Below, in pieces: positions 1 through 64,000 of a stretch of DNA of 64,000 nt. Position 1 is the first letter of the stretch, and every line of letters starts with the position of its first letter. The translations under genes were made by a program, and so were the position numbers. A model generated the notes under the pieces. It made no database searches. It was not told the origin of the DNA and worked only from the letters and a program-made list of their open reading frames with translations. This stretch comes from Prostheceraeus crozeri (Eukaryota > Platyhelminthes > Polycladida > Euryleptidae), in NCBI GenBank assembly GCA_907163375.1, contig CAJQUW010005361.1:1-64000 (forward strand), read 5' to 3'.

Positions 1-356
1 AACAAATTTTGTGTGATATAGATGATAAAGCACCTTTTATGGTGTGCTGCGCGAGTGAACATATCTGTAACATCTTTTGAATTCTTACTTTCTTTTAATA
101 ATTCATCCAATACAACAACATCATTAGACTGAAGTTTATCCACTGGAATAATTCCTTCATGTCGAATAAAGTTGCGACTTTGCAATTCCTGAAACAGCGA
201 CGGTTGATAAATACCATAACACCAAATCACTCGATTGATAGGTTCCTTAAACAACTCCCTTCTTTTATCCAATAAATTCAGCGTGAAAACAGTTTTACCT
301 GCATGAGATGGACCTGATACAGTCAGAATTTTATCACATTGAAGTCTGAAATCCAT
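1..356 (-). CDS. Polinton C packaging ATPase (A32/FtsK-HerA type), N-terminal part
   Basis: This is the first ~118 codons of a genome-packaging ATPase, starting at the ATG at 354-356 and running off the left edge of the window. The Walker A motif GPSHAGKT lies near residues 15-22, and the acidic VVLDELL segment near residue 85 is the Walker B region. It aligns through its whole visible length with the intact ATPase at 53941-54576, sharing the Walker A context, the ESK-SKDVT-MF block and the FIIYITQN sensor-like block. In Polintons and related viruses this enzyme drives DNA into the preformed capsid. It follows the small Gly-Gly protein gene by 31 nt on the same strand. No break is visible in the part present. 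The C-terminus lies outside the window. Confidence 0.85.
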   Translation of the reverse strand, partial: MDFRLQCDKILTVSGPSHAGKTVFTLNLLDKRRELFKEPINRVIWCYGIYQPSLFQELQSRNFIRHEGIIPVDKLQSNDVVVLDELLKESKNSKDVTDMFTRAAHHKRCFIIYITQNL

Positions 357-387
357 TTTATTACTTTGAGATTCAACATTTGCATAA

Positions 388-744
388 TTAACGCTTAGAG
401 CCAAAGATATTACCCAATAGGCTGCCCAGGGCAGGAGCTATCATTGGAAGTATTGCTGAAAGGAAACCGCCCTTTTGTGTTAGAGTTTTCCTCTTTCTTT
501 GAAGGGTGACTTTAGGATTGGAGATGAAACGCAATTTCGTAGCATATCGCTTAAGTAACTTTCGTTGTTTTGGCGCTAATTTCTTCGTCCTCAACTTCCT
601 CACATGAGAAATAATTTCACAAATGAATTTATCGTTAGCATGTCGTATAGCATTGTATCGCTGATTTGCTTTCATTCGTCGGAGAGCTTGAATGGCTGAA
701 GAAAACTTTTGACTTTTACGTTTCGTCATTTTACGTTTCGCCAT
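388..744 (-). CDS. Small basic protein with Gly-Gly/hydrophobic tail (Polinton C)
   Basis: A 118-aa protein in two parts. Residues 1-90 are very rich in Lys and Arg (MAKRKMTKRKSQK at the start). A QKGGFL turn then leads into a short hydrophobic, Pro/Gly-containing segment (LPMIAPALGSLLGNIFG) at the C-terminus. Polinton B encodes a counterpart at 52521-52913 with the same layout, a QRGGGGFL turn and a similar position shortly before the ATPase. The layout resembles small adenovirus-type core or membrane-active virion peptides, which are often released by the viral protease after Gly-Gly. That role is inferred from layout only, and no family assignment is certain. Confidence 0.6.
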   Translation of the reverse strand: MAKRKMTKRKSQKFSSAIQALRRMKANQRYNAIRHANDKFICEIISHVRKLRTKKLAPKQRKLLKRYATKLRFISNPKVTLQRKRKTLTQKGGFLSAILPMIAPALGSLLGNIFGSKR

Positions 745-795
745 TTTCCGTGTTAGTCTTTGCTAAAACCTATCTTTACCACATTTGCATAGGTA

Positions 796-1125
796 CTAAC
801 TATTGCGACATAAGTGACACTCGAAATGAGCAATATCACAGTGGTTACATTGGCAAAGTTGAATGCAATTACGTATGAAACAGCGTTGACAAAAAGCATG
901 CTTACATCTCTTGAAGATGCGCTTTTCATTTCCATCCTTTCGCTTACATACATCGCAACACATAGTTTCACCGTTACTGATGTCTATAGCAAGTCTTTTT
1001 GAAGATATGAATTTGCTAGCCTTTTCTAAATAATAGACGCATGTACAGAAGGAATATACTTCGAGAGTGAGCAGACATAGCTCGAAAACCAGTTGTGCTA
1101 CAATCAAGTACCACTGCATTTTCAA
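796..1125 (-). CDS. RING-like zinc-finger protein (Polinton C)
   Basis: A 109-aa reading frame overlapping the end of the upstream gene by 4 nt. Residues 1-35 are hydrophobic and could be a membrane segment, although a later Met just before the cysteines could be the true start. The C-terminal half has spaced metal ligands: CDVC, then CKHAFC..C, then a Cys-rich loop and a final CHLC. This is the order expected of a RING-type E3 ubiquitin ligase domain, with unusual spacing in the second half. It is one of two RING-like genes in this small element, and Polinton B has another at 51149-51658, so ubiquitin ligases recur in this lineage. Function against host targets is inference. Confidence 0.5.
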   Translation of the reverse strand: MKMQWYLIVAQLVFELCLLTLEVYSFCTCVYYLEKASKFISSKRLAIDISNGETMCCDVCKRKDGNEKRIFKRCKHAFCQRCFIRNCIQLCQCNHCDIAHFECHLCRNS

Positions 1126-1532
1126 TTTTTCTTTATGGAAAGTTGAATGTGAATATCTGAAATCGCTTCAATCACTAGACTGCTACCATGATGGTTAAAT
1201 GCGTTAAGACGTTCAGCAATTTTTATCATATGTCTTTTAAAAAATTCTTGGGGGTGATCTACCACTTCCATTGAGTAAGAAGCAAAATGGAAAGAGCGAC
1301 TTTCCACCTCTTCCTTTCCAAAATGACTAAACTTAATTTTCGCAACTAATCGCGCCATGATAATGCTATCAGAGAATGTATTCATTAATTCTAGAAATAG
1401 AGTGCTAGCATCATCGACCACTGCTTCGATGTCGGTCTCATCTTTATGAAATTTTATCACATAATCTTGAACAGCTCTTTTTAAACTTTGCCTATGAAAA
1501 CGTAATGTTCCGCAGTCGTTTGAGAAAGACAT
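1122..1532 (-). CDS. Conserved Polinton protein of unknown function (element C)
   Basis: A 136-aa open frame with no recognised domain. It is likely real: a decayed relative occurs in Polinton fragment D at 31366-31557 (shared ND-C-L, QD and LM-T pattern near the N-terminus), and it sits in the same place in both elements, directly after the exonuclease gene on the same strand. The C-terminal third (HMIKIAERLNAFNHHGSS region) is predicted mixed alpha/beta. Its stop overlaps the start of the following RING gene by 4 nt, a spacing common in compact viral gene clusters. I do not recognise its function. Confidence 0.5.
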   Translation of the reverse strand: MSFSNDCGTLRFHRQSLKRAVQDYVIKFHKDETDIEAVVDDASTLFLELMNTFSDSIIMARLVAKIKFSHFGKEEVESRSFHFASYSMEVVDHPQEFFKRHMIKIAERLNAFNHHGSSLVIEAISDIHIQLSIKKN

Positions 1533-1619
1533 GATCGCCCTTTATCTAACCCATCCATTGCATGAAAACAACAACTCTTCTCATAGTAACATTTATTGAA
1601 TAACGGTAACAAGCATGCA

Positions 1620-2150
1620 TTATAAATCAATGGTTTGAAACAGATAAAATAGATACAGCTGATAACTATCATACAGCGAGCAATGATAACCATACAGGAC
1701 TTTGGCAGTGTTGAGGTAAGGAGGAAAGAAGCATTGTTTATGAACGTAGCTACTACAACGAACAGACAAAATAGGAACACACAAATCCTTAAAACGTTTC
1801 GTGACTTCATGATAATGTTGATTCACTCTACTATCCCAAGGCGGGAGCAAAATATCATCAATGATTAGATTGGGAAATACTTTCCTCTCCTTACCAGGAT
1901 TATTACAAAAGATGCGTATAACATTGAAAGCAGCTAACCATCGTTTAAAGTCAATAAGAAGAGCACTTTCACAAGAAAAGCCATAGTCTTGCAAATATTT
2001 CAGATTAAGTCCATGAATGTGTTTTCTCGCCCATTGATCAACATTGGGATCGCAGTTGGCATGTTGATGATAGACACTAACAATCTGATATGTCCAATTG
2101 TTCATAGCAATAGCACTGAGCTCCTGTACAGGTTCACCCTCACAATCCAT
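1620..2150 (-). CDS. Stand-alone DnaQ-like DEDDh 3'-5' exonuclease (Polinton C)
   Basis: A 176-aa frame with the marks of the DnaQ/RNase T exonuclease fold. Motif I is FMDCEGEPVQELSAI (Asp-x-Glu followed by the ELSAI strand). A central DFKRWLAAF block is in the motif II region. The C-terminal GYHCSLYD supplies His-x4-Asp of motif III, so the DEDDh set appears present. The Maelstrom domain is a diverged DnaQ relative with Cys/His ligands and is the main alternative. Fragment D (31736-32225) has the same gene with FIDNEG and SLYD motifs. A splice acceptor (TTTTAG at 2169-2174 on the minus strand) precedes IIIFMDCEG, so an upstream exon is possible and the first Met may not be the start. The role could be repair, proofreading or RNA decay. 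Confidence 0.55.
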   Translation of the reverse strand: MDCEGEPVQELSAIAMNNWTYQIVSVYHQHANCDPNVDQWARKHIHGLNLKYLQDYGFSCESALLIDFKRWLAAFNVIRIFCNNPGKERKVFPNLIIDDILLPPWDSRVNQHYHEVTKRFKDLCVPILSVRCSSYVHKQCFFPPYLNTAKVLYGYHCSLYDSYQLYLFYLFQTIDL

Positions 2151-2202
2151 AAAAATGATGATAGAAGCCTAAAACGGAAATTTACACATCTAAGGAAACG
2201 TT

Positions 2203-2451
2203 CTATAACATATTACAAAATGAAGAATTACATCGATGCTTTTCACGACAAAATACACAAATGATATGATGGCAACGAAGAAGTAAAATGTATCTAATAA
2301 GACCACGTCTACGACACTCAAAGCACATAAGCGAATTGTCATAGGGTAGAGTTAGGAAAGGACTAGTAATTCTCCTTCTTTGATTTGCGTTTTGATGTAG
2401 CATTCTTCTCCGACTTGCGCTTCGTACCACTGCTGTTAAGGATTTGATCAA
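2203..2451 (-). CDS. Short RING-like zinc-finger protein (Polinton C)
   Basis: The convincing part is the last 41 residues, starting at the Met at 2328: CFEC, a 14-residue spacer, then RCHHIICVFC and a terminal CNSSFC, giving seven to eight Cys/His ligands in RING order with a short second half. The longer frame upstream overlaps the end of the preceding gene in another frame and is probably not used. The gene lies between the spliced DBP-like gene and the exonuclease, all on the minus strand. It may instead be an exon joined to one of its neighbours, because a splice acceptor lies just downstream at 2169-2170. Confidence 0.4.
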   Translation of the reverse strand: MIKSLTAVVRSASRRRMLHQNANQRRRITSPFLTLPYDNSLMCFECRRRGLIRYILLLRCHHIICVFCREKHRCNSSFCNML

Positions 2452-3138
2452 TTATGTCGTCCACGTTGGGTGGTTTTGGAATATATAGGATGGATTCCAT
2501 ATGCATGGAGAGAGAGGCTATTTTATTATCCTTGTGTCGACCATAATATAGCCCATTCACTTTGAAAAGGATATCCCAAGTACCTTCTCCGAGCTCATCA
2601 CATCTGATGGGTATTGAATGATCTCCATCCTTCTTATAGTAAGTACACCAATGTGATACCGGTAGGCAAATGTGATTACCATCCCAAATCTTTCTATAGG
2701 GAGTATCCTTGTCATCTCTCGCCTTCCACTCTTGAGCAAGAGGAGTAGGAATGTCCATATTTAATGTCACGTACTCCTCAATAATATCAAGTTGGTGGCG
2801 AATGTACGGACTCACGGGGATCAGTATGTAGTCCCCATACTGATTGCGCATTATCTTGACATCCGTGGAAGGGAGCATTCCCGTTTGGAGTACTACGCTA
2901 TGATCATCATAACGCAAGGCTTGTTTAAATTTACGCTGTAGCGGTGTAGGATTATGTACCTTGGATGTTTCTTCCACTGGCCTCAGTTGTAGATGATCTG
3001 ACCGTAGCGAACCTTGTAACGTTTGACCGCCATTTTGTCCTACAAGTGCAGCAGATGGAGTAGATGCCTGAAAATGAAAAAAGATTGTATTAAGTTTACG
3101 TTCAAGGGAGGAGAGGGAGGGAAGTAGCGACTTACCAT
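2363..3138 (-). CDS. Conserved Polinton protein with intron after the start codon (element C)
   Basis: The long open frame begins at 2977, but the sequence supports a two-exon gene. An ATG at 3136-3138 is followed at once by GTAAG (3135 downwards). A pyrimidine-rich tract ends in TTTTCAG at 3068-3069, and the downstream frame reads in phase as ASTPSAALVGQN and on through 2977. The product would be 235 aa with a 67-68 nt intron. It is homologous to 53065-53799 in Polinton B (shared G-W/Y..L..V.GLY.G.H....K.ASL.M block), and both end in a Lys/Arg-rich tail. Position before the ATPase and the basic tail suggest nucleic-acid binding, perhaps the replication single-strand binding protein. This is inference. 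Confidence 0.6.
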
Positions 3139-3240
3139 TTTAGTTGGATAATAGAACAGGGAACTAGAGAGAGAGAGAAAATGTGCGTCAGTCACTCGTG
3201 TGATTCAACGATGGAATGATTCTCACTGTGGAAGGCTCGC

Positions 3241-3288
3241 TATTTATAAAGAAATGCTTGATTCTCATTGGATGATGATCCTCATTGG
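3241..3288 (-). promoter_or_regulatory. TATA box with two CCAAT boxes, promoter of the first Polinton C gene
   Basis: On the minus strand TATAAATA lies at 3241-3248, about 105 nt before the ATG at 3138. Upstream of it are two copies of CCAATGAG at 3264-3271 and 3281-3288, spaced 17 nt apart. This is a standard RNA polymerase II promoter layout pointing into the element, with transcription expected near 3215. Confidence 0.65.
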
Positions 3289-3539
3289 ACAATAACATCA
3301 AGCTGATTCCAAATCTGGCCTCCGTTTACCCATCCGAGCCTTCGTTTTGGTGCTACAGCCCAAAACGTCCCAAATTCTAACTCTGTCGTTTTTCGCCAAT
3401 GTCCCAAAATCTTAAATGGCGTCTCACATCTAAACGAAGACAGATAGGAACAAGCCGATTCTTTCACTGAATTTGTCTCACTCTTAGCTTTCAAACGAGT
3501 TATCGCACGACAAAATCCGTCTACTGGAAGCCAAAATCG

Positions 3540-3955
3540 AAGCAAGCTGTCCAGAGGGGGGGGGACGTCAGCGAAAATGTTTTCTCTCCGATTGACTTGA
3601 AACTCACCATACCGATGCAGAATTTCACGCTGAATACGAATCCGACCTCCGTTTTCTCATCCGACCACTCCTTCCACTCGAAACAACCCATTTTACAACC
3701 CAACATTCAGCAGATTGCACGAAAAACATCACACACTATAGCCTCAAGACTAATCCTGGCGGTCGCCCAAGTCCACCACGACACTCTATCGTTCCAGAGG
3801 GGGGGGGAGTCAGCGAACATTTTGTGAACCAACCTGGCCGGCACACCACGACAGACTACAACCTCTGTCGTTCAAGAGGGGGGGGACTCAGACCCGAAGC
3901 ACCACGGCGGCCGACCACGACACTCTGCCGTTCCAGAGGGGGGGGCGCCGGTCGA
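3540..3955. repeat. Degenerate repeats each ending in an 8-9 nt G run
   Basis: Four related segments end in (T/G)TCCAGA or TTCAAGA followed by 8 or 9 G: G runs at 3557-3564, 3799-3807, 3878-3885 and 3938-3945. The preceding bases (CACGACACTCTNNCGTTCCAGA) are shared by the last three, and (A)GTCAGCGAA.AT follows the first two. They lie just outside the Polinton C promoter and may be its subterminal region or a local tandem repeat. No gene is visible in 3300-3960. Confidence 0.5.
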
Positions 3956-3959
3956 GTGT

Positions 3960-5380
3960 TCGCCGTTTTCTTACTACTGATGATGGCTACCAGACTACTC
4001 TTTACGTCTTTAGTGAACAATGACAATCACCCTCTTTACCATCTAACCCTGGAAATCTTGACTCATTCGCATTGCTTTCGAATGCCACTTTGTACAACTT
4101 ACATGCGTTCAAGGTCATTTGTTATTTCAATGATTCGCAGCATGAATAGGGCTTTTTTAATATGTGCTTGCATGTTTTATTGTTATGACTTTTCTTGTCT
4201 GAATGACGTTAATTTTCTTTGCAACCTAGTTTGGCCTCACGAATTTCATTACTGAGGCATATGAAAATAAACGATTATTATTCGTATTATTATTATATTT
4301 GTCATGCAGCCTACCAAGATCCAAAGTGTGAAGTGCAAAGTTATGTAGCATGTTTTGTATAGAGCATGTTTTAGAAGTTCCATAATCTTTTTCAAGCTTA
4401 ATATTCATTAACATATGACTCACTTAGAACACCTACCTTAGAATTCTTCTTGCCCTGAACAAGAGTAATTTTAAGTAAAAATTGTCAAAATTTTCAATTT
4501 TTTATCATAAAAATGTATTCCGCTGTGTTATCGATTTTCTTTTAGTCAAATACTAGCATTTTCCTGTACTTATGATTAGAGATGCCTAAGTATATGTTCT
4601 ATGGGAACTGTCTTGTATCATTCATGATGTGCTGAGATTTGAATTGTTTTGCAGATTTTTCTATGCATGCATACACGCAAGCAATATCTAAGAGTTGCAA
4701 TTTTTTTTAAAGTTATTTTTCCTGATCTACTCATTCAATACCTCTGTAACTGTTTAAGAGTTGCAGCTGTTTTAGGACAAGTTTTATAGTTGAAATTTTA
4801 AAGACGCTTGATATATCGGTATGTGTAGCATACTAGAAAAGCAATACAATAGAAATCCTCTTGTATTTACCTACCGGATAATTGCATGTCATTTTCAAGG
4901 AAAAGGTGTCACTAACATAAGATCTATTTGAATGGAATCGGACTTTTAATTTGTATTGCAGTAAAAGTGTGTCACATGCATTTATATGTGGTGCACTAAA
5001 TTTACGGAATCTATATATAATATATTATATTTTGTCATTAATAGGCTATGATTCGACTAGAATTGACAACAAATTGATTTTTACTCATTTGATTTACGCA
5101 CATATAGTCATGCATACCGGTAATAGTTGTTGTCTGATGAGTATGGAATAGTTATCAATCTAAATTTAACAGGTTTTTCGATGGACATATACCAAGCCTA
5201 ATTTAGACTTATTAAAACGTGAAGCATTGGGTATCGGGGTAAAAGGATGGAATATAATTTTTTTACTGAATCTTCACCCCTAGCACAGCTATGAGCCATG
5301 AACGAAGCTAGGGGTTACTCAATGAAAAGTAAAAAATTGCATTATTTTAAATAAATAAAATGAAAAAAACAGATCTTCTA
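3960..5380. other. AT-rich stretch without a recognisable gene
   Basis: Only short unconvincing frames are present. A short TTATTATT microsatellite lies near 4270-4305. A perfect 9-bp hairpin (ACCCCTAGC at 5276-5284, GCTAGGGGT at 5307-5315) lies next to the 3' end of the retroelement that follows. I see nothing else. Confidence 0.5.
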
Positions 5381-5386
5381 ATCTGA

Positions 5387-6946
5387 TTAAGCTGTCCCCA
5401 TCAGAAACCTGTTCGTACGCCTCTTGAAAGTATCAAGATTGTATTGGTCAGGGAAAGTGGTCTGGGGAAGCTGATTCCAAAGCTGTGCAGTGCGAACAAA
5501 AAAGCTTTTCGAGTGACTCACAGTACGTGCGCGTTCTAAGCTCACATGATAGCATATGAGTGCACTAGCTCTGCGCGTGCTTCTGGAGAAGATCTTAGGT
5601 TTGGGTACGCACTCATTTACTGCAGAGCTGCTTCTACCGAAATAGTACCTGTAGAAGAGACTGAGTGAAGCAACATCCCGTCTGACGGAGAGCGGCTGCA
5701 ACTTGCTAGCAAGTTTTTCACCCATGAGATTCTTGACACGTTTCTCAACCCGTTCAAGGAGGTTAAGATGCGTTTGTGGGGCGCCTGCCCACAGATGACA
5801 ACAATACTCCATCAGAAGACGAATAATGGACTTGTAAAGATAGCAGACAGTCTGTGGTGGAAGATGGCTGCTGGCACGATAGAGACTACCAATGCGTTGA
5901 GCTGCCTGCTTGCTAATAGATTGGATGTACGGTTTCCATGACAAGTCTTTCGTAACCGCCAATCCAAGGAAAGAGATGGAATCTTGTTCTCTGATCCTAT
6001 TATCTGACATCTTAATGCTATGATCATCATCATCTCCTTTAAGTCATGAGTGCAGAATACCCTGAGTTTTTGAAGGATTGAAGGAAACAAGCGAATTGGC
6101 GCCCCGTTCTGAGACCCTGCGTAAGTCTTCATTAAGAACGTCGCATAACTGCTGACGTTGCTGAGTGTTCTTAGCAAGTCGCTCATTGGAATTGAAGAGT
6201 GTCGTGTCATCTGCATACATCACCAATTTGCTCACTAGGCAGTCTGGGAGGTCGTTGATGTACAGCAGAAAAAGAGTGGGTCCCAAAATTGACCCTTGAG
6301 GAACTCCGGCATTGACAAACTTGGTGGAAGACTTTTGGCCATTCAAAACGACAGATATCTGCCGGTCACAAAGAAAAGAAGCAAGAAGTTTGTGGAGTTG
6401 ATCAGCAACTCCATAGGACTTTAGCTTCCTAAGGAGTCCCTGATGCCAGACTTTATCGAATGCCTTGGAAATATCCAGGGCAACTGATCTCGTCTCACCT
6501 TGTCTGTCAAGGACACGACTCACATGTTCAGTGACATATGAAAGAAGATCTGCAGTTGATCGAGAGTGCCTGAAGCCATACTGTTCTTCTGATAGAAGGT
6601 TCTGAGTTTCAAGGAAGCTAACAATGTGTTGGTTAATCACTGCTTCAAAAATCTTGCCAGCAATTGGAAGCAGGCTGATAGGACGGTAACTAGATGGAAG
6701 GGATGAGGCAGAACCTTTCTATGGAACTGGAACCACGGAAGCCACTTTCCAACAAGAGGGAAACTCACCGGTGAATACACATCTACTGAACAGTTTAGAT
6801 AAAAGTGGAGAAAGCTCAGGTGAGAGATGCAAAATACCCCAAAAGTGTCCTCCTCTAGATCGATGCAACACCTGCCTTAAAGTCGTACCGGCGTCCCTAA
6901 TTATATCCCAACTCCTTTCCACTCTGAATAAAAACAGAAACAACAA
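5387..6946 (-). pseudogene. CR1/Jockey-like non-LTR reverse transcriptase, 5' truncated
   Basis: One minus-strand frame, broken by two stop codons (TAG at 6719-6721 and TGA at 6044-6046), covers the reverse transcriptase of a non-LTR retrotransposon. Visible blocks are VASVVPVP, a SYRPISLLP stretch after the first stop, LDISKAFDKVWH, GVPQGSILGP, the catalytic MYADDTTLF and a C-terminal domain ending in LWNQLP and a TFKRRTNRFL block. The endonuclease and ORF1 are missing, with the 5' break near 6840-6950. The two in-frame stops mean the copy is dead. The assignment to the CR1/Jockey group rests on the C-terminal domain style and is not precise. Confidence 0.85.
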
Positions 6947-6949
6947 GTA

Positions 6950-7238
6950 CTATTCGACTCTTCTCTATTTCGCAAACATTACTTTGATTGAGCGATAGCC
7001 GGAGGAGGTGATGATTTAAAGGTATGGGGCTAATCATAGCATGCTTTATTATTATTATACATAGAGTATATTTGTTTACGGCGCACTAAACCCGAAGGTA
7101 TCATGGCGCCGGTGTACAGCTCAAACCACGGAACAAAATAAGAACGTTTTTAATTTGCGACGAAATTGGAAGAGGCCAATTTCAAAGTCACATAGGCTCC
7201 TTACACCTACTCCTTACTTGTAAGGACCTTACTCCTTA
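6950..7238. other. Unassigned spacer between retroelement remnants
   Basis: Low-complexity and degenerate sequence with short CCTTACTCCTTAC tandem motifs near 7198-7240. No gene or RNA is recognised. Confidence 0.4.
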
Positions 7239-7616
7239 CATGGTCTATCCCCCCGATACCTTACCGACAACTGCCACCCACCTGATTCGATTGGGTATCG
7301 TCTTCGTTCATCCTCTGGTCCCTCTAGTCCGGCAGCTAGAACGAGTTTCTGCAGGGAACGAGGCCGAAGGTGAGACTTTCACATAATGATTTACACCCTA
7401 TGCCTAATACGAATATGAACGTCTGCCGTGTCCTAGTGAGTTCCTCTTCTTGTCAGACACGATCAAAGAAAACCACATGTAAATCCAATGGGACACAGAT
7501 TGCAATTTTTGGCTAAAATGAAATTTTGTGTGTTTTCTCTGATTAAACTAACGGTACTAAGCCCAGAGTCATAATTTTTGACATGGAATGTCTTCAGGTC
7601 ACTTCCTTTCATGTTT
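7239..7616 (+). repeat. 3' end of a non-LTR element, inverted copy of 29943-30319
   Basis: This segment is closely similar to the reverse complement of 29943-30319. The first part encodes the tail of a reverse transcriptase ORF (RYLTDNCHPPD-like, then SSGPSSPAARTSFCRE). The remainder is the 3' untranslated region. The other copy continues further into the reverse transcriptase, whereas this one is truncated at 7239. The pair brackets the interval 7.6-29.9 kb in opposite orientations. Confidence 0.7.
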
Positions 7617-8100
7617 TGAACACCACGTAACACTTGCGCTAGCTGGTTGTGCATTTTCTTTGCGCTCGTGACATTTGGCTTTGGTTGTGTCTCTTGGTCC
7701 TTTATGGTGGTTTTGTAAGTGGATTTTTACACCATTCGACGCCTCGTGATACCTGGAGCATTTCTGTGCTGAAATCACGCTATTCTATTCGGCCGTTTCG
7801 GATGGATTTGGTCCTTACGATTTGGATGTTTTTGGTCCTGTGTGGATTTACATCGGAAGTGAGCTGTAATTAACGATCAGTCTATTCCAAGGTCGCTGAC
7901 TTCATTACTGCATTGAAGGCTAGACCATTTCAGAATTCTACGATTGAGCCAGGCTTGATTGCTGTCAGTTATTCGTTGATCTGGTGGTCTAGAGGTTATG
8001 TGTTCTAGCCATCGATACCAGAAATCGTGGATCAAGTCTCAGCTTTAGCAAAGTTTTTGTTTTAGTGTTCATGATTATTCTTTCTTGTCAAATTTGTTGC

Positions 8101-8814
8101 TATGCCTGCAACTGATCGGATAACGCGTAATAGTTCTTTTTGTCTGAATGACATCAAAGATTTGTTGGCATCCACTGAGAGGAACATTCAAAGGGAACTC
8201 GTTGAATTGAAGAAGCTGGTCACAGAGATCTCTATGAGCGCGCATGAAATATCGAGGTATCCGTTGTGAACGTGAAGGAGAAACAAAGGCTTCATGAAGA
8301 TTGAATTTCGAACATCGAGCAGAAGATTTCAGAAATTGAGGCAAAGCATGCTTTATCTATTAGCGCCATATTCGATGAATTTGAGCAGCGCGAATATCGT
8401 AAGCTGAATGTTGTGGTTGCTGGTCTTCCTGAGACAAACAGTGGCACTGTTAGGAAGAGGAACACAGCTGATACATAGTCATGCCTCAAAATGTTTAACT
8501 CCCTGGGTATTGATAATTGCGAAATAAGTGAGACAAAGCGACTGGGCAAATATCGTCCGAGTAAGCCAAGATTACTCAGGGTACGCCTCACAAATATCGC
8601 TGCGAAAACTAGTGTGTCAAAAAATGCAAAATGTTTGAAGCAAATTGATCAGTACTCTGCCATCTTCATTGGCAATGACAGAACAAAATATCAGCAAGAG
8701 ATTAATAAGCACCTACGAATTGAATTAAAGGCTCGACGTGACATTGGTGAGGATGTGGTGATTTATAGGGGCAAGATCTGTGAACGATCGCAAATACGAA
8801 ATTTTCTAATGTGA
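8101..8814 (+). pseudogene. ORF1 of a non-LTR retrotransposon (broken)
   Basis: A decayed ORF1 starts around the ATG at 8102 and passes through at least two frameshifts and an in-frame stop before the intact stretch at 8491-8814. Recognisable parts are a helical N-terminal segment (LLASTERNIQRELVELKKL), an LNVVVAGLPET strand and the ISETKRLGKYRPSKPRLLRV block typical of the RRM-like ORF1 nucleic-acid-binding domain. The stop overlaps the beginning of ORF2 (ATGTGA at 8809-8814). The preceding 7620-8100 region probably is the 5' untranslated region. Confidence 0.65.
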
Positions 8815-9541
8815 TTTTACAGAGTAATTTTACAACCACATCATCATTGAAATTGACTCAGTCTCCCAGTGGTACTTTCCCTACTATCATTCTTGCCAAC
8901 GCCAGGTATATTCTACCTAAGCTAGATGACCTTTCTGTCCTGATGTCGTCGGTTGGACCCGGCATTATTCTTATAACTGAAAGTTGGCTTCATGATGAAA
9001 TTAAATCCGATCTGCTAAGTTATCGTGGATTTAAATTCTATCGTTGTGACAGGTACAACCGTTCTGGTGGTGGAGTGTGCGCTTGGTTTACTGAGTCTAT
9101 GAATGTAACACAGATATATTGTCCTGGATGTCCTAATGAGATTGGGATGCTTATTTTTCGAGTTGCGTCATTGAACATGATTCTTATTTGCATATATATT
9201 CCACCTGGTTTGCTATCTTTAAAGCTGAAAAGCATAAACGATTATCTGTCTAATCTGTTGGACGATGAATTGCTGATTTCTCCAAATTTGAATATTATGG
9301 TTTGTGGGGATTTTAATCATTTTGATACGGATTATTTTGAATCGAATTTTAATTTGATTAATCATGTAAAGTCCCCGACCCGCGGAACGGCTACTCTGGA
9401 TAAGATCTTGCTAAGTGATTCTTTAAGTGAAAGTTACAATGAGTGCGCTTGTGTTGGTCCCCCACTGGCTTCCTCTGATCATAACACTGTCATTCATTTT
9501 GGGAAACGTCAGACATTTGCTCCCACTAAGTTTATCAAACT
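8811..9541 (+). pseudogene. ORF2 of the same non-LTR element, endonuclease part, cut by Polinton A
   Basis: About 243 codons of an apurinic-like endonuclease domain. Landmarks are ILITESWL (Glu of the active site), the GGGVCAWF strand, MVCGDFNHF (Asp/Asn), a TLDKILLS block and the terminal SSDHNTV (catalytic Asp-His). The frame runs into KLW and is then interrupted at 9548 by the left terminus of Polinton A. Coding resumes at 26355 after the right terminus. Full retroelement ORF2s of this class continue into a reverse transcriptase, which is found at 26503-28080. Confidence 0.85.
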
Positions 9542-9547
9542 ATGGGA
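9542..9547. repeat. Target-site duplication ATGGGA, left copy
   Basis: The six bases ATGGGA directly precede the left terminus of Polinton A. The same six bases follow the right terminus at 26349-26354. A 6-bp duplication is the hallmark of Polinton integration. Confidence 0.9.
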
Positions 9548-9862
9548 AGTAGTATAGGGTATGACATCCCCACCCGATTTTTTTCGAATATTTTTCAATG
9601 TTTTACAAATTTTACACACTTGCAATTTTAGCGAAAAATATTACAAATATCAATTTCACGTAGTCCAAAAATTTAAGTAGTTTAAGAATTTCACATAGTC
9701 TAAAAATATCAAAATATTTATAAAAAAATGGAAGGAACCTCGAGAATATATCCTTCGTTATCACAATTAAAAACAAGTGAAATGGACATTGAAAAACATA
9801 AAGATAGAGTACGTTATATGAAAGATAAGGAATCTCAATTATTATTAAGATTAGAGCATTAT
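9548..9862 (+). repeat. Left terminal inverted repeat of Polinton A
   Basis: Matches the reverse complement of 25973-26348 with small differences. It starts with AGTAG and reaches about 45 codons into the first gene, so the same gene start is present at both ends of the element. The right copy has an extra palindromic insert of about 32 nt and a duplicated stretch of codons (DETKVEETSKMEETSK region) that this copy lacks. Confidence 0.85.
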
Positions 9863-10371
9863 GATAAGTTAAGAAAGAGATGGTCTAAAGTTAAGAATGC
9901 AACACAAGGAATTGGAATCTTTATAACAGTAAGTTTAGGGGTATTCACAATTATAATAACTTCAGGTGTTTTAGTAATTCCAGTAGTTGCTACAGATTTA
10001 ACAGGTACGGGTGTTTTTGCAACTTCACTTGTTTCAATGTTAGATAAATCTTTAATTACTAAGAAACGAAAATCATTAAAAAATAAACATTCTCACGTTA
10101 AATAAGTTTATGATAAACTGCATTATTACTTTCAAAGAGTATGTGATGATAATGTTATTACGTTAGATGAGATTGAAAAATTGATCAAATAGCTAATGAA
10201 GTAAATCAAATATCATTTCAATTACAGTCAGAAAAAGTTCATGACAAGAATAAACAGGTGGGTAAAATTTCTAATGAAGAAAATGATAAAATTTTTTTAG
10301 AAGAACTAAAAACTTTATTAAACAAAACTTTAGACGAAAAGATGTCAGACGACAGAGCAATAAAAAAATAA
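9728..10371 (+). pseudogene. Membrane protein encoded at the terminal repeat (Polinton A)
   Basis: The open part (9728-10105, 125 aa) has a charged helical N-terminus (HKDRVRYMKDKESQLLLRLE) and then a long hydrophobic stretch at residues ~62-105 that could form two membrane helices. A TAA at 10103-10105 interrupts it. The same frame continues with a YDKLHYYFQRV block and then needs a frameshift near 10175 to reach a Lys/Glu-rich tail ending at 10371. The first ~45 codons lie inside the terminal repeat, and the mirrored start occurs at 26150 on the minus strand. The ATG follows a TTTATAAAAAA motif. Function unknown. Confidence 0.55.
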
Positions 10372-10438
10372 TTTGTTCAGTAACATGTTTTTGTTGTATT
10401 CCAATGTTACCACAAAATTCAAATATTATATTTTAAAA

Positions 10439-11254
10439 ATGGATAAAATTAAAGCTGATAATCAAAAAAGAATTCAACAATTAGATGAGTTAATAAAGCA
10501 AAAAAATATTATGAAAGAAAATCATACTCAGCATAGAATGACAAAAGCTGGCATTCAATCTGATATGTTTGAAAAAATGCAGCAAACCGAACAAGTAAAA
10601 ACTGATTTTGAAAAAACTATTGAACCATTTAAAACTCTTGAAAAAGAACTTGCTAATCAGGATAACCGAGTAAATATAACAGATCCAGAACTTAAAACAT
10701 TATTAGATGATTATGGATTGTAAGAAGCAAATATAGAAAAAAAATTACCAAAATCTATGTTATTTGAACATTCTACTTTCTTTTTAGATAAAAAATTATT
10801 TGCAAGATTTTATCTTGGCGGAAAAGAAATATTTCCACAACCTTTTCGAGGTTTAATTTTTTCATCAGATAAATCTCCTTTTAGTTTAGATAGAAATTTT
10901 GTTGATCTTTTAAGAGGAGTAGATTTAAATAATTATGCTGTAAAAGATCTCATAAAATATAAAGCCATGTTAGATAGAGTTGGTGCAGTAAAATCTCTTA
11001 GACGTTATAAACAATTAGAAAATTTATTACCAACGGCACCTAAAGTAGGAAAAGGTTTTAAAACAGAAACAACTATATTTTTACCAGATGATGCACAAGA
11101 ATTAATAAACAGATTAGAGATTTTATTAGCTGCAACAAAAGAAGGACATAACTCTAGTTTTAACGAAATACATGCTATATTAAAAAGACTATTAGAAAAG
11201 AAGATTCTAAATGAAGAGGATTATAAAAGTATAGCTGAAATATGTTGTTTCTAA
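10439..11254 (+). pseudogene. Conserved coiled-coil Polinton protein, one nonsense codon (element A)
   Basis: A single frame of 272 codons interrupted only by TAA at 10721-10723. The first 95 residues are strongly helical and charged (IQQLDELIKQ, MFEKMQQTEQVK), a likely coiled coil. The second half is globular, with FRGLIFSS, a GKGF turn and a C-terminal LEILLAATKEG then ILKRLLEKKILNEEDYKSI helical hairpin. In position, before the capsid and packaging genes, it corresponds to the 54616-55266 gene of Polinton B, but I cannot show homology by eye. Function is unknown; a structural or assembly role is a guess. The ATG at 10439 sits in TATTTTAAAAATG, and the upstream 10373 start is less likely. 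Confidence 0.55.
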
Positions 11255-11296
11255 TTTTAATAAAAAAAATATTTATTTAAAATTTTTATCTAAAAA

Positions 11297-12085
11297 ATGT
11301 GTTCAGCAGATTTAGAAAAAATTAATAATCATTTAGAAAATTTAACAGAGATTTTGGGTTCATCAAAATTTAGTACGACGTTAAAAATTATAACAACTAC
11401 TTCATCACATACTTGTAATTTAGAACCCATTCTACATTTGGAACAAAATAAAAATTATCAAATTGCATTAACTACTTTCTCCACATTTAACACTATTCAA
11501 AACGTTATCAAAGATGTGAATGATCAATTTAGATATTCTAGTGATAAAGGCAAAACGTGGAAAGTACTAACTTTTCTTCCTGGTTCTTACGAAGTTGAAT
11601 CAATATCAAATGAAATTAAGAGACATTTAGGTATACCATTTAAAGATAAGAAAGAATTACATTTCGCAGTTGAACCAGCAGTTAATAAATTTTCTCTTAC
11701 TTTAGACGAAAATCATCAAGTTGATTTTAATCATGATAGATAATTATCAAAACTATTGGGATCTAATAAACAAACCTATAGTCAAGGTTATCATTTAGGT
11801 GAGAAGATTCCTAAAATAACTGAAATAAATTCAATTGTTGTACATTGTGACATTATTGAAGGAGGATATATAAATGGTAAATTGTCAAATTTAATATTCA
11901 GTTTTCCAGCTTTTACTGTACCCATTGGTTATAGATTAAATGTATTTCCACAAACATTAATATATTTCCATATTACAAGAAAAACTATTAACAACATTAA
12001 CATTAGAATCACTGATGAGAAAGGACAAGAAATAAATTTTGGAGGTGAAGAGATTATGATAGATCTTTTGGTTAGAGAACTTTAA
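11297..12085 (+). pseudogene. Minor capsid (penton-like) protein, one nonsense codon (Polinton A)
   Basis: One frame of 263 codons interrupted by TAA at 11741-11743. The C-terminal half matches the end of the B protein at 56563-58137: an I-V-HCDIIEGGYINGK segment, then a PQTLIYFHI strand and a last block IRITDEKGQEINFGGEE. This pattern belongs to the single-jelly-roll minor capsid protein that fills the icosahedral vertices in Polinton-like viruses. At 262 residues it is about half the size of the B protein, lacking the central domain. ATG context is TATCTAAAAAATG. It is followed by the packaging ATPase after 38 nt. Confidence 0.7.
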
Positions 12086-12123
12086 TTTTCTTCTTCTTAA
12101 AAATAAAATTTTTTTATTAAATA

Positions 12124-12895
12124 ATGAGTGAAGAAATTTCTACAAACCTAGCATTAAATAAAAAACCTAAATTCAATCATCACCGTAATCTATCCAATAA
12201 AGTTTTATCAGTTAGTTGTGGAAGATCAGGATGTGGTAAAGCATATCTATTATTTAAAATTCTAACTACTCCAAACTTTTTGGATTATAACAATCTTATA
12301 ATTTATACAACAACAGCAGAACAACCTGTTTATCAATTTTTAAAATATGGATTTGAAAATAATCTTAATAAAACAGCAATTGCTTCATTATTCAAAGAAT
12401 ATGAAAAATCTGAATATGAAGAAGAAATAAGTTCGTGGTATGAAGAAGCAGCAAAAAATAATCAGTTAGTAGAATCCAATAAAAATAACCATATAAAGAT
12501 ACAATTAATAGATGATAGTGGTAATATGAAAGATCCTAGTAAACTAGATAAAACAATGAAGCATTGTGTAATTTTTGATGATTGCGTTAATGGTAGAAAT
12601 CAGTCAGTTCAGAAAAATTATTTCACAAGAGGTAGACATAATAACTGTAGTGTAAAAAACACAAGGTATGTATTCATTAGACGGAAGTGTCATTAGAAAG
12701 AATGCGAATACATTTATGCTATTTGAAATTAATGCAAGAAACTTAAGTGATTTGTTAAGAGATTTATGCGTAAGAGATAAAGATGAATTTAAACAATCGT
12801 GTAACAATGCTTGGTCAAAAGATTATGGCTTCATTACAATTAATATTGATAAAAAAATACATGAAAGAGTTATCGAACAATTGTTCTCTGACTAA
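12124..12895 (+). pseudogene. Packaging ATPase, frameshifted and altered in Walker A (Polinton A)
   Basis: The first 175 or so residues are open from 12124, then a frameshift near 12650-12665 moves the rest into the frame ending at 12895. Walker A at residues 33-40 reads GRSGCGKA: the invariant Thr/Ser after the lysine is Ala, which would weaken Mg-ATP binding. Walker B is CVIFDDCV near residue 142. The tail contains FMLFEINARNLSDLLRDL and a DEFKQSCNNAW block found in viral packaging ATPases. It diverges strongly from the B and C enzymes. The gene is inactive here because of the frameshift. The substituted Walker A could be ancestral or decay. Confidence 0.75.
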
Positions 12896-13078
12896 GCTTC
12901 GCCCCGACTGAAAGTCGATAGAAAAGAATAATTTTTTCTTATAAATTTTTTATTAATAACAATAAAAAAATATGTTGTATGCGTACAAGATAGAACATGT
13001 ACCAGTTTTAAAAGATTATCGTCATCCTACACACCCTTAAAATGTATATGTAAAAATACATTTTTTCTTTTAAAAAAT
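12896..13078. other. Short intergenic spacer before PolB
   Basis: AT-rich, with a GC-rich island (TTCGCCCCGACTGAAAGTCG at 12898-12917) and a 22-codon frame at 12972-13040 of unknown status. The stretch ends in the T-run/oligo-A motif touching the PolB ATG. Confidence 0.35.
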
Positions 13079-16000
13079 ATGAATGGTGAAATGTCTCTCG
13101 GACTAACGTCTAGGATTGATGAATTAAACAAGAAACAAATTGCTGAGTTTGATGCACAAATTAAACGTAGTAAACGCATTAAAAAACAGAAACGTGGAAC
13201 AAAAGAAATATTAGAAACACCTATTACTGATGTTTTTGAAGATGAAAGAATTAAGGATGAAGTGGGAGAAGATTTAATAAATCTTTTTGATCAGAATGAA
13301 ATTAAATATGATAATGTATGTTTTATTACTGTAGTAAATGATATACGTAAACTTTTAACAAATGGAAAAATTATTAATTTACTTGGAAAAGTTGTTAAAG
13401 ATAGTGATAATATAATTCAAAACTTTTACGTAAGCTTCTATAATAAAAAATCATTTGAAAAATGGTTTTCTAATCTAGATGAAAAATCAGACAGTAGTGA
13501 ATGGATTTTTACAGGAAATATGAAATATGAAGATTATGGAATGAAGTTTATACAAAGATCACATAGAGGTGCTGGCATTAATATGAAATATAGAATCAAA
13601 GAATATTTCGGTCAATATTGTTATATTCCTTCTGAAGATTTCTGCTTCATAAAATGTGATAATGTTCTACGTGGTTTCAGTAAAGAACAAGACGAAATTA
13701 TGAGAGAATTGTTTAATAATTTTTTATATAAATAGAAAGCTACATCTAGAACAGGAGAAATGTCAAACTGCAAATTTTCTCAATTCAATAGATACTTTGG
13801 AGAATGTGTTCAGTATTACAGTCCTACCAACCGTCATTTAAATCCTAGAGGTATTAAAACGACTCATAATTATGTTTATTATAATTATTTTCATGAAGGT
13901 TCATCAATTGGTCACTATTGTTTAATAGACAAGAATCATGAACCCGCAGCTATTAGAGAAATTGAAAATAATTTCAAACCAATATATAAAACAGTTAATG
14001 ATGAAAATTTAACAACACTTCCGTATAAAACTATAACAAAGAAATCAATTGACTATGGTTCAACATATATATGGGATCTCGAAACTTATCCAGATCCAAA
14101 ATATCCCACAGCTCATCCTATTGCTTATGCTTTAGGTGCTATTAATTTTAATAAATTTATATCTTGTTTACCAATGCAAAGATTGAAAGAATTAGACACA
14201 CGTTTGTTAAGTGATATGATTAATATTAAACAATCAAAAGATGAAAATGAAATTAAAGAACTCAAGAAACAGATAAGTGCATACAATAATTTAACTGAAA
14301 CAGAATTTAATAAACTTCAACGTTGTGTGAAAATAATTATTAGGAAACAAGATGAATGTCCGATCGGGGGAAACCCAGAGGACGCATGTCCGATCCACCA
14401 ATTTTTCAAAACTCTTGGAGAATTTAATTATTCGAAAGTAACTTTAATAGCTCACAATTCATCAGGCTTTGATTCCTATTTTCCGATAAAATCTAATTTT
14501 AAATTAACTAAAGCACCACTTAAAACTTCAAGAGGAATATTAACTGCTTCATTACAAAATCCTTATACAACTACAAGTGTTGGCAAATATATTCAAAAAT
14601 CTTTTAGATTTAATAATAATAAAAAATCATCACCTCGAGGTAAATTAGCACTCCAAACTATTATATGAAATGTAGTTATCAACATCTAAAAACAAGTCTT
14701 TCCAAATGGTGTGTGAATTTTAAAATTCCTACCAATGTGTGTAAATTAAATTATGAAATTGAAGACATAACACATGAAAATTATAAAGAAAAAGAAAATG
14801 AATGGAAACCATATTTAGTTAACGATATTCTTTCTTTAGCTTTTTGTATCTACAAATATAATAATGTTATGCGAGATTTAGTTGGCGATGATATAACTAC
14901 TAATTTAACATCCTCCGTTTTAACGTTTAACGGTTGGATGAAAAACGTACAAAATGACAACATAAATATTCATTCTCATACTGATTTATGGGCTAGAAAT
15001 TATATTAGAAAATCTGTTAAAAGTGGAAGAGTTTGAGCAAATATAAGAAAATACATATCGCCATTTTGTAACATCTTCTTACCAATATTAAAACAGTATT
15101 TACCTGGAAATAATTTAATAGATTTAATGAAACAGTATAATCAGTTGCAAGACAAGAATGAACTTGGCAAAGAAATTAAACATAAACTACTTGAACAAAA
15201 AAATGAATTTCTAATGGCTTTTGATGCAACATCTTTATATCCATCAGCTATGTATGATGAAAATTCAGAATACCCTAAATCTGAATCAGCTAGAAAATTT
15301 CGTCAAGAAGAAGAACGAAAAGTAGTATATAAATTTAATACTCAAACATTTAGACCTAAAACTGGAATATTCTCTGTTGTGTTTCAATTTCCGAATGATA
15401 TGTTTTTCCAACCAGTTCCTACAAAAGATAAAGTTAAAAATCAAAATAATAATTCTCATGTAAAAGTAATCAGGTTTAGAAATGGTATATGTTATGATGT
15501 ATTAACTTCTGTAGACATACAAGAAATTGTTAGATGTGGTGGAAAAATATTATCTATTACCGATGGTATAATCTATGAAGAAAATTATCACGTTTCACCA
15601 TTTCAAAAATACATTGAGAAACTTTTTAATTTAAGAAAAAATATATAAAACAGAAGGAAACACTGTAGGTGATGAGTTAATTAAATTATTGATGAATTCA
15701 CTATATGGAAAAACCGTACAGAAAGACATAACCACTAAATATCATTTATGGAATGAAAATACATTGAAGAAAAAATTTACTCAAGAAGTAAAAGATTTTT
15801 AAAAAGTAAATGATGAACAATATTTAGCGAAAGTAGAAATGGAAGATGATGAATTTCTTGAAGCTAATATTCAAAATGAATCTACGGCCAAAGGCCTGAG
15901 CAGCTGCGCGACAACATCATTCATGCCATCACATTTAGGTTCTTTTATTCTTGCTCACTCTAGACGAATCATGAATAATTTTATTTTAGAAATTAATGTT

Positions 16001-17554
16001 TTCAACGAAAAATACATTCATTATACAGATTCAGTAACAGCTGACACACCTGTAATATTGAGAAAGAATAATAAATTATTTATTTCTAGAATAGATAGTA
16101 TTGTAAACAATTATGAAAGTAACCCGTTTGAAATTAATCAAGATATGAAAGAAATTTCATTAGTTGATAATTTAGAAGTTTATACTCATAATGGATGGAG
16201 TAAAGTAAAAAAAGTTATTAGACATCTTACAAATAAAAGTATTTATAGAATAAGAACAAAAATGGGAATAGTAGATGTTACTGAAGATCATTCATTGTTC
16301 GATGAAACAGGTAATGAAATAAAGCCAGAAGAATTAAATATTGGAACAAATTTATTACATAATAAAGTATTTTTACATGACAACACAATAATATTCGAAC
16401 AAATTTAAAGTGATATTTATGTTAATGAACCACCTAATTTAATATGTAAACGAGCATTTATAGAAGGGTTCTTTTTAGGAGATGGCTCTGTTGGAATCTA
16501 TAATTATAAATCTGGAGTAAAAAATTGTTGTACTCTAAATAATCAAGACATTAACTTATTAAATAAATTAAAAACATATATCAATGAAGTTTATAATAAT
16601 GATTGTAAAATATATGATGCAATGAAATCATCCAGTGTATGTAAACTTAATTTTCGAAATCCAAAACAATATGCTAAATACTTTAGTGAAAATTATTATA
16701 ATCAGTTTAAAGAAAAACGTGTTCCTTATTATATTCTAAATGCTGAATATAATATTAGATATTGGTTCTTTGTTGGATTTCATGCAGCAGATGGAGACAA
16801 GAAATTCTTTATGCGTTTCACACAGAAAAATAAAGAAACCTTTAGTGGTTTATACAATTTGGCTTCATCTCTAGGTATTAATTTAGTAGTAGAGGAAAGA
16901 CAAGATAAACCATTATGTTTTAATGCGTATCAAGTTAAAAATGATATTTCCAAAGATGTTACCACTGTAAGATATTTAAATAATAAACCACAATATGTTC
17001 ATGATATTGAAACAGAAGATGGTGCATCTAATTGTGGTTTTCCATTAATTGTAAAAAACACCGATTCAGTATATATTTCTAATGAACTCTTCAATAAATT
17101 AGATGTTGCTGGATATGTTGGTGGGGAATTTTGTCAAGGTTAAAATGATTATGGGAATGGTGGAATTATATATGGATTGTTTATTGCTCCGAAAATAAAA
17201 TTCTGTATCACTGTAGATGAACAAGGAAGACTCAGTGAAAAGAAAACATTTAAAGGTTATTCACAAAATAAAGTAAAAGTAGAAGATTTTCTAAAATCAT
17301 ATTCGGGTAAAACATTATCGACTACAGTTAATAAACCATGGAAAAAATCTTTAGAAACTGGTATTAGTATTCCTGATAAAAATAATAATACTGAAGAAAA
17401 AAGATTTTCTGGTCAAATGAATATTCTTAAACGTCAAGCACCTGATGAAAATGAAATTATGTTACTTTATAACGGAGAAGATATTCAAGGCGAACTATTT
17501 GAAACAATCGTCAGTGAGAGTAATTTAAGTGATGATGATGACACGTGGAAATGA
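13079..17554 (+). pseudogene. polB: Protein-primed family B DNA polymerase containing an intein (Polinton A)
   Basis: The gene reads through 4.5 kb with several lesions: TAG at 13733, frameshift near 14665, TGA at 15034, frameshift near 15645, TAA at about 15799, TAA inside the intein at 16406 and TAA at 17141. Domain order is intact. An N-terminal Polinton-specific region has CYIPSEDFCFIKC. Exonuclease motifs are WDLETYPD (Exo I), AHNSSGFD (Exo II) and YLVNDILSL (Exo III). Polymerase motif A is FDATSLYPSAM, motif B is LLMNSLYGKT, and motif C is split by the intein at 16031-17059. The family copies Polinton DNA from a protein primer. The ATG at 13079 follows TTTTTTCTTTTAAAAAAT. All lesions make this copy inactive. 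Confidence 0.9.
16031..17059 (+). other. LAGLIDADG intein inside PolB motif C
   Basis: A 343-codon insertion lies between YTD and TDSVY of the polymerase, so that outside it the residues complete the YxDTDS catalytic motif. It starts with Ser and block A SVTADTPVIL. Block B is VDVTEDHSLF with TxxH at residues 84-87. Two homing-endonuclease motifs follow, FIEGFFLGDGSV and WFFVGFHAADGD. Block F is YVHDIETEDG and block G is FPLIVKN before a Thr at +1. The penultimate residue is Lys rather than the usual His. The site is the classical pol-c insertion point of archaeal and giant-virus DNA polymerases. One in-frame TAA at 16406-16408 shows this copy is no longer functional. It cannot be an intron: the termini are amino-acid motifs and no GT-AG boundaries fit. 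Confidence 0.9.
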
Positions 17555-17626
17555 TAATTTTTTCATTACATCTGAAACTTATTGCACTTGAAACTTATTA
17601 CATCTAAAAATTTATGAACCTTATAT

Positions 17627-17863
17627 TTAGTTTCTAATCGTTTTTTTTACAATTTCTAAAAGTTCAACATCAAATTCTTTAATATCATTAATTTCTTTTA
17701 AATAAGGGATAGTATTTTTATATTCCCCGAAATTTAAACATAAGAAATGAATTACCGTTTTATCATGATGTGAAATACAATAATAGACTTCTTTATTTGA
17801 ATCAATGTGAAATACTCCCTCTTCACCGAGATCTATCCAATTGCAATCAATTAGTACTTCCAA
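17627..17863 (-). pseudogene. Small minus-strand frame split by a fold-back insertion (Polinton A)
   Basis: A 78-aa frame of unknown function whose upstream part is disturbed by the inverted repeat at 17839-18279. Downstream of the stop of the 446-aa gene (18374), the same strand reads REILHYFPNYYSRHENN and an EIYTDSNK stretch up to the right arm of the repeat. This frame then offers HIDSNKEVYYCISHHDKTV beyond the left arm. The shared TTTATTTGAATCA on both sides suggests one small gene, interrupted and partly duplicated by the insertion. No domain is recognised. Confidence 0.35.
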
Positions 17864-18279
17864 AAGACCAATCTCGGGACGAATTTTTATTAAAGTTGCG
17901 AGCTTCCGAGCGCTTCGCTCGTCTTCAGGCAGGCAGAGGTAAAAGTGAAATCAGAGGGCAGCGTTCAAATAAAGAAGTTTTCTTGCTTCCGTAACTTTTT
18001 CTCATTTCTCACTTAATTCTAATGCTACCATTCAGTTTGATAGTAGTATGTATAACATAGAATTTTTGTATAGAGCACTTGAGTAATGTCTTTGTGTCAA
18101 CTATTATATCATGTAGTCGAAGTGAATTTTACTCTTGGCAATGTGATTGAATGGCGCTGCCCTCTGATTTCACTTTTACCTCTGCCTGCCTGAAGACGAG
18201 CGAAGCGCTCGGAAGCTCGCAACTTTAATAAAAATTCGTCCCGAGATTGGTCTTTTGGAAGTACTAATTGATTGCAATT
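17839..18279. repeat. Fold-back insertion with ~124-bp perfect inverted arms
   Basis: The left arm at 17839-17962 and the right arm at about 18156-18279 are exact reverse complements (AATTGCAATCAATTAGTACT at the ends, GCGCTTCGCTC inside), separated by a ~190-bp AT-rich spacer without a gene. Both arms look like 'coding' on opposite strands only because they are the same sequence. It lies inside a small minus-strand gene of Polinton A and resembles a miniature fold-back transposon or a hairpin produced by replication error. No clear target duplication beyond AATT is visible. Confidence 0.75.
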
Positions 18280-18373
18280 TATTTGAATCAGTATAAATTT
18301 CTTTTGTAACATTATTTTCATGTCTAGAATAATAATTAGGAAAATAATGAAGTATTTCACGTATAATATCACG

Positions 18374-19714
18374 TTATTTAGTTATTTTATTTTCTTTATC
18401 ATATAAAGTCTTATTAAAAGATAATTTAAATTTATTTTCACTAACTATTGATTCTTCATCAACATCATAAATTACACTTTTTGGTATAGGATGCCATTCC
18501 CTGATAGGAATATCTAATTCCAAATTATATTTATTATCTGATAATAATATAATAGAGAAAAATATTGATCTTTGATCTCTATTGGAAAATTTAATAACAC
18601 CACCATAATCTGAATCATTTTTAGTTTTTATTAAAGATGATAAAATTTTAAATTGATTAGATGTAAATCCTAATTTAAATTTTGTAGACCCAACACATAG
18701 TTGTCTAATAGTATCTTCAACTATTCCATTATTATTATTTTCAATTGTATTTTGATTATATGTAATATTAGAATCATTATTATCATTATTATCATCACTA
18801 TTATCATCATTATTATCAGATTCTTCAATATGATTCACAGGATTATTTTGATTATGATCATGATCATGATTGTGATTATAGTCATTGTTAATAGTATAAG
18901 GTGTTGTCCACATATAAATTTTTTCTTGTTGTGCTAAACCATTTATATATGATTTTAATAAATTAATGTTTGAATTAGAATAGAATCCCACATATGTGTC
19001 ATTATCATATCCTTGGGGCATTTCTACTATTTCGCTTTCATAAACAGTATCTCTATAATATACTTGACATAATAATTCATCATTATGTTTTTTACTTTCA
19101 ATATGAATATTATATTGATTTAATTCGTCTACAAATAATCTAATTTTAGATTTTGAGAAAGATTTTAATTTTTTTACTAATTCTCTAATGTTGACATAAT
19201 TGATAATTTTAGTTTCAATCCAATCAGTATTACTAATTGGTAAAACCGCTCTAATAAACCCATATACACTATTATACCCTATGATAGCCATATTTTCTTT
19301 ATTCAGTTCTACATATGCAACATCATTATATTTACTTACAATATCCATAAATTTTATAAATGGATCACCTGGAAATATACAATAATTTGTTTCAATGTTA
19401 GGTAAACCTTCTTTAGTCTGTTCTTTAAATATTTCAGCTTGTAATTCAAACAAAAGATTAACATCTGTACATGGATTATTATTATTATCAAAACATTTAT
19501 TTTCAAATCCCGCTGATCTCGTCGAATAAGAAGAACAGGATGATATGGGCGAATATAATTTTTCTAAATTTCCGTTTTCCATTTTTTTCTTCAATATAAT
19601 TTTTTGACAACCTAAACACATTACTTTTGCTTTTAAACAATCCGTACACTGATATTTACTATCATAGAACTCTGACTTAGGATTCATAATTTGGCACATT
19701 TGACTCATTTCCAT
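18374..19714 (-). CDS. 446-aa protein with zinc-ribbon-like N-terminus; possible clamp-like fold (Polinton A)
   Basis: An intact minus-strand gene in an otherwise decayed element. Residues ~23-36 hold CTDCLKAKVMCLGC, a compact zinc-ribbon candidate. Residues ~100-260 alternate short strands and helices (VAYVELNKENMAIIGYN, then NIRELVKKLKSFSKSKIRLF and YNIHI) in a manner that recalls one half of a PCNA-type sliding clamp. A second similar part follows (KFKLGFTSNQFKILSSLI). Between them lies an Asn/Asp/His-rich low-complexity linker. The clamp idea is only a structural impression. Proximity to PolB fits a replication role. The ATG at 19714 follows CACATAAAAATAAAAAA and diverges from the fibre-like gene 46 nt away. 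Confidence 0.5.
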   Translation of the reverse strand: MEMSQMCQIMNPKSEFYDSKYQCTDCLKAKVMCLGCQKIILKKKMENGNLEKLYSPISSCSSYSTRSAGFENKCFDNNNNPCTDVNLLFELQAEIFKEQTKEGLPNIETNYCIFPGDPFIKFMDIVSKYNDVAYVELNKENMAIIGYNSVYGFIRAVLPISNTDWIETKIINYVNIRELVKKLKSFSKSKIRLFVDELNQYNIHIESKKHNDELLCQVYYRDTVYESEIVEMPQGYDNDTYVGFYSNSNINLLKSYINGLAQQEKIYMWTTPYTINNDYNHNHDHDHNQNNPVNHIEESDNNDDNSDDNNDNNDSNITYNQNTIENNNNGIVEDTIRQLCVGSTKFKLGFTSNQFKILSSLIKTKNDSDYGGVIKFSNRDQRSIFFSIILLSDNKYNLELDIPIREWHPIPKSVIYDVDEESIVSENKFKLSFNKTLYDKENKITK

Positions 19715-19760
19715 TTTTTTATTTTTATGTGAGAAAAAGTTACCTCTTTATTCTTAAAAA

Positions 19761-20631
19761 ATGATGTTAGCAAATGGTGGTGGAGGTGCATATATCCCGA
19801 ATAATCGTGAATCAGAAATAGAAATAGAAAACTATATCATGAAAACTGGAGACGTTTCATCTGGCCCATTACATATTTCTATTCTTCCGCAACAAAATAC
19901 AGAGTTAACAAATAAACAATATGTTGATACACAAATCAATGACTTAAAAGAAAAATATATAAATGTTTTGGTTCACTGATGAATGAATTAAAGTTGCTTA
20001 AACTTAATGACAAATCATTAAACGAAAAATTATTAAAACTTGATGAAAAGGATAGAGAGCTAGAAGTAAATATAGCAAAACTTTTAAAAAAAAATTCAGA
20101 ACAATCAAAAATTTTAATATTACTTTCTATTAAGTCAAAATCTGCAGTCATCAAAAATAAACATCAGATACAACTATTGAAAGGACAATTAGAAAATGAA
20201 TTAGAAAAACTTCCTAAAAAATTTTTCAAAATTTAAATAAGTTACAAGCTACATTCCAAAAAAGTGTTGATGAATTAAGTTCTAAAATTACTGAACAAAT
20301 GAAAAAGATGAATAGAATAATAGATGAAGTTAACTCACTAAATCAAAAAGTTGATAAAATGAAAACTCTTAAAATCAATTTAGAAAATGAATTAAAGAAA
20401 AATTATAAAGGAAATAAAGAACAATTAGATGCTATTAAAAATCAGTTAGATGTTCTTAAAGTTCAGTTGAATGCACTTAAAACGGCGTTGAAGATGAATC
20501 AGGAGAAAATGCAAGTTAATAGAAAAGAAATTAAAATACATCGCACGCTGCTTGACGCAATAGATAAAGTGCAACAGAAAATTAGTAAAGTTATCACGCG
20601 GTTGTTGTCCATTCACACACGTAAATCTTAA
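19761..20631 (+). pseudogene. Coiled-coil fibre-like protein with TKQYVD motif (Polinton A)
   Basis: Three consecutive frames (19761-19979, 19979-20236, ~20236-20631) read as one ~290-residue protein with two frameshifts. The N-terminus has a GGGGAYIP turn. It then has SGPLHISILPQQNTELTNKQ followed by YVD, the 'TKxYVD' signature found before the shaft of many phage tail fibres. Everything after this is heptad-like coiled coil (LNEKLLKLDEKDRELEVNIA, then NSLNQKVDKMK and NQLDVLKVQLNALK). This suggests a trimeric spike or fibre on the virion. No C-terminal knob domain is seen. The ATG context is TTATTCTTAAAAAATG. Recognition of the fibre motif is firm; the role in a Polinton is inference. Confidence 0.6.
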
Positions 20632-20636
20632 TAGAA

Positions 20637-20688
20637 CCTTGTTCAGAGGCTTTAGCCGATCCGACCAAAGGTCCTCAGGTTACTAACC
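20637..20688 (-). repeat. Inverted copy of the repeat at 22648-22700
   Basis: About 52 bp matching the reverse complement of 22648-22700 with two small differences. It contains the palindromic GGACCTTTGGTCC. The two copies enclose the small virion gene and the major capsid gene. A second, partial direct copy (GATCGGCTAAAGCCTCTGAACAAAG) covers the major capsid stop codon at 22616-22640. Confidence 0.75.
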
Positions 20689-20749
20689 AATCCTAAACGT
20701 AAATCTTAACGTAAATATTTTTCCCAAAAGTCAAATTTAATCCTAAAAA

Positions 20750-21216
20750 ATGCCTATAATTTATAAACACAATCTTAAAAATTTTGCTTCAAATAAAAAA
20801 ATTGCCCATGAACCATCTATGAAATCTGTTTACCATTATAACAATGTAGAAACAGTTCAAAAAGAAGGAGATGGTATATTTTCTGGCATCAGTGATAATA
20901 TAGGAAGTATCGTTAACTTGATTAAAAATAATAAAGATTTAATTACATCTGCTGCAAAAGGAGCAGCTGCTATAGGTAGTACAGGTATGCAATATCAAAT
21001 GCTGTTAAGTCTCAAAACGAATTAAAACAACTAGAAACTATTCGTAAACTTAAGAATGATTCTGAACCACTAAAAAAATTTAAAAAAGTCTCAGAGGAAA
21101 CAAAAAACAAAATTGCTAACATAGCAGCAAGGACTGATAGTAAACATAAGGAGAAATCAATTGAAGAAATAAGAGGTAATGGTGTGAACAGCGGAGCTGG
21201 TTTAGAAAAATTCTAA
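20750..21216 (+). pseudogene. Small virion-type protein upstream of major capsid, frameshifted (Polinton A)
   Basis: The frame is open for 91 codons, then a frameshift near 21005 moves the Lys/Glu-rich remainder to the frame ending at 21216. Residues ~42-80 contain GDGIFSGISDNIGSIVNLI and an Ala/Gly-rich AAKGAAAIGS stretch, an amphipathic segment like those of adenovirus protein VI or other membrane-active minor virion proteins. It lies directly before the major capsid gene, as the core protein does in Polinton B (58181-58663). The start follows TTTAATCCTAAAAAATG. Assignment as a minor virion protein is inferred from position and composition. Confidence 0.5.
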
Positions 21217-21290
21217 AATATATTCTAAAAAAGAATCCTAAGAAAATTACTTTTAGAAAAAACAAAAAAGTCAAATTATTTTTTATAAAA

Positions 21291-22625
21291 ATGTCTTCCC
21301 TGATTGAAAATAAATTTAGATTAGACGATCCTCCGTTCGTCAGTTACAATCAAAAAAAGAATGACTATATAAGAATTGCCATGAATCCCGGATTTTCTAG
21401 TAGAGTGAATACTGGAGGAGATTTAATCTTTGAAGTTGATAATCAACAAAGTTATTTATATTTATCTGATTCCTTTTTGCACTGTGAATATTCCTTATAT
21501 AGTGATGCCAATTTTACAACACCATTACCAGATACTGATAATATTGCATTAGAGAATAATTTCTTTCCAAGATTATTTACACAAATGCGTTTAGATGTTG
21601 CAACTCAAAATATAGAAACAATAAGTGATTCTCCAGGCGTAATTGATACAATGCTTAGATTTGTAACAATTGGTGAAAATAATAAAAATCATGAAATCGA
21701 AGGTCGTTTTGCAGATAATAGTGATGGTATAATTGTTCATGATTTAACTCACGCTGGAACAGATGCAGCAGGAATTGCGAAAGATGTAGAAAATATTGCA
21801 AATCATTTAAATAAAACAACTAATACTGCATATAAAGAAAGACGTGTTTTTAACAAGAAAAGTAAACAGACAGTAAATTGGTCATTGTCTCCATTATTCG
21901 GATATTTAGATTATGACAAAATATCATATCAATTAAAATTTAAATTAATAATTCATCGCACAGCAAATAATGAATTAATCTTTTATGGTAAGACTGGAAA
22001 AAAAGCTTATTTAAAAATTGATAGACTTGAGTGGTGGGTAAAACATATTACTCCTAGTTTAGAGGTTGAATTAACTATTGCAAAAAGATTAAATACTAAC
22101 AAACCAATTCCAGTAAATTTTCTAAAGCGCACTGCTAGTTCAGTAACTTTTTCAGAGCAAAGATTTAACTGGCATTTCACAAGGACATCAAAAACTCCAA
22201 GATATTTATTACTAACTTTTCAAAGAAATGATTCTCCAAGTTTTTATAAGAACAATAATCTTTTCCATATTAATACAATTCGAAGTTTACAAGTTGCTTT
22301 AAATCAAACACGTTCTACTATTGATCCATTAAGATTCGATGATACCAATAATCAATTTATGGAAGGATATGATGCTTATAGAAATCTTTGTAAAGAATTT
22401 GGGGTTGAACCACAATTAACTCCTGGAGATTGGAGACATTTATATCCTGTTTTCTGTTTCGATTTAAGTGCACAATCTGAAGATATTGTTAAAAATGGTT
22501 GTGATGTAACAATTAATATTGAAACGAGAGATTCCACAACTTCACTGATGGCTTATGGTTTACTGCTAGAAGATGTAAAATATTCTATTGAAATTCTTAA
22601 TGGAAAGATGGTTAGGATCGGCTAA
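21291..22625 (+). CDS. Major capsid protein, double jelly roll (Polinton A)
   Basis: An uninterrupted 444-aa gene, notable in a decayed element. It has the features of Polinton/adintovirus major capsid (hexon-like) proteins: an N-terminal strand region, the LENNFFPRLFTQMRLDV segment on the first jelly roll, an acidic loop around residues 130-170, LEWWVKHITPSLEVE-type strands in the middle, and a C-terminal block YPVFCFDLSAQSEDIVKNGC with a following NIETRDSTTSLMAYG strand pair. Trimers of this protein build the capsid faces. The ATG is preceded by TTTTTTATAAAA. The stop lies inside a repeat unit (22616-22640). Confidence 0.8.
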   Translation: MSSLIENKFRLDDPPFVSYNQKKNDYIRIAMNPGFSSRVNTGGDLIFEVDNQQSYLYLSDSFLHCEYSLYSDANFTTPLPDTDNIALENNFFPRLFTQMRLDVATQNIETISDSPGVIDTMLRFVTIGENNKNHEIEGRFADNSDGIIVHDLTHAGTDAAGIAKDVENIANHLNKTTNTAYKERRVFNKKSKQTVNWSLSPLFGYLDYDKISYQLKFKLIIHRTANNELIFYGKTGKKAYLKIDRLEWWVKHITPSLEVELTIAKRLNTNKPIPVNFLKRTASSVTFSEQRFNWHFTRTSKTPRYLLLTFQRNDSPSFYKNNNLFHINTIRSLQVALNQTRSTIDPLRFDDTNNQFMEGYDAYRNLCKEFGVEPQLTPGDWRHLYPVFCFDLSAQSEDIVKNGCDVTINIETRDSTTSLMAYGLLLEDVKYSIEILNGKMVRIG

Positions 22626-22647
22626 AGCCTCTGAACAAAGTTCTATA

Positions 22648-22700
22648 GGTTAGTAACCTGAGGACCTTTGGTCCGATCGGCTAAAGCCTCTTGAACAAAG
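22648..22700 (+). repeat. Repeat downstream of the major capsid gene
   Basis: Sequence GGTTAGTAACCTGAGGACCT and onward, matching the inverse of 20637-20688. It is preceded by a related direct half-repeat. The central GGACC-TTT-GGTCC is a 13-bp palindrome that could act as a transcript 3' hairpin for both flanking genes. Confidence 0.7.
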
Positions 22701-22767
22701 TTCTATAGGTTAATTAAAATTTTTGGTAACTCTAATTTTGTTCTTAACTTAAAACTTTTTATTAAAA

Positions 22768-23257
22768 ATGTCGCAAGCGAAAAGTAATAATAAAACTGTT
22801 GAATTAAAACTACGTAACATTTTTGACAAAAATACGCCTAAAACTATTACTATTGATAAAAAGAAATATTACATAAGTAAACCAATATATAAGAATATTC
22901 ATAAGAATATTGAATTACAAGAAGAAAAGAATGGCGGGATTCTCCCATTAATTCCACTAATAATAGGTCGCATAGCAGCAGCAGGAAGTGTTGCAGGTGG
23001 GACAGTTGGTATTGTCCAGGCAGTAAATAAAAATAAATCAGAGAAGGCAGCATTAGAAGAACAAAAACGTCATAATAGAGTTAGAGAAAGTTGCTAGAGG
23101 GCAAGGAGTAGTAGATAATTTCATTAGTAAATTAAATTTAGTTGATGAAGGAAAACGAGTTCTTAAAAATATTCTCCACAATCTTGATGACTTGATACAA
23201 ATAAAAGAAACTAAAGATGGTTCTGGAATATATCTAAGTCCTAGTATGATTAGGTAA
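22768..23257 (+). pseudogene. Virion protein with Gly-Gly/hydrophobic segment, frameshifted (Polinton A)
   Basis: The first 108 codons hold a basic N-terminus (KLRNIF, KKYYISKPIYKN), then NGGILPLIPLIIGRIAAAGS and a VAGGTVGIVQAV helix, a hydrophobic segment directly after Gly-Gly as in the C and B small proteins. A frameshift near 23090 links to the remainder, a helical tail (VDNFISKLNLVDEGKRVLKN) ending at 23257. A core or membrane-lytic peptide precursor is likely from this layout. The ATG follows CTTTTTATTAAAA. Confidence 0.5.
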
Positions 23258-23314
23258 ATATATTTTGTGATAGATATATTGTTATAATGTTATAAATATT
23301 TTTTTATCTTTAAA

Positions 23315-24684
23315 ATGTATTCTACAAATTCCGAAAATTTAATTAAATTAAAAATTGCTAATTTAGATTTATTGAACTATCTATTAAACGTACATTCTGG
23401 CCATCGGTCACACACCGGTCGACTGCACACCGGAGGTGACATACAAAAAACATTAGAAAACTTTCCTGGATGTATTTGGAGTAAATATTCAAAAGAAGAA
23501 CATCTTCCTGGTCATTCATATACCGGTCCAGGTACTCGATTAGATATAAGACTAGATGAGAATAATAATCCAAAACCAGGTGAAGAACCAATAAACAGAG
23601 TTGATGCAGCAGCTTATAGACACGATTTAGCTTATCGAAATCATGACCTAAGTTCTCGACTTGAAGCAGATAAGAAAAAGATTTAGGAATTAGATAATAT
23701 TCAAAATCCTACATTTAGAGAAAGAATTGAAAGAATGTTCGTAAAGAAAGCATTACAAGCAAAAATACTGTTCAGTCAGGGTTTAGACAAAACTCATAAC
23801 TCTGAAACCTACGCCTCCGAAATGTCGAATGATCTAGATCGGCATAGTGGAACTTATGCCTCCGAAATTCATAAAGAATATAGAAAGCCGAAATATCTAT
23901 TGAATGTAAAAGTAGTTAATAAAGATGATATTTGGAGTGCTGATCTTATTGATATGCCGAATGAAGGAGGCTTTAAGTACGCATTGACCGTTATAGATTT
24001 ATTTACTAGATACGCTTGGGCAAAGCCTTTAAAAAACAAAAGTGGTCTGTCAGTTAAATATGCGTTTGAAGAAATCTTTAAGGAAAGTAATAGAAACCCA
24101 AGGAAGCTATTCGTTGATAAAGGATCTGAATTTTATAATAAAAATGTTAAGTCACTATTTGAAACCGTTTATTCAACTGAAAATGCTGGAAAGGCTGTAG
24201 TAATAGAGAGATTTAATAGATCATTAAAAGGCAAGATCTTCAAAGATTCTTACAGAACAAGGAAATCAGAAATGGTTAAAAATATTACCAGGATTACCAG
24301 GATATTACCATGATTAGGTTAAGGATATTACCATTTGTAGATCAGTACAATAATAAAGTTCATTCAGGTATTGAAGAAACTCCAAAGAATGCTTCTGACG
24401 ATCCTGATTTGATGCGAAAGAAAATATTCGAAAATAATTATTCGAATGAGAGAAATTCGAATTTGCAGAAACGTAAGCCGAAATTTAAGATTGGAGATAG
24501 AGTAAGGATATTTAATTATAAGAATAAATTTGAAAAAGGTTTTGTAGGCTATTGGACTAATGAGATATTTGAAGTTTGTAAAATAAATCAAACTTATCCG
24601 ATTACTTACGAAATCAAAGATTTAGATGATGATAAAATCACTGGCAGATTTTATCAAAACGAATTACAAATAACTGATTTTTAA
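23315..24684 (+). pseudogene. Phospholipase A2 domain continuing in frame into integrase (Polinton A)
   Basis: Residues ~67-125 match the parvoviral VP1-type phospholipase A2 domain: the calcium loop YTGPGTRLD, then VDAAAYRHDLAYRNHD with the catalytic His-Asp. TAG at 23684-23686 interrupts the frame. The same frame then goes on through ERMFVKKALQAKIL into a retroviral-type integrase: WSADLIDM (first Asp), LFVDKGSEF (second Asp) and VIERFNRSLKGK (Glu). A frameshift within a small ATTACCAGG tandem duplication near 24290 precedes the C-terminal SH3-like part (KFKIGDRVRIFN, then FEKGFVGYWTNE). There is no chromodomain and the N-terminal zinc-binding part of integrase is replaced by the lipase region. 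Either a true fusion or two genes joined by deletion. Confidence 0.75.
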
Positions 24685-24733
24685 TTTTTGGAACGAACGT
24701 TTTTCGGGAATTAAATTCCCTTATTCAATCCCC

Positions 24734-25162
24734 TTATTCAATTCCCTTCTTCAATTCTAACATAATATCAAGAAATGGTACTCCTTCCTGTAATTTAAGT
24801 AAAACATAAAGACATAACTGACCGCAATAAGTCGTTCCTGGTTTTTGAATTTGAAACGTATTGTATGTTCCATTGCCAAGTATTTCTCTCACTTCATTTG
24901 TAGGTGGAAGTCCATAAGAGTCAAAATAGTAATTATCTCCATTTTTATTAGTCATACCTGCTGACCAATGTACTCCTTTTTGATCTGACGTGTGGAGATT
25001 TGTTACGAAATTTACAGTTGACTTATTTTTGATCAATTGTAATTCGGCTCTCATTAGGACATGAAAATTCTTTATTCCTAATCGATTAGCGATCTTATTT
25101 AAATCGAAATTTGTAGTTGTTTGTTTACCGTATTGTTTTAGGAACTCATTTATGTTGCCCAT
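24734..25162 (-). CDS. Adenain-like cysteine protease (Polinton A)
   Basis: An intact 142-aa gene on the minus strand, converging on the integrase gene. The catalytic residues are in the order of the adenovirus/Ulp1 clan: His65 in KGVHWSAGM, Asp81 in YYFDSYGLPP, a Gln at 104-106 and Cys113 in YCGQLCLYVL. The protease of Polintons matures capsid and core proteins, usually after Gly-Gly-type sites, and several proteins here have such sites. The size is short but complete for the family. The ATG at 25162 follows CATTTAAAA. It is one of only three long uninterrupted genes in the element. Confidence 0.85.
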   Translation of the reverse strand: MGNINEFLKQYGKQTTTNFDLNKIANRLGIKNFHVLMRAELQLIKNKSTVNFVTNLHTSDQKGVHWSAGMTNKNGDNYYFDSYGLPPTNEVREILGNGTYNTFQIQKPGTTYCGQLCLYVLLKLQEGVPFLDIMLELKKGIE

Positions 25163-25958
25163 TTTAAATGGAATAAATTTCTGATAGTGTCCCTCTCAAA
25201 GAAGAGAAATCAGAAAGGGGGGATTGATTTAAAACTGTCTCATAATGATGACTTACCTTACTACTTATTCGATTTGAAATGATTATATTATAATTATTCT
25301 AATTTACATTGTTTTACAGATTTCCATTTTCTTCATGAACTTCATTCGTTAATAAAAGGGATTGTTTAAAATTGCTATAACAACTATCTTGCATATCGGC
25401 GTTTATGCGTTCTAAATTTAGAAGAATTGCTTTTATTGTCACCGCACTCTTATGTGCTTAACCTATTCATGACTGCACAATGGGAAGTACTTTTATTGCT
25501 ACCCTTATGTGTTTTAACCTATTCATGTGGAAAGAGAAAACGCTAAATGAATTTTGTGAATGGATTTCTAAAACTGACTTTGAAAACAGACTTTGAAAAC
25601 TGACTTTGAAAACAGACTTTGAAAACTGATTCTGAAAATAATTTACGTAGGGGTAAATTGAACTGTCAAAATTTTACGGACGCGTAAATTGAACTGTCAA
25701 AAAATTACCGATGCGTTGAAATGACAAGAGATTCCACGATAATTTTAGGGGAAAGCTGTTAGATGTTTTCCGTTGCTAGAACAATAAATCTCTCTCTCTC
25801 TTCAATCTCTGTCTCTCTTCAATTATCAGCCAGTGTACGGGTTCATTGAATAATTTTGAGTTTATGAGTTACAATGATCTTCTAGTTCACACAATTAGTA
25901 CTTTAAATAATGGTGAGAGTACAATGACGAAGAATGTCTAAGTAATAATTGCGTCTTC
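25163..25958. other. Noncoding right part of Polinton A with tandem repeats
   Basis: No gene is visible. A tandem repeat with a unit of about 17 nt (CTTTGAAAACTGA/CTTTGAAAACAGA variants) covers about 25565-25640. A ~40-nt segment (CTTTTATTG..ACC..CTTATGTG..TAACCTATTCATG) is present twice at ~25431-25470 and ~25492-25530. (G)TAAATTGAACTGTCAAAA occurs twice at 25652-25702, and a CTCT-rich tract follows at 25790-25820. Confidence 0.6.
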
Positions 25959-26150
25959 TTAATTTTTATGATGTTCTAATCTTAATAATAATTGAGATTC
26001 CTTATCTTTCATATACCTAACTCTATCTTTGTGCTTTTCTTTATTCATTTTTTCAATGTCAATTTCACTTGTTTTTAATTGAGATAACGAAGGATATATT
26101 TTCGAGGTTTCTTCCATTTTTGAGGTTTCTTCCACTTTTGTTTCATCCAT
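25959..26150 (-). pseudogene. Right-end duplicate of the terminal-repeat gene start (Polinton A)
   Basis: 63 codons repeating the beginning of the gene at 9728 (IYPSLSQLKTSE, then RVRYMKDKESQLLLRLEH), preceded here by an extra KVEETSKMEETSK stretch. The similarity ends at the inner boundary of the terminal repeat, after which the frame stops within three codons. It is a by-product of the terminal repeat entering the coding region, or the remnant of an originally longer gene. Confidence 0.6.
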
Positions 26151-26348
26151 TTTTTTAATAAATATTTTGAAATTTTTAGACTATGTGAAATTCTTAAACT
26201 ACGTGAAATTGATATTTGTAATATTTTTCGCTAAAATTGCAAGTGTGTAAAATTTGTAAAACATTGAAAAATGTTCGAAAAAAATCGGGTGGGGATGACA
26301 TCCGGTGAGGAGCGAAGCGTGGCGCCGGATGTCATACCCTATACTACT
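25973..26348 (-). repeat. Right terminal inverted repeat of Polinton A
   Basis: Reverse complement of the left terminus. It contains an extra segment with the palindromic ends GACATCCGG and CCGGATGTC around a GAGCGAAGCG core, at about 26297-26330, absent from the left copy. The outermost 20 bases are identical to those of the left end. Confidence 0.85.
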
Positions 26349-26354
26349 ATGGGA
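26349..26354. repeat. Target-site duplication ATGGGA, right copy
   Basis: Identical to 9542-9547. Sequence beyond it restores the phase of the interrupted retrotransposon ORF2. Confidence 0.9.
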
Positions 26355-28190
26355 TTTTCGAAAGTCCAACATCGACAACTTTCGAATGACTCTATCCTCG
26401 ATGAATTTTTCTGCCATGCTTCACGTTGCGTCAGTGAATGATATGTGTGAGATATTTTAAACGTGTTTTCAGGAAGCTGCGTCTGTTATCCCATTTTCAT
26501 ATGTGACAATGTCATCCAATGACAAGCCTTGGGTAACACCACTTCTCAAAAAGTTATTCAACGAACGATGGCGGGCATTTCGATGCATAGACTGGGCTTT
26601 GTACGAGCACTATAAGGTGAAAGTCAAGCTTGAAATAAGTAAGTCGAAACTAACTTGGTCGCAAAGGCAAATTCAATCCAACAAAAACATATGGAAGGTG
26701 GTCAACGAAGTAAGGGGCAAATGTTCCTCAAAACCGTTTGAGTCTCTGATCAGGCAATATGGTAACATTCAATCACTGATAGCAGCGCTGCATGCTGAAT
26801 TCTGTGCCAGTTATGTGACTGATTTGAATTACTCTAATGTTTTCAAAGCCATTAATGATGAGAATTGGAACCCTTCATTTTCAGTCTCTGATGTGAGACG
26901 ACTTCTCTCAAAATTGTCTACCAATAAATCACGTGTTAGTGACAAAGTTCCAAACCTCTTGCTGAAAGCCTCTTCAGATATCATAGCCTATCCCGTGTAT
27001 ATGATCTTTCGATTTTCGGTAGACACTCGGTGCTTTCCATCTCAATGGAAGTTGGCCGATATAGCCCGATTCCGAAGCGAAATAATCCAAAATTGAAAGA
27101 CTTTCGACCCATTTCACTGCTACCAACCTTAGCCAAGCTTCTAGAGCGAATAGTTCTCAGGTCTATCTTACCGTCCATTGAATTGTTGTTTGGTCCATAC
27201 CAGTTTGCTTATCGGAGAAATGGATCCACTGAATGTGCTTTGGTAAAAATTCATGACTCAATTACGTCATATTTGGATGAAGGTGATGTGAGAGCGGTCC
27301 GAATAACGTATCTTGACTTATCAAAAGCTTTCGAAAGTGTAAATCACAACTGCTTAATTGATCGTCTTGTATCAATGGGCATTAACCAAGCATTCATTTT
27401 GTGGTTGAAATCCTATTTGACAGGAAGATATCAGCAAATCAAACTCAATGATACATATGGACCATTATTTATGCTTCCATCCGGTGTGCCGCAGGGGTCA
27501 GTGTTAGGACCATGCCTATTTGCTTGTTACTTGGGTTTCTTTGAAGTTCTTCCATCGTGCACTATGGTAATTTATGCTGAAGACATCACCTTGGTTGAAC
27601 CATTGCCGCGCTGCAATGCAGCTTCTAACATTTTGGATGTTCAAAGATATCTATGTGATAGATGAAGTTAAATGTCGACAAGTCCAGACAAATGATAATT
27701 CCACATTGTCATGCTGTTGCTGATACCAACATTAACATGAAGTTCGTCAGGCAGATTAAAATTTTGGGCATTTATTGGGAAGATTCGCTGACTTGGGATC
27801 TTCACTTCAATTACATCTTAAAAACTGCTGCTAAGAGACTGTATGTTCTACGTGTTTTGAAGCCTTTTTTGTCAAAAAAGTGAATTATTTGATGTTTATA
27901 ACAGTCTCATTGTATCAGTATTCATGTCCACTTTTATGCTGGCTACCAAGTAAGATTGCTCACAAGTTGCGTGTCTTTCAAAATCGCGTACATAGACTGA
28001 TTTTTGGGGATAGATTGTCGATGCAGCCTTTTTCAAGATTTGTCAGCTCTTCGTCGAACTCGTGTCGCGGACTTTTTTGAAAGATGTGAACAAATTATTG
28101 AGCATCCACTGCATGACATAATTCCAAGCCGTATGCCAAGAAGTGGACAGTTATGTCTGCCATACACGGCAGAGGGTTTAATAAGCTGAC
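26355..28190 (+). pseudogene. Reverse transcriptase part of the split non-LTR element
   Basis: Continuation of the ORF2 begun at 8811. It reads a DFRKSNIDNF block, then a stop near 26460, then SSNDKPWVTPLLKKLFNERW leading into the reverse transcriptase. Key blocks are YLDLSKAFESVNH, PSGVPQGSVLGP and IYAEDITLV, where the catalytic YADD has become YAED. Frameshifts near 27060, 27665 and 27885 and later stops break the C-terminal region, which ends about 28190. Given the altered active site and the breaks, the element was already decaying or has decayed since the Polinton entered. Confidence 0.8.
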
Positions 28191-28199
28191 ATAGAATAT

Positions 28200-29940
28200 A
28201 TAGGCCTATACATCTACAGCCTACAGTATGTGCATGTACATTTCAATTTCAGCCTGTTAGCTGTACAAGCCTGCAAGGGCTGTAAGGGAATCAGAAAACT
28301 ATCACTTCAATTTTCTAAAGAATTTTTTTACAAACTTTCTCTCTTTGTAAATTTCAAAATTTGGCTGAGAGCATCTCCGCGCTCGGCTTTTCAGGAAGTC
28401 AGCTACAACACACCGCGGATCAAAGCATGCCAATCTCGCAGATTGTGCAGATTACTGAACGAAATTTAATTTAAGTATATAAAAGTATATGCGGTACATA
28501 CACATTTTGATAGTTTGTCCAAATGCATAAAATGTTTCACTGAGAGGGACAACTTTGGATCCCCCCGGGTCGGATACACATCAATCACTGGTAGGGATCT
28601 CAGACATCACTGCCAGGGACGAATCCCTCCCATCCCCCTTACTTCGCACTCTGTTATGCGGTCGAATAAGATCACTTATGTTTTTTATTTTTCTTAAGTA
28701 TTCCTTTCTTGAATCATTGAGTATGAGACCTTATTTTTTCAATCAGGAATATAAAAGAGACAAACAGCCGAAACTGTCAACATTTTTGGAGCTGGGTGGT
28801 TGTTGTTTACAGGTAATGATTTTAATTGTTTATTTACTGCAAACATGTTGCAAGCCGTGAAAATTGACGAATCGTAGTCATAACCTCATATCACCAAATC
28901 TTTTGCAAGTATCATGCTTTTTCATATGCTTAAGATAAGTATTCAAATTAATTCTATTCACGAGTGCTTGTTGATCCGACTGAGTTGTGAAACTGCAAAT
29001 GCAGCCGGTGTTACATGTCGCCGCAGGGGAATGGTTACGCCGTGAACCTTCTCTGCCAGTTAATTATCTTCTCTGGGCAGTACTGTACAGGCATTTCACG
29101 TTTAAGTCTAAATTTGGTAAAGGATCTGTAAATTCAATTACATCAAAGCAGCAGGATATCACCTATCGTACATCAGTTTGACATCAGCGCCCCCGTGAAT
29201 GTAAACAAACTCTTGCTGGGGATTCTCTATTTCTTGGCTTAGAAGTTCACACCTCAATTTATTTCAACATTGTGATAAGAAACCTTGATGTTCAATCTGG
29301 TTCAAACTAAGTTACATGATGACTTCGGAAGGAACAAAATTAGTCTATTTCAGTCTTTGTACTTTTAGCAAATTGAATTGCCACAGAATTACAGTACGGC
29401 ATAGATATTAGGTATGCTTCTTCAATATTGCATTAAAATGATAGAATAAAAGGGTTGCCCCCAAGAGCCCTAAAAATCGTAAAAACTGGAGGGGCAAATT
29501 CGCTCACTGGGGGGGCAACTGCCCCCGGTTATAATGTTAAAAAATCCCCTGATACACGGCTACGTCACGAAGACTGCACTCATTTGTTCCTTACTCCTGC
29601 ATCCTAATGAATGGTATGCTAACTTGATATATACATTTTTTGCGTTGAAACTATCGTCTATGTACAAGTGTTAATTTTTTTCCTTGAGAAAGAACTGCTA
29701 ATTTGTAATTATTTCATCATCTGCTTATGATTATTTGTAATGCCATGATTTTCATTCTATTTTGAAATATACACTTACTTACTTACTTACTTATGTTTAT
29801 GCACCCCTGTTTATGAAGCTAAACACATTTAGATTTGGCGAGCCTCTTAATGTCGGCAAACACAAACATTTTGAGCAACTTTATCCACATTCAACCACAT
29901 TCTCACATACATTGTCGATCAGAAGCATGATAATAGCACA
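28200..29940. other. No recognisable gene
   Basis: Unassigned sequence with a G/C-run segment at 29450-29530 (GGGTTGCCCCC and GGGGGGGCAACTGCCCCC, able to fold back) and a short (ACTT)n microsatellite at 29771-29794. Short frames here show no domain. Confidence 0.4.
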
Positions 29941-29942
29941 TG

Positions 29943-30735
29943 CACATGAAAGGAAATGACGTGAAGACATTCCATGTCAAAAATTATAACTCTGGGCTTA
30001 GTGCGGTTCGTTTAATCAGAAAAAACATACAAAATTTCATTTTAGCCAAAAACTGCAATCTGTGTCCCGTTGGATTTACATGTGGTTTTCTTTGATCGTG
30101 TCTGACAAGAATAGGAACTCACTAGGACACGGCAAACGTTCATATTCGTATTAGGCATAGGGTGTAAATCATTATGTGAAAGTCTCACCTTCGGCCTCGT
30201 TCCCTGCAGAAACTCGTTCTAGCTGCCGGACTAGAGGGACCAGAGGATGAACGAAGACGATATCCAATCGGATCAGGTGGGTGGCAGTCGTCGGTAAGGT
30301 ATCGGGGGGATAGACCATGTAGCGTCTTATATACGATGACAGCCAACTTGAATTGGATGCGCTGCTTTACTGGAAGCCAGTGAACACGGTCACGAAGGAC
30401 CGGTGTAATGTGCTCACGTCTTGAAGTCTTAGTGATGAGGCGAGCAGCAGCGTTCTAAACCGCTTGAAGCGGACAAAGGTGACAGTCTGGGACACCATAG
30501 AGAAGAGAGCTACAATAGTCTAGACGAGATGTGATAAATGCGGACAAACTGCGTTGATGTGTGCAGCTAGAGTTAGGTTTCTGTCTAGAACGACTCCAAG
30601 GTTGCGCACTTTGTCTTGGAATTCGACAGTATCATTGGAGATTGAAATTTCTTTCATAGAGATCTTGTTTATCTGCTGCCTACACCCAAGCCAGATTGCA
30701 AGTGTCTTGGGTACTTCTATTCTTCCCCCCACATT
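29943..30735 (-). pseudogene. C-terminal remnant of a CR1/L2-like reverse transcriptase
   Basis: Minus-strand remnant of the end of a non-LTR polymerase: VRNLGVVLDRNLTLAAHI, then degenerate segments corresponding to the SRLDYCSSLLYG and HWLPVKQRIQFKLAV blocks, and the 3' untranslated region. The distal 377 bp are repeated inverted at 7239-7616. A 26-bp piece near 30710 (GTACTTCTATTCTTCCCCCC) is repeated inverted at 31095-31122, showing local rearrangement. Multiple frameshifts make it nonfunctional. Confidence 0.7.
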
Positions 30736-31157
30736 TCTGTTGTTGACATCCGAAAATGTTGCATCGTCAACGATCGTCTCTTGCTCCTACCTGTTCTCAC
30801 TGATGTGGCATAGCGTTGAGTGTGTAAAACTCATCTTATCTGACTTGTAGAACATTTACAGCCTCAGAATCAGACAACTGCTCGTCATTTGTCTGTGGAC
30901 AACAATCACACGAAGTTCATTATCACAGCTGTACCTTGTATTCTAACTGAGTATCCAAGGGACCAATCCTTCTTCCCGGGGTTCAAGTAAGACTTCTCAG
31001 TCGTGCTGTAGTGTTACTCAGTGATATTTCAAGTCTATTCTATACCCAATGTGACTAAGTTTGATGGAATTTGACGATTTTGGAAAACTTGAAAAATGTG
31101 GGGGGGAAGAATAGAAGTACCGTGTCTTGTTTGGGTTGAGTCGAAGTCGGTTGGAGC

Positions 31158-31343
31158 TCAACCAGGAATTACATGATAAGGCATTCCGTAAAGATGCTCC
31201 TCCTTCATTCTGAACTCCATATCTGACTTAATTTTCTTCATGCTGTCTTTATAAAAGTCTTCACCGCTATAAATCAAATCCATGACATCGGAACCTAGCG
31301 ACATTTTTCGTCTTTTTGGTGAATAATCAATTTCAAGTTCCAT
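31158..31343 (-). pseudogene. Fragment of a Polinton D gene, unknown product
   Basis: A 61-aa frame (SPKRRKMSLGSDVMDLIYSG at the start) directly downstream of the two recognisable Polinton D genes on the same strand. Its position equals that of the RING/Gly-Gly genes in element C, but no cysteine pattern is seen. It ends against the rearranged retroelement sequence near 31130. Confidence 0.3.
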
Positions 31344-31365
31344 GTCGAAGCTATCCTTTTACATG

Positions 31366-31557
31366 TCACCGTTGTGAAGTATGCATTAATCTGTCAAAAA
31401 GAGGTCGACTTTTAGTGAGAGCTACGTCAACATCTTGAACTTTCTCTTTAAATATAAGTTTCCAATCTTGTTGATATCCAATGACTACTTGATGTTTAAG
31501 ATATAATTCACAGTCATCATTATGAAATGTGTGGTTTACCATGATGATTGATAGCAA
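31366..31557 (-). pseudogene. Remnant of the conserved unknown Polinton gene (fragment D)
   Basis: 63 aa related to the first half of the 1122-1532 protein of element C: NDDCELYLKHQVVIGYQQDW corresponds to its ND-C-L..H....QD region, followed by D-D and LMHTS. The C-terminal half is missing or frameshifted. Gene order (exonuclease, then this gene, minus strand) is the same as in C. Confidence 0.45.
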
Positions 31558-31735
31558 TATGTTAAAACATCACCTGAAGTTCTACCTTTCTCTCTCCACT
31601 ATGAGTAAAATAGGAATGACAAACACGTTCCACTGTAAGTTTATTCAACATCAGTCAAATGAATATGCAACTTCACACAGCAATCAGAAAAAATTGTTGG
31701 ATGAATATAAATACAGTTCGTAAACATCATAGAGA

Positions 31736-32225
31736 CTAGGCTACAAGCCAGCGTGAAGTGAGTTTTACAATGTAGGTAGCTTTATTCCTAGTATTACAAT
31801 GTGGAGGTGGTCTGTAAAGGTGATGCCGCTCACCAAAACATACAGCCATATCAAAAATCATTTCATCTCTAAATTTCTTTTGGTCACAATGTATATGATA
31901 GTCTTCTCTTACACGATCTACCCAACATGGCAAATATAAGTTATCAATGTGCAAATGAAGTGTTGTTGCTTCTAGCGCAGCATAATTTCCTAATATTTTA
32001 ACAATATGAAAACCTGACAGCCATCGTTTGAAGTCATGTTTCATTCAAAAAGCCAATATGAATCATAATAGAAGGATCAAGTCCGTGCACATGACGTCGT
32101 GACTTTTCGTCTTTGTGTAGAGGACAGTATGCAAATCTATGACATACACTAGCCTCAGTTTGATTACTTTCCCTCATTGCAATAGCACTCAACTCCTGCA
32201 TTGGAATCCCTTCATTGTCAATGAA
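31736..32225 (-). pseudogene. DEDDh exonuclease remnant (Polinton fragment D)
   Basis: Begins after a TTGATATTGTAG acceptor-like site at about 32220 with VIFIDNEGIPMQELSAIAM (motif I), continues through RRHVHGLDPSIM, has a frameshift near 32045, then FKRWLSGFHIVKILGN and LPCWVDRVREDYH. A further frameshift near the end puts motif III (SLYDVYELYL) in another frame. It parallels the intact gene at 1620-2150, including the acceptor site just before motif I, which supports a conserved intron or upstream exon. The flanks show no terminal repeats, so only a fragment of a third Polinton is left. Confidence 0.55.
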
Positions 32226-33139
32226 GATGACCTACAATATCAAAAAGACATATATAGAATGATGCATAGGAATTTTACAAGGATGTGTGTCCTTCAAATA
32301 ACAAAAGATACATACAACATGATCAGGCCCTAAAAAATTAGCAACTTTTCATGCCTTTCTTCACTAATTTAATTTAATTGATGTTCAAAATTTTCAGACG
32401 TCTCATTGATTTGACGGAACCAAAGATTACCGATAAACAAATAAAAAACAGAATTAACTCATTTGTTCATGATAGCGGATATATCTACGACATATCAAGC
32501 GACTGTGGATTATCTACCTGCTGAGAGATAACTCTAAAAAATGTTGGGATGCAATCTACAGTGATTGTTTCGTGGTAAGTGAAGAGTAATTTTATCAGCT
32601 CTTTATCAGTTTTAAGGGGCCATCAGTATTGAAAGTCCATTGCTACTCTAGGTAAACCCTATCACTAGCATCAGTTGGCCCAGAGGTGGAACCGGTCGAG
32701 ATTTTTGTGACCCGACCCGACCGGCCGGTCAAGTGATTCGACCGGTACCCGAACGGCCGGTTGACCGTTCAATTCGCAATACCGATGCATGTTCGCATGC
32801 CTTACGTATGTATTGCATAGTACTTTATGATCATAGACAAAGTAAACACGCACATATATGTACAGTGAGTGGGCCGGACTGATAATCATGAAACGCGTTT
32901 AGAAAAATATATATACTTTTACGTACTATAGTAGAAGTGCTTTGCTAATATTCTAATAAATTGAGTGCAAATATTGCTAGAATTAGACAGTCAGGTGTAT
33001 CTCTGATCATACAAGCGCACATGTCATGTAAATGCACATCGAAAAAGGAAAACAAGAATACTATTGAAAACAGTTATCATTGAATGAAAACAAATACGAA
33101 TATCTCCATACGTAGCTTGTGATCTACATATGAACAATA

Positions 33140-33810
33140 AAAAAATATGCTCCCCAATGATTATATTACCACAGTCCGTTAAGTCCACGCTTCAGAACTA
33201 CCAGACTTTCGACAGTCACTGGAGAAAGACTGCTTCTTTTTCAAGACACAATAACACCACCAGTGCTGAACTGTCGCTCGCTCTCAACAGAAGATGTCGG
33301 AATACTGGTTAGTTGACTAAAAGATGGAAATTCGTTGCTGGATTTGTGATGGTGGCGTCAAGATATTCCTCAAACTCAGACTTGAGTTTTTTATAAGTGG
33401 ATATCTCAGTAGTTGTCTGCACTGTGGGTCTGTTACGCGATGAAGAGAATGGATCATGAAGAGAACGAAGTTTGGGAGGTGTTGGTCGGTAGATGTCATC
33501 ATTCAGCTGGTCTTTTATATATTCAAGCAGAAATTACTTTACCAACATTTTTATAAACTTTTCTTCTAAACACTACATCATTTATGAAATGCAGATGCCT
33601 GAACGTCGGGTCTAGAAATGTTGCCACCTGGTGCATTATTGTGGTGGAGGTCCAGAATTTTCTATCGAGACATTCCTGCACATTTTGAGCTAATCGTTTA
33701 ATAGTGTCGCAAGTGGATTCTTCTTGAAGATTTGCAGTCATTCCACTGCTGATCGAAAAGTAGCTTGGGATTACATTCTGAAACGTTGGCGCACTTGATG
33801 ACTCCAATAA
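33140..33810 (-). pseudogene. hAT transposase C-terminal half (broken)
   Basis: Recognisable blocks in order are FWTSTTIMHQVATFLDPTFR (33523-33807), a DIYRPTPPKLRSLHDPF linker, a frameshift, and the dimerisation domain LTSIPTSSVESERQFSTGGV, then SSLSPVTVESLVVLK. A TGA lies just after the GGVIVS part. The W-rich strand that normally precedes the dimerisation domain is lost. It belongs to the enclosing hAT element. Confidence 0.65.
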
Positions 33811-34720
33811 TCAAAAATAGCATTGATGAATTGCTTGAATTCTATAACCCATTCGCCTCTGATGTCGAGCGCCGCTCGACAAGAAGTTTTATCTCTATTA
33901 CACGAATATTTCAATTTGAAAATCTCGCTCTATGAGCTAATAAATATCTAGATAAGACTGCTTGCATAGCGAATAAATCTTTTAAAGACTTCGGAATATA
34001 CCGTGCATTGAATTTTGTCTACAATCGCACGTATATTTTGTTGTTTTCATCTTATTCAAATTATCTTAATTTTGACTTCAATGATGAGTCAGTGACCGGA
34101 AATGATGGTAATTTAAGCTTGATCGACATGCGATATCTAAATTAACACTTTCCAATTAGAAGGACCTTCATAATATGTACGCGAGGATTTTAAACGCAGA
34201 GTTGATCATAAAAAACGGACCACTTAAATTGTATCAAACTTCAATCAATTCTCCTGCTTTTCAATCTCATTTTACATTGATAAGCCATACACCATTCAAG
34301 AGCTTATGTTCTCAGCTTTTCAATGAGCTATTGGACATTTGTATCCGTCATTGTTTACGATGGACAGAAGTCCAAATGTGAAAATCGCCAATCTTAAAAA
34401 TCTCAAATTTTCAATATGGAAGCATGTTAGCATGATAATGAATCGGCCACGAGGTGAAAGGGCTTTCTCTGAGCATTCTTTTGATGCATTACTCGTCGAA
34501 ATCGGTGTACTTTTAGAGAAATTATTATGTCCCAATTTCATTGCATAATTTTCTGTTTTTGTTAATTGCTGAAAAGTTCTTTACATTTTCTGGCGCTAAC
34601 AAGGTCATTTTCAGACTTTCAATATCTATGGTGTCTAGACGTCTGCGTAGTCAGATCAAAGTGTTGACCCAAATAAGTTGTATACAAAATTTCCATTCGG
34701 TTTTGAATTCATCTTACGTC

Positions 34721-35737
34721 ATGATAACTGATTCAAAGCTTGCGAAAGTGTTTTTGAAGGGCAAAATTTCTGCTTTTTTGTCAGAAGGACAGTCCGAGCG
34801 GCTAGTCAGCCGAAAAGTAGGCGTCCCAAAGACCACCCCACGTCAAAGGTGGAAAACTATTTTTTTCTCTCTTTCCAGAAAAGTTGGATCCGGTCGGAAA
34901 AGAAAGACAATATGTCGAACAGATATGATGATTATTCGCTTGGTAAGAAACGATCCTTCTTTGTCTTCAGACGAGTTGAGGAGTTCACTTCGACAGCCGG
35001 CGGTTTCTGCCATGACGGCGAGATGTCGTCTGAAAAGTGAACACTTCAAAAGCCGAAAGTGACCATCCGGGATCCAGTTGACCGCCAACGACAACAGCTT
35101 GAGGCTGAAGTGGGCGATACAACATTGCCACTGGCATTCTCAATGGAATCGAGTTGTTTGGAGTGATGAAGCGTATGTATGTCTCAGAGGTCGCGATGGC
35201 CGTTTGAGAGTTTGGATGAAGTCAGGTGATGCAATTCATGATCATTTGACATTGCCTGTGAATCAAGGAGGTGGAAGATTGTTGATTTGGGCTGCGATAT
35301 GGATGATTGGCCGAACTGAACTCCATATCCAAAGGGATAACATGAATTCCGATGGATATGTGAATGTTTTGCAGAGGCGCATTCTTCCATTGTCTACCCA
35401 AATGGGTGATCCCTTCTCCGACTGGATTTACATGGACGACAATGCCACTTGTCACAGGAGTTGTCTAACTAATTCACTCAAAGCTCAAGCCAGCATACGA
35501 ACTTTGAAATGGCCCGCTTGCTCACCAGACCTCAATCCAATTGAAAATGTCTGGAGTTTACCGAAGCGCGATGTGAGGCGATTCATTCTTCCTTCAGATG
35601 GTCTTCCTCGACTTGAAGCTTTGCTGAGGCAGAATTGGGAGAGTTTAGATCAAGAAATAATCAACCGCCTGATCAAAAGCGTGCCTTCCCGGATTCGACA
35701 AGTGATTGAACTTTCTGGTGAGGTTACAAAATATTAG
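34721..35737 (+). pseudogene. Tc1-like DDE transposase with one stop codon
   Basis: One frame of about 339 codons with a single TGA at 35060-35062. The N-terminus has the helix-turn-helix region (LSEGQSERLVSRKVGVPKTT) and a GSGRKRKT linker. The catalytic core shows VVWSDEAYV (first Asp), WIYMDDNATCH (second Asp) and CSPDLNPIENVWS (Glu), the DD34E pattern of the Tc1 branch. I could not define the terminal inverted repeats. It lies inside the hAT element. With one lesion it is a fairly young copy. Confidence 0.8.
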
Positions 35738-36182
35738 TGACCACTAGCGAATACCACTCCAGTAAAATTTCAAGCATATCTACTAGCTCTAGAGTTAGAA
35801 ATGTCATTGTATTGCATAATTAGTTCGCTTTAAATCGGTTCTTACACTTGAAACACTAGTGAAGACGCGCGGGATCCACCAATCTCTATATTTTGATCAC
35901 CTTCCTCATTATTTGAACTCAAAGAAGTAACGGTATGCATCCTAACATCGTTTTCGTGATCGTTGTCATCCGAACGGCATTTGGTCTAATATCCATCTAA
36001 TCTTTGAAGAGAATTTAACAGCGCTCTCCTTGGTGCTGGCATGTCGATGGATTAAAACATGTTTTGTAGCTGTATGGTGATGCATTGCATTCACCAGATG
36101 TTTTAGATTTTCAAATCACGGAATTGTCTTATCACGTATGGCAATGACAGTTGAAATTTTCTCACAATCGCTAAGACTTTTT

Positions 36183-37579
36183 CAGTGTCCCGATTCTGAA
36201 TTTTTGCAGAATTCGCGCCTACCACAAAATTCTCATAAGTCAAGTTTTCCGCTTGAATTGAGTTTACCATACAATAGCACGCTTGTTACCATAAACCATC
36301 GCTGTTATATTATGTTGATATATTGATCAATGCTTCGTTCAATTTATGATAATTTCAACATCATTTTATGATCGCTTGATTTTCATGCAATACCATTCCT
36401 GGTTCATTGGTTACTTTTCGTTTCATAAGTTCTCGAAAAACTTTGTCAGTGGCCTTCTGCTTCCGCTCATCTACCGTCTTTTGCTCATTCATCAAATAAT
36501 CGAATTCGGCATCCTTTTCAGTCAGATGCTTCAGTGCATCTTCCTGTACTTTTAGCATTTTTTTTCTGGTCCATCAAAACTTCAATTTTAGCTTGCTTAA
36601 TTTCAATTTCTTTCAGACGCCTATCCGACCTTTTTGCCTCTTCGACTGACGGATACATATCCTTCATATTTTGCAGTTTTTTTTCTTTCTCCAACCTCAG
36701 TTGCTCTGCTTTGAGCCGCTCGCTATACGCAGCGTGGGCGTTGTAAAAATATTCCATCAAACTACTAGAGATGGGCAAAGGTCTAGTGTGCCAATTCATC
36801 GCTCGTAGGCACGACTTGCTAAAAACCAAAGCCTTAACAGTTTCTTTTCTGAGGTTCGATCTCTTCATCGTAATTATGTCAAGCAACATGTTAAACTGCT
36901 GCTCTACATCTACATTTGCGGGTAGAATGATAATCATCGCTCGTGCCAAATTCACCAATGTGGTGAAGCTGTTATCAGAATCCGTGAGAGGCGAACTTTG
37001 TCGGAGTCGAGCCTCAACTTCCAATGAAGTTCTTTCTTCAGGACTGATGACACTCGGCAACAGATCAGTAGCAGTATTCACCCAATGCTCAAAGTCGGGA
37101 CTTGCTTGGTCTTGTGGCGCTAGAAGTCATTCCCGAAGTAATGAAGTCATTTCCGAATGGCCAGTAACCCAAAGGTTTAGCGTTGCCTTTCTCGAAGAAA
37201 GCGTGTACTTGTTTCGGGACTGTTGAGTGATCGCTAGCTGAAAGAGCATTAAACAATTTCCGGGCATCTGATCCAAATGAGATGTTGTAGAGACCTAGAC
37301 AAATTTGATCTTTTACATCGATCTTCCAACACAGGTTTCGATAGTCTGGTCGGCTTAACTAATCGTAGAAGCCACTTTTTGATTAATCATGGAGGTACTT
37401 TTGTCAAAATTATATCCTTTGACAACAACAATAAAATCGTCAATATAGTCAATTATAAATTTAAGACCAAATCATGTAATGTTACGTTTACAATGAAAAG
37501 CTCCAGATTCGCGCCTCGATCTCAAAATTCGCGCATTCGCGCCTAGAATACCCATTTTCGCGCCATAATCGGGACACTG
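36183..37579 (-). mobile_element. Small hAT-like element with coiled-coil tail transposase remnant
   Basis: The ends CAGTGTCCCGATT at 36183 and AATCGGGACACTG ending at 37579 are inverted repeats with subterminal TTCGCGCC motifs repeated several times on each side. On the minus strand, 36361-37226 encodes a hAT dimerisation-like domain (ARAMIIILPANVDVEQQFNM, then TMKRSNLRKETVKALVFSKS) followed by a long Lys/Glu coiled coil, with a frameshift near 36557. Only the C-terminal part of a transposase is left, so this copy is nonautonomous. Confidence 0.6.
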
Positions 37580-38266
37580 CTTTTCAAATTGTGCAGAACC
37601 ATAGAGATCAAAATCTATGAGTTTTACCATGGATATGGCTTTACCTAGGCTGCTGCACAATTTTACATGCTGTGCATTTAGAAATCGCAGTTTTTCAAAT
37701 TCTAGGTTCTCTCGCTTACAAGCTACGATAGCTATGTTCACTATTACATAATTTTATAATAATTTTATAATAATAATAATAATTTTATACATAATTAATA
37801 TAATATTACACTTTTACATAATGAAATTACACAACAGAAATTTTTTTAAATCTCTAGTTCTCTCGCTTGTATAGATGACCAATGTTTTAATGTCTTGCTT
37901 CGATCATCTTATATGCAGCGACAGTGAAATATCTACAGAGGAATGATTTTTGAAAATGCTCCCGATGCTAATTAGAATTTGTCAATGAATAAGGCCAGCC
38001 GGTTTTAGTCAATAAAAATGAGTAATGCAAAACACGGGCTATCTCAAACGGGGAAGATGCCCGTCTAGTTGATTCGCTAAAAAATGAGAAGTTTTATACG
38101 ATATTCTAATGCGATTTTGTCTTTGACATTCGATGCACGCGTGTAGCAAATAATCGAATTTGCAGGCCTGTTGAATAACATTATGGACACAATAAAGAGC
38201 AGATTAAAAAGAAATGTTGCGTTCGTAATACAACTTAATCAAGATATCAGAAAGAATGTGTAGTTA

Positions 38267-39612
38267 CGTGATGCGCCCAAAAAGTTTCCGGCCTTAGCAT
38301 TTTATAAGGCGGAAAATTTAATCCAATGGCGTTTTTATTTAGTACATTGTAACTACTTCTCAAACCAATTACCATTCGCGGCCAAACACTTTTCCCATCG
38401 AACTGGGATGGCCTTGAAGGCATCAAGGTAAAAAAAGAGGTGGATAAGAGGCCAAAACAGCTTCTTACTGTCTCTTCTAAGGCTGCTGCACTTTCAAAAT
38501 GAATCCCGGGAGACGGCGTTTCAACTCTTTGAAAAGGCAATAGTCTGATGAAGCCACAACATCCGGGCTATAAGGAGGATGTTTCATAAGTTCGAAGCCA
38601 GCGTTGGTAATCTTCTCCTAGGCAGCTCGAGAAGTGTGCACTGAAGCGTTTTTCTGAAGGAAGGAAGGAACCAATGAGGCAGGCCTCTTGGCTTGCGAAC
38701 TTTGCTGTGGACCTGTCGAATTAGCTCGCCGTAATATTCTCCGGACACTGTCTCTTGTCCTTGCAGGAAATCCAAGAAAATTATTCCTCCTGCATTCCAG
38801 AAGGTAGTCAGCAGTTTTCGGCGTGCAGTTCCAAATCGTTGTTTCCAGACTTCGCCTTCATCAGGCCCGCGCCATTCCAGAGATTCTCTCCTGTATTCAG
38901 GTGCGTACAGGTTCAGAAGCGTTTCATCAGCAGTGATGTATTCTTCAATAATTTCCATAGCGACGATGAATTTCAAGATTCACTTGGCAGGCTTCACGGC
39001 GTCGGGTGCACATCTCGGTGGTCAGGAAGCGGGGAACAAAGCAAGACGCAGCCTTCGTGAAGCGCATGTCGTGCAGCATCTCCCCAACAGACCCTTTTGA
39101 CAGTTTCAAAGTCTCAGAAAGTTGTCTCGTTGTCACCTTCCTGTCTTTAAGGACTAGTCTTTCTAAATTGGCGCGGATTTCTCCGTTGTCACAAGTTTTT
39201 TGGCGGCCTTTTCTTTTTTCGTCAATCACAAGTTGGCGTCCCCGCTTGAACTCGGCAATCCAAAATTTGATCGTCGTTTGTGACGGACACTTGTCTCCTC
39301 CGCAAGCAAGAAACAAATTCGCTTTAACGTCTGCACTTGACTGATCAAGGAGAAGACAAAAACAAATCGCACTTCGATATTCCACTGTATCCAAGTGATC
39401 AAGTCGCAATAAAGACATCCTTTCAGTACGCCTTCACGAATGAAAATGATTTTTGAGTTTTAAAGCATTCGCTGATTGAAAAATTTAAATCAGACATATA
39501 TGATCCTGACATTTTCTAACAATCAAAGAACCATAATACTGATTCTAGATGCTAACTTTAGAATTTGAAAAGAATTTCTGTCATTGGCCGGAAACTTTTT
39601 GGGCGCACCACG
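38267..39612 (-). mobile_element. Mariner transposon with broken transposase
   Basis: A 1346-bp element with 27-bp terminal inverted repeats (CGTGATGCGCCCAAAAAGTT and onward; one mismatch) flanked by TA on both sides (38265-38266 and 39613-39614). The minus-strand transposase starts at 39418 with a mariner-type paired helix region (LDHLDTVEYRSAICFCLLLD) and a RQLSETLKLSKGSVGEML helix-turn-helix. A frameshift near 38960 links to the catalytic part (EYITADETLLNLYAPE) and further shifts and stops follow to about 38300. The last catalytic region is not in one frame, so it is dead. Confidence 0.85.
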
Positions 39613-40521
39613 TAGTTATTTAAAATACGCGCTCGACATCCGCTTCTGGGAGAGTATTTCAGATGCCGAGCGGCGATCGACATTCGGCTCCTGAGAAAGA
39701 ATTCTAGATGTCAAGCGGCGCTCGACATCCGCTTCTTTTTTTTCTTTTTTTATTTCAAATGTTGGAAATACCATAGATTTATTCGAGGTGAACGGGATAG
39801 TTGCAGCTAACTAATATTCTGGACTCGGTCCCTACCAGTCCCCTTGGCCAATTTTTGAAAACCAAAATAAACTTATGATTTTTCGTACATGCTCAAATAT
39901 TCGTGTTTCAATCGTACATCTAGTATATATATTTTGTCACGTCAGTAAGCAATTACGTTTGTTTTCTTTCGAGTTAAATAGATTTTGATTAACATTAATC
40001 TCATATTTCGTTTTTAATTAACATTGTCGTTAAAAGTAAATATGCGTCATTAGTTTCTCACAGACACGTGAATGCCCATGTCAGTTTCTTGCCTTCATAC
40101 GGGGAATGCGCGCGCGTAGCGTAAAGCAACTTATTTACGCGTAGCGCGTAAATAAGTGATAACAGGTAAAAGGAGCTCAAGTTAAAAAGAAAACTATACC
40201 CTTCAGACATTCAAAAAAGTTAAATTGACCAGCCTTGACCGTCCGGTCGAAACCGTTCAGAGACTTGACCGGCACCCGACCCGACCGGTTCCACCTCGGA
40301 GTTACCCCTCAAAGCCTTGCATGCGTCCCTTTATCAGTTTTACACGTGTCTTCAGTATGGCAGTATGGAGGTTCCCTTCTTAATAGAGCGGGAGCCAGGT
40401 GACTAAAAGGTCCAGAAGGTTTGACTGCATGATGTGTTTAGGACCTATCTGGGACCCACGAAACTGAAAGTCTGCCGGGTCAGAAGTGGTGGATGTGGCC
40501 CAGGGGGCCCAAAATGCTAGG

Positions 40522-40815
40522 CCCCAAAAGTGGGCTAGATGCAACATAGAGGTCCAGGCAAAATTCAAGTGCAGAATTGTTGCCCAGTATCTGGGGAATA
40601 CGAAAACAACCATGACAGACATTTTGAGTGGTGGAATGCCCCCGCCAGACATGATCCCCAAAAGTGGGCTAGATGCAACATAGAGGTCCAGGCAAAATTC
40701 AAGCGCAGAATTGTTGCCCAGTATCTGGGGAATACGAAAACACCCATAACAGACATTTTGAGTGGTGGAATGCCCCCGCCAGACGCCTCCACATGATCCC
40801 CCAAAAGTGGCCTAG
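40522..40815. repeat. Tandem repeat, unit about 134-143 bp, just over two copies
   Basis: The unit begins CCCCAAAAGTGGGCTAGATG at 40522 and again at 40656, with a third start (CCCCCAAAAGTGGCCTAGAT) near 40798. The copies are nearly identical, which shows recent duplication. The open frames seen across it on both strands are products of the repetition. No gene is recognised in 40815-42000. Confidence 0.85.
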
Positions 40816-42007
40816 ATGCTAGTACCTAACAATGTGAGTTTGAGTGGTGCAATGTCCCCTACGATCATCATGAAGCTGCATGTACATGTCGTATGTCATC
40901 AATATACATAAATATATGCCTACATTTGCATTTCAGCATACATTTGCATGGGTGGAAAGTGTAACTTGAACTGAAACAACCGAGAGATAGATCGAGTGAA
41001 AGTTTTCAGAACATTTCCGTGTATTCCGGAGATCTGTTTGCCATGTTTGCACCGATTTTTGTAATACAATGATATTGAGTCACATTTTCTTTTGTCTTTT
41101 CATCATGTACTTTATGGATGATTTTGGACGACCATGAAGGGGATCTACCGGTACCGGTAAATCATGATTTGTGACAGATCTACATGGAATATGAGAATCT
41201 CGATTTGAACGATTAGGCATTGAGTAAGTAGCTTATCCGCACTCCTTGATTGAGCGATTCTAAATTACTACTTATGGTGCGGCAAGTCACGCTGTTGTGT
41301 CCTTCAATACTACTGCTTTCAGACTGTATCTACTAATTATTGAGCTGTATACTTTTTGTCATACAGTAGATACATGTAGCAACTTGCTGTAGGACCATTT
41401 GAGACGAAAGCTCGCTAATTTTCGTTTCCCCTCATCATGAATATACATTTGTATTTGCCCAACATATACACAATTCCTCAATCTTTTGTGGTGGCCCGGA
41501 GCGCTTTTTCCAGCCATTAATCCTCTCGTGATCCCCATATTCTGATTCATTTTCTCGCCATTCATATTCCCATAGACATGAGTTCACCCGCTCATGGTAT
41601 TACCATGATTGTCAGCCGAAGGGCGCATGAATCAATTTCTATGGATATTCCAATAATTCTATACCTAGTTACGTGCATGTTGATGTTGTGATTGATTTGG
41701 CTCGCTATTGACCTACATGTATATTATACACTAGCCTACAAGTAGCTTTGTATAAATTTGAAAAAGATGACATACATGTAAGAATATGTTATTTTTCCTG
41801 ACGAGGAGGCATTCGAAAATTTGGATATTATATTTTATTAACCCCAGTCGCATTATTTCAAACTTATACCATAGTAATGCTAAAACTTCCGTATTTTGGT
41901 ATAGATGGTTCATGTCTTTATTGTGAAAATGTGTATAAAAATGCAAGGCACATTATGTCTCGGCACAGTTCAGTAGTACCATCTGACAAATATCTTTGTT
42001 TTTCAGA

Positions 42008-42546
42008 ATGGGAGACGATGAAGAACTTCCAAGACCTGTTGATGTGGAGATGGAAAACTTGCATTTATGCTTCATCTGCAGAAAGGACGAAGGACGACTC
42101 AACACCTTGTCTCAAGGTACATGGAAAGCCGTTCAGAAAGCGGTAGAAAACAGAAGGCAGTTGAGCAGCGATGTGTATCGATCGATCACTGATCATCTAC
42201 ATATCGAAGGTGACGACTTCAAACCACTTCGATACCACTCTACCTGCTACAAAAGATTTACAGCGGTGAAAAGAAGAACGCAAGATCGAAACGAATTGTG
42301 CCCATCTCCTTCCACACGTCAGACGGTGACATTGTTGGAAACGAATAGCTCAGGTATGTTATGTTCGAATACTTGCATTTTCTGTGGTCAGTCTAGAAAA
42401 AAGCGTAACAACATAGAAGAAAAATGTGCTTGGTATTGACGAAGGAGGGAGCAGAATCAATTCAAAAGGCAATCAAAGAGAGCGAAGATCCACGTTTGAT
42501 GCACATAATCGGAACAGGAGACTTGATTGTCAAAGAAGCTAGATAT
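42008..42546 (+). pseudogene. 5' part of a dispersed multi-domain gene, split by Gypsy
   Basis: The ATG at 42008 directly follows a strong splice acceptor (TTTGTTTTTCAG), so an upstream exon is likely. The first part contains two Cys/His modules: CFICRKDEGR with a YHSTCYKRF block about 60 residues later, and CIFCGQSRKKRNN. A frameshift near 42425 moves the next segment (EGAESIQKAIKESEDPRL) into another frame up to the Gypsy insertion at 42547, after which ARY continues with HNSCRR at 47267. The YHxxCYxRF module is common in multi-copy genes of invertebrates. Function is not known. Confidence 0.55.
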
Positions 42547-42731
42547 TGTTATGGATGTTGATACATGAACTCTTGACATTTGTTTATATACGTCAATTTA
42601 ATGTTTGATATATGTGTGAAGAGACTTGAAATAAACGAGTATCAATTACGGTTCGCAAAGCGCATAACACCGGACTTTTCTCTGTTATTGCATGTAACTG
42701 CTGCTGTGTATATGTGTGCTAATTCCTAACA
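42547..42731 (+). repeat. 5' LTR of the Gypsy element
   Basis: 185 bp beginning TGTTATGGATG and ending CCTAACA, identical by eye to 47078-47262. AATAAA at about 42630 could serve as the polyadenylation signal. Confidence 0.9.
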
Positions 42732-42851
42732 TCAGCGGTGGGATTGTAACCATCAGCGATAACAATTGTGTGAAAGTGATTGATAACCAAGGTGTGTTAA
42801 TAATTATTTTGTGTGTTCAACTTATTAATTTCACTTAGTGACACCGAGGTT

Positions 42852-45800
42852 ATGGATTGGAAGAAACTTGAGTTTGAGAGCAAGAACCCGTTAGCATTCT
42901 TTAAGAGTTTGGAAAGAGTTGCGAATTTTAGTAAGTGGGGTGACGAAAAGAGGGTTAGTGCTGCAGTGTTACAGATCGGATTCGTAGAGGAATGGTTGGC
43001 AGATGAGGTAGAGAGCAAGAGTTTCGATACGCTAGATGAGGTGCGAGATTTTGTGATTGCGAGGCTTCAACCGCCAGAGAAGAGAACTTTGGCATTGAAG
43101 GAATTCCATGATAGCAAGATTAGGTTGAATGAGTCACCTAGGGAGGCGGCGGAGAGATTGAAGAGACTAGTGAGGGAAGCTATGCCGGAAGCAAAACCAG
43201 AAACTGTGACCATGATGGTCAAGTCACAGCTGATTGAAGCAGCACCGCATGTGTGGAAGGAAAAGTTATATGAGTCCCCGTTAGATTCACTTGATACGTT
43301 GATCTGTAAGATGGAGGTATTTAGAAAGACTGAAGTTTCGATCAAGAGAGTGTATGGTGGCGGTCAGAAGTTTGGTCAAAATTCCAGAATGTTCCATGGT
43401 AGAGGCGATGGTGTTGATCAGAGTCAGAGGGGCTTCAAACAGCACGTAGGTCAGAGGAGCAGTGGTACAGGTGTTAACTCCAAAAATGTGTGTTATGCTT
43501 GCAGAAAGCCAGGGCACTATGCCAAAGACTGTCATGAGCGTCGTTGCTACGCATGCCGGGAAACTGGACACTTAGCGGCACACTGTCCTAAAGCATCAAG
43601 TAGTAACAGTCAACAGAGCAACCGAAATGTGAAGCGGGTCAGGAAAATTAGTGAACCACTACGACAGATTGTCAGAAGAATTGAGTCAGCTAAGAGGAGT
43701 GATGAAGACATTTTCATTAATGTCAGTGTTGAAGGTCGACCAATAAAAGCAGTGATTGATACAGGTAGCCCAGTTTCGATTATTAATGAAGATACGGCAT
43801 TTTCATTATCTCTAGGTAGTCACTCAGGTACCATCGATCAGATGCTTGAAGGCATTGATGGAGGAAAGTTGCATACTGTCGGTGAGGTGTTGGTTTGGCT
43901 AGAAATAGACGGGATCCAGCGGCAGGTTCTTTTCTACATTGTGCGTCATGTGTCTGACGGAATGCTTTTAGGGCGAGATATCTTGAAGGATTTCAAAGTG
44001 TTAGTTGATTGTGAAGACTCCTCCTGTTACATTAAGCGCGTTAAGGAAACGAGAGAGAGTCCTAGGATTTCAGGAGCGGAGCACTCAATTGTGACCACGT
44101 CAGATGCACCTATTTCGGTAAAGCCTTACCGGATTCCTGTTCATTATGTTGACAGGGTAAATCAGATGTTGATTGAAATGGAGGAGGTTGGAATCATCAG
44201 AAAGTCTTGGAGTCCATACTCTTTTCCTGTGGTCATAGTTCCCAAGCCACATAGTGAGGAGTTACGCTTAACCATTGATTATAGAAAGCTGAATAATGTG
44301 ACCCAAAGTGATCCCTATCCAATGCCTGACTTACGTAGATTAGTGCAGCAAGCAGCGAATGCGAAGCATTTCTCGGTGCTAGATGTTCAGAAAGGTTTCT
44401 GGCAAATTCCTATGAGGGAGCAAGACTGTCAGAAGACTGCATTTGTTGTTAACGACAGTCATTATGAATTTACTGTTATGCCGTTTGGACTGAAGAACGC
44501 AAGTAAGACATTCCATCGAGTAATGAATGAGATGATGCAAGAAGTAAATAGTAAAAGTGACAAAACATGTGCAGTAGCTTACATCGATGATATATTGATT
44601 TTTAGCGACACGATAGATGAACATGAGAGACACATTCAGTTGGTTGTTGAAGAGTTGAACAAGAGAGGTGTAGTTCTGAACGAGCGCAAGTGTTCATGGC
44701 GTAAGGAATTTGTGGACTACCTGGGTTACACGATTGGTCACCAGTCCATTCGAGCAAGGGAGCAGTTCGCTGAAGAAGTTGAGACATGGAGTGAACCTTC
44801 AAATGAGAAAGAATTGAAGAGATTTCTTGGATTCACTGGATTTTATAGGGAATGCATCCCTCAGTACGCAATCATTACTCAGGAACTGACTGATTTGTTG
44901 AAGAAAGATAGAGAGTTCGAGTGGAGGGATGAGCAGAAACAAGCGTTTTCTAGACTAAAGGAGGCGATAAAGGAGGCTCCACGCAGGTACTCACTTGACA
45001 TGACCAAGCCAATAACATTGGTGACAGACGCCAGCGGAATAGGATGGGGCGCCACACTTGAACAGGAAGGGAAACCGATAAACTTTGCGTCAGGCAAGTG
45101 GAATAAGGTGGAACAGGGGTACTCAACTACAAAAAGGGAAATGAGAGCATGTGTAAATGCAATAAAATCATTCCAGTGGCAAGTGGTAGGAGCTCCAGAC
45201 CTAACGTGGGTCACTGATCACCAGCCGTGCAAGAACATACAGCCGAACTTACTAGATCCTGTTCTATTTAGATGGTGGAGCAAGATTCACTCCCTGGGAG
45301 TGAAAATTAGCTATGTTCCAGGTGAAAAGATTCCGCAAGCTGATGCGCTGAGTCGGAAAACAGTCAAATTAGTGAGGACAGATGATGAGTGGAGGCGCGC
45401 AAAAGAGGAGGATCTTGCGATGATTTGGGCCATACGTGTGAAGGAGGGGTTAACCGACATCAACAAACATGATGGTGATGAAGAGAAAATGAGTTACACG
45501 AAGTTGATGGATAAGTTGACAGTTGTGGATGGAAAATTATTTTTCGAGAACAAGTTGGTGGTACCGAAAGGGCTTAGATCGGAGATGGTGGAGAAGGCGC
45601 ACAAAGGACACATGGGAAGGAAAAGGACAAGTCGATTGGTGAATGAGAAATATTGGTGGCCAGGGTGGCGTCGTGAGAGTGATGAGTTTGTGGCCAATTG
45701 CATTGTATGTGCTAAGTCTAAGTACAATCGTCAAAGTCATGTCTCAGAAGGAATAGGGAGGATTGAAGTGATTGGTGAACCTTTCGTGCAGTGGGCCCTG

Positions 45801-46904
45801 GATGTCAAGGGACCATTGCCTACCACAAGCAACGGTAACCGTTTTATACTGGTTGCAACTGACCTATTCACAAAGTGGGTGGAAATGTATCCTATTCCTG
45901 ATCAGCAAGCGAAGACAATCGCTGACAGAGTGTTAGATCTTGTCTGTAGGTACTCGATACCAAAAGAAATTCTAACAGACCAAGGCTCCAATTTCCAAAG
46001 CATTCATTTTAAAGAATTGTGTGAATATCGAGGTGTCAAGAAGCTGAGAACTACTGCATGGAATCCTAGATGCAATGGGGAGGTCGAACGTATTAACAGC
46101 ACACTAGGGGAGATGTTACGATGCCATGTCGAAGAAAAGGCGGATGAGTGGGATTGCTTCCTGGGTGTCATTGCGTATAACTACAGAATAACTAAGCACA
46201 GCGTCACTAATTTCAGTCCATACCAACTAGTGTTTGGTCGCATTCCCCATACTAGTCTAGATGCGCATGTTGATGTTGATCCAAGTAGTCCTCGTACGTA
46301 CTGCAATAGTCTACAAGAAGCATGTAAGCAAGCATCCGAATGGCAGAAGTTGGCGTTTGAGAGTCTATTGTCTGCTAAGGAAAAAACTTGTAGAGATGCC
46401 ACGAATGACGGTTTTAAGGAAGGGGAGTATGTCATGCTAAGGAAATATTGGATAGAGCCAGGAGCGGTTAGAAAGTTGAGTCCATACTTTGACGGACCGT
46501 TTGAAGTCGTAGGAGTAGAGAGGCCGGATTACATTGTTCAGATACAGGGAAGGCGAAAGAGAGTCCATGGTAGGAACTTGAAGCGTTATGGGATGAAAGG
46601 TGATGGTAAGGATAGATCAGTAGGTTGCATCACCATAGAAGAAGAAGCAGAACTAGATGGAAGCATAGATGAGCCAGTCAGTAGGAAACTCCATTTATAT
46701 ACCGATCCTGAAGAAGATCCCGGAATGATTATGGAAGTGGGCGGCAGTGAAGTCGAGCCTAAAGAGCGAGCAGTGGACAGCGAAGTGGATGAAGAACAAG
46801 CGGCGAACTCAACGGAGGGCGAAGAAGAACAAGAGGATCCTTTCTCCTTCGTCAGGGGATTATCGAAATATGGCAGAGTGCGGAGAAAGCGAGTGATGCA
46901 GTAG
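42852..46904 (+). CDS. Gypsy gag-pol polyprotein (intact)
   Basis: A 1350-aa polyprotein in a single frame, starting at the ATG of MDWKKLEFE. Domains in order: a gag-like helical capsid region (to ~200); two CCHC zinc knuckles (CYACRKPGHYAKDC and CYACRETGHLAAHC, ~213-250); an aspartic protease with VIDTGSP (~300); a reverse transcriptase with MPFGLKNA and YIDDILIF (~577); an RNase H with TDASGIGWG and TDHQPC; and an integrase with the HHCC finger (HKGH...CIVCAKSK, from ~916), then WALDVKG, LTDQGSNF and NGEVERIN supplying D, D, E. There is no chromodomain and no envelope gene. The acidic tail is unassigned. All active-site residues are present, so the copy may be competent. Confidence 0.95.
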   Translation: MDWKKLEFESKNPLAFFKSLERVANFSKWGDEKRVSAAVLQIGFVEEWLADEVESKSFDTLDEVRDFVIARLQPPEKRTLALKEFHDSKIRLNESPREAAERLKRLVREAMPEAKPETVTMMVKSQLIEAAPHVWKEKLYESPLDSLDTLICKMEVFRKTEVSIKRVYGGGQKFGQNSRMFHGRGDGVDQSQRGFKQHVGQRSSGTGVNSKNVCYACRKPGHYAKDCHERRCYACRETGHLAAHCPKASSSNSQQSNRNVKRVRKISEPLRQIVRRIESAKRSDEDIFINVSVEGRPIKAVIDTGSPVSIINEDTAFSLSLGSHSGTIDQMLEGIDGGKLHTVGEVLVWLEIDGIQRQVLFYIVRHVSDGMLLGRDILKDFKVLVDCEDSSCYIKRVKETRESPRISGAEHSIVTTSDAPISVKPYRIPVHYVDRVNQMLIEMEEVGIIRKSWSPYSFPVVIVPKPHSEELRLTIDYRKLNNVTQSDPYPMPDLRRLVQQAANAKHFSVLDVQKGFWQIPMREQDCQKTAFVVNDSHYEFTVMPFGLKNASKTFHRVMNEMMQEVNSKSDKTCAVAYIDDILIFSDTIDEHERHIQLVVEELNKRGVVLNERKCSWRKEFVDYLGYTIGHQSIRAREQFAEEVETWSEPSNEKELKRFLGFTGFYRECIPQYAIITQELTDLLKKDREFEWRDEQKQAFSRLKEAIKEAPRRYSLDMTKPITLVTDASGIGWGATLEQEGKPINFASGKWNKVEQGYSTTKREMRACVNAIKSFQWQVVGAPDLTWVTDHQPCKNIQPNLLDPVLFRWWSKIHSLGVKISYVPGEKIPQADALSRKTVKLVRTDDEWRRAKEEDLAMIWAIRVKEGLTDINKHDGDEEKMSYTKLMDKLTVVDGKLFFENKLVVPKGLRSEMVEKAHKGHMGRKRTSRLVNEKYWWPGWRRESDEFVANCIVCAKSKYNRQSHVSEGIGRIEVIGEPFVQWALDVKGPLPTTSNGNRFILVATDLFTKWVEMYPIPDQQAKTIADRVLDLVCRYSIPKEILTDQGSNFQSIHFKELCEYRGVKKLRTTAWNPRCNGEVERINSTLGEMLRCHVEEKADEWDCFLGVIAYNYRITKHSVTNFSPYQLVFGRIPHTSLDAHVDVDPSSPRTYCNSLQEACKQASEWQKLAFESLLSAKEKTCRDATNDGFKEGEYVMLRKYWIEPGAVRKLSPYFDGPFEVVGVERPDYIVQIQGRRKRVHGRNLKRYGMKGDGKDRSVGCITIEEEAELDGSIDEPVSRKLHLYTDPEEDPGMIMEVGGSEVEPKERAVDSEVDEEQAANSTEGEEEQEDPFSFVRGLSKYGRVRRKRVMQ

Positions 46905-47077
46905 AATGTGACTGTTCGTGATTCGTTACCGTGTGATGTGAATTTGTGTACCACATGAAGTCCTAAACTTTCGCAAGCTCGTAATGATCTCAAGTGCGAG
47001 TCGGTGCGACGTTGTATATATATCTCCGAACTTGTGCAGTGAAATCTTGTCAAACCGTGTGCTTAAGGGGGGAGGTA

Positions 47078-47262
47078 TGTTATGGATGTTGATACATGAA
47101 CTCTTGACATTTGTTTATATACGTCAATTTAATGTTTGATATATGTGTGAAGAGACTTGAAATAAACGAGTATCAATTACGGTTCGCAAAGCGCATAACA
47201 CCGGACTTTTCTCTGTTATTGCATGTAACTGCTGCTGTGTATATGTGTGCTAATTCCTAACA
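47078..47262 (+). repeat. 3' LTR of the Gypsy element
   Basis: Same sequence as 42547-42731, followed by the ATAT target duplicate and the resumed host-side reading frame. Confidence 0.9.
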
Positions 47263-47266
47263 ATAT

Positions 47267-50200
47267 CATAACAGCTGTCGCCGAATTTATGTTCGAGCTT
47301 GTGAAACAAAGGAAAAGAGCGACTCTCCGACAGTCCGCGCGTTGCACAGCATGGCCTTTGATTCATTGAAACAATTTATTGAGCATGAAATTGTATTCAA
47401 AAAGAACAGTTGTTTGATGTCAACCTTATTCGATCATTATCGAACGGAGTTTAGGAACATCAGTTTAGGTGGAATCAAGGACGACATTCCTTCATATACC
47501 ACTTCATCATTAGCAAACAAGATAAGAAATCATTTCCAAGATGATATTTGCATTGAATTGCTGAACATGCGAGAAGGAAATTTGGTTTTCAATTCCTCGG
47601 TGAAATTTGAAGATGCGAAGGCTGCCTTGTACGGAGACCCTGAGAAGACGAGGGAAAATGATCTCATTCGTTCTGCTGCTTTGCACTTGAGGTCCATCAT
47701 ATTAGCTATGCCCAAAACTGCCTCGCCATTGAAGACAACTGCGCATTCCTTGAAGGCAACGTCGGCTGACATTCCTGAGCAATTAAATATGTTTTTCACG
47801 ACTTTGTTCCAAGGTCTGAAGCCAAAGTTGGATAACGACTCTATCGAAAGAAAGACTGTAGCTATTGCATCAGACGCCATTTTCAACACAACAAAAGGAT
47901 CTGTTATACCTTGGAAGCAAACAAATCTTGGTCTCGGACTCAGCAGCTTATCTGGATCCAAGTTAATCATTCAAATTCTGAATCGTCTGGGGCAATCCAT
48001 AAGCAATGATCGTGTGAAGGAAATAGAAACCGAATTTGCGTACAGCTGTTCAAGCAGTGATCGATTTTCCCCTGATGGCCTCCTCTTGGAAAGAGGCCTT
48101 GCCACTGCTTCAGCTTGGGACAACTACGACGTAAATATAGAAACGACAGACGGAAAAGATACCTTGCATTGTACGGTCGGAATATGCTATCAAAATGCAG
48201 TTAATGCTGTCGTTATCGATTCAAATGATATGGAAACATGCAAAAACAGGAAGCGCAAGAGCTTTCAAGATGAACAACGTGAAATACCACAGTATTGTCC
48301 AGCCATAAAGAGGGCCAAATTTGATATGTCCAATCCTGATTCTAATGAGTTTCACAACAAAGAAAGATGTCTTATTGACTTTTGGTGGCTCTTACGAAGT
48401 CAACAAACATATCTGCCTCTATTTCCTGGATACATTGGAAAATTCATGAAGGATGAGCTACCTCAGCAAACGATCACTTATTTGGAGCCTCTGATGTCAT
48501 CTCCTACACTCAACAAAGTTGTGAGGGAAACGATGATTCGAACTCTGAAAGTCGCCGAGGAAATGTCCGAAGACCACGCAATCGTTACTTATGACCTTAC
48601 AATAGCGTCGAAGGCATATTGCATTCAGCAGTTGGAAGCCCCGAATTTTGAAAATTTGCACGTGCTTCTCGGTAACTTCCACATCGAACTTGCTTTCTTT
48701 GGAGCCCTTGGCACGTTTGCTCAAGATTCTGGCGCAGAAGTTGTTTTGACCGACTCCTCTGTTCTGAGTGATGGATCTGTAAACGGATTTATCAAGGGCA
48801 AGTTTTAGAACAGATGCGCGAGAATCCACCAAATTTTGGCAACTGTTCTTGAAAGGAATATGTATCGTGAGTTCCTGAAATCATTGTCGTCTGACGATAG
48901 AGAAGCCACATCTATCTTCATAGAACAAGAGCCCATTGACGATGAATGCTTGGAGGATTACTTGAAAGAGAGCAATGAATTTCAAGGCCTACTCTCGAAG
49001 TACGAGCATTACCTTGATCAAACAATGAATGGATTCATGGGGCCAACAGCAGCGTACTGGGCAACATATGTATACCTAGTCAATCGAATCTACCGCAATC
49101 TCCAGCGCTCTTTGCGAATGAATGATCTGAATTTATACATAGAAACTTTCCCCATCATCTTGGACATGTTTTTTGCACTCAACAGACCCAATTATGCACG
49201 CTGGGGAAGTTTGTACTTGGATAAACTGAGAAATCTACCCACATCATGCAGAGAAAATCTCCAAAATGGCGCATTCTCCATCCGAAGAACTTCAAAAAAC
49301 TTCAGCAGGAGTTCAGTTGATCTTGCATTAGAACAGACTATAAATCGAGACGCGGCTTCAACAATACGTGGAATTGTTTCATTTCGCAATTCTAGTACTG
49401 CCGTAAAGCGATGGACCTTAACAGCTGCACAGAGAGGCATGATCGTTTCAAGTTTGAAAGCCTTCACTGGTTTGAAATCTGTTGAGCAGCCCGCATCACA
49501 AGCACGTAATTGGAGAATTCAGAAGGACAACAGGGATATTGATTCTCTGAATGAAACTATTCAGAGTTCATGTAACCCACTTGATGCTTCAGTCGAGCAA
49601 AAAGATCTGTTGAACATCGCAACTGGAAAAGTGGCCACACAAGAAACCAAGAAATACCTCCTTGAAGCCCTGGACAGAGGAAAAGCGAAACGAATAACTT
49701 TCCAGGAGGAATGCTCTTCAAATCCAAAAAGATTTCTCGAACCAATCAAGAGAACAAAGATTCAGAACTTTGCAGTCGAAAGCAAAATGAGGTCTCAGTC
49801 AGCAGCATCAAAATCTCGCGTCGCTGCTGAGAGCGTGAGAGATGTATTTGGACGAGTGATGTTAGTTACAGCTGAAAAATTGCCAGAATTTGATTTAAAA
49901 AAACTGTTGTCTCATCCTATAACGGAGGTCCCATTATCTTTGGCTCACAGCGATGGCACAATGATCAAAACTGACAAATCAGCTCTTTTGAAATTTCTTG
50001 AGAAAAAGCAGACGGGAAGCATCGCATCTGAAGAGATCTCAAATGTCGAATTCTGCCTAATTGACGGAGGCTAACTTTTGCATTCTACGCTTCCATTTGT
50101 ATCGGGCTCCTACGGCACAATGGCCAGGCAGATTTTGTCAAGAGTGTGCTCAAGTGTTGGACGACAAATTCATGTCCTGTTTCATGTATACACAAACGAT

Positions 50201-50700
50201 TCATTAATGGAATCAGAGTGTATTTTGCGGGGAAATGACTGTAACGCCACGAACTATTTCACAAGCGGCCCTGATCAAAAACCTCATCAATCAGGACAAC
50301 AACTTGCAAAGAATTGCAGCTTCAAGAACGAGCAAAGTTCCTTCAATCTGAATGGCAAAAAGAAATGTATGTCAGCATGATCGGTTCGAAGGTCATCGTC
50401 GTATCACATGGCGGAAATTGTGTGGATATTTCTTCATCGTCAAGCCCTTCCCATCTTCAAGCTACCCACGAGGAAGCAGACACGTTGACTGCATATCATG
50501 CAAATCCAATAATGAACAACCAATGTTCAAACATGATAATTCGTGCTTCAGACACAGATATATTGACCATTCTCCTCGGTCTCTTGGACCGTCGATCACT
50601 TAAGGGAGAAAACATCAGCAACATGATTGTGATGGATTGCGACACGGGAAACATCGTCGATTCATTGACGTGAGTAGGGAAAAACTGTGCCCTACTTGCT
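47267..50700 (+). pseudogene. 3' part of the dispersed multi-domain gene, with PIN/FEN-like C-terminal region
   Basis: The frame resumes right after the Gypsy target duplicate and runs over 1100 codons with stops at 48806 (TAG) and 50072 (TAA) and frameshifts after 50200 and 50600. Conserved-looking blocks are RFSPDGLLLERGLATASAWD, a YDLTIASKAYCIQQLEAPNF segment, LLGNFHIELAFFGALG, and RWGSLYLDKL...LEQTINRDAAS. The final part has FCLIDGG, then THEEADT and IIRASDTDILTILLGL, which fits the acidic metal-binding order of a PIN/FEN nuclease. I have seen this architecture described only as uncharacterised, multi-copy protein. The end is cut near 50700 by the minisatellite before Polinton B. Confidence 0.5.
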
Positions 50701-50702
50701 AC

Positions 50703-50935
50703 GGATAGGTACATGGATAGGTACATGTAAAGTTTAGTGTTATCAATAGGTACATGGATAGGTACATGTAAAGTTTAGTGTTATCAATAGGAACATGGAT
50801 AGGTACATGGATAGGTACATGTATACTTTAGTTATCGATAGGCACATGGATAGGTACATGTATAATTCAGTGTTATGAATAAGAACTTGTATGAGATCTG
50901 TTTTACTGGATAGGTACATGTGTTTGGTACACTCA
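50703..50935. repeat. Minisatellite based on GGATAGGTACAT
   Basis: A 12-nt unit GGATAGGTACAT occurs alone and in pairs within a higher-order unit of about 48 nt (GGTACATGTAAAGTTTAGTG then TTATCAATA). It degenerates towards 50935. It lies at the junction between the broken gene and Polinton B and may be the subterminal region of B. Confidence 0.75.
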
Positions 50936-51148
50936 GTTGAGTACACTGTGTTTGGGAACGTCTATGATCGAACTTGTGTGGTTTGGTTCTGAGCACTTGG
51001 GTACGTACCGATAGACGTCCGTTGTTTGATTTTGAATGGGTTTGCTCAATTGCGACTATTGTGACTATTGCAACCATTGTAATCAAGATGACACATTGAT
51101 TTTCCTTTTACGTAGACAAACTATGCTATAAATATGAGATAGTTTTTG

Positions 51149-51658
51149 ATGACATACATAATGATGACTAGTATCCCAACGTCGTGGGTTGTCGCAAGAG
51201 ACCTTGGATATTCGTTCAAAGCCATAGAAACTGTAACAAATCTCAGTGAAAATATCAACGCTGGTGATTTAGTTGATCGACTAATGGATCTAGATGAGCA
51301 TGCTATGAATCACAATTTGGATCGTAGGTGGATAGAGGATTTCTCCATGCTACACTGCAATGATAGTGAAATTAGGAGGATCAAATTGGAACGATATGGA
51401 AAGAAGGAGACATCTGAAAGTGTTTTAATAAAAAGTTCTCCCAATAAAAGTGACTTCAGAAGGAAATTAGAACAAGAGACATTTAAATTATTATGTGAAC
51501 GGAACTGCGTTAAATGTTTTAAACAGGAACGATCCCTTCTCTTTTTGCCATGTTCTCATAGCGTTATGTGTTCTACATGTTATGTACCCTTTGAAACTTC
51601 ATCTTGTCCCCTTTGCGATGAAGAAATATCTTCAACAGTCACTGTATATCGTGCATGA
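51149..51658 (+). CDS. IAP-type RING protein with UBA-like region (Polinton B)
   Basis: About 170 aa. The last 50 residues match the RING of inhibitor-of-apoptosis proteins: CVKCFKQERSLLFLPCSHSV followed by MCSTC, then CPLC and a terminal ISSTVTVYR strand, all eight ligands present. The N-terminal part (TSWVVARDLGYSFKAIETV and DLVDRLMDLDEH) has the three-helix pattern of the UBA domain that precedes the RING in cellular IAPs. There is no BIR domain. TATAAATA lies at 51127-51134, so transcripts probably begin near 51157 and the ATGs at 51161 or 51164 may be the real start. A role in blocking host apoptosis or degrading host factors is inferred from the family. Confidence 0.65.
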   Translation: MTYIMMTSIPTSWVVARDLGYSFKAIETVTNLSENINAGDLVDRLMDLDEHAMNHNLDRRWIEDFSMLHCNDSEIRRIKLERYGKKETSESVLIKSSPNKSDFRRKLEQETFKLLCERNCVKCFKQERSLLFLPCSHSVMCSTCYVPFETSSCPLCDEEISSTVTVYRA

Positions 51659-51720
51659 TGAGTCATCATGCAGGTCTGTGATTGGTCACTATTGTGTCTT
51701 TGTGTGACTTTTCTATATAA
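51653..51720 (+). promoter_or_regulatory. Palindromic AP-1-type site, CCAAT and TATA box before 51769
   Basis: A 19-bp palindrome GCATGATGAGTCATCATGC (51653-51671) is centred on the bZIP site TGAGTCA. A reversed CCAAT (TGATTGGTCA) lies at about 51679-51688. TATATAA is at 51714-51720, followed by GGAGGAC. The ATG at 51769 is 55 nt downstream of the TATA box, a normal polymerase II distance. The palindrome overlaps the RING gene stop codon. Confidence 0.6.
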
Positions 51721-51768
51721 GGAGGACATTGTACCGTTCTATTTCAAGCATAATTTGAGGCTAATACA

Positions 51769-52392
51769 ATGTCAATCAGCATGTCGTTCACTACCAACAT
51801 TCCCATTTCAATAATTTACCGAAGTCAACTCTTCACGGGCAATATATTTTATTCTGCCGTGAATATAACTGGCTATAAAGCGGATTTGGTGGATCTGATG
51901 GAGGAAATAGTGAAGTATTTCCGCTGCGGAGAGGACGTTGTGGTGCAGAGAATGTTGATGAGAGTCGTGAACAACGCTCTTACACGAGTTGCAAGATTCT
52001 GGCTCAACGAAGTATTTCGCCCACTATCTCAAACGGAGATTGTACCGGAATACTCTCGCTGTTGGTGCAGCAGTATCCAACGGAAACTCAACACATGTCT
52101 CCATGACATTATCACCTCCAGCTACTATGGCGAGAAGGGTGAGAAGTGCAAACTGGACTTGTTCAGTGGACCGCCATCAGTAAGCATCAATGTGGCTGCT
52201 CAAGGACATTCTGAGGTGATCAGTTTGCGGGCATACTATGCCAATATTTTAAAGACTTTCCATTTAAAACCTTGCTGTATGTGCTGTCCTATTTCAAAAC
52301 ATCTAATGAAAGACATTGAGCAGCTCATAACTGCTACAAATGAGACTCTAGCCGATGTGAGTGTATATCAGTTTCCCTCTACAACTTGCTAA
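51769..52392 (+). CDS. Unknown 207-aa protein (Polinton B)
   Basis: An open gene behind a clear TATA box (51714-51720). No domain is recognised. The middle is helical (DLVDLMEEIVKYF, VVVQRMLMRVVNNALTR). The C-terminal part is rich in Cys (LKPCCMCCPIS). It takes the place that the 1122-1532 gene has in element C, before the small Gly-Gly protein, but no sequence similarity is evident. Its own promoter and open frame support it as a real gene. Confidence 0.55.
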   Translation: MSISMSFTTNIPISIIYRSQLFTGNIFYSAVNITGYKADLVDLMEEIVKYFRCGEDVVVQRMLMRVVNNALTRVARFWLNEVFRPLSQTEIVPEYSRCWCSSIQRKLNTCLHDIITSSYYGEKGEKCKLDLFSGPPSVSINVAAQGHSEVISLRAYYANILKTFHLKPCCMCCPISKHLMKDIEQLITATNETLADVSVYQFPSTTC

Positions 52393-52520
52393 GTGTTTTA
52401 TGTAATTTTATACGTACCAGCAACAAACTCTGTGTGAATGCTTGTAAACTTTTATATATAATGTTGTAAGTACTAAGCAAAAATTGTAATTGTATTATCT
52501 ATTTCCATATTAGAATAAAA

Positions 52521-52913
52521 ATGTCTGTAAAACGGAAGGCATCTTCTCGTCAATCGAAACGGTCCTTCAAACCTTCAAGTCAGTTTAAAAAGGCGTTGCG
52601 AAAGTTAAACAGGATACATGATAATAAGAAGAAGTGTAAATTGATTCAAAATTCAAGTGATGATTTCATTCGTGATTTAGCTTTTGCAATACACAAATGT
52701 CTACCTATTTACAAGCCTCTGTTGAATGCTGGCTCTTTGAATAGCATAAAAAAGTTTTCAAATCCAAGGAGTAGTGATAAGAAAAGGCGAAACTTAATTC
52801 AGCGCGGTGGTGGTGGGTTTCTAAGTATGTTAAATGATATTGGAAACAGTATTAATGGTGTAATCAATAGTCCGCTTGGAAGGATTGCAGCAACTGCTGC
52901 AATGTTAATATAA
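52521..52913 (+). CDS. Small basic protein with Gly-Gly/hydrophobic tail (Polinton B)
   Basis: A 130-aa protein starting MSVKRKASSRQSKRSF, very basic for about 95 residues, then QRGGGGFLSMLNDIGNSING and a hydrophobic Ala-rich end (RIAATAAMLI). It is the counterpart of 388-744 in element C: the same basic head, a shared FSNP/FISNP then a Lys/Arg run and QxGG turn. A TATATATAA-like box at about 52454 sits 65 nt before the ATG. A precursor of a DNA-binding or membrane-active virion peptide is inferred. Confidence 0.6.
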   Translation: MSVKRKASSRQSKRSFKPSSQFKKALRKLNRIHDNKKKCKLIQNSSDDFIRDLAFAIHKCLPIYKPLLNAGSLNSIKKFSNPRSSDKKRRNLIQRGGGGFLSMLNDIGNSINGVINSPLGRIAATAAMLI

Positions 52914-52954
52914 GGTTAGCGAATCATAAAGTGACACGTCATCACTTTGATTGA

Positions 52955-52980
52955 TGAGTCATATATAGGTGTATATAAGG
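52955..52980 (+). promoter_or_regulatory. AP-1-type site and TATA box before 53065
   Basis: TGAGTCA at 52955-52961 and TATATAAGGAAGAC from 52972, closely resembling the TATATAAGGAGGAC at 51714 ahead of another B gene. A CACGTCATCAC element lies upstream at about 52935. The ATG follows 85 nt after the TATA box. Confidence 0.6.
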
Positions 52981-53064
52981 AAGACGCTTTAATGATATTT
53001 TACCACTTTCAAGTGACAATTCATTTGCGCTGGTTGAAAGCTCCGAATTAGTACTTGTTGAAAC

Positions 53065-53799
53065 ATGACTCAGAAAATGTATACAATCAGAGAGGAAGGT
53101 GACGCTTTTGAGCAAGATCTCTTGAAGCTTCGTCCGACACGAAAGGTGCAAGGGATTGGAAATACGTTCTACTTTCAAACCTTGAATTATGGTGATGATG
53201 GCTTTTATCTTCAAGTTCCATTCTTCCACAGTAATGGTATGTCTACATCAGGGTATAGCAATATGAGACAAATGCGAGTGACTTTTCCAAAATGGCAACA
53301 GGTGATTCTTAAAACTATTGACTCTTTCGCGAAAGAATGTGTTGAGCTGCCTGAAAGTGCTCCCACTCATTGGAGAAAGGCATTAGAGGAAGGAGTTGGT
53401 TATAAGGAATTGCCGGAATTCGATACACTGTTTTTAAAACTATCTGATCATTTTCAAGCATTCGATCTCTTTACAAACGCGATGGAATGTGAGGATCTGA
53501 AACGGGGCCGCTATATGGGCTTAGTTCACGTTACCGGACTTTATATTGGCTCACATGGTTCGACCGGTAAAGTCGCATCTTTACAAATGAAGGTTCTTCA
53601 ACTAGTCTATGAACCACTACCAATTGATAAATGTTTAATTAACATTGATAAGACTGCTTCAAGTGATGGGAAGGAAGAGAGCAAAAAGCGAGGTCGGAAA
53701 TCTAAAGATGGGAATCCTAAATTGAAGTTGAAGCGCCAAGATGCTGACTTGAAAACTTTCTATAATCCTAATTGTGATGAGGAAACACAAATGTTTTAA
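53065..53799 (+). CDS. Conserved Polinton protein, candidate nucleic-acid-binding protein (Polinton B)
   Basis: A 244-aa gene homologous to the spliced gene at 2363-3138 in C. The shared core is G.YMGLVHVTGLYIGSHGSTG followed by KVASLQMKVLQLVY, and both have a Lys/Arg-rich C-terminal tail (KKRGRKSKDGNPKLKLKRQD here). The N-terminal half has a strand-rich pattern (TFYFQTLNYGDDGFYLQVPF). Conservation between diverged Polintons and the charged tail suggest a replication or packaging partner, with a single-strand DNA-binding protein as my best guess. No intron is visible here, unlike C. Confidence 0.6.
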   Translation: MTQKMYTIREEGDAFEQDLLKLRPTRKVQGIGNTFYFQTLNYGDDGFYLQVPFFHSNGMSTSGYSNMRQMRVTFPKWQQVILKTIDSFAKECVELPESAPTHWRKALEEGVGYKELPEFDTLFLKLSDHFQAFDLFTNAMECEDLKRGRYMGLVHVTGLYIGSHGSTGKVASLQMKVLQLVYEPLPIDKCLINIDKTASSDGKEESKKRGRKSKDGNPKLKLKRQDADLKTFYNPNCDEETQMF

Positions 53800-53940
53800 T
53801 TTGTAAATGTTTTAATTTGTAAATGTAACTTGAAAGTTTCTATTCTGAATGTAAATAAACTTGATCTGGAACATGTGTCTGTTTTGTTGTTCTAAGCAAA
53901 ATTAGCGGGATGATGAGTTTAATGTTAATGGAATTATAAG

Positions 53941-54576
53941 ATGACAGATTTTCGTCTATTCACTGATCGCACAATGTGTGTCGCTGGACCAAGTCAGTCC
54001 GGTAAAACTACATTTGTAACTGAATTGCTACAATATAGAAATGAAATGTTTAACAAGGAAATTAAGAGAGTCAAATGGTATTGTGGAATATTTCAACCAC
54101 AACTACATTCTGCACTTCGCCAGAAAGGTTATGAGGTGAAGCAAGGGTTGCCATCAACTGAGGATATCAAAGCAGGTGACTTACTAGTATTAGATGATCT
54201 ATTACGAGAAAGCAAATCTTCAAAGGATGTAACTGAAATGTTCATTCAAACTGCACATCATAGGGAAGCTTTTATTATCTACATCACCCAAAACATCTTC
54301 GATGGAGGGAAAGAGCAAAGAACTAGAAGTTTGAATACACATTATTTGGCAATATTTAAAAATCCAAGAGATAGCAGTCAGATACATCATCTCAGTAGAC
54401 AGATATTACCTCAACAACCTAAAGTACTTTCAAAAATATATGAAGATGTAACAAAGAAACCACATGGTTATCTATTTATTGATCTAACCCAGGAATGTCC
54501 GGAACGACTTCGATTTCGAACAAATATCATACCTAATTCCGCTGAACCAATGACAGTTTTCTCGGTTCACAGTTAG
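53941..54576 (+). CDS. Packaging ATPase (A32/FtsK-HerA type), intact (Polinton B)
   Basis: 211 aa. Walker A GPSQSGKT is at residues 16-23 and Walker B DLLVLDDLL at 80-88. FIIYITQNIFDGG and NTHYLAIFKNPRDSSQIHHL hold the further conserved polar and arginine residues. The protein translocates element DNA into capsids in the Polinton-like virus group. Element C has a closely related N-terminus (1-356), whereas A has a much more diverged version. It is followed after 40-55 nt by the next gene on the same strand. Confidence 0.9.
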   Translation: MTDFRLFTDRTMCVAGPSQSGKTTFVTELLQYRNEMFNKEIKRVKWYCGIFQPQLHSALRQKGYEVKQGLPSTEDIKAGDLLVLDDLLRESKSSKDVTEMFIQTAHHREAFIIYITQNIFDGGKEQRTRSLNTHYLAIFKNPRDSSQIHHLSRQILPQQPKVLSKIYEDVTKKPHGYLFIDLTQECPERLRFRTNIIPNSAEPMTVFSVHS

Positions 54577-54615
54577 TTTTAAGCAATGTACTTTGTTGCC
54601 TTATTATTTTCAAAC

Positions 54616-55266
54616 ATGTCGTATTCAAAGATGGTAGTCATTCCTCAAGAGGAGTATGTACAATTGACTACATTACAAAGTGCACAGGAAGTCAAAAATA
54701 TAGATCAACCTATTACGAATCAACTTAAGGAACTAACACAAAAGGATATGGAAATTCAGAAGATTAAGGATCCCTATCGACGAATGCAGTTAGCAGCTGA
54801 AAACATTGACGAGAGGCGACAGATTCGTGACAAGTTGCGACGATTTATAACCTTGTCAACACCTCGACCATATCGTGTGCGCGCTGAGCGATTATTTGAC
54901 TTCATTGATCCACATGTGAAGTTCAATGAGAGAGGGGAGATAATAGATGAAACAACTGGTGATGTTATTAGAAATAGTCACATAGATGACCTTCTACAAT
55001 ATGCTGTCAGAGATGTAAGGCGAAAACTAGGTGCACCACAAGGGTGGACATATTTTCAGAAAAATTTATCTGATCAAAATGTACCTCACAATATTATTGG
55101 AGGACCGACTGTGAATGAATTGGATAAGGGTCACTTACAAGATGGATCAAAGAGTAAAACACCCACGATGGCGGTCAAGCGAGAGCTTGCAGATCCCGAT
55201 GATCTGCAACCAAAAAGAGCTACTAGGCGCTCAATGCGTGTTGCGAAGGAGTATAGTAAATATTAA
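54616..55266 (+). CDS. Conserved helical Polinton protein of unknown function (B)
   Basis: About 216 aa from the Met of MSYSKMVVIPQEEY; the Met five codons later (54631) is also possible. The N-terminal half is helical and charged (NIDERRQIRDKLRRFI). A middle globular part has RAERLFDFIDPHVKF. A motif APQGWTYFQKNLSDQNVPHN follows, which I associate with a widespread Polinton gene lying between ATPase and integrase or capsid genes. The tail is basic (KRATRRSMRVAKEY). Function is unknown. Confidence 0.55.
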   Translation: MSYSKMVVIPQEEYVQLTTLQSAQEVKNIDQPITNQLKELTQKDMEIQKIKDPYRRMQLAAENIDERRQIRDKLRRFITLSTPRPYRVRAERLFDFIDPHVKFNERGEIIDETTGDVIRNSHIDDLLQYAVRDVRRKLGAPQGWTYFQKNLSDQNVPHNIIGGPTVNELDKGHLQDGSKSKTPTMAVKRELADPDDLQPKRATRRSMRVAKEYSKY

Positions 55267-55433
55267 GCAAATATGAATTAAGCCTTGCCTCTCTCATATC
55301 ATGTCGTTACAAAAATTTTGCTGTTGTTTGAAATCTGCGCTCGAAGGCAAAGGAGAAGAGGGCATAGAGGTTGATATCAATTGTGTTAGCAGTTGCTGTG
55401 CGAGTAATACGCGTGCAAATCAGAACAAAGACG

Positions 55434-56522
55434 ATGAGTACAGCAGTGAAACTCAGAAAGATTTATTACGACTTAAATCACCCCGCAAGTTTCAGTCGTC
55501 CGGAGGTTCTAGCTCGTGCAGCAGGTGTGGGAATAGAGAAAGTCAAGAAGTGGTTGAGGAGTCAACCGACTTACACTCTTCACAAAAATGCGAGAAAGCG
55601 GTTTCCAACAAGAAAATATGTTGTTAACAATATAGATAGTCAATGGCAAGCGGACTTGGCTGACATGCAACAGATATCACAGTACAATGATGGCTATAAA
55701 TACATCTTAACCGTAATAGATATTTTATCTCGCTATGCTTGGGCACGTGCGCTGAAATCTAAACGAGGACCAGAAGTTGAAGCGGCTTTTCAGAGCATTT
55801 TCGATGAGGGGCGTGTTCCGCAAAGAATACAGACCGATCAAGGGAAGGAATTCGAAAACTCTCATGTTCGAAGTCTCCTTAAAAGTCATAATGTGGAATT
55901 GTTTAGTGTCAAAAGTGCTTATAAAGCTGCCATGGTTGAGAGGTTCAATCGCACACTGAAGACAAAAATATGGCGCTATTTCACTGCAAAAAATACACAT
56001 GTTTGGGTAGGTGAGCTGCAGAAATTTGTTAAGAATTACAATGAAAGCTACCATCGAATCATTAAGATGAAACCAGTTGATGTCACCCCAGATAATGCGA
56101 TGGATGTATGGCTTCGATTGTATGATAAGAAAGCGAAAAACATTTCCAATGAAAAGAAAATTAATGTTGGTGATAGAGTTCGGATTTCAAAGGTCAAGTC
56201 TACATTTGAGAAGGGGTATCTACCTAATTGGACTGAAGAAGAGTTTTTTGTGGATGAAGTAAATACAAAATTTAGGCCCACCATGTATAAATTAATAGAT
56301 TACCATGGCAATCTAATTGAAGGAAAATTTTACTCTTATGAATTGCAAGTAGTAGACAGAAGTGAAGAGGTGTATATGATTGATAAAATAATTAGGAGGA
56401 AAGGTCATGGCAATCAAAGGAAATATCTAGTTAAATGGAAAGGATATCCTGATTCATTCAATAGCTGGATAACGCACCAGGATCTACAAAATGTGGAGAT
56501 GGGAGACACTCGTAACTTTTAA
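55434..56522 (+). CDS. int: Retroviral-type integrase with C-terminal chromodomain (Polinton B)
   Basis: 362 aa from the ATG at 55434. The N-terminus has YYDLNHPASFSRPEVLARAA and WLRSQPTYTLHK, the Polinton integrase leader domain. The catalytic triad is in QADLADM (Asp), QTDQGKEFEN (Asp) and MVERFNRTLKTK (Glu). An SH3-like KINVGDRVRISK block follows. The chromodomain is YMIDKIIRRKGHG, then YLVKWKGYPDSFNSWI with the aromatic cage residues. Chromodomains direct insertion to marked chromatin. The integrase cuts and joins element ends, giving 6-bp duplications. A longer upstream frame from 55371 is possible but begins with unlikely sequence. Confidence 0.92.
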   Translation: MSTAVKLRKIYYDLNHPASFSRPEVLARAAGVGIEKVKKWLRSQPTYTLHKNARKRFPTRKYVVNNIDSQWQADLADMQQISQYNDGYKYILTVIDILSRYAWARALKSKRGPEVEAAFQSIFDEGRVPQRIQTDQGKEFENSHVRSLLKSHNVELFSVKSAYKAAMVERFNRTLKTKIWRYFTAKNTHVWVGELQKFVKNYNESYHRIIKMKPVDVTPDNAMDVWLRLYDKKAKNISNEKKINVGDRVRISKVKSTFEKGYLPNWTEEEFFVDEVNTKFRPTMYKLIDYHGNLIEGKFYSYELQVVDRSEEVYMIDKIIRRKGHGNQRKYLVKWKGYPDSFNSWITHQDLQNVEMGDTRNF

Positions 56523-56562
56523 GCTAATATAGCATGTGACTTCTTCCATATATGACTTTAAC

Positions 56563-58137
56563 ATGTCTACTAACTTCAATATCATTCTTCCAAGCAATAG
56601 CAACCCCAAGATATTCCCAAGTAACAAACCATCTCTATACTCTGTTGAATTCGCTAATCCAATTACTCTGCATGGACCCCATGAAGTTGCTCTAACTGAA
56701 ATTACTTATTACAACGATATCAGTTTGCTAAAGAACAACTATTTTGAATTACATAAAGAAGTGCGAGAGAAGGATGATTGCTTTCGCATATTTCAAAATA
56801 GTCTACATGGTACATGGGCTTTTCATCATCTAACTTTACATCCTTTTTCAACATCTTTACCATCTGTTCAAAACATGATTAAAATTCAAAAGGCATTTGC
56901 AACGTCAACTTTTGATTCTAAGGTTCCCACAATGAGCTTGCAAGATACAGAAAAGGAAATCGGTAGAATGTTTGAACGAATAAATGATCTCTTCAAGCTG
57001 ACTTTGAATAAATTCTACAAACCAGTCATAAAGGGGTCAACAAAATTGATGAAGGAAGGGAAGCATGTTCTTCTTGTATTAGGTAAGGATTTGAGTCATA
57101 CTTTTGGGTATTCCAGAACAACTTTCTCATCAAGGTATTGGTACAATGGACGTGGGTGGAATTCGGAGAGGAAAGTCACTGATTTTCAATGTAGAATTGT
57201 GCCATTGTATGCATTACAAAGGAGCATCCGAGTAAAAAATAAATTTGAGGTCATTAGAAGTGTTGAAGACTTTGCAAGAAAGTTTCAAGGATCAGTGCCA
57301 GAAACGTTAATGACTTGTGAATATAAGAAAGAGAAAGTAACTTTATTTACTGTTGAAACGGAGGCAGAATTTATTGTTTTTACTAAAAAGACACCATTGG
57401 AAAAGTCTGAGTCCGCTGTTATTGAATTTGGATCTGAAATGATTGGGATGTTTAAGGGCCTTGAAAGCGCACCTTGGTTGACAGAATTAAATGATACATT
57501 CAAGGTTCAATTGTCCTCTTCTAAACTCAAAGCATCAACAAATGCTTCATGGGTAATCCACGTATACAGCGAAGACATATCGGGTGATGAATTGTCTACT
57601 TCCAGTGAACTTGTAAAAAGAGTTAATTTGAACATTGAAAGCTTGAAAACGCCATCTGAATTGTGTACAAAGTTAAATGAGTTTGGTGTAGATTACCTTG
57701 ATGCAGATGAATATCACTTTTCTTATGACCCACATAAGAAACGCATGATTCTAAAGGTAGGGAAGAACTCTCTTATCAAGCTGGATAGCGTGTTAACGAC
57801 CACATTGGGATTCTCAAAATCAACTATTTATGAAGGTACATCAATAGGCGATACAACCCCATCACTAGAGCGTGATATAAGTAACTTATACGTCTATTGT
57901 AACATTATTGAATATACAAGGGTTGGCGACATTGAGGCCCCACTTCTGCGCACATTTCCTCTCTCATCCGTAAGGAAGCAACTAATCAATCGAGAATTTT
58001 TTAATACAATGTATCTACCAATGAGCAGAAATGTTATCAATAGAATTGACATATCAATTCATGATGACGCAGGAGAAGTAGTACCGTTCTGTGGTGGTGT
58101 TACTGTTTTGACCCTACATATTAGGTCACGAGAATAA
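56563..58137 (+). CDS. Minor capsid (penton-like) protein (Polinton B)
   Basis: 524 aa from the Met of MSTNFNIILPSNSN. It has an N-terminal FANPITLHGPHEVALTEI block. A long middle domain contains a duplicated strand pattern (GKDLSHTFGYSRTTFSSRYW and, later, VLTTTLGFSKSTIYEG). The C-terminal jelly-roll part has NLYVYCNIIEYTRVGD, LPMSRNVINRIDISIHDD and a final VLTLHIRSRE strand. The last 150 residues match the shorter protein at 11297-12085 in A. This is the vertex protein of the capsid in the Polinton group. Gene spacing to the next gene is 43 nt. Confidence 0.75.
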   Translation: MSTNFNIILPSNSNPKIFPSNKPSLYSVEFANPITLHGPHEVALTEITYYNDISLLKNNYFELHKEVREKDDCFRIFQNSLHGTWAFHHLTLHPFSTSLPSVQNMIKIQKAFATSTFDSKVPTMSLQDTEKEIGRMFERINDLFKLTLNKFYKPVIKGSTKLMKEGKHVLLVLGKDLSHTFGYSRTTFSSRYWYNGRGWNSERKVTDFQCRIVPLYALQRSIRVKNKFEVIRSVEDFARKFQGSVPETLMTCEYKKEKVTLFTVETEAEFIVFTKKTPLEKSESAVIEFGSEMIGMFKGLESAPWLTELNDTFKVQLSSSKLKASTNASWVIHVYSEDISGDELSTSSELVKRVNLNIESLKTPSELCTKLNEFGVDYLDADEYHFSYDPHKKRMILKVGKNSLIKLDSVLTTTLGFSKSTIYEGTSIGDTTPSLERDISNLYVYCNIIEYTRVGDIEAPLLRTFPLSSVRKQLINREFFNTMYLPMSRNVINRIDISIHDDAGEVVPFCGGVTVLTLHIRSRE

Positions 58138-58180
58138 GGCTTTACGCTCTTGTGACTTCCATAGTTATTCAATAGTCATA

Positions 58181-58663
58181 ATGACAGGCATTTACAGTAG
58201 ACCATCATATCAGAGCGGTTATCCCGTGTTTGTTGGAGGTAGACGACAAGTTGGAGGAGGCATATTTGGTGCACTAAGACGTATGATTCTTCCAACACTC
58301 AAAAAGTATGGTGTACCAATCATGAAGCGTGTTGGAAGCAGGGCTTTAGATTTTGGTGCAAATGTTGCAGCTGGTGCGCTTCAAGGTGAGGATATCGGTG
58401 AATCTATGAAAATGCGCGCGCAGCAATCTGCCATAGACGCATTAGATGATTTAACAAAGACGAGACGTACAGTTCGGAAGAAGCGTAGGAAGTCAAGACA
58501 AGTTGGATCAGGCCGAGTTACTAAGCAAAGACGCAGGAAAAGTAAAAAGCCGACTAGAGCAGCAAGTTCTAAATCTAGACGTCGAGTGAAAACAAGAAAG
58601 CGCAAACGAAATTCCACAGCTACTAGAAACAAGTCAAAACGAAGGAAGACAACATATTTGTAG
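58181..58663 (+). CDS. Core/virion protein with basic tail (Polinton B)
   Basis: 160 aa. After a short leader with GGRRQVGGGIFGALRRM, an amphipathic helix pair (LPTLKKYGVPIMKRVGSRAL, then FGANVAAGAL) is followed by GEDIGESMKMRAQQSAIDAL and a 70-residue tail that is over half Lys and Arg. This combination is typical of the adenovirus pX/pVII-like core protein of Polintons and adintoviruses, which binds packaged DNA. A Gly-Gly-Gly turn in the leader could be a protease site. It lies 10 nt before the major capsid gene. Confidence 0.7.
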   Translation: MTGIYSRPSYQSGYPVFVGGRRQVGGGIFGALRRMILPTLKKYGVPIMKRVGSRALDFGANVAAGALQGEDIGESMKMRAQQSAIDALDDLTKTRRTVRKKRRKSRQVGSGRVTKQRRRKSKKPTRAASSKSRRRVKTRKRKRNSTATRNKSKRRKTTYL

Positions 58664-58673
58664 AGCTAATACG

Positions 58674-59957
58674 ATGCAGAGTATCAATTCGGCTTTGTGT
58701 TTCTTCGATTCTCCCCCTCATCAGACAGACATAATCTCCTCAACTATTGTAGACATAGTCCCCACAACAAATATCGATGGTAACCAGCAGCCTATTCAGT
58801 TTGATATACCTGCCAATCCTCAAGATTATATTGACTGTCAATCCATTCATTTAGAGTTGTGTATACAAATTAAGAAGACTGATGGTACAAATATCGATTC
58901 ATCCAAGGATAAAGTGGGATTAGCAAATCTTCCTATTGCCAGTCTGTTCTCAGATGTGTATCTAATATTGAATGACAAACAGATTGAAGGAGGGGATCGA
59001 GCATATCCATATGGAGCATATATACATACAATGACTCAATTTCAAAAGCAAGCTAAACAGTCACACTTGCAAGTTTCTGGGTGGTATGATGATCAGCAAG
59101 GGAAATTTGATGATGTCTCAATTACAAGGTTGAAAAGACGAATGGATTTAACAGCGGATTCAAAGGAATTATACTTGAAAGGACCCGTCTATCTTGATTT
59201 CCTTCGTCAATCTAGATATCTGCTATCACAGGTTAAAATGCAAATAAAATTTATTCGTGCAAATCCTGAGTTCGCGTTAATGGCTTTTGGAGCTACAAAC
59301 TATCAAGTCAACATAAGTAATGCCGTGCTCAATGTAAGGCGAGTAACAATGAACCCGTCAGTCATCAACGAGCATGCGACAGGATTGAGGAAAAACAATG
59401 CAATATATCCAGTTAATCACAGTGTGTTGACAAACTTCACAATTGGTGCGGGATCATCCTCACATGCCTACCCAAATCTTTTTCCCACTGCAATGCCAAA
59501 GGCGGTGTATATTACATTTGTGGAAAATGAGGCATTCATTGGTGCTTTTGAAAAGAATCCATTCAATTTCCAACACTTTAATGTTAGCAAACTAGCACTC
59601 TATCAGGATGGGAAATTTGTATCTTGCAAAGCATATGAGCCTAATTTCAAAGATGGAAAATTCGCACGTGAATATGGTTCTATTTTCACCGCCCTCAACA
59701 TGTTTAATACAGACGATTCAAATGGAATTACAATGGATATGTACAAGAATGGCTACTTCTTCATTATGTACAACCTCACAGCAGATGCAGATCTAGGTGG
59801 TGAAAGCGTAGGAGTTACAAAGCCTGGAAATCTACGACTGGAGGTATCATTTGAGTCACCTTTGAAGAAAACAATTACTTGTCTCATTTATGCTATCTAT
59901 GATAGCAAAGTTGAGATAACAAGAATGAGAGACGTGACTGTCAGCTATCAGAGATGA
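58674..59957 (+). CDS. Major capsid protein, double jelly roll (Polinton B)
   Basis: 427 aa and intact. Characteristic blocks are the N-terminal PIQFDIPANPQDYIDCQSI strand, SLFSDVYLILNDKQIE on the first barrel, YPYGAYIHTMTQF, and in the second barrel NPFNFQHFNVSKLALYQDG with AREYGSIFTALNMF close behind. The end has LRLEVSFESPL and an IYAIYDSKVEI strand. These match the hexon-like capsid proteins of Polintons. It differs strongly from the A capsid (21291-22625), showing that the two elements are distant relatives. The protease start overlaps its stop. Confidence 0.85.
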   Translation: MQSINSALCFFDSPPHQTDIISSTIVDIVPTTNIDGNQQPIQFDIPANPQDYIDCQSIHLELCIQIKKTDGTNIDSSKDKVGLANLPIASLFSDVYLILNDKQIEGGDRAYPYGAYIHTMTQFQKQAKQSHLQVSGWYDDQQGKFDDVSITRLKRRMDLTADSKELYLKGPVYLDFLRQSRYLLSQVKMQIKFIRANPEFALMAFGATNYQVNISNAVLNVRRVTMNPSVINEHATGLRKNNAIYPVNHSVLTNFTIGAGSSSHAYPNLFPTAMPKAVYITFVENEAFIGAFEKNPFNFQHFNVSKLALYQDGKFVSCKAYEPNFKDGKFAREYGSIFTALNMFNTDDSNGITMDMYKNGYFFIMYNLTADADLGGESVGVTKPGNLRLEVSFESPLKKTITCLIYAIYDSKVEITRMRDVTVSYQR

Positions 59958-60418
59958 GTAACTTAAGCAACATAGAAATCTTGAGGAAAATGAGGAAAGC
60001 TCATCCCTACTCCAAGACAATATTTCTCAATGTCTTTTCTAGAGATAATTTACCTGATTCAATTCCTTTCTATCCTTGTTCACTTATCATCAATACGGAT
60101 ACAAACAATCTTCCCGGAAAACATTGGATTGCTGTATACATCAATCGTTATAAAGTTGCCGAATATTTTGACTCTCTTAATCAACCTCGTTTACATGATA
60201 TCGCATTATGGATGAACAGGTTTTCCTGGACTGTTAGGAAAGTGACATCGTTCCCACTTCAAAGTAATACATCTCTAATGTGCGGTGGCTATGTACTCTA
60301 TTTTGTCAACGAGAGACCATTGAAAAATAACTGTAAAAGTGCTTTAGAACTATTTTCAAAAAACTGTGATAAAAATGATGTAATTCTTACTAAATATGTT
60401 GAAACAGTTTTGAAATAA
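59954..60418 (+). CDS. Adenain-like cysteine protease (Polinton B)
   Basis: 154 aa starting within the last codons of the capsid gene (ATGA overlap). Catalytic residues are His57 in PGKHWIAVYI, Asp73 in EYFDSLNQPR, Gln103 before the nucleophile and Cys110 in LMCGGYVLYF. This is the adenovirus protease/Ulp1 clan used to mature capsids. The counterpart in A (24734-25162) is on the opposite strand, so gene order has been rearranged between the elements. Confidence 0.88.
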   Translation: MSNLSNIEILRKMRKAHPYSKTIFLNVFSRDNLPDSIPFYPCSLIINTDTNNLPGKHWIAVYINRYKVAEYFDSLNQPRLHDIALWMNRFSWTVRKVTSFPLQSNTSLMCGGYVLYFVNERPLKNNCKSALELFSKNCDKNDVILTKYVETVLK

Positions 60419-60487
60419 AGTTTTATGTTGTATCATTAACTTGCTCTCTTTTTTCCAAAACAAGGGTATTTATAAGGAAAACAAAAA

Positions 60488-60568
60488 CATGCTCATATTT
60501 CATTATCTATTCACATATATACAAAAAACATGTTCACATTTCATTATCTATCCACATATATACAAAAT
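60488..60568. repeat. Two tandem copies of a ~40-bp unit between convergent genes
   Basis: CATTTCATTATCTATTCACA with TATATACAAAA occurs at about 60498-60531 and again at 60538-60568, between the end of the protease gene and the end of the TBP-like gene on the other strand. It may hold transcript ends of both. Confidence 0.6.
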
Positions 60569-61138
60569 CTACAATTTGGTTTTCATGAAACATTTTTTCA
60601 AATCACATATGATGGGAGGCACATCACTTATGTCTTTAATGCCGGTTATCACAATCTTTCCATTATGGAACACATGAACATGATATGGATGCCAGTTAGT
60701 CAATTGAGCTGCTGGAAATAACTCCACTTCATAAGTTAGATTATGTGATGATGTAACTTTACGGAAATCATAGTGATAGTGTAATTCACATAACACGGTC
60801 ATTGTCTTCACTTTCCAATCAGATAATGAATCACCAAGTAAATGTTCCAAAGTTAAGTGTAGATATGAGAGATCACCCTCCATGACCCTTCCAATACATT
60901 GGATTGTTCCATTTGGAAAGAATAGGATAGTGAGAGATCTATCCTTCCTCTGAATCCTCCATGTTAACATTGAGGGTCTTCCAAGATGTAAGCTCGTTGT
61001 CGGCTTCAATTTGCGTTTTATCAGTAACCATTGTTTTCGGTTGGGTATATTCCTCTCGATCTCTTGTAGATTGAGTTTTGACTTTGCTTTTGTAGTTAAC
61101 ATCCGATTTACAACTTCCAACCGTTTGATGTCCTCCAT
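60569..61138 (-). CDS. TATA-binding-protein-like protein (Polinton B)
   Basis: A 189-aa protein about the length of the TBP core domain, and alignable to it from end to end. Residues 9-33 (VVNRMLTTKAKSKLNLQEIE) follow the opening strand-helix of TBP. Residues 69-83 (FFPNGTIQCIG) follow the first IFSSGKMVCTG-type strand pair. Residues 136-142 YEVELFP match the TBP signature before repeat two. VFHNGKIVITGIK (156-168) matches the second strand pair, with the DNA-intercalating Phe position kept. TBP binds the minor groove of TATA boxes and nucleates transcription. The gene is on the minus strand with PolB, and several B genes have TATA boxes. It overlaps the next upstream gene by 200 nt in another frame. 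Confidence 0.7.
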   Translation of the reverse strand: MEDIKRLEVVNRMLTTKAKSKLNLQEIERNIPNRKQWLLIKRKLKPTTSLHLGRPSMLTWRIQRKDRSLTILFFPNGTIQCIGRVMEGDLSYLHLTLEHLLGDSLSDWKVKTMTVLCELHYHYDFRKVTSSHNLTYEVELFPAAQLTNWHPYHVHVFHNGKIVITGIKDISDVPPIICDLKKCFMKTKL

Positions 61139-61520
61139 CTTTAATGAATGACGTTATCTGTGGTAGTATCTCCCTTGTAAAGGTTTCCCATGTGACGTCA
61201 CTGAAACGAAAAAATCGATATTCAACATCTTCACGTTTTGGTGAACAGACGTATAGTTTGACTGATGAATCACACTTTATCCATACCTTGTCATCGAGAG
61301 GAATCTTGATCCGAGTCTTATGGTTGTCAATGAGATCCGCAAAGTCTTTCAGTGAAGGCAATGAGTCAATACTAATGCAAACGCCACGATGTTTTCGATC
61401 ACTATTTGCTATTGAATGACGAAATGCTATTCTTTTAGAATTTGTTATGTGAACGTTTTGAACGTCACTAAGTTTCCATGTTCTAATGTAATGAGGCATG
61501 TTCCGAAAGCTATGTTTCAA
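60939..61520 (-). CDS. Unknown 193-aa protein, faintly PC4-like (Polinton B)
   Basis: Two consecutive segments have the strand-strand-strand-helix order of the PC4/Sub1 single-strand-binding fold. The first is NVHITNSKRIAFRHSI followed by RKHRGVCISIDSLPSLKDFA, where KHRGVCISI resembles the kGIsL core. The second is KVWIKCDSSVKLYVCSPKRE followed by YRFFRFSDVTWETF. The match is weak and a different fold is quite possible. The Ser/Thr-rich end overlaps the TBP-like gene by 200 nt. If the PC4 reading is right, this gene and the TBP-like gene would form a transcription pair. The start at 61520 is the first Met; the hairpin repeats lie just upstream. Confidence 0.45.
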   Translation of the reverse strand: MKHSFRNMPHYIRTWKLSDVQNVHITNSKRIAFRHSIANSDRKHRGVCISIDSLPSLKDFADLIDNHKTRIKIPLDDKVWIKCDSSVKLYVCSPKREDVEYRFFRFSDVTWETFTREILPQITSFIKDGGHQTVGSCKSDVNYKSKVKTQSTRDREEYTQPKTMVTDKTQIEADNELTSWKTLNVNMEDSEEG

Positions 61521-61561
61521 ATTTAAGTTTAATGTTTGCCTAAAGTTTGTTATTTTATTAG

Positions 61562-61731
61562 CTCAACATATCGGAATGATGTTGAGTACAAATTCTTCAC
61601 ATATTCATTCACATTAGGACTACCTATTTATTAGTAATCATTTCTACATATCGGAAAGATGTAGAAATTTCAATTTTAGTAAGACTACTTATGTATTAGT
61701 AAGTGTTGCTACATGTCGGAAGATGCAGCAA
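61562..61731. ncRNA. Three hairpins with different stems and a conserved loop
   Basis: Hairpin 1: CTCAACAT/ATGTTGAG (61562-61586) around ATCGGAATG. Hairpin 2: TTTCTACAT/ATGTAGAAA (61641-61667) around ATCGGAAAG. Hairpin 3: TTGCTACAT/ATGCAGCAA (61706-61731) around GTCGGAAG, with one mismatch. Stem bases differ between copies but pairing is kept, and the loop core TCGGAA is constant. Between copies a second motif (CTATTTATTAGTAA or TTATGTATTAGTAA) also recurs. The array lies between the PolB stop and the start of the 193-aa gene, both on the minus strand, so it may act in RNA from that strand (loop TTCCGA) or as a DNA site. Confidence 0.6.
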
Positions 61732-61778
61732 TCGCAAGATCTATTACAAGTGGAATATTATATTGTTTTTATTTAGAC

Positions 61779-64000
61779 TTATTCTACATCACCTGTGACA
61801 GGAAGGCATCTCCTTCTCTTCGACGGTGGGGGAAGACCTAGGCTATAGTGTCCATATGGTAATGATAAATTTTTATCCAGCCAACAGCGCTTATCCTCCC
61901 AAAGTGAAAGACCTCGCTTCCTAAATGATTTTGTGCTAACTATGTGATTTTTTGAATTTATAATTGTCATATCTTCAGTTGTATCATTCTCACTATAGTA
62001 GACACTCCTATAGTCATCATGTTTCAATTTTTTAACTGCTGCTCTCTGAATTCCTTTTGCACGTTTGATGCTATGATTCGTATAGTCTAGATATTTCATG
62101 GAATACATTTTCGGTTTTAGTAGGATCATTTCCTCAAGCAACTTTCCAGCACACTCATCCTTAAAACAACCTAATCTAGCTTTGTTTGTAGTTGAGTATA
62201 GTCGGTGATGACTGTCATAGTTTGAAGAGTCAAACTTTTCACCGAAGTATAGAAGTATATCTTCCAGACGGACAGATGGTGATGTGTATAAACATAGGAA
62301 GAAACTGTCGGTATCACCTCCGCAAAGTCGCGTTCTATTTATCAGTGGACATCCTTTTAGATCATTGTAATATAACTGATACATTTCCAACTTACTATAG
62401 TCAAGTACTGCTTGACCAACATATATTAATTTATTTAAAACTATTGAAGGTTTGTACATTTCCATACCAACCAGATCTTCATCAAATATTTTGTGTTGAA
62501 CATAGAGAGGATGATTTGACAATTTCAGTAGTTATTTCTCATTGTTGACTAGTTTAAATTTTTTCCTTCTCCTTACATTTTCCATTGTTTTACCATATAA
62601 AGAATTATTTTTCAATTTGTAGAATGACTTTTCGAAGTCAGTGTTTGATTGAGCCCTCTTTTGAGAGTTCATATCAATGTATGTTTTTAACCAAGGCTTT
62701 TGTGTGAATTTTATGACACTATGAATCTTCTTGATTCTCATGCCCATGCTCAAGTAAAATTTTAAAATTGAATAGTGGACTACATAATTTTCCCTATCAA
62801 ATTGATGGAGCAGAAGTTTCTTGATAGAAGAAAAATGTGTATTTGGTCTTACTTTTTCATATAGATTTTTCATATAGTGTGAAAACATTCTCTTTTCAAT
62901 CATCTGCATTTCTGGAGCTAATGGGAAATCGGCAGTGTCATCATGAATGGCTGCAGGATACTCTAAATCTAAATCAAAAATGTAGCCGATTTCACCATCA
63001 TCATCTATTTTTTGAACATTTTCTTCATTTAAAAAATTATCTAATTCACTTTCATTCAACCATTTGAAATTTGAGTGGGGTAGATTTCTACTGAGTGAAG
63101 AACCATAAAGGTTATTAACATCTAAGTAGGTCAAATGTCGACTTTCATGTGTATTATTTCCTAATTCTTCAATGCGTGCACGCGCTCGGTGAATGTTGGT
63201 GAAAGTCATACCCCCTCTAATTCCTCGTTCAAATAGATTGTACATATTTTCATCTTGTATGTAGTGTGGGGGATCATTGGAAGAGAAATTTAGTGCTGAG
63301 GTAAAGCTAAGATGTGGGAGACTGACAAAATGTACAGGGTCGACTTCATCCTCACGTTGACTCAATGCTCTAAACACTTCAAATATGTCTGCCAACAATA
63401 AAACATCTAACTTCAGATATGCCAGCATGTAATCACCAAATGTGCTACAATTAAATTCAATCCACGCCTTGTTAGCGTGTTCATATTCACTATCGGAACA
63501 GTGCTCACGAGTAAGATCATTATAGAATTCAAATTGTGGTGGTAGACAGTCTTCCGTCAACGTGTTTAAGTTTTTGAAGTATGAATATGGAAACACTCCC
63601 TTCTGATATAAAACATTATCACTTAATTGTGGAAATTCTACCCTTAATGTCTCTACATGCTCATACGTTTGCAAGCCCTTGGCTAATTCACTCAAGGATG
63701 CACTTAGAAATTGATATGAGTCTAAGAATTTTAGTTTAAAGTATACTGTCTTCCCTTTGTATTCATTTACAGGGACACTGGCGGATAAAGTTATATATTT
63801 TTCAGCAGTTGCTGCTACAACATCTAATTTCCAAGACTTCATTCTTCCAATCGCTTTATAGCAAATGATGTGGCTATCATAATTTTTAAAATTGTGGAAA
63901 AATATGGGGAGCTCCCGTCTGTTAAGTCTTAACCGGAGATTGCATTTCCTACATAATGTTTGCCTATATCGTCCGGTGATATGATCATGATCACGAACTT
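61779..64000 (-). pseudogene. polB: Protein-primed family B DNA polymerase, one nonsense codon, N-terminus outside window (Polinton B)
   Basis: The visible ~740 codons are open except for a TAA at 62532-62534 (a CAA-to-TAA change would explain it). At the right edge the zinc-binding VRDHDHITGRYR with CRKC is followed by the exonuclease motif IFFHNFKNYDSH. Next come LKLDVLLLADIFEVF (Exo III), LDVNNLYGSS (motif A), KNNSLYGKTMEN (motif B) and GGDTDSFFL (motif C). No intein interrupts motif C here, unlike element A. The C-terminal part ends with RRRCLPVTGDVE. As the only lesion in B, the stop may be recent, a sequencing error, or a real null. Confidence 0.9.

What the first reader, a model, noticed from the sequence alone, without database searches (positions are those of the whole stretch)
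16031..17059. A full-length LAGLIDADG intein inside the DNA polymerase of an animal-genome Polinton
The insertion starts SVTADTPVIL, has TxxH in block B, two endonuclease motifs and an Asn terminus followed by Thr. It lies exactly between the YTD and TDS of polymerase motif C, the site used by archaeal and giant-virus PolB inteins. Inteins are very rare in metazoan nuclear DNA, so this indicates gene flow between Polinton-like viruses and other large DNA viruses. The polymerase of element B has an empty site, so it is a mobile insertion within the lineage. The Lys-Asn terminus instead of His-Asn is unusual. I cannot tell from memory whether Polinton inteins have been reported.
Basis: partly seen in the sequence, partly recalled or inferred. 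Interest (0 to 1): 0.92.

Follow-up and report, generated by a model that had tools for sequence, protein, structure and literature searches.

The report
Intein inside an animal Polinton polymerase
The DNA polymerase gene of a virus-like transposon in an animal genome carries a self-splicing protein insert (an intein) that also looks like a DNA-cutting mobile gene; the copy read here is broken, but the same genome holds unbroken copies of the insert next to many polymerase genes without it, so it seems to be a parasite of a parasite inside an animal.

Summary
Window 16031-17059 is a 343-codon LAGLIDADG intein exactly between YTD and TDS of polymerase motif C of a Polinton. This copy is dead: one stop inside the intein, several breaks in the polymerase. 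The host genome (2.05 Gb, Wnt genes, so an animal) holds at least 25 further copies on 25 contigs; 21 of 25 inteins are stop-free. The same genome has 1606 matches to the empty junction (reversed control: 1); four were read, all exactly empty, three with flanks 97-99% identical to intein-bearing copies. A metagenomic polymerase 98% identical over 620 residues is empty too. An unbroken copy is predicted to fold as Hint plus LAGLIDADG. The intein groups with inteins of other Polinton-type polymerases (100/100), among polymerase inteins of the kind found in large DNA viruses. Lys-Asn is the common ending there (69 of 103). Between-lineage dN/dS is 0.2-0.4. Splicing and homing are inferred, not shown; loss of an older intein is not excluded. 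Two papers state that metazoan genomes lack inteins; one preprint already suggests intein invasions of polinton polymerases.

The parts
9561..9867 (.). left terminal inverted repeat of Polinton element A
   Evidence: inverted repeats pairing with 25963-26301, 85-96% complementary in four stretches
25963..26301 (.). right terminal inverted repeat of element A
13760..16030 (+). polymerase (N-extein side), broken by stops and frame changes; ends ...IHYTD
   Evidence: three-frame translation; Pfam DNA_pol_B_2 on pieces 14665-15033 (30.5 bits) and 15127-15645 (36.4 bits), cut-off 25.8
16031..16405 (+). intein, N piece (blocks A and B, N-terminal Hint part)
   Evidence: NCBIfam TIGR01445 36.9 bits; 97.9% and 96.8% identical in DNA to L004 and L015
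16031..16054 (+). block A, SVTADTPV, Ser1 nucleophile
   Evidence: Ser1 invariant in A2
16271..16294 (+). block B, VDVTEDHS (TxxH)
   Evidence: T84 and H87 invariant in A2
16406..16408 (+). in-frame TAA stop inside the intein of this copy
16409..17059 (+). intein, C piece (endonuclease and C-terminal Hint part)
   Evidence: Pfam LAGLIDADG_3 29.4 bits
16466..16486 (+). first LAGLIDADG motif, GFFLGDG
   Evidence: Asp invariant in A2
16775..16795 (+). second LAGLIDADG motif, GFHAADG here
   Evidence: Asp invariant in A2
16994..17059 (+). blocks F and G, YVHDIETEDGASNCGFPLIVKN, terminal Asn, no penultimate His
   Evidence: comparison
17060..17554 (+). polymerase (C-extein side), starts TDSVYIS (Thr +1), stop at 17141-17143
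21180..22622 (+). double jelly-roll major capsid protein of element A
   Evidence: Pfam DJR-like_dom 62.7 bits
23687..24310 (+). retrovirus-type integrase of element A
   Evidence: Pfam rve 40.8 bits

Best explanation
A class-1-type intein with a LAGLIDADG homing endonuclease sits at the pol-c site (YTD|TDS) of the DNA polymerase of a multi-copy Polinton in an animal genome. In unbroken copies it should cut itself out of the polymerase after translation (Ser1 acyl shift, transfer to Thr+1, Asn cyclisation, religation), so the polymerase active site is restored; the endonuclease should cut intein-free polymerase genes at motif C and be copied in by repair (homing). Shown here: anatomy, predicted fold, exact insertion, co-existence of full and empty sites in one genome, signs of purifying selection on the coding sequence, recombination between copies, and common ancestry with inteins of other Polinton-type polymerases. 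Inferred: splicing, DNA cutting, and that presence/absence and recombination come from homing.
For: Profiles. AlphaFold model of the unbroken L004 intein, mean pLDDT 90.5, pTM 0.90; best PDB matches are inteins with endonuclease (7qsu, 2cw7, 1dq3, 1vde), then I-DmoI; best named viral matches are polymerases of a phycodnavirus, Pandoravirus hades and Megavirus. Ser1, TxxH, both endonuclease Asp and the final Asn are invariant in 30 aligned sequences. 25 of 25 further matches encode it; 21 of 25 are stop-free, while random substitution at 9% of one intein leaves 0.6% of 500 simulations stop-free. Between-lineage dN/dS: whole intein 0.26, 0.38, 0.20; endonuclease 0.21, 0.40, 0.17; upstream polymerase flank 0.29, 0.25, 0.27. 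1606 empty-junction matches, reversed control 1; 4 of 4 empty places read align to both flanks meeting exactly at the junction. 0 of 120 listed polymerase relatives (of 262) has the intein by BLASTP, 107 of 120 align straight across the junction. The 9 Polinton-type inteins form one group, 100/100. The window intein is 97-98% like L004/L015, but its downstream flank is 93.1% like L024 and 88.8-89.0% like L015/L004.
Against: No splicing or cutting was measured. The block F and penultimate His that usually help the last splicing step are absent (the rule in the KN group). The number of occupied sites could not be counted (search unanswered), so the share of full to empty sites is unknown; 25 is a lower bound. 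Presence/absence could come from loss by conversion to the empty allele. The mosaic is not clean: of 120 binned sites that separate the two C copies from the four A copies, the window has 12 C and 2 A upstream, 59 C of 59 in the intein, 12 C, 4 A, 4 other in the first 200 bases downstream, and 3 C, 22 A, 2 other beyond. dN/dS used stop-free copies only, and pairs are not independent.
Confidence: 0.82

Rival explanations
1. Old intein being lost: it was present in the common ancestor of these polymerases, is no longer moving, and the many empty sites arose by conversion to, or expansion of, an empty allele. The mosaic reflects ordinary recombination between elements.
For: Intein lineages A, B and C differ by about as much as their upstream flanks (dS 0.21-0.37 against 0.24-0.34), which fits long co-residence. 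Empty copies exist beside both lineage A (L044, 98%) and lineage B (L046, 97-99%).
Against: 0 of 120 listed polymerase relatives, among them Lottia gigantea and Macrostomum lignano records, has the intein by BLASTP; 13 of the 120 do not span the junction. An ancestral presence therefore needs many exact losses. The endonuclease part has dN/dS 0.17-0.40, expected if cutting still matters.
Confidence: 0.25
2. A relic that still folds but no longer splices; the copies with inteins have dead polymerases and were carried along by replication driven from intein-free copies.
For: The window copy and several others have broken polymerases. Block F and penultimate His are missing.
Against: The 25 matches lie in frames of 467-1547 residues, some long enough for intein plus most of the polymerase, and dN/dS of the splicing parts is 0.18-0.39 between lineages. 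KN endings are common among relatives.
Confidence: 0.13
3. Not animal: contigs of a giant virus, a protist or another contaminant in the assembly.
For: The link between intein-bearing contigs and Wnt-bearing contigs through shared repeats was weak in a small sample (3 stretches of 100 bases or more, 2 contig pairs, best 705 bases at 86%), and the two contig sets do not overlap.
Against: Intein copies lie on 25 contigs of 78-827 kb, the empty junction has 1606 matches in the assembly, the window holds retroelement and DNA transposon pieces around the element, and Wnt exons are found on 11 contigs while 0 of 14 control genomes match (those of the controls that I have seen named are prokaryotes).
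Confidence: 0.04
4. An ordinary domain or lineage-specific insert of the polymerase, not an intein.
For: Polinton polymerases do have their own inserts (recalled).
Against: Intein and LAGLIDADG profiles over cut-off, intein fold, exact absence in P0121 and in empty genomic copies.
Confidence: 0.01

Closest known systems
pol-c intein of giant-virus PolB (Mimivirus type; allele name from PMC549080)
   Same: Same insertion site (YGD|TDS in Mimivirus, passages read), Ser1, Hint plus LAGLIDADG; trees place it among such PolB inteins; structural matches to phycodnavirus and Pandoravirus polymerases.
   Different: Host gene is a Polinton-type polymerase integrated many times in an animal genome; 28-42% identity to the 115 other listed PolB inteins.
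inteins of other Polinton-type polymerases, P0001-P0005 (unnamed ENA contigs)
   Same: Same site (YMD or YSD|TDS), 43-45% identity over the whole intein, one clade at 100/100.
   Different: Their polymerases belong to another pPolB family: the flanks of this family give no BLASTP match to them at 1e-3, although both kinds match Pfam DNA_pol_B_2 (this family and element B). P0001-P0004 end in HN. Their host organisms are not named by the tool; 'Polinton-type' rests on their match to element B's polymerase and on motifs.
archaeal PolB inteins (PI-PkoII, PDB 2cw7; Neq Pol, 5oxw)
   Same: Same fold class; weak sequence match (E 0.007-0.01), structural match for 2cw7. The N. equitans site is given as the same position; for PI-PkoII the site is not checked here.
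   Different: Inteins with HHF in block F and HN endings mostly group apart.
homing endonuclease insertions of polinton pPolB noted by Krupovic et al. 2024 (PMC11071308)
   Same: That preprint says that polinton pPolBs contain diverse homing endonuclease domains at different positions, suggesting intein invasions (passage), citing Jeong 2023.
   Different: Jeong 2023 could not be read, so I cannot say whether any of those lies at motif C, is LAGLIDADG, or was shown as a full intein with empty counterparts in one genome.

Membership tests
intein (Hint protein-splicing element, class 1 type) | Ser or Cys at position 1 | tested here: met
   Ser1 in the window and in 24 of 24 genomic copies read in one frame; invariant in A2
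intein (Hint protein-splicing element, class 1 type) | TxxH in block B | tested here: met
   VDVTEDHS, invariant T84 and H87
intein (Hint protein-splicing element, class 1 type) | C-terminal Asn followed by Ser, Thr or Cys | tested here: met
   N343 then Thr
intein (Hint protein-splicing element, class 1 type) | Penultimate His (usual, not universal; not treated as defining) | tested here: not met
   Lys; 78 of 103 extracted relatives also lack it
intein (Hint protein-splicing element, class 1 type) | Hint fold | tested here: met
   Model of the unbroken L004 intein; best PDB matches are inteins
intein (Hint protein-splicing element, class 1 type) | In-frame insertion that is exactly absent from close relatives | tested here: met
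   P0121 and 4 of 4 empty genomic places read
intein (Hint protein-splicing element, class 1 type) | Protein splicing activity | not testable with these tools
   needs an assay
LAGLIDADG homing endonuclease (monomer with two motifs) | Two LAGLIDADG motifs each with the catalytic Asp | tested here: met
   GFFLGDG and GFHAADG, both Asp invariant; structural match to I-DmoI
LAGLIDADG homing endonuclease (monomer with two motifs) | Cuts the empty site and homes | not testable with these tools
   Only indirect: presence/absence and recombination
pol-c intein allele | Inserted between D and TDS of PolB motif C | tested here: met
   YTD|TDS; published site YGD|TDS read
pol-c intein allele | Groups with pol-c inteins rather than with other alleles | tested here: inconclusive
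   Trees of 107 and 64 rows hold only inteins extracted at this site, so other alleles were not contrasted
Polinton (Maverick) | Terminal inverted repeats, about 15-20 kb | tested here: met
   9561-9867 and 25963-26301, 16.7 kb
Polinton (Maverick) | PolB, retroviral-type integrase, double jelly-roll capsid | tested here: met
Polinton (Maverick) | Packaging ATPase and adenovirus-type protease | tested here: inconclusive
   Open frames at 12121-12693 and 24737-25195 have no Pfam match
Polinton (Maverick) | Target site duplication | not tested
   -

The most novel reading that the evidence does not exclude
A nested selfish element at work in an animal germ line: an intein that homes among the roughly 1,600 polymerase genes of one Polinton family inside one animal genome, having crossed between distant Polinton polymerase families by its endonuclease, so that an animal genome carries a natural protein-splicing, gene-drive-like parasite of a viral transposon.
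Probability: 0.45. Interest if true: 0.9.

Novelty: new member of a known kind. Interest (0 to 1): 0.72.

Why it matters
Two papers state that inteins are absent from metazoan genomes (PMC5784728; PMC8529194), and both use that as a reason for inteins as drug targets. A many-copy intein in an animal genome qualifies the statement. With full and empty sites in one genome, intein gain, loss and homing can be followed in an animal, and the question how pol-c inteins come to sit in distant polymerases, where direct homing was called implausible for Mimivirus (PMC549080), becomes testable with Polintons as a possible carrier.

Tried and rejected
Searches of viral contigs for the intein and the polymerase gave nothing. 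A first dN/dS script had a wrong endonuclease range and left out L015; one search replaces it. The repeat-sharing test between intein contigs and Wnt contigs was weak. The idea that Lys-Asn marks a special or dead intein was rejected. Element B as the empty counterpart was rejected. The host species was not identified (the searches meant for it, PF00379 and PF00115, did not complete). 17 of the 120 listed relatives were dropped from the motif counts and trees because the extraction pattern did not fit them; the 64-row tree leaves out 43 of 107 rows, among them two HN rows (P0081, P0090) that fell among KN rows in the 107-row tree. Lists of relatives are capped: 120 of 719, 120 of 262, 120 of 276.

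Full report
What is there. The + strand at 16031-17059 reads in one frame SVTADTPVIL...TEDHS...GFFLGDG...GFHAADG...LIVKN and lies exactly between YTD (16022-16030) and TDS (17060-17068) of a polymerase motif C. Codon 126 is TAA. The two pieces were searched apart: the first matches intein_Nterm over its cut-off (36.9 against 24.5 bits), the second LAGLIDADG_3 over its cut-off (29.4 against 22.5). The polymerase around it is broken by several stops and frame changes, so this copy is a fossil. It lies in a Polinton of 16.7 kb with terminal inverted repeats at 9561-9867 and 25963-26301, a double jelly-roll capsid gene and an rve integrase.

The host. The window lies in an unnamed assembly of 2.05 Gb in 14165 contigs. 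A search for Wnt gives 30 exon matches on 11 contigs and none in 14 control genomes (the six controls named are prokaryotes, so this control is weak). That Wnt genes are confined to animals is recalled, not tested. The species was not identified. The window also carries reverse transcriptases, a gypsy-type retroelement and Tc1/mariner-type and hAT-type pieces.

Other copies. A search of this genome with the intein splicing family gave 25 matches on 25 contigs, none over Pfam's cut-off, in frames of 467-1547 residues; the window copy itself is not in the list. I read all 25. In 24 the insert was found in one simple frame with the same left and right boundary, 342-351 residues; 21 of these 24 have no stop and 3 have one or two. 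The 25th (L013) matches residues 1-342 at 97% and has one stop. So 21 of 25 are stop-free. The count of copies is a lower bound.

Empty sites. The junction without the intein, written as a 32-base pattern with up to 3 mismatches, has 832 forward and 774 reverse matches in the genome, against 1 and 0 for the pattern read backwards (only the first 100 places are listed). Four of the listed places were read: all four align to both flanks of intein-bearing copies with the two matches meeting exactly at the junction. L044 is 98.6% and 98.2% identical to the flanks of L024, L045 98.4% and 98.0%, L047 91.5% and 89.6%; L046 is 99.4% and 96.8% identical to the flanks of L012. L044 and L046 are open over nearly all of the stretch read, L045 and L047 are broken. 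A search with the polymerase part just before the junction listed 120 of 262 relatives; none holds the intein by BLASTP, 107 of 120 align straight across the junction without insertion, and 13 do not span it. The nearest, P0121 from a 4744-base metagenome contig, is 98% identical over 620 residues and empty. Organisms named in that list are Lottia gigantea and Macrostomum lignano.

Relatives of the intein. With the intein of L002 as query, 719 proteins matched, 120 were listed. The best five (P0001-P0005; 43-45% identity over the whole intein) are Polinton-type polymerases with the insert at the same site; the other 115 listed carry PF00136, the domain of giant-virus and cellular PolB, and only three name an organism (two archaeal records, P0045 and P0059; one alga, P0060). 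That most of the rest are from giant viruses is inference. In trees of 107 and 64 inteins the nine Polinton-type ones form one group (SH-aLRT 100; 100/100) among inteins with KN endings. In the 107-row tree the HN inteins lie mostly apart, but P0081, P0090 and the Polinton-type P0001-P0004 fall among KN rows; in the 64-row tree, from which P0081 and P0090 were left out, the 17 other HN rows are one side of a branch (99/99). The trees are not rooted by an outgroup. The exteins tell another story: the polymerase flanks of this family give no BLASTP match at 1e-3 to any of the 120 intein-bearing proteins, while element B's polymerase, in the same window, matches P0001-P0005 (40-54% for the longer piece, 30-36% for the shorter) and has an empty site, GGDTDS. 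The comparison is limited by short exteins in several of these records. P0241, 73-74% identical to P0001 on both sides of the junction, has no insert there. So at least two distinct Polinton polymerase families have members with and without related inteins. Transfer of the intein between them is the simplest reading; direction and dates are open.

Endings. Of 103 extracted relatives, 69 end in KN, 25 in HN, 7 in SN, 1 in LN and 1 in AN; all 25 HN inteins have a His in a five-residue stretch of block F, and 5 of 69 KN inteins do. The missing His pair is therefore the norm in this group, not a defect of this copy. The rows are related, so the counts are not independent.

Structure and conservation. 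An alignment of the unbroken L004 intein with 29 other sequences (L002 and 28 of the 120 listed relatives) keeps Ser1, TxxH, both endonuclease Asp and the final Asn invariant. AlphaFold gave mean pLDDT 90.5 and pTM 0.90. Foldseek's best PDB matches are endonuclease-bearing inteins and then I-DmoI; its best named viral matches are polymerases of a phycodnavirus, Pandoravirus hades and Megavirus. By sequence alone PDB matches are weak (E 0.007 and worse).

Selection and mosaic. Among 20 stop-free copies with an open upstream flank, three lineages (15, 3 and 2 copies) give dN/dS of 0.26, 0.38 and 0.20 for the whole intein, 0.21, 0.40 and 0.17 for the endonuclease part and 0.18-0.39 for the two splicing parts; the upstream polymerase flank gives 0.29, 0.25 and 0.27. 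dS is uneven along the intein (A to B: 0.11 in the N part, 0.39 in the endonuclease part), which suggests recombination inside it. Over all pairs of 19 copies the median ratio is 0.36 for the intein (105 of 171 pairs with dS over 0.05) and 0.20 for the flank (122 pairs). Pairs are not independent and only stop-free copies were used. The window intein is 97-98% identical to L004 and L015, yet its downstream flank is 93.1% identical to L024 and 88.8-89.0% to L015 and L004. Site by site, all 59 informative sites in the intein are of the L004/L015 type; 200-480 bases downstream 22 of 27 are of the other type; the first 200 bases downstream are mixed (12, 4 and 4 undecided) and upstream 12 of 14 are of the L004/L015 type, although against L015 alone the far upstream flank is mostly of the other type. 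This shows recombination between elements with a change of type about 200 bases downstream of the intein; a flank converted along with the insert is what homing would leave, but ordinary recombination would too.

Mechanism. From intein chemistry (established knowledge) an unbroken copy should splice through Ser1, Thr+1 and the final Asn and thereby restore the polymerase active site; its endonuclease should recognise the intein-free motif C. Neither was measured. The large pool of empty sites in the same genome is the substrate such homing would need.

What is known. Passages read: PMC5784728 and PMC8529194 state that metazoan genomes lack inteins. PMC11071308 (outline and passages) says that polinton pPolBs contain diverse homing endonuclease domains, suggesting intein invasions, citing Jeong 2023, which is not held. 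PMC549080 (passages) gives the Mimivirus site YGD|TDS as the pol-c allele. PMC12220804 (passages) reports GIY-YIG and HNH endonucleases in polinton-like viruses of cryptophytes. Passages of PMC3671162, PMC5718144 and PMC10120064 do not report this. In the listings of searches (9 of 9 papers; 20 of 195; 10 of 10; 1 of 1; 20 of 32; 10 of 1089; 10 of 13; 7 of 7) I saw no title or abstract start that reports an intein in an animal Polinton; that is not proof that none exists. The idea of intein invasion of Polintons is in print; the present case adds a concrete, many-copy, full-and-empty example in an animal genome.

Verdict. The intein is real and of a known kind, in a place where published surveys say there is none. 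This copy is dead, others are not visibly broken. I rate it interesting, not categorically new.

Noticed in passing
window 51000-64000: A second Polinton (element B) with another pPolB family on the - strand (61782-63998), integrase with chromodomain (55368-56519) and empty motif C GGDTDS.
   Followed up: partly
window 17839-17963 and 18155-18279: A perfect 125-base inverted repeat 191 bases apart just downstream of the polymerase.
   Followed up: no
window 20631-20691 and 22615-22691: Inverted repeats of 32 and 47 bases about 2 kb apart around the capsid gene.
   Followed up: no
P0060: A protein named DNA polymerase delta of the green alga Chloropicon primus has the intein splicing domain and matches this intein at 34% over 98%.
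   Followed up: no
P0009: A polymerase with two intein-like inserts, one at an upstream ANS site and one at motif C.
   Followed up: no
P0121: A metagenome contig encodes a polymerase 98-99% identical to this animal Polinton family, without intein; it could be host DNA in the sample or a free form.
   Followed up: partly
P0005: Cluster with 121 member sequences, so another genome may hold many copies of an intein-bearing Polinton polymerase.
   Followed up: no
In polymerase motif C inteins a His in block F and a penultimate His go together: 25 of 25 HN inteins have the first, 5 of 69 KN inteins do.
   Followed up: partly
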